A stretch of 23,446 nt of DNA. Origin: a virus. A program made the translations under genes and the position numbers. Under the pieces are notes generated by a model. The model did not search any database. It saw nothing but the letters and a program-made list of their open reading frames with translations, and was not told the DNA's origin. This document shows, piece after piece, positions 1 through 23,446 of the stretch. The number at the start of each line of letters is the position of its first letter. The stretch's first letter is position 1. The stretch spans positions 1-23,446 of the IMG/VR virus record IMGVR_UViG_3300020220_000348. The stretch is one strand, 5' to 3'.

Positions 1-8
1 GAGTTCCA

Positions 9-212
9 ATGCCTAAAGCAGAAAGATATCCTTATGGTTCAACCCTATTTGTAGGGTTTAGTGATGCAGAACACTTTTTTCAAATGATGAAAGTTCTTTC
101 TGTGTGTTTTGGGTTTGCTGTTTATGGATTTTGGCCGGCAGCCTGTTTTTTTGTAGGACATATTTTATTAGGTGTAGCAAAAGAAACTGTTTTTAAATCT
201 TTTTTAAGATAA
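9..212 (+). CDS. small membrane protein, possibly 5'-truncated
   Basis: A 67-residue reading frame at the left edge. Residues about 29-55 are hydrophobic and aromatic (Gly/Phe/Val/Ala-rich), consistent with one membrane-spanning hairpin or helix; the C-terminus is basic. The frame is open to the window edge, so the true start may lie upstream. It is followed after 39 nt by the endolysin gene, so a link with lysis is possible but not shown. I do not recognise a family. Confidence 0.45.
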   Translation: MPKAERYPYGSTLFVGFSDAEHFFQMMKVLSVCFGFAVYGFWPAACFFVGHILLGVAKETVFKSFLR

Positions 213-251
213 AAACTATATTTATATAAGTAATAAAACGAAAGGATATTT

Positions 252-851
252 ATGGATATTAACAAATTAAAAGGGCATGTTCCAGATGGAGTGATAGCAC
301 AAATTCCATCTGTTATGACCACATTCAAAATTGATACAGCTCTTAGGTTATCACACTTTTTAGCCCAATGCGGACACGAAAGCGCCGGTTTTAAAGCCGT
401 TCAAGAAAATCTAAACTATGGAGCAAAAGGTTTATTGGGTATTTTCAAAAAATATTTCCCAACTGAAGCTAAAGCATTATTGTACGAAAGAAAGCCTGAA
501 AAGATTGCTAACTTAGTATATGGTGGTAGAATGGGAAATGGTGATGAAGCAAGCGGAGATGGATATAAGTTTAGAGGTAGAGGTTATATCCAATTAACAG
601 GAAAAAGTAATTATACTGCTTTTGGTAAAGCAATTAACGAAGATATAGCTGCTAACCCAGATTTAGTAGCAACAAAGTATCCATTATTATCAGCTGCTTG
701 GTTTTGGTCAAGCAATGGATTAAACACTATCGCTGATAAAGGTGCGGATGATGCAAGTGTAACATCTGCTACAAAGAGGGTGAATGGTGGAACAATTGGT
801 CTTGCTGATAGAATTAAACACTTTAAAGAGTATTACGCATTACTTAAATAA
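252..851 (+). CDS. GH19 chitinase-like endolysin
   Basis: A 199-residue protein of glycoside hydrolase family 19, which in phages acts as a peptidoglycan-cutting endolysin. The first catalytic Glu is E43 in the GHESAGF motif (residues 41-47). The second is probably E99 in the NGDEASGDG stretch. It is followed by the family-typical FRGRGYIQLTG segment (107-117) and a C-terminal AAWFW/RVNGG region. The length matches single-domain phage GH19 enzymes, with no separate cell-wall binding domain. There is no signal peptide, so release would depend on a holin; a holin-like gene lies about 600 nt downstream. An AAAGGA ribosome site precedes the ATG. It starts the lysis cassette. Confidence 0.93.
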   Translation: MDINKLKGHVPDGVIAQIPSVMTTFKIDTALRLSHFLAQCGHESAGFKAVQENLNYGAKGLLGIFKKYFPTEAKALLYERKPEKIANLVYGGRMGNGDEASGDGYKFRGRGYIQLTGKSNYTAFGKAINEDIAANPDLVATKYPLLSAAWFWSSNGLNTIADKGADDASVTSATKRVNGGTIGLADRIKHFKEYYALLK

Positions 852-854
852 AAA

Positions 855-1067
855 ATGAAATTTCCAATATCATTTGAAGATTTTATAAAAGACCCCATCA
901 AAGCCATTATGTTTTTGGTTTTGGTGGGGATCGTTTTTCTTTATATTGATAATAGAATGGTTTATAAAGAACAAATAGAAACTCAGAAAGTTAGAATTAA
1001 TAAATTAGAGCAGGATGTTGAAAAATTACAACAAACTGTGGTTAAATTAGTAGAAGAATGCGATTAG
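855..1067 (+). CDS. small membrane/coiled-coil protein, possible lysis accessory
   Basis: 70 residues. One hydrophobic helix (about 15-31) is followed by a charged, heptad-like segment rich in Lys/Glu/Leu/Val (37-66), giving a short N-terminal anchor with a coiled-coil tail. It starts 3 nt after the endolysin stop and overlaps the next gene by 10 nt. Position and architecture fit a spanin-like or holin-accessory protein, but no family signature is visible. The role is inferred from context only. Confidence 0.7.
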   Translation: MKFPISFEDFIKDPIKAIMFLVLVGIVFLYIDNRMVYKEQIETQKVRINKLEQDVEKLQQTVVKLVEECD

Positions 1068-1444
1068 AAAAGATTTACATATTATTAATTGCCTTTGTTG
1101 GCGGGGTGGCTGGATATAATTTAGGATATAGAGTTGCTGAAAGTGATTTTGTAGCTACAGAATCCGCTTTGCTAGATAAAATATCTTCGTTGGAATGGGA
1201 GGTTGAAAATATCTATGAAGAAAAAGAAAAAATAATTGAGGAAGAATTTATCAGACAGAGTGATTCAGTACACACCCCCACAAAAAAAATAAAATACAAA
1301 AAAGCTCAAAAAGCAAAAACAAAAGTTGATTCTTTAGAATTTGTTGTTGAAAAAAAGATTGAAATGATACGTTTGAAAAAATGGAATGACAGTATAGAAG
1401 AACATTTATTAAGAACGGAAATACAAAGATTAAAGAAAGACTAA
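1058..1444 (+). CDS. membrane-anchored coiled-coil protein, inner-spanin-like
   Basis: 128 residues: an N-terminal hydrophobic segment (about 6-24, with GGVAGYNLGY) followed by a long, highly charged helical region rich in Glu, Lys and Ile. This is the general layout of inner-membrane spanins, which have a transmembrane anchor and a periplasmic coiled coil. It lies between the GH19 endolysin and the holin-like gene and overlaps the previous gene by 10 nt. No outer-spanin lipobox gene is nested in it, so the spanin assignment stays tentative. Confidence 0.7.
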   Translation: MRLEKIYILLIAFVGGVAGYNLGYRVAESDFVATESALLDKISSLEWEVENIYEEKEKIIEEEFIRQSDSVHTPTKKIKYKKAQKAKTKVDSLEFVVEKKIEMIRLKKWNDSIEEHLLRTEIQRLKKD

Positions 1445-1445
1445 T

Positions 1446-1889
1446 ATGACAAGTAAATTACAAATACTTACTAATCCGTTGATATTAACAATAACATCCA
1501 TATCCGGCTTATGTGCTTTTATATGTAGTTATTTTCTTAATCTATATATGAACAATCAAGACCAATATACCGCAGTAATTGGTGTAATGTTTTTAGATGG
1601 TATATTTGGAATAATAGCCGGTTCAAAAAAAGAGGGATTTAAAACACGCAAAGCCCTAGGTGTACTAAGAAATACTTTTGTTTGGATAATGATACTATCC
1701 GCAATACTAATGGTGGAAAAGGGTTTTAGTGGCACGGGTTGGTTGAGTGAAGTAATTGTTGTTCCATTTATGGTGTTTCAGTTAGTAAGTGCACTTAAAA
1801 ACGCATCAATGGCAGGGTATATAAAGATGAGTTTGTTAAATGAGATACTTGATAAAATAGATAATCACAAAGGAATTAGAAAGGTATAA
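1446..1889 (+). CDS. holin family protein (Phage_holin_4-like)
   Basis: 147 residues with three to four hydrophobic segments (about 10-33, 42-58, 73-91 and 100-117). The second ends in a conserved-looking DGIFGIIAGSKKEGFKTRK stretch. That pattern, an Asp-Gly at the start of a helix followed by a basic loop and a helix, is typical of the toxin-secretion/phage-lysis holin family. Such proteins form inner-membrane lesions that release the endolysin. It starts 1 nt after the preceding stop, in the same cassette as the GH19 enzyme. Family assignment is from pattern memory; holin timing function is inferred. Confidence 0.75.
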   Translation: MTSKLQILTNPLILTITSISGLCAFICSYFLNLYMNNQDQYTAVIGVMFLDGIFGIIAGSKKEGFKTRKALGVLRNTFVWIMILSAILMVEKGFSGTGWLSEVIVVPFMVFQLVSALKNASMAGYIKMSLLNEILDKIDNHKGIRKV

Positions 1890-1890
1890 T

Positions 1891-2271
1891 ATGGGATGTG
1901 GGTGCGAACAAAATAAAAAACCTTTAAAAGAGGCTTTGGTAGTAACAAAGGATAATTTAAGAGACCAAGCCTATAATGCTATCTACAATACACCGATATC
2001 GTTTACATATCAAAACAAAGATACAGGTGGTAGAAGTAATGCATCATATCAAAAGGCGTTGAATAGAAAAGAAAAAATCGGCAAACCCGTATCTGATACT
2101 GATAAAGATAAGATGGTAAAAGAATTAATACCATTCCTTGCTTATTTATACAAAAAGCATTTGAAAGCAATAGTGAAAGAGGGTAATAATAAACCAACCA
2201 TATCTAAATTTATAAAAGAAAATATTAGGATTAAAAAAAATGGCGACGTGTTCCTCAAAACTAAAGGGTGA
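1891..2271 (+). CDS. conserved phage protein of unknown function, N-terminal CGC
   Basis: 126 residues beginning MGCGCEQNKK. The cysteine pair at the extreme N-terminus resembles small phage proteins that start with a metal-binding or disulfide CGC motif. The rest is basic and helical, with no motif I recognise. It follows the holin stop by 1 nt and overlaps the next gene by 32 nt, so it is probably co-translated with it. Confidence 0.7.
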   Translation: MGCGCEQNKKPLKEALVVTKDNLRDQAYNAIYNTPISFTYQNKDTGGRSNASYQKALNRKEKIGKPVSDTDKDKMVKELIPFLAYLYKKHLKAIVKEGNNKPTISKFIKENIRIKKNGDVFLKTKG

Positions 2272-2875
2272 AACTGAGCAAGAATTTAGAAAAAGATGTG
2301 GTGGATACACCTATGCTTTTCCAATAAATATCTTTCAGAAAAAAGAAGAAGAACCCCCTGCCGAAGAACCACCACCGGCAGCTGAACCCACACCACCACC
2401 ACCTGCACCTGAAGGTGGTATAGAAGAAGCAAAACATACCAAAGGTGGTATATACAAAGGTAAATTAAAGATTGGTGGAGTGCCTGTACCTGTTGAGGTA
2501 GAAATGGTTGGTGTTGATAATAGAACCCGTAGTTATTTGGTAAGAGTAATCCATATTGATAAACAATATTGGAGTAAGTTACCAAAAGATGGTATAATCC
2601 CTATTCCATCTCGTATTTTTGATATACCAGGCGGTGGTTGGGCTAAACTAAAAACACCATCGGTATTTGAGAACCAGAAGTATTACGATAAGTTGAAAAC
2701 GATTGAAACTATGGTAATTGAACTTTTGAAAAAAAGAATAAAAGAAGATTGGACGAATAAATACAAAAAATCCATAGATTGTAATAATCCAAAAGGATTT
2801 TCCCAAAAAGCACATTGTGCGGGGAGAAAAGCCAGACAGAGGGGTGAGGATACCAAATCAAGTCCAGTAAAATAA
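2240..2875 (+). CDS. proline-rich unknown protein with C-terminal KGFSQKAHC-type motif
   Basis: 211 residues in three parts: a Cys-containing N-terminus (CSSKLKGETEQEFRKRCGG, 4-22), a Pro/Glu linker (about 37-60, with runs such as PPPP), and a compact C-terminal domain from about 65. Near the end is NPKGFSQKAHCAGRKARQ. I remember similar short Cys-containing tails in other phage proteins, often written as K-G-F-S-Q-K-A-x-C; the function is unknown to me. It overlaps the preceding gene by 32 nt and is the last gene before promoter 2878-2908. Confidence 0.75.
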   Translation: MATCSSKLKGETEQEFRKRCGGYTYAFPINIFQKKEEEPPAEEPPPAAEPTPPPPAPEGGIEEAKHTKGGIYKGKLKIGGVPVPVEVEMVGVDNRTRSYLVRVIHIDKQYWSKLPKDGIIPIPSRIFDIPGGGWAKLKTPSVFENQKYYDKLKTIETMVIELLKKRIKEDWTNKYKKSIDCNNPKGFSQKAHCAGRKARQRGEDTKSSPVK

Positions 2876-2877
2876 AT

Positions 2878-2908
2878 TTGGATAATTAAACTTTCTTTCG
2901 TATATTTA
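2878..2908 (+). promoter_or_regulatory. Bacteroidota-type promoter P1 (TTG-N20-TATATTTA)
   Basis: TTG at 2878-2880 and TATATTTA at 2901-2908 are separated by exactly 20 nt. The -7 box ends 5 nt before the ATG of the HAD gene at 2914, so the mRNA would be nearly leaderless. It is one of eight sites in the window with this exact spacing. Confidence 0.75.
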
Positions 2909-2913
2909 TAGGT

Positions 2914-3492
2914 ATGAGAAAAGTTTTAAGAGTATTTGATTTGGATGATACCCTCGTAAAGACATCATCAAAAATTAAGGTAATCCATTCAGATGGCAAG
3001 GAATCCATGCTTACACCAGGTGAGTATGCTGTTTATAAAGAAAAACCTGGCGATAAGTTCGATTTTGGGGAATTCAACAAACTCCTACAAGAACCAAAAC
3101 TAATTAAAAAGAATGTAGATTTACTGAAAAAGATGCTTTCAGACCCATCCAAAAAAGTAACTATATTGACTGCCAGGACTTTAGGATTTCCAATTAAGCA
3201 CTTTTTTAAAACACAATTAGGTTTGGATGTGTATCCTGTTACATTGGGTAGTAATAATCCACAAGATAAAGCAGATTGGATTGAAAAGCATATAGAAAAA
3301 GGATATACTGATATTGCTTTTATGGATGATTCACCATCAAACATTCAGGCGGTAAATAAACTTAAATCAAAATACCCAAATGTAAATCTTAAAACAAAAT
3401 TGGTTGTAGACCATTTTGCTCCTGAGAAAAAAGTTCGTATATTTGAATCATTGGTTCAATCAAAATTTAACGATTTATTAAAAGTTTTTTAA
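2914..3492 (+). CDS. HAD-superfamily phosphatase
   Basis: 192 residues. HAD motif I is FDLDDTLV (8-15), with nucleophile D9 and acid/base D11. Motif II is LTAR (85-88). K119 is the likely motif III lysine, and FMDDSPSN (136-143) is motif IV with the metal-binding Asp pair. The cap between motifs I and II is about 70 residues. The substrate cannot be read from sequence; phage HAD enzymes of this shape include nucleotide phosphatases and polynucleotide 3'-phosphatase-like proteins. Promoter P1 drives it directly. Confidence 0.88.
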   Translation: MRKVLRVFDLDDTLVKTSSKIKVIHSDGKESMLTPGEYAVYKEKPGDKFDFGEFNKLLQEPKLIKKNVDLLKKMLSDPSKKVTILTARTLGFPIKHFFKTQLGLDVYPVTLGSNNPQDKADWIEKHIEKGYTDIAFMDDSPSNIQAVNKLKSKYPNVNLKTKLVVDHFAPEKKVRIFESLVQSKFNDLLKVF

Positions 3493-3502
3493 TATATATA
3501 GT

Positions 3503-3718
3503 ATGGTAAACGAATACGAAAAAAAGGCAATGGATGATACTTTGGAGATAGTCCTAAGTAGGAAGCGTGGAATTGCGGATTATAAAAAACTTGTAATCCC
3601 ACATTTAGTTGATTTTTATCTAAAGCACGAAGAATACGAAAAACTCCAACAGTTGAAAAACTTTACCGACAGGATGGAGAAACTAAATGAAAATAAAAGT
3701 AAAAAAGCTAAAGTATGA
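3503..3718 (+). CDS. small helical protein, unknown
   Basis: 71 residues, highly charged (Lys/Glu) and predicted all-helical, with no membrane segment and no family I recognise. It starts 10 nt after the HAD stop. The next gene overlaps its last 32 nt, so the two are probably translationally coupled. Confidence 0.65.
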   Translation: MVNEYEKKAMDDTLEIVLSRKRGIADYKKLVIPHLVDFYLKHEEYEKLQQLKNFTDRMEKLNENKSKKAKV

Positions 3719-3881
3719 GGTAGATTCCGGCGGAACTGGCCAAACCCATATTATTTATGTATTGGACAGGTCTAATCGTCCAATATTAGCGGAGTTATGT
3801 AACGAAAACGAAATACCAATTTACCTAAACAAATATCAGAAAAAATTTGATATACCCAATGGCAAAATTATATATTCATAA
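3687..3881 (+). CDS. small unknown protein
   Basis: 64 residues, with a basic N-terminus (MKIKVKKLKYEV) and then a mixed beta-like region containing GGTGQTHIIYVLD. No known motif is visible. It overlaps the preceding gene by 32 nt and the ClpS-like gene by 23 nt, which suggests a coupled mini-operon delivering the ClpS-like adaptor. Confidence 0.6.
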   Translation: MKIKVKKLKYEVDSGGTGQTHIIYVLDRSNRPILAELCNENEIPIYLNKYQKKFDIPNGKIIYS

Positions 3882-4104
3882 TGATGATATCCATTCGTTC
3901 AATGATGTCATTCTAATACTATCAAATATGTTTGATTACCCACTAAATCAATGCGCAAGTATTGCTCACATAATTCATACAACCGGTGATTGTTGTATAA
4001 AGGAGGGTAATTATGATGAATTGTTTAACTATCAAAATAAACTAAACTATTTAAGGTTTGAAACGGAGATAAAAAATGAGCGTAGAAAAAGAGCAAAAAA
4101 GTAA
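3859..4104 (+). CDS. clpS: ClpS-like N-degron adaptor
   Basis: 81 residues from the ATG at 3859; a TTG four codons upstream is possible but less likely. ClpS adaptors bind proteins with destabilising N-terminal residues and hand them to ClpA/ClpC-type proteases. The fold signature is present: beta strand then HNDD (7-10), a helix (FNDVILILSNMF), then QCASIAHIIHTTGDCCIKEGNY (31 onward). N8, D9 and H40 match the E. coli residues (N34, D35, H66) that hold the substrate alpha-amino group. The G-x-C-x-K-x-G-x-x-x-E-L pattern resembles Bacteroidota ClpS. It lacks the long N-terminal extension of cellular ClpS. A phage copy could redirect or block host N-end-rule proteolysis. Confidence 0.85.
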   Translation: MAKLYIHNDDIHSFNDVILILSNMFDYPLNQCASIAHIIHTTGDCCIKEGNYDELFNYQNKLNYLRFETEIKNERRKRAKK

Positions 4105-4249
4105 GGGTTTGGGAGATACCATTGCAAAGGTAACATCAGCAACCAAATTAGATAAGTTGGCTGAAAAAATAGCCCATATTGCAGGACACGAAGATTGTGG
4201 GTGTTCTAAAAGACAAGAAACCCTAAATAAGTTGTTTCCATACAAATAA
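4076..4249 (+). CDS. small conserved phage protein with GLGDT and CGC motifs
   Basis: 57 residues. An N-terminal GLGDTIAKVTSATKLDKLA segment is followed by HEDCGCSKRQETLNKLFPYK. This layout (GLGDTI... then D-C-G-C-x-x-R-x-x-x-L-N-x-x-F-P) recurs, as I recall, in small proteins of T4-like and other large phages. Its function is unknown. The CGC pair may bind metal. It overlaps the ClpS-like gene by 29 nt and is the last gene before the hairpin at 4257. Confidence 0.75.
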   Translation: MSVEKEQKSKGLGDTIAKVTSATKLDKLAEKIAHIAGHEDCGCSKRQETLNKLFPYK

Positions 4250-4256
4250 CCCAACT

Positions 4257-4272
4257 GTCCAATAAATTGGAC
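4257..4272. terminator. perfect 6-bp inverted repeat, candidate terminator or operator (copy 1)
   Basis: GTCCAATAAATTGGAC forms a 6-bp stem with a 4-nt loop, followed by ACTTTT. It starts 7 nt after the stop of the preceding gene and 40 nt before promoter P2. An identical 16-mer lies at 12743-12758 in the same relative position. The U-tract is short, so an operator role is equally possible. Confidence 0.55.
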
Positions 4273-4312
4273 ACTTTTAGGTAAAAATGTGGATAACTTT
4301 TTGAAAAAAGGC

Positions 4313-4343
4313 TTGGAAATATAGGTTTTCTGTTGTATATTTA
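4313..4343 (+). promoter_or_regulatory. Bacteroidota-type promoter P2
   Basis: TTG 4313-4315, 20-nt spacer, TATATTTA 4336-4343. The sequence from GGCTTGGAAATAT through the start codon is nearly repeated at 12807-12850. The box ends 7 nt before the ATG at 4351, leaving almost no 5' leader. Confidence 0.78.
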
Positions 4344-4350
4344 CTATGTA

Positions 4351-4623
4351 ATGATTGATAAACTAACCCCCCAAATTGTGAAAAAGGCCACTTTTAAGGT
4401 TATTTTCCCCACGAACTATGAGTTCGCTAATCCCAATAGTAAGGTTGAAACCTCCTATGAGATTGAGTATTCCACCCCTTTAGAGTTAAAGAAACTCTAT
4501 CAGGAAGCCCGCCAGGTGTGGTCTGAATACTTTGTAGAGGCTTATACGGATACTTTTGTGATGTCGGATTCCCACACCTATCAGGAAGAAATCCAAAAAC
4601 AACTGATGGCCGCTGAATGGTAA
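4351..4623 (+). CDS. small unknown protein behind P2
   Basis: 90 residues starting MIDKLTPQ. A TTG 18 nt upstream is in frame but overlaps the -7 box of P2, so ATG 4351 is preferred. The protein is acidic with mixed alpha/beta character and no recognised motif. Its first three codons (ATG ATT GAT) and promoter are shared with the genes at 4695 and 12850, so these three starts derive from one duplicated expression module although the proteins differ. Confidence 0.75.
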   Translation: MIDKLTPQIVKKATFKVIFPTNYEFANPNSKVETSYEIEYSTPLELKKLYQEARQVWSEYFVEAYTDTFVMSDSHTYQEEIQKQLMAAEW

Positions 4624-4630
4624 TTTAAGA

Positions 4631-4687
4631 TTTAACCTAAATTTAATATTGAAAGTTTGTAAATATAGGTTTTCTGTTGTATATTTA
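4631..4687 (+). promoter_or_regulatory. promoter P3 with upstream element
   Basis: TTTAACCTAAATTTAATAT (4631-4649), then TTG 4657-4659, 20 nt, TATATTTA 4680-4687. The 19-mer is repeated exactly at 12784-12802, and a variant lies at 13263-13281; all three end 8 nt before the TTG. The ATG at 4695 follows the box by 7 nt. Confidence 0.75.
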
Positions 4688-4694
4688 CTATATA

Positions 4695-4922
4695 ATGATT
4701 GATAAGTATTCCCCAATTACTATGAAAAACGAAAATGTTCGCCGATTTGTTCACCTCCAAGAGAAGGCTAATCTTATGATTGAGACCTATGGTAGGTGTT
4801 CTGATGATATTGCTAACGAATTAGAAGAATTGGGAGATAAACTCTCCCCCGAAGAAATTAAGGAAACTTTACGAATTTGGCAGGAAATGCATACCCTGCC
4901 TTATGGTGATGATGATTTTTAA
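4695..4922 (+). CDS. small acidic unknown protein behind P3
   Basis: 75 residues starting MIDKYSP; the in-frame TTG at 4677 lies before the -7 box and is rejected. The sequence is largely helical and acidic, ending in GDDDF. No family is recognised. The start region is near-identical to that of the gene at 4351, but the proteins do not look homologous beyond MIDK. Confidence 0.72.
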   Translation: MIDKYSPITMKNENVRRFVHLQEKANLMIETYGRCSDDIANELEELGDKLSPEEIKETLRIWQEMHTLPYGDDDF

Positions 4923-4943
4923 ATAAAAAACAAAAAAAACAAT

Positions 4944-5108
4944 ATGAAAAAACTAATCGCAATTTTGATGCTTGCTGTAACAGTTATGGCTTGCTCAAAC
5001 AACCAAACCACCACAACCGAAACTACAGGTGAGCCGGTAGATTCAACTCTTTTCCAAAATACTGTGGAATTGGGTGGTGGTGTTGATACTACTGCTGTAG
5101 CACAGTAA
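4944..5108 (+). CDS. mini-lipoprotein with signal peptide
   Basis: 54 residues. The N-terminus MKKLIAILMLAVTVMACS is a lipoprotein signal peptide with lipobox V-M-A-C; Cys17 would be lipidated. The mature part is only 38 residues and Thr/Gly-rich (TTTTETTGEP, then GGGVDTTAVAQ). Lipidation would place it in the periplasm or outer membrane. Small phage lipoproteins often act in superinfection exclusion or receptor blocking, but that role is inference here. It starts 21 nt after the preceding gene and ends just before the tRNA-like region. Confidence 0.75.
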   Translation: MKKLIAILMLAVTVMACSNNQTTTTETTGEPVDSTLFQNTVELGGGVDTTAVAQ

Positions 5109-5115
5109 TCAACTA

Positions 5116-5185
5116 AGTCAGGTGGCGGTATTGGTTATGGCCCGCTCAGAAATGAGAAAGCACAGGTTCGAATCCTGTCCTGACT
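5116..5185 (+). tRNA. tRNA-like element 1, lacking a normal anticodon arm
   Basis: A 7-bp acceptor stem (AGTCAGG 5116-5122 with CCTGACT 5179-5185) and a 5-bp T stem with canonical loop (ACAGG-TTCGAAT-CCTGT) are clear. The D region (GGCGGTATTGG) can pair GCGG with CCGC. In place of a 17-nt anticodon arm there is only CTCA-GAAA-TGAG, a 4-bp hairpin with a GNRA tetraloop, so no anticodon can be assigned. It is 70 nt long with no encoded CCA. It may be a degenerate tRNA or a tRNA-mimic used for processing. Confidence 0.5.
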
Positions 5186-5395
5186 ACACGTTCCGAAACA
5201 AGACAACGGATAGTGTGCTCTACACGATGAGAAACGGAGTGATGTCCGTATGAGACTGCTGATAGGACAAGGTTCTATTTAGATTGACTATCTACTGAAA
5301 GAGGGAATAAATAGTAACCCAAATAGTCTATTCCTAACTCAAGAAATTGAGGACAGCCACAACACCTGTAAGTTGGATAAATTAGGGTGTTACTT
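5186..5395 (+). ncRNA. structured segment between two tRNA-like elements
   Basis: 210 nt with no convincing ORF but many potential stems. ACGGA 5206-5210 can pair with TCCGT 5245-5249 around a GTGT/ACAC hairpin. GGTTCTATTT 5271-5280 can pair with 5309-5319 with one bulge. GACTAT 5286-5291 can pair with ATAGTC 5323-5328, making a pseudoknot with the previous stem. CTCAA-GAAA-TTGAG (5338-5351) is a perfect GNRA hairpin, and AACACC 5361-5366 can pair with GGTGTT 5386-5391. RNase P and RNase Z cutting at the flanking tRNA-like elements would release it. The class is unknown. Confidence 0.45.
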
Positions 5396-5508
5396 AGTCA
5401 GGTGGCGGAATTGGTAGACGCACACAAGATGGGGAAGGCATAATAATTGCGAAAAGTCAGTACCCTACAACTTGTTATAGAATTACAGGTTCGAATCCTG
5501 TCCTGACT
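5396..5508 (+). tRNA. tRNA-like element 2 with expanded anticodon arm (Leu-like D arm)
   Basis: It has the same acceptor stem (AGTCAGG/CCTGACT) and T arm as element 1. The D region GTGGCGGAATTGGTAGACGC matches bacterial tRNA-Leu. The next stem ACAAG (5424-5428) pairs with CTTGT (5471-5475) but encloses 42 nt instead of a 7-nt loop, with an inner TGGGG/CCCTA stem. A mini-ORF in that loop reads M-G-K-A followed by two stop codons. The total length is 113 nt. It could be a tRNA-Leu with an insertion or a non-decoding tRNA-like RNA. Confidence 0.5.
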
Positions 5509-5524
5509 ACTAAAGATTAATGAT

Positions 5525-5716
5525 ATGAGTTTAGATTGGAAACAAGTTTATATTGAAATGGGTTCTCGTGATAAAAAAACAAAGAAACTCAAATATTACA
5601 ATGTTACATCTTTTAATCACAAACGATTTACCTGCAATTGTCCTGCGTATGAGTTTGGTAGGGGTTCGGAGTGTAAACATATTAAAAATTTAAAAAGAAA
5701 ATTATCTATTGTGTAG
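5525..5716 (+). CDS. SWIM-type zinc finger protein
   Basis: 63 residues. C37-x-C39, ten residues, then C50-x-H52 match the SWIM zinc-finger pattern CxC...CxH, within FTCNCPAYEFGRGSECKHI. SWIM domains bind nucleic acid or proteins. Here the domain is almost the whole protein, preceded by a short beta-rich, basic N-terminus (KKTKKLKYYNVTSF). It starts 16 nt after the second tRNA-like element, so an RNA-related role is tempting but unproven. Confidence 0.8.
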   Translation: MSLDWKQVYIEMGSRDKKTKKLKYYNVTSFNHKRFTCNCPAYEFGRGSECKHIKNLKRKLSIV

Positions 5717-5757
5717 TGTTAGTTGTTGTTTAAAAATAAAAAGAAAGGAAAATTATT

Positions 5758-6171
5758 ATGGAAATTATTTATTTCGCGTTAGGGTTGGTTATAGCTTTGG
5801 TGGTTGCTGAGGTTTTGGCCTGGTTTAGCGTAATTAAAGTGTTTAATCGTTATTCTAAAAATATAACCGATATTCAGATAAAAAATGAAGAACTTATTCG
5901 CTCTTCAAAAGAAGAATTACAACTCCTAAATCTTAGGGTTGATAATTTAGAAAATCAAATCTATAGAGATATAGATGAGGTTCACACTAGAATAGGTTCA
6001 GAAGCCGAAAGGATTGAGAGAGGAATTGATTTTCGTATAGATAAAACCTCTAAAGATATAGATGAGGTTCACACTAGGATAAGTTCGGAAATTGAAAGGA
6101 TTGAGAGAGGAATTGATTCTCGTATGGATAAATTTGATTTAAAATTAAAAAAAGATTTACTTAAAGGATAA
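5758..6171 (+). CDS. membrane-anchored coiled-coil protein with internal repeat
   Basis: 137 residues: a transmembrane helix at 4-25, then a continuous coiled coil. Residues 71-96 (DIDEVHTRIG... to RIDK) are repeated at 100-125 with few changes, a 29-residue period. It is preceded by an AAAGGA ribosome site. The likely topology is a single membrane anchor with a helical tail. It has no recognised family; the repeated unit suggests a length-variable or oligomerising rod. Confidence 0.78.
   Translation: MEIIYFALGLVIALVVAEVLAWFSVIKVFNRYSKNITDIQIKNEELIRSSKEELQLLNLRVDNLENQIYRDIDEVHTRIGSEAERIERGIDFRIDKTSKDIDEVHTRISSEIERIERGIDSRMDKFDLKLKKDLLKG
5968..6132 (+). repeat. tandem 87-bp-period internal duplication
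   Basis: Two in-frame units of 78 bp (5968-6045 and 6055-6132) separated by 9 bp are highly similar at the DNA level, for example GATGAGGTTCACACTAG and GGATTGAGAGAGGAATTGAT in both. The near-identity of synonymous positions points to a recent duplication. Confidence 0.85.
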
Positions 6172-6213
6172 AATTAACTAACAACAACTACACCGCACAA
6201 TAGATATTTTTAT

Positions 6214-6780
6214 ATGGCAAATACAGTATTTAATTACATCACTATCAACAACGCTGATGGGAATGTAGTAGAAAAAATTAAAGAAATTTTCAAATCCACT
6301 AATGAAGACCCATTTGAAACAACATTCACAGTTGAATTGGTAAATGCTCTTTTTGATAATATATGGCCTAATGGTAATGATGATTATGATAGAAGTTGGG
6401 TAGAAAACAAATGTGGAGCAAAGTGGTTTAATGGGTATGTGAGTGATTATGGTGATGATGGAACTATTACGATAAATATAGATTCCGCATGGGACCCCAT
6501 TTTTGGTTGGGTTGAAAAATTAGCAGAGGTATTATCTAATATCAAATCCGATGTTTGGATTCAAAACAAATTTGAAGATGAAGGTTACAACTTTGCCGGA
6601 GTTCATTTAATAGCAAAAGATTATTCTTCAGATGAATATATTGAAATGGAAGATTGGGATGTAGATAAATTTTTTGAGGGTGGTGAAGAATATAATTTAT
6701 ATTGTGATAAACTGTCAAATATGATGGATGAAGAAGTTGATGCATATTTTGAATATTTAAAAAGTATAGAAAATGAGTAA
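6214..6780 (+). CDS. DUF1281/Api92-like (ferredoxin-fold) phage protein
   Basis: 188 residues. The pattern MANTVFNYITI at the start, ENKCGAKWFNGYV in the middle, IDSAWDPIFGWVEKLAE, and FEDEGYNFAGV match the layout of Api92-like/DUF1281 proteins (MANWCxNxL; W-G-T-K-W; F-x-T-A-W-S-P-P; E-x-G-x-x-F-A-G). These are widespread in phages and plasmids and have unknown function. The C-terminal part is very acidic. It overlaps the next gene by 8 nt. Confidence 0.75.
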   Translation: MANTVFNYITINNADGNVVEKIKEIFKSTNEDPFETTFTVELVNALFDNIWPNGNDDYDRSWVENKCGAKWFNGYVSDYGDDGTITINIDSAWDPIFGWVEKLAEVLSNIKSDVWIQNKFEDEGYNFAGVHLIAKDYSSDEYIEMEDWDVDKFFEGGEEYNLYCDKLSNMMDEEVDAYFEYLKSIENE

Positions 6781-7123
6781 GACAATTTTTTGTGATATTG
6801 ATGGAACGCTTGTATATCAGGTTCCATTTGAAGAAATCAACCTGACAACAAGTATGGCTTTGCCGGGAGTTGTAAAAAAAATGAATGAGTGGTATAATTC
6901 CGGTTATTATATTGTATTGACAACCGCTAGACCCGAAGAATACGAACTTATTACTAAACAAGAAATGATGAATTTGGATATTCCATACCACCAATTGGTA
7001 ATGGGTATTGGTAGGAGTGAGAGGGTATTAATTAATAATAAAAGTGTAAAAAACCCAACCGAAAAAAGGGCAACTGCTATTGAGGTTGAAAAAAATGGTG
7101 GGTTTAATGATATTGATATTTAA
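6773..7123 (+). CDS. small HAD-like phosphatase
   Basis: 116 residues. Motif I FCDIDGTL (6-13) has D8 and D10. Motif II lies in LTTARPE (49-55). The region MGIGRSERVLINN (77-89) resembles the segment before motif IV, but a full DD motif IV is missing, replaced by INNK, as in small capless HAD proteins. The second phage HAD protein in the window, it is unrelated in detail to the one at 2914. The substrate is unknown. It overlaps the upstream gene by 8 nt. Confidence 0.8.
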   Translation: MSKTIFCDIDGTLVYQVPFEEINLTTSMALPGVVKKMNEWYNSGYYIVLTTARPEEYELITKQEMMNLDIPYHQLVMGIGRSERVLINNKSVKNPTEKRATAIEVEKNGGFNDIDI

Positions 7124-7128
7124 TTTAT

Positions 7129-7566
7129 ATGGAACTACCCAATGTAAAAAATGTAAATAAGGGAAAAAAGCGTTTAAAGAAACACCATTTCAAACCAAAG
7201 GATATGGTGGCATATAAATGGTATGCTGAAAAAGAGGTTGGGTATATTATGGAGTGTTATCACTCATCCGATGGGTGGGCCTGTTATAAAATCAAATCAG
7301 CGAGCAAACCTGGATGTATTTATTCCGATATGCAGTTGGATGACCCAGAAGACCCATATTGTTACATATCATCCGTTTTGACGAAATCAATGACGGGTGG
7401 TGAAAAGGAGTTAGTAAAAAAAAGAATTGAATGGAGTGAATCCAAAAATTTACCTAATAATAAACCGATTGTTGAGAAAAAAGCAGAAAAGGTTGTTGTT
7501 GATAAGAATGAACTAAAAAGGGCTATTGAAAAACAAAAAGATTTTATTAACGGAAAATTTTGGTAA
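7129..7566 (+). CDS. unknown protein upstream of groES
   Basis: 145 residues with a basic N-terminus (KKRLKKHHFKPKD), a central beta-like domain (GYIMECYHSSDGWACYKIK) and a charged helical C-terminal part. No family is recognised. The start of promoter P4 overlaps its last codons, so the chaperone genes can be transcribed independently of it. Confidence 0.7.
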   Translation: MELPNVKNVNKGKKRLKKHHFKPKDMVAYKWYAEKEVGYIMECYHSSDGWACYKIKSASKPGCIYSDMQLDDPEDPYCYISSVLTKSMTGGEKELVKKRIEWSESKNLPNNKPIVEKKAEKVVVDKNELKRAIEKQKDFINGKFW

Positions 7567-7590
7567 TTTAAAAATTATTTTGTATATTTA
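7560..7590 (+). promoter_or_regulatory. promoter P4 of the chaperone cluster
   Basis: TTG 7560-7562, 20-nt spacer, TATATTTA 7583-7590. Unlike P1-P3 it is followed by a real leader carrying an AAAAGGAG ribosome site (7601-7608) before groES, consistent with high expression of the chaperones. Confidence 0.78.
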
Positions 7591-7613
7591 TCAAAAAAAC
7601 AAAAGGAGTTATG

Positions 7614-7904
7614 ATGAACTATAAACCAATGAATGATTATGTGCTTGTCTTAGTAAACAAACACGATGAAAAAACGCAGGGTGGATTGTATAAACCTGAA
7701 ACTGCAAGAGAAACAATGAGTGGAAAGGTTGTTGCAGTTGGCGATGGATTATTTACTCAACAGGGGGTAAAGATACGTATGAAACTAAAAGTAGATGATG
7801 AAGTTCTTTTAGATGGAACAGGCACTCAAATCAAAATTGATGGAGTAAAATACAATCTATATCGTGAAAGTGAAATTTTGATGGTAAAACTATCAGATAA
7901 TTAA
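7614..7904 (+). CDS. groES: GroES co-chaperonin
   Basis: 96 residues from the second of two adjacent ATGs. The Shine-Dalgarno AAAAGGAG ends 5 nt before 7614 and only 2 nt before 7611. The GroES fold is clear: an N-terminal P-x-x-D-x-V-L-V strand, the mobile loop KTQGGLYKPETARE that docks on GroEL, GKVVAVGDG, LKVDDEVLL and a C-terminal DGVKYNLYRESEIL. The size equals that of bacterial GroES. It caps the GroEL ring encoded 650 nt downstream; an HNH gene separates them. Confidence 0.95.
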   Translation: MNYKPMNDYVLVLVNKHDEKTQGGLYKPETARETMSGKVVAVGDGLFTQQGVKIRMKLKVDDEVLLDGTGTQIKIDGVKYNLYRESEILMVKLSDN

Positions 7905-7918
7905 TATTATTGTTTCAT

Positions 7919-10160
<2,242 letters not shown>

Positions 10161-10182
10161 TTTAAAGTGTAAATATATCCAA

Positions 10183-10761
10183 ATGGAGTTAGAGGATATG
10201 CAATCAGATTTTGATTCTTATCTAAACAATTTTAACTCTTTTTTTGGGCAGTTTATGCGCGAAGATAAAAAAAATGAATCTGGGGGAGATTCAAAAGATG
10301 GTGTTACGGAGTGTTGGGTGAATGAGGAAACGGGGGAAGTTAGACCTGATGAACCCAACACATCCGAACCATCAAAACCAAAACCCCAAATTGAAAAAAA
10401 GGTTGATAGTAAGTATAAAAAGTTATTCAAAACTATATCTATAAAAGCCCATCCTGATAGAGGTGGAAGTGGTGATGATTTTTTACGATTGAAAAAGGCA
10501 TACGATGGTGATAATCTTATAGAAATGGTTGAATTGGCTGTTAAATATGATATAGAGTATGAATTGGATTCCGATGATGAAATACTTATTGAAAAAAACA
10601 TCAAAGGGTATGAGAGTGAAATTGATAATATAAAAAAATCTTTGGCATGGATATGGTGTACATCAACAAATCCACAAGATAAAATTAACATAATCAAAAG
10701 TGTTGAAAGACAAATAGGAAAAGAAATACCATTAGAAAAAATTAATTTGGAGAGTATATGA
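10183..10761 (+). CDS. J-domain (DnaJ-like) protein
   Basis: 192 residues from ATG 10183, which lies 22 nt after the groEL stop. An upstream in-frame ATG (10117) or TTG (10111) would overlap groEL by 44-50 nt. A J-domain-like segment follows a charged linker: KLFKTISIKAHPDRGGSGDDFLRLKKAYD, with the diagnostic HPD at 90-92. The domain sits in the middle of the protein, with a helical N-terminus and a helical C-terminal domain (about 120-192). J-domains stimulate Hsp70 (DnaK) ATPase. Placed after groES-groEL, it suggests a phage-run chaperone set that also recruits host DnaK. There are no Gly/Phe or zinc-finger regions as in full DnaJ. Confidence 0.85.
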   Translation: MELEDMQSDFDSYLNNFNSFFGQFMREDKKNESGGDSKDGVTECWVNEETGEVRPDEPNTSEPSKPKPQIEKKVDSKYKKLFKTISIKAHPDRGGSGDDFLRLKKAYDGDNLIEMVELAVKYDIEYELDSDDEILIEKNIKGYESEIDNIKKSLAWIWCTSTNPQDKINIIKSVERQIGKEIPLEKINLESI

Positions 10762-10949
10762 GTTTTGTGATTGTAAAATACATTAAGAAGAATGTTCCGG
10801 TAATTTTATTGGATGGGCATGGTGAAGTTTGGGAGTTTGAAAATGAAGAGTCGGCAGAGTATTACGCAGCTGTATTTGAAACTAATTCCGATTCGGGTTA
10901 CAAATATGAAGTAAAAGCAGTTGGAAAAATTCACGAAGAACAAAATTAA
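10758..10949 (+). CDS. small unknown protein
   Basis: 63 residues, beta-like N-terminus (MSFVIVKYI, PVILLDGHGEVWEF) and acidic C-terminal helix. Its ATG overlaps the stop of the J-domain gene (ATGA), indicating translational coupling. No family recognised. Confidence 0.7.
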   Translation: MSFVIVKYIKKNVPVILLDGHGEVWEFENEESAEYYAAVFETNSDSGYKYEVKAVGKIHEEQN

Positions 10950-10962
10950 ACTATTTATTCAT

Positions 10963-11598
10963 ATGGACAAAATAATATCAACTATTAAAATTAAGGGTAA
11001 TGATGATTTACAAGCTACATTATCATCTCTTTTTTCAAATCCTAAATCAAACGATTCCGATTGGTTGTTAAGCCAATTTTACGAATCAATTTCAGATGTA
11101 GACACTAATTGTGTTGGCAGTTGTTCTGCTGAATTGAATAGTGTATTCATTGGTGATGAATCAATGTTGGTTCTATCATCCAACAGCGAATTTCCCCATA
11201 ATTTAGTAGATAGGATGTGTGAAATATTCAAAGAAATTGATGAGGATTTTGAAATAAGAGGAACATACGAACATATGGAATATATTTGCGCGGGTGCTTA
11301 CTACGCAACATCTATTGGTTCAGTTTCTACTGAAAAGCAATTGAGTTCTTTGATGAGTAAAGAAGATTATGAGTCTGTTGATACGATTGAATCAAAAATC
11401 TTCTCCATTAAAGATACATTGCTAGAAGTATGTATTGAAGAATTGGATTCTCAATCCATTATGAGATATGATGGTGATTACAATTGGGATGATAATTGGA
11501 ACGATGAGGTTTATGAAATAAATTCAGATGATGATGATATACCTGATTGGTTGATTGATGAGGATGACGATGAAAATAGAAAACATTATGAGGATTAA
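10963..11598 (+). CDS. acidic unknown protein
   Basis: 211 residues from ATG 10963; an in-frame TTG at 10921 would overlap the previous gene and is not favoured. The body is alpha/beta (MDKIISTIKIKGNDDLQATLSSLF, NSVFIGDESMLVLSSNSEF, FEIRGTYEHMEYICAGAYYAT). The C-terminus is strongly acidic (Asp/Glu/Trp-rich, about 165-211, with runs DDDD and DEDDDE). I recognise no family. Acidic tails can mimic DNA or bind basic proteins; that is speculation. Confidence 0.72.
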   Translation: MDKIISTIKIKGNDDLQATLSSLFSNPKSNDSDWLLSQFYESISDVDTNCVGSCSAELNSVFIGDESMLVLSSNSEFPHNLVDRMCEIFKEIDEDFEIRGTYEHMEYICAGAYYATSIGSVSTEKQLSSLMSKEDYESVDTIESKIFSIKDTLLEVCIEELDSQSIMRYDGDYNWDDNWNDEVYEINSDDDDIPDWLIDEDDDENRKHYED

Positions 11599-11602
11599 TA
11601 CT

Positions 11603-12193
11603 ATGAAAAAACTAATATTATTATTATTACTACCATTATACTCTTTTGGACAAGGGAGAGATAGTGTGTATATCAAAAACCAAATCTTTGAAATGGTTTA
11701 TTCGGAAGTTTTGGAGCAACCAAAATGGATTAAGTACAGGGTTCAATGTGCTGAAAATTCAGTATCTCGCAAAGGATTGGATTTCTATAAAGAAAAATCA
11801 TACCATACATCCGATAATGGGGATTATGTGGCGAATGAATGGGATAAAGGGCATATGGCTCCGGCGGCAGCGTTTGGGTGTGATATAAACTTACTCAAAC
11901 AAACATTCACTTACTTAAATTCGGCTCTTCAACATCAATCCTTAAATAGAGGTCCGTGGAAAGAGTTGGAAGAATCTGAAAGGGTGATGAGGCAGAAGGC
12001 AGATGATATTAATATCTATATCAGAGTAGATTTTGAACCACCACTTAAAAAAGTATCAGGTGGTGCTACTATTCCATCTGGATTTTATAAGAAGATTCAT
12101 TCAACAAAGTTGGGTGTATGCGATTGTTATTATTTCAACAATACCGCACCGGCAACATCAGATGTAAGTAAATTTAAAGTTAAGTGTGAATAA
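11603..12193 (+). CDS. secreted DNA/RNA non-specific endonuclease (beta-beta-alpha-Me)
   Basis: 196 residues. MKKLILLLLLPLYSFGQ is a Sec signal peptide with likely cleavage after SFG or at SFGQ. The nuclease core has DKGHM (81-85, general base H84), N106 in YLNSALQ, then HQSLNRGPWKELEE (111-124), which matches the family pattern N-x-x-x-Q...L-N-x-G-x-W-x-x-L-E with metal ligand and support residues. The start is MKK at 11603 because the upstream extension lacks a coherent signal. It would act in the periplasm or outside the cell on DNA and RNA, possibly for nucleotide scavenging or to destroy superinfecting DNA. Confidence 0.9.
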   Translation: MKKLILLLLLPLYSFGQGRDSVYIKNQIFEMVYSEVLEQPKWIKYRVQCAENSVSRKGLDFYKEKSYHTSDNGDYVANEWDKGHMAPAAAFGCDINLLKQTFTYLNSALQHQSLNRGPWKELEESERVMRQKADDINIYIRVDFEPPLKKVSGGATIPSGFYKKIHSTKLGVCDCYYFNNTAPATSDVSKFKVKCE

Positions 12194-12326
12194 TTACTTT
12201 ATACAATCATTGTTTTGGAATACTAAAATAGATGCAATCGTTGGTGTAACGATGAAAGTGGCTTTTACAATGAAACAAATGGGTGCTCCATTTATATATA
12301 AGCAATTTGGTATATTTGAAGAATAA
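12186..12326 (+). CDS. possible 46-residue protein, GTG start
   Basis: An open frame from GTG 12186 (overlapping the nuclease stop by 8 nt) to TAA 12324. It reads as an ordinary hydrophobic/amphipathic peptide (FIQSLFWNTKIDAIVG, then MGAPFIYKQFGIFEE). An internal ATG at 12252 would give 24 residues. It fills the 136-nt gap before the NUDIX gene. There is no recognised family; the only support is the fit to the gap and residue composition. Confidence 0.35.
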   Translation: MNNYFIQSLFWNTKIDAIVGVTMKVAFTMKQMGAPFIYKQFGIFEE

Positions 12327-12329
12327 GGA

Positions 12330-12737
12330 ATGGTTAAAGTAGTTTGCGGATTACTTAGAAACGAAGATAAGGTTTTAATAGGAAAAAGATTAGATACCAA
12401 CCCAAATTGGGGTGGATATTGGGAGTTTCCTGGTGGTAAGGTAGAGGATGATGGTGAAACGGAGTATGAAGCCTTAATTAGAGAGTTCAGAGAGGAATTT
12501 GGGATAGAAATACAACCATTCCACCAATTTAAATCTGCTGTGGGGGATGGTATAGAGTTAATACCCTTTATATGTGATTTTGTATCAGGAAAAGCCTCTC
12601 TTGGAGCGCATACGGAGATTAAATTCGTAGAGATACCCAACCTAAAGCAGTACACCTTTACACCTCTTACAAAGGATATTTTAACCTCTGTGGTGGGTTC
12701 TTATGGGGGGTTCTTTAGGAAAAAGAGGGTTAAATAA
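12330..12737 (+). CDS. NUDIX hydrolase, MutT-like
   Basis: 135 residues. It has the MutT layout: VVCGLLRNEDKVLIGKR, then GGYWEFPGGKVE, then the Nudix helix ending REFREEFGI (51-59; RE 51-52, EE 55-56, G58). The loop between the Nudix Gly and the first Glu has six residues (KVEDDG) instead of the canonical five. The C-terminal LKQYTFTPLTKDIL resembles the MutT end. Likely substrates are oxidised or surplus (d)NTPs. A TATATTTG box lies at 12311-12318, 12 nt upstream of the ATG, but without a TTG at N20. Confidence 0.9.
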   Translation: MVKVVCGLLRNEDKVLIGKRLDTNPNWGGYWEFPGGKVEDDGETEYEALIREFREEFGIEIQPFHQFKSAVGDGIELIPFICDFVSGKASLGAHTEIKFVEIPNLKQYTFTPLTKDILTSVVGSYGGFFRKKRVK

Positions 12738-12742
12738 GAACT

Positions 12743-12758
12743 GTCCAATAAATTGGAC
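12743..12758. terminator. perfect 6-bp inverted repeat (copy 2)
   Basis: The same GTCCAATAAATTGGAC as at 4257, again a few nt (5) after a stop codon, and again followed by ACTTTT, GGTAAAAATGTGGATAA and a TTG-N20-TATATTTA promoter. It could end NUDIX transcription or act as an operator for the downstream promoter. Confidence 0.55.
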
Positions 12759-12783
12759 ACTTTTGGGTAAAAATGTGGATAAA

Positions 12784-12840
12784 TTTAACCTAAATTTAAT
12801 ATAAAAGGCTTGGAAATATGGGTTTTCTGTAGTATATTTA
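12784..12840 (+). promoter_or_regulatory. promoter P5 with upstream element
   Basis: TTTAACCTAAATTTAATAT (12784-12802), TTG 12810-12812, 20-nt spacer, TATATTTA 12833-12840. The upstream element and its 8-nt distance to TTG are identical to P3. The ATG follows the box by 9 nt. Confidence 0.77.
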
Positions 12841-12849
12841 CTATGTAAG

Positions 12850-13011
12850 ATGATTGATATGGAAACGAACCTAATGAGTTTTGAGAAGCCCCTTCGGGTA
12901 TTTGTTCAATTGGTGGTAATTGGTGTGCTGGGTTATTTGACTGTGTTGTCTTATCAGTTGATATCGGTTTTTTATCTAATTACCCAATTAATCGATTATA
13001 TTATTAAATAA
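12850..13011 (+). CDS. small membrane protein, 53 residues
   Basis: MIDMETNLMS leads into a hydrophobic stretch (about 17-50: RVFVQLVVIGVLGYL, then LSYQLISVFYLITQLI), enough for one long or two short transmembrane helices. It starts with the same MID codons as the genes behind P2 and P3. It is directly behind P5, with almost no leader. No family is recognised; early small membrane proteins of phages often modify the host envelope, but that is inference. Confidence 0.72.
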   Translation: MIDMETNLMSFEKPLRVFVQLVVIGVLGYLTVLSYQLISVFYLITQLIDYIIK

Positions 13012-13018
13012 TTTTAAA

Positions 13019-13246
13019 ATGGTAGAACTATTGAATGACTTTGGTTTTTCAACCAAAGAAGAGTATTATGAGTATATTTTGGAGAGTATCCATAATGGAC
13101 AGCATAAGCAGGCCAAAAACCTTTTCAACCAATTACCCAATGATGGTATGACGGGGGAGAGGGCTCAATTTTTTTGGTGGATTGAGGATAAATTTGAGTC
13201 CGGACTTGAAAAAGTTACTCATTTGAAGGAGTACTTTAATGGTTAA
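13019..13246 (+). CDS. small helical unknown protein
   Basis: 75 residues starting 7 nt after the previous stop. Helical, with aromatic clusters (EEYYEYILESIHNGQ; AQFFWWIEDKFE). The pattern of short amphipathic helices recalls a TPR-like repeat (KQAKNLFNQLP) but is too short to call. Co-transcribed with the membrane protein from P5. Confidence 0.7.
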   Translation: MVELLNDFGFSTKEEYYEYILESIHNGQHKQAKNLFNQLPNDGMTGERAQFFWWIEDKFESGLEKVTHLKEYFNG

Positions 13247-13262
13247 TTTTTCAGTCAAAAAA

Positions 13263-13319
13263 CTTAACGATAATTTAATATACAAAATTTGGAAATGTAA
13301 TACTTCTGTATTATATTTA
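13263..13319 (+). promoter_or_regulatory. promoter P6 with variant upstream element
   Basis: CTTAACGATAATTTAATAT (13263-13281), TTG 13289-13291, 20-nt spacer, TATATTTA 13312-13319. The upstream element differs from P3/P5 at three positions but keeps the 8-nt distance to TTG. The gene start at 13341 leaves about a 20-nt gap. Confidence 0.74.
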
Positions 13320-13340
13320 CACTATATTTATTGCTGATAT

Positions 13341-13751
13341 ATGAAAAAACTAAAATACAAAAAACGGACATCTATATCTAATTGGACTGGGGCTCAAAAA
13401 AGAGTTTTATCCGAGCGTATTTTTCGGTGGTGTAAAAACAATATGGGTATTAATGGTAGGTATAAAACGCCAATATCCCTATCTGTTATTCGAAATCAAT
13501 ATGAACCCCAAACTTATGGAGCATTTGACCCCGATGAAAATCAGGTTATCATTTATCACAATAGGATTCGTAGTTTAGAACGCTTGATAACCACTATCAT
13601 ACACGAATATCAACACTCTCTTCAGCCTGTGAAAACCTACTATGGTATATATTCGGTTGTATATGGGTATTGGAAAAATCCGTTGGAGAAAGATGCTAGG
13701 CGGGCAGAAAAGAAATATTATAAAAAAGTTTTTGATTACCTAAATAAATAA
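13341..13751 (+). CDS. zincin-type metalloprotease-like protein
   Basis: 136 residues. HEYQH (88-92) matches the HExxH zinc site within LITTIIHEYQHSLQP; a downstream NPLEKDARRAEK (113-124) offers E116 as a third ligand, as in many gluzincin or SprT-like proteins. The upstream region (GAFDPDENQVIIYHNRI) supplies the strand before the active helix. It has no signal peptide, so it would act in the cytoplasm. The target is unknown. It could cooperate with the ClpS-like adaptor in host protein turnover, but this is inference. Confidence 0.83.
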   Translation: MKKLKYKKRTSISNWTGAQKRVLSERIFRWCKNNMGINGRYKTPISLSVIRNQYEPQTYGAFDPDENQVIIYHNRIRSLERLITTIIHEYQHSLQPVKTYYGIYSVVYGYWKNPLEKDARRAEKKYYKKVFDYLNK

Positions 13752-13764
13752 TAAAAAATACTAT

Positions 13765-13893
13765 ATGAATAAATTAAACACATTTTTCTATCTAATTATA
13801 GAATTATTTTTTGCTGCATCCTCCGTATTTATGGCAGGTTTGTTCGGTTATCTGATTTATATCATAATGAAACCACTACTATCATTGATGTAA
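13765..13893 (+). CDS. 42-residue membrane protein
   Basis: MNKLNTFFYL then a hydrophobic run (7-35: LIIELFFAASSVFMAG, then LFGYLIYIIM). One transmembrane helix, or a tight pair. It sits in the 144-nt gap between the zincin gene and the gene at 13896, 13 nt after one stop and 2 nt before the next ATG, so it fits the operon exactly. No family recognised. Confidence 0.6.
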   Translation: MNKLNTFFYLIIELFFAASSVFMAGLFGYLIYIIMKPLLSLM

Positions 13894-13895
13894 AA

Positions 13896-14576
13896 ATGAC
13901 GCAAATCAATCCCGAATATTACGATTCAGACCCGTTTAATATGAAAAAAAGTAAATTTAGGCCTTTTAAGGACACTCGCTCATTTAGTGTAAAAGCTAAA
14001 GACTTTGGACAATCTCTTCTGTTTTGGAAAGGTAGAAAGAAAGGTACGATTTATACTCGTGATTTGGAGTGGGATGATATTCGTTATATTTTCTTTCCAA
14101 GAAGATTTTCTGAAAAGTATGGTTATTTAGGTTCTGTGCCTGATTACAACAACTATGATAAAGTTATGGTCCCATTGGTTTTGGCTATGGACTATGAAGC
14201 AAAACCTTGGTGGTGTCCTCGTTGGTTTCTTAGATTCCTCCAAGTATTTGGTAATGATAGTTCTATTGTAAGGGTTCGTAACCGAAAGTTACATAATTTA
14301 CATAATAGATTAACTAAAGGAATTACATTCTACGATTATAAGACAAAATGGGAGTGGTATGATTTAAGAATTTCAGTTGTGGGGCCAGAATACATTCAAG
14401 ATTTGGCGGATGCTATTGAAGATCATTATTACAAAATTGGTGTAAGAGACCATACTATTAAACAAATTAAGACATTTGAGCCTGATTTTGATAAAACCTA
14501 TATGACTACAAAGGATCTTGATGATTATTTAGAAACCTTATACGCTAAAGAAGAAAATAATGAACAAAGAGACTAA
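13896..14576 (+). CDS. unknown protein, Trp/Arg/Tyr-rich
   Basis: 226 residues with many aromatic and basic residues (AKPWWCPRWFLRFLQVFG at 102-119; YIFFPRRFSEKYGY). No membrane segment is certain; the WWCPRWFLRFL stretch could be amphipathic. The C-terminus is acidic. It overlaps the next gene by 17 nt. The gene at 15477 has a similar look (aromatic/basic first half, acidic end), but I cannot call homology by eye. Confidence 0.72.
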   Translation: MTQINPEYYDSDPFNMKKSKFRPFKDTRSFSVKAKDFGQSLLFWKGRKKGTIYTRDLEWDDIRYIFFPRRFSEKYGYLGSVPDYNNYDKVMVPLVLAMDYEAKPWWCPRWFLRFLQVFGNDSSIVRVRNRKLHNLHNRLTKGITFYDYKTKWEWYDLRISVVGPEYIQDLADAIEDHYYKIGVRDHTIKQIKTFEPDFDKTYMTTKDLDDYLETLYAKEENNEQRD

Positions 14577-14805
14577 AACAATAGCACAACAAATCAACTG
14601 GGATTTTAAGGCCAACGGTGGCTTGGAAATCAGAGATAAGAAAAATAATATAATCTATTGGGAAACCTCAAAGGGATATTGGTGGAATTCTCAAGATAGA
14701 ATAATCTATGGATTGGATGATTCTGTTAAAGAAAAACAACCCAATTCTTACGATAACAAAGTAGTAGAAATTGATGGTGTAAAATATAAACTAACCAAAA
14801 TATGA
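14560..14805 (+). CDS. small unknown protein
   Basis: 81 residues, beta-rich, with NWDFKANGGLEIRDKKNNIIYWET and a C-terminal VVEIDGVKYKLTKI. Overlaps its upstream neighbour by 17 nt and its downstream neighbour by 4 nt. No family recognised. Confidence 0.7.
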   Translation: MNKETKTIAQQINWDFKANGGLEIRDKKNNIIYWETSKGYWWNSQDRIIYGLDDSVKEKQPNSYDNKVVEIDGVKYKLTKI

Positions 14806-15107
14806 ACAAAGTAATTAGAGATGGTAAAGTAGCAGTTCTTATTTCATATGGATGGGGAGCTGGATTTTATACTTGGGGTGCTCCTCTTGAAGCAATATTT
14901 GACCCAAATTTAGTAGTGTTGATTGAATTAGAAAATTTTGATGGTGCAGAAGAGTATGTTAAAAATACTTATCCAGGTATCAATACCGGAGGAGTTGAAG
15001 ATTTATATATAGAGTGGGTAGATGAAGGTGAAGAATTTACTATCAATGAGTATGATGGAAGTGAAAGTATTCAATTTAAAAACAAAATACAATGGATTAC
15101 AGCATAA
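14802..15107 (+). CDS. conserved phage-type unknown protein
   Basis: 101 residues. Layout: DGKVAVLISYGWGAGFYTWG, then IFDPNLVVLIE, then GVEDLYIEWVDEGEEFTINEYDGSE. I recall phage and bacterial hypothetical proteins with this order (K-V-A-V-L-I-S...G-x-G-A-G-W-x-T-W, D-L-x-I-x-W, EYDG). Function unknown. It overlaps both neighbours (4 and 16 nt). Confidence 0.78.
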   Translation: MNKVIRDGKVAVLISYGWGAGFYTWGAPLEAIFDPNLVVLIELENFDGAEEYVKNTYPGINTGGVEDLYIEWVDEGEEFTINEYDGSESIQFKNKIQWITA

Positions 15108-15490
15108 GACCGGAAGTATTTGAAAGAATTATTATTGAACTTAAAGAACAACAAGAAAGATTAGATAAAGCATATGAAGCAGGTATTGACCATATAAACT
15201 TTACAGGCTCATATGAAAGCGTTATCGCTATGTTGATTGGTTCAATTTATGGTATGGAGGGTAGAGATACATTTGATTGGTGGTGTTATGAAAAGAATTT
15301 TGGGAAACGAACCGATTTGACAATGACAGATAAAGATGATAATGAACTATGTAGAACCATAGAAGAATTACATCAGTATTTGGAAGAAAATAAAGTAAAT
15401 GATTACTACCTCTCAAAATATCAAATTATGACAGATGAGGAACGAAAGGATTTATTAGATAAATTAATATCAGATTATGAAAAACCTTAA
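15092..15490 (+). CDS. unknown protein with GMEGRDTFDWW motif
   Basis: 132 residues. An N-terminal coiled helix (ERIIIELKEQQERLDKAYEAG) precedes GSIYGMEGRDTFDWWCYEKNFG (about 50-71), a striking stretch that looks conserved, and an acidic C-terminal helix (IEELHQYLEE, MTDEERKDLLDKLI). I do not know its function. It overlaps the upstream gene by 16 nt and the downstream gene by 14 nt. Confidence 0.75.
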   Translation: MDYSIRPEVFERIIIELKEQQERLDKAYEAGIDHINFTGSYESVIAMLIGSIYGMEGRDTFDWWCYEKNFGKRTDLTMTDKDDNELCRTIEELHQYLEENKVNDYYLSKYQIMTDEERKDLLDKLISDYEKP

Positions 15491-15983
15491 ATACTATTAC
15501 ATCGAATTTATCTATCAGTCAAAATGTCTAATAAACTTTTTCAAAAATATTTGGAGATTTAGAAAACCACTATATCAATTTAGGTGGTGGGATTACTACA
15601 CTCTATTACAATTTATGCAGATATCCATTGAGCATATGGGGGATAGAACCAAATCCAAAGGTACTGGAGTTGATTCTACTCGCATCCCCAAAATTGCTAA
15701 AATGGAAAGAGCAAGTCAGATTCTAAAAAACCAAATGAATGATTATGTTTATATGGATATGGCTGAAGAAAAGTATGGTAAGTTAATTGATAATGATGGT
15801 GATTTTATTCCATTGGATAGTAATCGTGATTTATTTACTTATGAAGATAAATTAACCGATGAAGAGAGGGAACATAACAGCAAGGTATTTTTATATTCTG
15901 CTGAATTGGATGAAAAGGAATGGGGAGAATTTTGTAATATCATAAAAGATAAGAAAACAGGATTAAAGACTTGGTGGGATTAG
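15477..15983 (+). CDS. unknown protein
   Basis: 168 residues. The N-terminus is aromatic/basic (KYYYIEFIYQSKCLINFFKNIWRFRKPLYQFRWW). The middle has HMGDRTKSKGTGVDSTRIPKI, and the rest is acidic and helical, ending KTGLKTWWD. No family I recognise. It ends the chain of overlapping genes that began at 13896. Confidence 0.72.
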   Translation: MKNLKYYYIEFIYQSKCLINFFKNIWRFRKPLYQFRWWDYYTLLQFMQISIEHMGDRTKSKGTGVDSTRIPKIAKMERASQILKNQMNDYVYMDMAEEKYGKLIDNDGDFIPLDSNRDLFTYEDKLTDEEREHNSKVFLYSAELDEKEWGEFCNIIKDKKTGLKTWWD

Positions 15984-15984
15984 A

Positions 15985-16008
15985 TTTGGGAATATAAAAA
16001 TTATCATT
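15985..16008 (+). repeat. TTTGG-AATATAAAAATTAT repeat, copy 1 of 3
   Basis: TTTGGGAATATAAAAATTAT followed by CATT abuts the SemiSWEET-like ATG (16009). Close copies are at 16284-16307 and 17187-17206. Only the third continues into a TATATTTA box at N20. In this copy the start codon sits where the -7 box would be, so it is a half-promoter by this pattern. Confidence 0.65.
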
Positions 16009-16263
16009 ATGGATACTACTTTAATTATAGGATACATTGGTGGATTCCTTTTGGGAGTATCTTCTATTCCTGAAATGTGGAGAACCATTAAAGATGGTCG
16101 ATGCCATATTGGTTGGGGTATGTTGTTAGTGTGGTTTTTTGGTGAAGTATTTATGGAAATATACGCAATCATATTAAATGATTGGGCACTTATTTTTAAC
16201 TATACCACCAATTTTATAGTTCTTATTGTATTATTGTGGTATAAAATTCGATTACCATATTAG
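16009..16263 (+). CDS. SemiSWEET-like (PQ-loop) membrane protein
   Basis: 84 residues with three hydrophobic helices (about 5-21, 36-55, 60-78), the three-helix bundle of bacterial SemiSWEET sugar transporters, which dimerise to form a pore. The first helix ends IGGFLLGVSSIPEMWRTIK, matching the PQ-loop position, but the second residue of the PQ is Glu. WGMLLVWFFGEVFMEIYAIILNDWALIFNYTTNFIVLIVL follows the usual order of helices 2 and 3. Substrate not readable. Such a gene in a phage is unusual. Confidence 0.82.
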   Translation: MDTTLIIGYIGGFLLGVSSIPEMWRTIKDGRCHIGWGMLLVWFFGEVFMEIYAIILNDWALIFNYTTNFIVLIVLLWYKIRLPY

Positions 16264-16283
16264 ATGTATTTGTGTAAGTAAAA

Positions 16284-16307
16284 TTTGGAAATATAAAAAT
16301 TATCATT
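16284..16307 (+). repeat. TTTGG-AATATAAAAATTAT repeat, copy 2 of 3
   Basis: TTTGGAAATATAAAAATTAT followed by CATT, nearly identical to copy 1 over 24 nt. At the -7 position the best match is TATTGTTT (16307-16314), weaker than TATATTTA. It precedes the ABC membrane-domain gene by 14 nt and may be a weak promoter for it. Confidence 0.6.
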
Positions 16308-16321
16308 ATTGTTTTAAATAG

Positions 16322-17146
16322 ATGAATAAAATATATCAAATATTCAAAGAGTATAAGTGTAAATTACTATTAATTTATTTTTTTATGTTGGTAACGGAGT
16401 TATCAATGATATCACAGCCATTTTTACTTGGGAAAAGTATTGATGGATTAATTAATGGTGGTTGGTTTTGGATTATCTTATTATTTTTATCCTACTCCAT
16501 TTCTAGTCTCGTCAATTACAAAAGAATGGTTTATGACACCAAAGTTTATACACAAATTTACAATGATATTGTTTTACGATTCTTAAAAACTAATAACAAA
16601 TCTGATTCTGTAAAAATTGCCAGAGCTGATATGGCACACGATGTTGTTGGTGTATTAGAGGGATATGTTCATTATTATATTGCAACAATCATCACTATTT
16701 TTGGTTCAATAGGGTTCATATACTTATCAAATTGGAGAGTAGGGTTATTAGTTACTTTAGCTTTAATTGTTATAATACTTGCAGTTCTAATTTATTATAA
16801 AAAAATAAGACAATCTATTGATGTTAAAAACAATAATTACGAGAATAAAGTAACCGCTATACAAAATGGGTATGACACTTCCGTTTCTTTTTTTAATCGT
16901 AAGCGAAAATTGGAAATATTTGAATCAACATTGCAAGGTAAAAATTGGTTTTTGGTTGGCATGATAAAATCAATATTTTTGGTTTTATCCATAATACTTC
17001 TAATAACAACTTCAAATAATATGACTGCTGGTAATGTGGTTACAATATATTCTTATGTTAATAATTTTTTGATATCACTAATGTCAATTCCAGTTGCGTT
17101 TGAGATGTTTTCGAGATTGAACAATATTATTAAAAGAATTAATTGA
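16322..17146 (+). CDS. orphan ABC-exporter transmembrane domain
   Basis: 274 residues with six predicted helices (about 15-35, 48-66, 115-137, 139-161, 214-235, 243-262). Features typical of ABC_membrane domains are visible: LLGKSIDGLINGG after helix 1, the loop MVYDTKVYTQIYNDIVLRFLK, and GNVVTIYSYVNNFLISLMSIPVAFEMFSRLNN near the end. There is no Walker A, signature or Walker B segment and the gene ends just after the membrane domain, so it has no nucleotide-binding domain. Standalone six-helix proteins of this type exist in bacteria. It may use a host ATPase, poison a host exporter, or have another role. Confidence 0.83.
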   Translation: MNKIYQIFKEYKCKLLLIYFFMLVTELSMISQPFLLGKSIDGLINGGWFWIILLFLSYSISSLVNYKRMVYDTKVYTQIYNDIVLRFLKTNNKSDSVKIARADMAHDVVGVLEGYVHYYIATIITIFGSIGFIYLSNWRVGLLVTLALIVIILAVLIYYKKIRQSIDVKNNNYENKVTAIQNGYDTSVSFFNRKRKLEIFESTLQGKNWFLVGMIKSIFLVLSIILLITTSNNMTAGNVVTIYSYVNNFLISLMSIPVAFEMFSRLNNIIKRIN

Positions 17147-17169
17147 ACCTAACTCACTTATTTCTCCAG

Positions 17170-17186
17170 TTTTACTTTAAGTAAAA
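17170..17186. repeat. 17-nt palindrome directly upstream of promoter P7
   Basis: TTTTACTT-T-AAGTAAAA is a perfect inverted repeat of 8 bp around one central base, ending 1 nt before the TTG of P7. It is a candidate operator or a weak terminator hairpin for the ABC gene. Confidence 0.55.
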
Positions 17187-17187
17187 T

Positions 17188-17218
17188 TTGGAAATATAAA
17201 AATTATTTTGTATATTTA
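17188..17218 (+). promoter_or_regulatory. promoter P7
   Basis: TTG 17188-17190, 20-nt spacer, TATATTTA 17211-17218. The ATG at 17222 lies only 3 nt after the -7 box, so transcription would begin at or next to the start codon, giving a leaderless mRNA. Confidence 0.78.
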
Positions 17219-17221
17219 AGT

Positions 17222-17431
17222 ATGAAAACTACTATGCTGAAACAAAGAAATTTTAAATTAAGTAAAACTATAAATCTTCATTTTGGTGAAGAAGCAATGT
17301 GGTATATTACACCAACATTTGGTTTCCAAAGAATTAATTGGGAAGGTATAATTGGTAAAAAAGAAATCACACATCTATTTGTAATAAAATGGTTAAAATC
17401 TAGTGTTGGTATTACTAAAAGATATATTTAA
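17222..17431 (+). CDS. small unknown protein
   Basis: 69 residues, basic, with HFGEEAMWYITPTFGFQRINWEG in the middle. No family recognised. Its last codons contain a TATATTTA box (17423-17430) that precedes the next ATG by 3 nt, copying the TATATTTAAGTATGAAAAC arrangement of its own start. Confidence 0.65.
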   Translation: MKTTMLKQRNFKLSKTINLHFGEEAMWYITPTFGFQRINWEGIIGKKEITHLFVIKWLKSSVGITKRYI

Positions 17432-17433
17432 GT

Positions 17434-18153
17434 ATGAAAACAATATTCATTGGAGATATCCATGGCCGTCCAATTTGGAAGGACATTGTAGCAAAAGAAA
17501 ACGCTGATAGGGTTATCTTTATTGGAGATTACTTTGATAGTTTTGATATACCTGGCATAGACCAAATTCATAATTTCAAAGAAATAATTGAATATAAAAA
17601 AACAAGCGGTAAAGAGGTTATCCTATTAGTAGGTAATCACGATTTTCATTATATGAATGTTGGTCAAACTTATTCAGGTTTTCAACCCGCTCTTAAATTT
17701 GATATAGAAATGGTACTGAAAGAAAATATGGAACATCTTCAAATGGCATATTCCTTTGATAAGTTCCTATGTACACACGCCGGTGTATCTTCAGTATTTA
17801 TGGATAGGTGGTTTAGAAATATGTGGGATTGTGATAATTTGGTTGAGAAATTAAATGAAACATTTATATACAGCCCATCTATTTTTAAATTTACAGGATG
17901 GGACCCCTATGGTGATGATGTAAACCAATCACCAATTTGGATTCGTCCACGATCTTTGTTATGGTCAAATAAAAAAAGAGGAAAAGATTCTATCAAAGGT
18001 AGATTTATTCAAATTGTAGGCCACACTGGGGTCAGCTCTATTGATATCAAAGCAACAGATAAATCAATGGGGGGTAAATACTATATGATTGATGCTTTAT
18101 CTTCAAAAGAATATTTAATATATGATGGTGAACTTAAAGTAGGAAAATTATGA
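17434..18153 (+). CDS. calcineurin-like metallophosphatase
   Basis: 239 residues with the full set of metallophosphoesterase motifs: GDIHG (7-11), GDYFD (31-35), GNHD (67-70), THAG (114-117) and GHT (196-198). These supply the ligands for a two-metal centre that cleaves phosphomono- or phosphodiesters. The order and spacing resemble phage and bacterial Ser/Thr-phosphatase or Ap4A-hydrolase-like enzymes; the substrate is not readable. Its last residues (DGELKVGKL) lie in a 47-bp repeat shared with the end of the glutamine synthetase gene. The start follows a TATATTTA box by 3 nt. Confidence 0.9.
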   Translation: MKTIFIGDIHGRPIWKDIVAKENADRVIFIGDYFDSFDIPGIDQIHNFKEIIEYKKTSGKEVILLVGNHDFHYMNVGQTYSGFQPALKFDIEMVLKENMEHLQMAYSFDKFLCTHAGVSSVFMDRWFRNMWDCDNLVEKLNETFIYSPSIFKFTGWDPYGDDVNQSPIWIRPRSLLWSNKKRGKDSIKGRFIQIVGHTGVSSIDIKATDKSMGGKYYMIDALSSKEYLIYDGELKVGKL

Positions 18154-18170
18154 TGAATACAACAGCAAAA
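18124..18170 (+). repeat. 47-bp direct repeat, left copy
   Basis: Matches 19201-19247 at 43 of 47 positions by eye. It encodes DGELKVGKL at the end of the phosphatase, then a TGATGAA stop/start overlap and the first codons of a following ORF. The two copies flank the glutamine synthetase gene. Confidence 0.9.
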
Positions 18171-18203
18171 AAAGAAGAAGTATATAATAAATTAAAAGAT
18201 TAA
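18150..18203 (+). pseudogene. 17-codon remnant of the gene at 19230
   Basis: It reads MMNTTAKKEEVYNKLKD and stops 1 nt before the glutamine synthetase ATG. Its first codons align with those of the 94-residue gene at 19230 (MNATTKEIEA), because both start in the 47-bp repeat. It looks like a truncated leftover of a duplication rather than a functional gene, though a leader peptide cannot be excluded. Confidence 0.55.
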
Positions 18204-18204
18204 T

Positions 18205-19230
18205 ATGATAAAATTAGAATACATTTGGTTGGATGGATATACACCCGAACCAAACCTAAGAAGTAAAGTTAAAATATTATCCAAAGAAGATTCTATAACC
18301 CTATCTGAGTGCCCAGAGTGGTCATTCGATGGTTCATCCACAAAACAGGCCGAAGGGCATTATTCTGATAGAATACTTAAACCTGTTGCTTTATACCAAA
18401 ATTCCATGGATGAGGGTTCATATGTAAGTTATTTTGTTTTGTGTGAGGTTATGAATCCCGATGGGACACCACACGAAAGTAATATTAGACACATATTACC
18501 TGATTATGATAATGTATGGTATGGATTTGAGCAGGAATATACTATTTTAAAAGATGGTAGACCGATTGGGTTTCCAATAAATGGATTTCCACCACCACAG
18601 GGTAAGTATTATTGTGGTGTGGGTGATGGGCAAGTAAGTGGTAGAAAATTCGTAGATGAACATCTTCAAATTTGCTTAAATACTGGATTATCAATAACAG
18701 GCACCAACGCAGAAGTACTTTTGGGACAGTGGGAATATCAGATATTCAATACCTCATCAAAATCTGCTGCAGATGACTTGTGGATATCACGATATATCTT
18801 ACAAAGATTATCCGAAAAATGGGGATATAAAATTGAGTTTCACCCAAAACCTGTTATGGGTGATTGGAATGGTAGTGGATTACATTGTAATTTTTCAAAC
18901 CACATAATGAGAGAAATTGGGGGAATGGAATACTTTTCTAAAATATTCAATGTTTTTGAAAGTAGACATACCTTACATATTGAAAATTATGGTTCATCTA
19001 ATGAACAACGATTAACAGGTAAGCATGAAACCCAATCCATACATAAGTTTAGTTGGGGTGTTTCTGATAGAGGTGCATCTTTAAGAGTTCCCATTCAAAC
19101 ATCATTGAATTGGAAGGGATATATTGAGGATAGAAGGCCTGCTTCAAATGCAGACCCGTATAAGATTGTTAAAGTTATTTCGGATGCCTTAAAACAAATT
19201 GATGGTGAACTTAAAGTAGGAAAATTGTGA
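18205..19230 (+). CDS. glnII: type II glutamine synthetase (GlnII-like)
   Basis: 341 residues. Glutamine synthetase joins glutamate and ammonia using ATP. It has the short, eukaryote-like type II form: YIWLDG (6-11), WSFDGSSTKQAEGHYSD (39-55), FEQEY (108-112), PPPQGKYYCGVG, GTNAEVLLGQWEYQ (166-179), HPKPVMGDWNGSGLHCNFS (213-231), NEQRLTGKHET (266-276), FSWGVSDRGASLRVP and EDRRPASNADPY (308-319). The usual ligand and ATP-site segments are all present, so it should be active. The C-terminal DGELKVGKL comes from the flanking repeat and is shared with the preceding phosphatase. Such a gene in a phage may supply glutamine for nucleotide synthesis. Confidence 0.95.
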   Translation: MIKLEYIWLDGYTPEPNLRSKVKILSKEDSITLSECPEWSFDGSSTKQAEGHYSDRILKPVALYQNSMDEGSYVSYFVLCEVMNPDGTPHESNIRHILPDYDNVWYGFEQEYTILKDGRPIGFPINGFPPPQGKYYCGVGDGQVSGRKFVDEHLQICLNTGLSITGTNAEVLLGQWEYQIFNTSSKSAADDLWISRYILQRLSEKWGYKIEFHPKPVMGDWNGSGLHCNFSNHIMREIGGMEYFSKIFNVFESRHTLHIENYGSSNEQRLTGKHETQSIHKFSWGVSDRGASLRVPIQTSLNWKGYIEDRRPASNADPYKIVKVISDALKQIDGELKVGKL

Positions 19231-19247
19231 TGAACGCAACAACAAAA
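19201..19247 (+). repeat. 47-bp direct repeat, right copy
   Basis: Second copy of 18124-18170. It forms the last codons of glutamine synthetase and the first codons of the next gene. The four mismatches suggest the duplication is not very recent. Confidence 0.9.
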
Positions 19248-19514
19248 GAAATAGAAGCAATGAGGGAATGCTATAGGAAACTATATAAAGCATCCACCCC
19301 ATCGGCCGATTTTGATGAATTAATGAACAACGCCACCGTAGATGAAAATGGGCAAAAGGTAATTGATTTTATGGCACATGAAATTTGTGAATACGAATTT
19401 TCTGAAATTGTAGATGAAGTTATTAAAAAACATAAAATTAAAACCCACAGAGTAACACCATTCAAAAACTCAATCTATTTGGGTTGTAGTCCTAAATTTA
19501 AAAAATTAGAATAA
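19230..19514 (+). CDS. unknown protein downstream of glutamine synthetase
   Basis: 94 residues from ATG 19230, in a TGATG overlap with the glutamine synthetase stop; GTG 19227 is an alternative. Helical and acidic in the first two thirds, with a basic C-terminus (KKHKIKTHRVTPF, then CSPKFKKLE). No family recognised. Its stop overlaps the next ATG. Confidence 0.72.
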   Translation: MNATTKEIEAMRECYRKLYKASTPSADFDELMNNATVDENGQKVIDFMAHEICEYEFSEIVDEVIKKHKIKTHRVTPFKNSIYLGCSPKFKKLE

Positions 19515-19762
19515 TGAGAGAACAAATATTTTTAGAACTTGGATTTGAAAAAACAGTTGTAACTGCAGAAGAATCCGGTGCTCCTACCGATTGGCACTAT
19601 TATACATTGGATATTGGTGATTTGTGTTTGATAACATCATCAAGCGATGAAATCAAAGATGATACTTGGTATTGTTATTTCTTTGAATCAAATCAATTTA
19701 AAATAAAAAATGAAACTGATTTAAAGGATTTGGTTGAAGTTCTTAGGAGGTGTTGGAAATGA
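19514..19762 (+). CDS. small unknown protein
   Basis: 82 residues: MREQIFLELGFEKTVVTAEESG, then WHYYTLDIGDLCLITSSSDEI and a C-terminal helix. The order helix, beta strands, helix suggests a small alpha/beta fold. No family recognised. The TAGGAGG at its 3' end serves the next gene. Confidence 0.68.
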   Translation: MREQIFLELGFEKTVVTAEESGAPTDWHYYTLDIGDLCLITSSSDEIKDDTWYCYFFESNQFKIKNETDLKDLVEVLRRCWK

Positions 19763-19986
19763 TACATGAGTATATTCAAATATATTTATTGGGGTATCTA
19801 ATATTTTCTCCTATACTATATTCGCTTAGGTTTATTAATGAAAAATTAACTTTAAGTGATGGTGCTATAATTGGTTGGCCTTTTATGTGGCCAATCCTTG
19901 CACCAATATTTTTTGGTTCAGTAGTTGTTGGGTTTTTATTTGGTTTTTTTAAGAGTATTTTTAACTTATTTAATAATAAAAAATAA
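19759..19986 (+). CDS. small membrane protein with two helices
   Basis: 75 residues from ATG 19759, chosen over GTG 19750 because TAGGAGG (19744-19750) lies 8 nt upstream of the ATG. Two hydrophobic stretches (about 5-22 and 36-66) and a short basic end (NNKK). It overlaps the preceding gene by 4 nt. No family recognised. Confidence 0.7.
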   Translation: MIHEYIQIYLLGYLIFSPILYSLRFINEKLTLSDGAIIGWPFMWPILAPIFFGSVVVGFLFGFFKSIFNLFNNKK

Positions 19987-20009
19987 CTATTTATATTGGG
20001 AGTATAATA

Positions 20010-20774
20010 ATGAAATTAAAAGAAATACTTAATAATATAATTAGAAAAAACTACCTTATTGAAGGTGTTGATGATCCAGGTATATTAAAGTGTATATTTA
20101 TGGCGGGGGGTCCTGGTTCAGGAAAAAGTTTCACAGCATCAGAAGTATTTGGTATTGATAAGAGATATAAATCATCATTTGCTCAATCCGGCTTAAAAGT
20201 AATTAATTCCGATACGGCGTTTGAAGCCCAATTAAAGAAAAATGGTATTAATCCAAAAGATTTGGGTAGAATTGAAAGAGAAGAGCCTGAATTGTGGAAA
20301 AAAATTACTGAAGTTCCTGGTGGTATTAGAGATAGAGCAAAACAAATAACCAAAGCACAAAGAGATTTCTATGAAGCAGGCCGTTTGGGCCTAATTATTG
20401 ATGGAACGGGTGATGATTTTGCAAAAATTAAACAACAAAAACAACATGCCGAATCTTTAGGATACGATTGTATGATGGTGTTTGTAAATACATCATTGGA
20501 AGTTGCTAAGGAAAGAAATCATGGTAGAGATAGAACATTATCAGATGAGTTAGTAACATCTATTTGGAAAGATTGCCAAGAGAATATGGGTAAATTTCAA
20601 ACTTTATTTGGTGCAAAAGATTATAGAATAATTGATAACACCATTTATGGCCCACCTCCTGCCGCAGTTCAAAAAGCTGTGAATGAGTTTATGAGAAGGC
20701 CGGTATATAACCCTATTGGTAAAAAATGGATTGAAACTGCAAGAGCTTTAAAAAAAGTTGGAGAAATAAAATGA
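20010..20774 (+). CDS. zeta-toxin-like P-loop kinase
   Basis: 254 residues. Walker A is GGPGSGKS (33-40) after KCIFMA. The segment LGLIIDGTGDDFAKI (about 125-139) and FVNTSLEVAKERNHGRDR match the AAA_33/zeta-toxin family, which phosphorylates UDP-sugars or other small substrates, or nucleic acid ends. The N-terminus (MKLKEILNNIIRKNYLIEG) is a helix common in phage proteins. No epsilon antitoxin is seen. A GGGAG ribosome site precedes the ATG. It overlaps the next gene by 4 nt (ATGA). Confidence 0.85.
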   Translation: MKLKEILNNIIRKNYLIEGVDDPGILKCIFMAGGPGSGKSFTASEVFGIDKRYKSSFAQSGLKVINSDTAFEAQLKKNGINPKDLGRIEREEPELWKKITEVPGGIRDRAKQITKAQRDFYEAGRLGLIIDGTGDDFAKIKQQKQHAESLGYDCMMVFVNTSLEVAKERNHGRDRTLSDELVTSIWKDCQENMGKFQTLFGAKDYRIIDNTIYGPPPAAVQKAVNEFMRRPVYNPIGKKWIETARALKKVGEIK

Positions 20775-21133
20775 TTAGATTAATTGGTATATTGTTTTTA
20801 TTATTAGTTTCGTGTGGAACTCCCACATACACTACAATAACACCCACCAACCCACCTTCAGTATCTTATTGGGATGATATTTATTTTCCACCATCCGGTC
20901 CATATATATCACCGTATAATAATAGGTGGAATTTTTATAGTTGGAGATATGTTCCATCACCCCCAGTGGTAATTCATCGGGGGCCTGTGATAGTAACTCC
21001 ACCAAGACCAAGATATTACTATCAATCTCCCCCACGAAGGGATAGGATGAATAGACCAAACATAATTCACCGCCCACGAAGTGGGAGGGGTTATCCACGA
21101 GTTTATACACCACCACGATCAAGAAATAGGTAG
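20771..21133 (+). CDS. proline/tyrosine/arginine-rich lipoprotein
   Basis: 120 residues. MIRLIGILFLLLVSCG is a lipoprotein signal peptide with a Cys at 15 (L-V-S-C). The mature chain is extremely rich in Pro, Tyr, Arg and Ser (for example PPSGPYISPYNNRW, PRPRYYYQSPPRRD), basic and probably unstructured. It would be lipid-anchored in the envelope. A similar composition occurs in bacterial outer-membrane proteins of unknown role. It is coupled to the zeta-like kinase gene by a 4-nt overlap. Confidence 0.8.
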   Translation: MIRLIGILFLLLVSCGTPTYTTITPTNPPSVSYWDDIYFPPSGPYISPYNNRWNFYSWRYVPSPPVVIHRGPVIVTPPRPRYYYQSPPRRDRMNRPNIIHRPRSGRGYPRVYTPPRSRNR

Positions 21134-21170
21134 TTAAAAATTTAAAGAAATAAAATAAAAGGAGAAAATA

Positions 21171-21515
21171 ATGGCTCAAATACATCCATTAAAAAGTGAG
21201 TTTGGTTTAGGTGGTGGAACATACCTATCAGGCTCTGTAAGCATGAGTTTTTCAATTTCATCGGGTTCTATTAATAATCGTACTATTACATCAACAGCAT
21301 ATTGCTACTACCCAATACAACAATCGGTTGCTGTTATTAGAATGAAAACTGATGGAACTAATCCTGTTGCAAATGGTGGGTTTATCGGAGTTGGTACTAG
21401 TACTGGATTAACTTTTGCAGCAGGTACTCCTATATACGGCCCGATACTACAAATAACACAATCTTCAGGCCATGCTATTGTATGGAATTCTGTACGAGAT
21501 AGCGATGATTTATAA
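21171..21515 (+). CDS. small beta-rich, possibly structural protein
   Basis: 114 residues with no charged clusters; Ser/Thr/Gly-rich and beta-prone (LSGSVSMSFSISSGSINNRTITSTAY, then TGLTFAAGTPIYGP). This composition is typical of virion decoration or fibre-tip proteins, but I recognise no family. A strong AAAAGGAG site sits 6 nt before the ATG, suggesting high expression. Confidence 0.7.
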   Translation: MAQIHPLKSEFGLGGGTYLSGSVSMSFSISSGSINNRTITSTAYCYYPIQQSVAVIRMKTDGTNPVANGGFIGVGTSTGLTFAAGTPIYGPILQITQSSGHAIVWNSVRDSDDL

Positions 21516-21532
21516 AATAAAAGGAGAATAAA

Positions 21533-21727
21533 ATGGCAGTTAAATTTAGAGTTTATAAACAATTTTTACCAATTACTCCAAAAATTTGGGTAGCAAAATT
21601 AGATGAAACTGATGATATAGATGATTTTGATACAATTGAAGAAGCAGAAACTTTTGCGCAGCAAGCAAACGAATTAGATACAACTGGTAGAAAATATCGT
21701 GTTCAACAAATAGAAGTGGATGCTTAA
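21533..21727 (+). CDS. small acidic unknown protein
   Basis: 64 residues: MAVKFRVYKQFLPITPKIWVAKL, then a very acidic middle (DETDDIDDFDTIEEAE) and a C-terminal helix/strand. It shares with the preceding gene an AAAAGGAG site at the same spacing, so the two are probably co-expressed at a high level. No family recognised. Confidence 0.7.
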   Translation: MAVKFRVYKQFLPITPKIWVAKLDETDDIDDFDTIEEAETFAQQANELDTTGRKYRVQQIEVDA

Positions 21728-21744
21728 TATGGAGTATTGTAGTT

Positions 21745-22026
21745 ATGAACCCCGCCAAATTCATTTCCTTTTTGCAGGGGTTATTGACCCACAATAGATT
21801 TATATGGTTTAGTAAATCTAAATATTATTTTTCACAAAAGGAGCCAGTTTTGGAATTAAATATAGAATTAATACCTGTTGAAAGTAAAATAACTGATGAT
21901 GAATTATCTAAACTTAGGCGGGTTTTAGAAGATGGAATTAAAGTTGATGGCGATGGGGTTATCAAAGTAAAAATTCACTCAAAAAATGTAAAAAAAATTA
22001 TTGAAAGTATTGTAAATATGGAATAA
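21745..22026 (+). CDS. small unknown protein, start uncertain
   Basis: 93 residues from ATG 21745. Residues 36-93 (LELNIELIPVESKITDDELSKLRRVLEDGIKV...) form a coherent alpha/beta domain; the first 35 residues look less constrained. An in-frame TTG at 21850 lies 6 nt after an AAAAGGAG site, giving 58 residues and possibly the real start. No family recognised. The -33 TTG of P8 lies in its last codons. Confidence 0.6.
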   Translation: MNPAKFISFLQGLLTHNRFIWFSKSKYYFSQKEPVLELNIELIPVESKITDDELSKLRRVLEDGIKVDGDGVIKVKIHSKNVKKIIESIVNME

Positions 22027-22040
22027 ATTTTGTATATTTA
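22010..22040 (+). promoter_or_regulatory. promoter P8 of the methylglyoxal synthase gene
   Basis: TTG 22010-22012, 20-nt spacer, TATATTTA 22033-22040. The ATG at 22044 follows by 3 nt, so the transcript should be leaderless. Confidence 0.78.
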
Positions 22041-22043
22041 CAT

Positions 22044-22418
22044 ATGTTTAATATCGCAGTTATAGCACACGATGGCAAAAAAGCCGATATGGTGGCTTTT
22101 ATAATGAAGAGATTGGATTTCTTCAAAAACCAAAGAATCATTGCAACAGGTACAACAGGAACTCATATAGAGCATGCTGGTATTAATGTTGAAAAGAAAA
22201 AATCAGGCCCATTGGGTGGTGATGCTCAAATAGCATCAATGATAGCAGATGGTAAAATAGATGGTGTTGTTTTTTTTGTAGACCCATTAGTGGTTCACCC
22301 ACATATAGTAGATGTTAATATGCTTTTAAGGGTGTGTAATGTTTACAATATACCACTTGCTACAAATTATGCAACCGCATCTCTTCTTATTGATGGGTTT
22401 AAATCAAAAATTGATTAA
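22044..22418 (+). CDS. mgsA: methylglyoxal synthase
   Basis: 124 residues. Methylglyoxal synthase turns dihydroxyacetone phosphate into methylglyoxal and phosphate. Family blocks: IAVIAHDGKK (4-13), ATGTTGTH (34-41), KSGPLGGDAQIASMI (53-67), FFVDPL (77-82), HPHIVDVNMLLRVCNVYNIPLATNYATASLLI. Residues corresponding to E. coli H19, D71, D91, H98 and D101 are all present (H9, D60, D80, H87, D90), so it is probably active. It is slightly shorter than cellular enzymes. It stands alone behind its own promoter. A phage copy might drain glycolysis, release phosphate or harm competitors; that is inference. Confidence 0.93.
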   Translation: MFNIAVIAHDGKKADMVAFIMKRLDFFKNQRIIATGTTGTHIEHAGINVEKKKSGPLGGDAQIASMIADGKIDGVVFFVDPLVVHPHIVDVNMLLRVCNVYNIPLATNYATASLLIDGFKSKID

Positions 22419-22439
22419 TTAGTATATAAAAACAAACTT

Positions 22440-22532
22440 ATGAATAGAGAAAATAAACCAGAAGATATACTTTTGTTGATGGGAATAGTAGGGATTGTTG
22501 GTATGATTATTATAGTTCTAATGACACTTTAA
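22440..22532 (+). CDS. 30-residue single-pass membrane peptide
   Basis: MNRENKPEDI followed by a hydrophobic helix (LLLMGIVGIVGMIIIVLMTL). Its stop lies 1 nt before the thymidylate synthase ATG. The clear amphipathic-to-hydrophobic layout and tight spacing support a real gene despite its size. Function unknown. Confidence 0.5.
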   Translation: MNRENKPEDILLLMGIVGIVGMIIIVLMTL

Positions 22533-22533
22533 T

Positions 22534-23446
22534 ATGAACAATTTAGATAAACAATACCAATCACTCCTGCAAGACATTCTTGATAATGGAGTGGAAAAGA
22601 AAGACCGAACAGGCACTGGAACACTATCGGTGTTTGGTAGACAGATACGCCATAAAATGAGTGAAGGGTTTCCATTACTTACAACCAAGAAAATGGCTTG
22701 GAAATCAATAGTAACAGAACTACTTTGGTTTTTAAGGGGTGATACAAACATCAAATACCTTATTGATAATGATTGTCATATTTGGGATGGTGATTGCTTT
22801 GCTAACTATGTTAGAAACTTTACTAAATATGTAGACTCTTTACCCGATGGTGGTGAAACAGAATTTATTATTGATAAGGATAAATTCATCAACAAAATCA
22901 AAAATGATGATGAGTTTGCAAAGACATGGGGTGAATTAGGGCCAATCTATGGTAAGCAATGGAGAAGATGGAAAGGTAAGTTAATAGACAAATCAAAGGA
23001 GTTTGATGCTCATACAGCTTGGGTACCTGAACAAATAGACCAAATCGCAAACCTAATCAACGAACTTAAAACAAATCCAGACTCAAGACGACTAATGGTA
23101 TCAGCTTGGAATGTTAGTGAATTAGACCAAATGGTACTTCCACCTTGTCATTATGGATTTCAAGTTTATACAAGAGAGTTGACATGGGATGAAAGACATG
23201 AATTAGCAGAAACTAAATACCAATTAGATGATACAGACGAAGAATTGAATAAACAAAATGTTCCAACCAGAGCAATCTCCTTGATGTTCAATATGCGTAG
23301 TAACGATGTCCCATTGGGACTTCCGTTTAATTTGGCATCATACGGACTACTTTTAGAAATTATCGCAAAAGAAGTTAATATGATTCCTAACGAACTAATT
23401 GCGAGTCTCGGTGATGCTCATATCTATCTAAATCAAATTGATGGGG
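22534..23446 (+). CDS. thyA: thymidylate synthase (ThyA), 3' end beyond window
   Basis: At least 304 residues; the frame is open at the window edge. Thymidylate synthase methylates dUMP to dTMP with methylene-tetrahydrofolate. Family motifs: DRTGTGTLSVFG (23-34), FPLLTTKK, ELLWFLRGDTN, ELGPIYGKQWR, PDSRRLMVSAWN, PPCHYGFQ with catalytic C205, RSNDVPLGLPFNLASY, and GDAHIYLNQ at the edge. C205 corresponds to E. coli C146, so about 59 extra residues lie upstream of it, mainly between IWDGDCFANY and ELGPIYG, as in some other phage enzymes. It should be active. Confidence 0.97.
   Translation, partial: MNNLDKQYQSLLQDILDNGVEKKDRTGTGTLSVFGRQIRHKMSEGFPLLTTKKMAWKSIVTELLWFLRGDTNIKYLIDNDCHIWDGDCFANYVRNFTKYVDSLPDGGETEFIIDKDKFINKIKNDDEFAKTWGELGPIYGKQWRRWKGKLIDKSKEFDAHTAWVPEQIDQIANLINELKTNPDSRRLMVSAWNVSELDQMVLPPCHYGFQVYTRELTWDERHELAETKYQLDDTDEELNKQNVPTRAISLMFNMRSNDVPLGLPFNLASYGLLLEIIAKEVNMIPNELIASLGDAHIYLNQIDG

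Follow-up and report, generated by a model that had tools for sequence, protein, structure and literature searches.

The window analysed here is the whole 23,446-nt stretch of the IMG/VR virus record IMGVR_UViG_3300020220_000348. It carries genes for an endolysin, a holin-like protein, GroES/GroEL, a NUDIX protein, methylglyoxal synthase, and thymidylate synthase, nearly all of them on the plus strand. At 18205..19230, also on the plus strand, lies a gene for a type II glutamine synthetase (GlnII/GSIIB) of 341 aa with an ATG start and no internal stop; its GC content (35%, GC3 24%) is similar to that of the neighbouring genes. The upstream neighbour is a calcineurin-like metallophosphoesterase (17434..18153, plus strand; Pfam Metallophos, 6.4e-11) whose stop overlaps the next start (ATGA). 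Downstream is a 95-aa gene without an assigned function (19227..19514, plus strand), in which no Pfam family scored above its cut-off. A promoter-like site, TTTG-N20-TATATTTA, was found at 17187..17218 on the plus strand, ahead of the gene run formed by the phosphoesterase and the glutamine synthetase. The general form TTTG-N20-TANNTTTR has six matches in the window, all on the plus strand, against 0.88 expected. Five of them end in TATATTTA; these units, at 2877, 4656, 7559, 13288, and 17187, all stand ahead of genes, within longer repeats (D1, D2, D7, and D13). Sites of this type fit the Bacteroidota promoter pattern.

Both domains of a glutamine synthetase were recognised above the Pfam cut-offs, a beta-grasp domain at about residues 4-85 (Gln-synt_N, PF03951, 4.8e-10) and a catalytic domain at about residues 104-330 (Gln-synt_C, PF00120, 5.5e-15), on one chain whose length falls within the GSII range of about 330-370 aa. 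The NCBIfam GlnII profile NF041605 matched residues 2-328 with an E-value of 1.1e-114, against 6e-14 for GSI and 6e-7 for type III. The score of 383 bits lies under the profile cut-off of 500, which is reached by none of the Verrucomicrobiota GlnII from 145 genomes (best score 406). Among sequence matches in the PDB, the type II enzymes of yeast (1.2e-94), plants, and Streptomyces (6e-92) ranked first, and GSI followed only at 1e-10. An AlphaFold model built from a 26-sequence alignment had a mean pLDDT of 90.7 and a pTM of 0.92, and its best PDB match by Foldseek was the Streptomyces GlnII 4bax (TM 0.92/0.91), followed by human, maize, and yeast GSII, the top matches all being GSII. Of the three types, GSI, GSII, and GSIII, the protein is thus nearest to GSII by both sequence and fold. 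The chain stops soon past the RRPxSNxDPY region, and the GSI adenylylation loop/site motif (NLYDLP) is absent from the sequence.

Using the published metal ligands (PMC3975887) and established residue roles, we aligned the window protein with the maize enzyme: D42, E109, E111, E170, E177, and H227 correspond to maize D56, E129, E131, E192, E199, and H249, and E275, R289, R294, E308, and R310 to maize E297, R311, R316, E330, and R332. All 11 metal-binding or catalytic positions checked are invariant across 37 viral sequences. Compared with the 87% identical copy of the related contig L003, dN was 0.070 and dS 0.60 (dN/dS about 0.12), and the pairwise dN/dS with the contig L002 was 0.25. Those values indicate purifying selection, which together with the E-values excludes a chance match. 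The preliminary description, which had recognised a type II glutamine synthetase with all the catalytic-type motifs, is therefore confirmed by profiles, aligned residues, and fold, and the gene probably encodes an intact, working enzyme. We consider it likely, judging from the sequence and the predicted model, that this type II glutamine synthetase is catalytically competent and serves the phage as an auxiliary metabolic enzyme, expressed in the course of infection; its position within a same-strand run of phage genes, under a promoter-like site of the Bacteroidota type, supports this reading.

Two other functions were weighed. The protein might act as a regulator, a decoy, or a structural protein, for example by titrating nitrogen regulators or evading host defence, so that catalysis would be dispensable. 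The glutamine synthetases of some bacteria do bind regulators such as GlnR and PII, and no conserved metabolic partner genes lie near the phage gene, no gene family adjoining it in more than six of 33 contexts; since the neighbours are not conserved among phages, no pathway partner could be identified. However, full conservation of the catalytic residues across divergent phages would not be expected if catalysis were dispensable, and this makes a noncatalytic role improbable. It is about as improbable that the enzyme is a glutamine synthetase superfamily amidoligase joining glutamate not to ammonium but to another amine, such as a polyamine or the precursor of a modified base. The superfamily includes such enzymes, some relatives of the window protein have C-terminal extensions of about 30-90 residues, and the window protein matches the NCBIfam profile for gamma-glutamylputrescine synthetase very weakly (1.2e-4). 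Against it, the protein retains every GSII ligand, among them the aspartate at the position of maize D56, and true GSII are far closer (1e-114) than gamma-glutamyl-amine synthetases (1e-4).

Relatives of the window GlnII were found at 66 IMG/VR loci, on contigs of up to 271 kb, and in three uncultured huge phages of 635-735 kb (LR756501, LR756502, and LR745206), whose copies are 46-56% identical to that of the window. In the contigs L001, L002, and L003 the gene is flanked by the same neighbours as in the window. These loci, the viral clade described below, and the phage neighbours bear out the proposal that the glutamine synthetase is phage-encoded. Searched at the nucleotide level against named phages, the window gave no match. 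The nearest relatives of its thymidylate synthase are those of cultured Flavobacterium phages (64%). The window probably belongs to a large phage of a Bacteroidota host, an assignment that we infer, and regard as plausible, from the promoter-like sites, the kinship of the thymidylate synthase, and the hosts predicted for comparable phages (PMC12619734).

In a maximum likelihood tree of 83 sequences, among which there was no Bacteroidota GSIIB, the window GlnII belongs to a clade (support 98/93) that comprises 16 viral rows and a single archaeal one. It branches with bacterial GSIIB, apart from the eukaryotic GSIIE (split support 100/99), which share its fold and catalytic residues (maize 2d3a, yeast 3fky, and human). 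The term "eukaryote-like" used in the preliminary description is therefore loose. The bacterial enzymes (rhizobia, Verrucomicrobiota, and Streptomyces 4bax) agree with the window enzyme in length, domain make-up, fold, and active site, but the nearest one found is at most 56% identical to the window copy, which is phage-encoded, standalone, and accessory. Phylogenetic placement thus puts the gene in a viral clade well away from the bacterial GlnII sampled, and statements on the original donor are limited to that sampling, which Bacteroidota GSIIB did not enter. The only Bacteroidota match, on a Persicobacter plasmid (22%), was rejected as a Bacteroidota GSIIB; it is a degenerate glutamine synthetase-like protein. 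A type II enzyme had been presented as unusual for Bacteroidota, which were said usually to rely on GSI or GSIII. This is not supported, since GSIIB has been reported in some Bacteroidetes, Flavobacteria, and Cytophaga (PMC2978018), and a type II enzyme as such is not foreign to the phylum. A single origin of the viral GlnII was also rejected: constraining them to one clade gave an AU p of 9e-8, so GlnII moved into or out of phages on several occasions. In the GlnII of the contigs L006-L012 the C-terminus is extended by about 85 residues that end in CDGSCGTFK and are conserved in that subgroup.

The archaeal member of the clade comes from a Heimdallarchaeota MAG (L068, PBWW01000069.1, 5989-6978) and is 64-65% identical to the window GlnII. 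On this contig GlnII, encoded on the opposite strand, is flanked to one side by exosome genes (Rrp4, Rrp41, and Rrp42) and SBDS and to the other by isoleucyl-tRNA synthetase. With such archaeal genes on both flanks, a misbinned phage contig was rejected. No GlnII was detected at E 1e-40 in any of 226 other Asgard genomes. The tree suggests, not decisively, that the archaeal sequence is strictly nested within the viruses; a clade of viruses without the archaeal row had an AU p of 0.27.

Taken as query, the phosphoesterase upstream of the synthetase gave 35 contigs. In seven of them (L095, L096, L098, L099, L101, L102, and L103) the 95-aa gene comes immediately after the phosphoesterase, with no glutamine synthetase in between, which is an exact empty site. 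Two of these, L095 and L098, share 99.6% identity with the window across 10020-16004. The sequence of the empty site is present twice in the window, as 58-nt direct repeats (D9; 88% identical to each other) on either side of the glutamine synthetase gene. The left copy (18123..18180, plus strand) covers the end of the phosphoesterase and the beginning of a truncated version of the next gene. This version is a 17-codon remnant ORF, MMNTTAKKEEVYNKLKD (18150..18203, plus strand), in which the 5' end of the downstream gene survives, cut off and positioned between the phosphoesterase and the glutamine synthetase. The right copy (19200..19257, plus strand) covers the C-terminus of the glutamine synthetase together with the first part of the downstream gene, and equals the empty-site sequence of the relatives that lack the synthetase. 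Accordingly, the last nine residues of the enzyme, DGELKVGKL, are those of the phosphoesterase end. Because the right repeat supplies both the end of the synthetase and the beginning of the full-length next gene, the overlap of stop and start is kept at the right junction. The copy in L003 is without the repeat and has a different end.

The glutamine synthetase gene could be lost or gained via these repeats, and recombination between them would, we infer, regenerate an empty configuration of the kind seen in L098. Compared with L002, the window has 16 differences per 1000 positions in the glutamine synthetase stretch (18223-19222) and 87 per 800 further downstream (19823-20622); the smaller number within the gene suggests a recent exchange of this segment. 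What is new here is the glutamine synthetase as a presence/absence cassette with an exact empty site, which is more unusual than the enzyme itself; in the literature covered, which was incomplete, we found no report of type II glutamine synthetase in phages or of an empty site flanked by repeats. On a more tentative footing, the phage GlnII may be a mobile metabolic cassette that has spread among large phages by recombining at a conserved junction between genes, with direct repeats left behind through which it can be cleanly removed, and the same pool may have donated the gene to the Heimdallarchaeota archaeon. A second indel lies beside the site, a 1.4-kb segment (16005-17422) absent from L095 and L098 that encodes an ABC-transporter membrane domain protein of 274 aa; no ATPase domain was found in this protein.

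The window backbone itself changes type close to the cassette. No difference separates the window from L109 between 11434 and 17954, the point at which that contig ends, or from L095 between 17423 and 17998, after which the two differ, whereas against L001 the window shows 15 differences in 17470-17827 and a single one in 17828-23446. From this pattern of SNP positions, the backbone switches within a crossover tract at 17828..17998 (plus strand), inside the phosphoesterase gene, from the L095/L109 type on the left to the L001 type on the right. L001 in turn follows L096 upstream, with one difference in 6000 bases, to near the end of the phosphoesterase and then departs. The join is due either to phage recombination, for which the tract would be a hot spot, or to an assembler that connected strains through the shared 171-base tract, and the L095-type upstream half and the half with the glutamine synthetase may not derive from one genome. 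The join leaves the synthetase untouched, and the half from this gene downstream is independently supported. That the gene belongs to the host and sits in a misassembled contig, a case raised in the preliminary description, is extremely unlikely: there is indeed a join, but it connects two phage backbones with phage relatives on both sides, the synthetase and its downstream genes have the same neighbours in L001, L002, and L003, the nearest bacterial GlnII found is only 56% identical, and bacterial genes never flank the gene. In the L001 contig a second GlnII, 59% identical to the first, in frame and intact, lies about 8 kb upstream and belongs to another viral branch (L129 / G005:C1:11138-12196; G036:C1:85539-86597; also G045, G046, and G051). 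G036 has only this second type, and the presence of two GlnII in one L001 genome may be an effect of assembly.

Glutamine synthetases have been noted before in viruses. They occur in nine of 25 moraphages, large aquatic phages with predicted Bacteroidota hosts, where the gene was called an auxiliary metabolic gene (PMC12619734); for jumbo phages they are on record as accessory genes (PMC12619734, PMC13037316), and they were noted earlier in marine viromes (PMC9083009). The window enzyme thus joins a known group. Similar to the moraphages, the window combines the gene with a large phage and a predicted Bacteroidota host. The accessible part of the moraphage paper states neither the type of the synthetase nor its insertion sites, and does not mention the GroEL/GroES that the window phage carries. 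The markers that define the moraphage clade in that paper (TerL, MCP, and PolB) were found neither in the window nor in the nearest contigs. The huge phages LR756501, LR756502, and LR745206 likewise have a type II enzyme, but on different branches of the tree and in different gene neighbourhoods. A nitrogen-assimilation enzyme is thus a recurrent accessory gene of large phages, acquired several times.

If the gene acts as a glutamine synthetase in infection, the enzyme would join glutamate and ammonium set free during infection, and this would keep glutamine available to host enzymes for purines, CTP, amino sugars, and protein. The supply would escape the control that the host normally exerts on its own glutamine synthetases. 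The resistance to host feedback control proposed in the preliminary description is a candidate property, on which the sequence shows the lack of the GSI adenylylation motif. The phage would benefit under some conditions only, which fits the accessory, on/off distribution of the gene. Nearly identical phages with and without it form a natural pair for measuring this benefit. Glutamine-dependent amidotransferases of the phages were rejected as the consumer; they are too rare, their domains being found in three of the 26 phage records searched, all three among the 20 that carry a glutamine synthetase (PF13522 in two, PF00117 in one). Any use of the glutamine would therefore fall mainly to host enzymes. 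The idea that the enzyme supports nucleotide synthesis alongside the phage thymidylate synthase is weak for the same reason, the neighbours being variable too and thymidylate synthase consuming no glutamine; help to nucleotide synthesis is possible as an indirect effect.

Other features of the window include the methylglyoxal synthase gene (22044-22418), which matches its NCBIfam profile above the cut-off (4.6e-47) and is kept at 90-96% identity in relatives. Within a 137-aa ORF (5758-6171) there is a tandem 87-nt duplication (D3, 5954-6127; 86% identical). An intergenic 48-nt repeat (D11), present at 4253-4300 and 12739-12786 with 96% identity, holds the palindrome-like TGTCCAATAAATTGGACA and is a possible operator.
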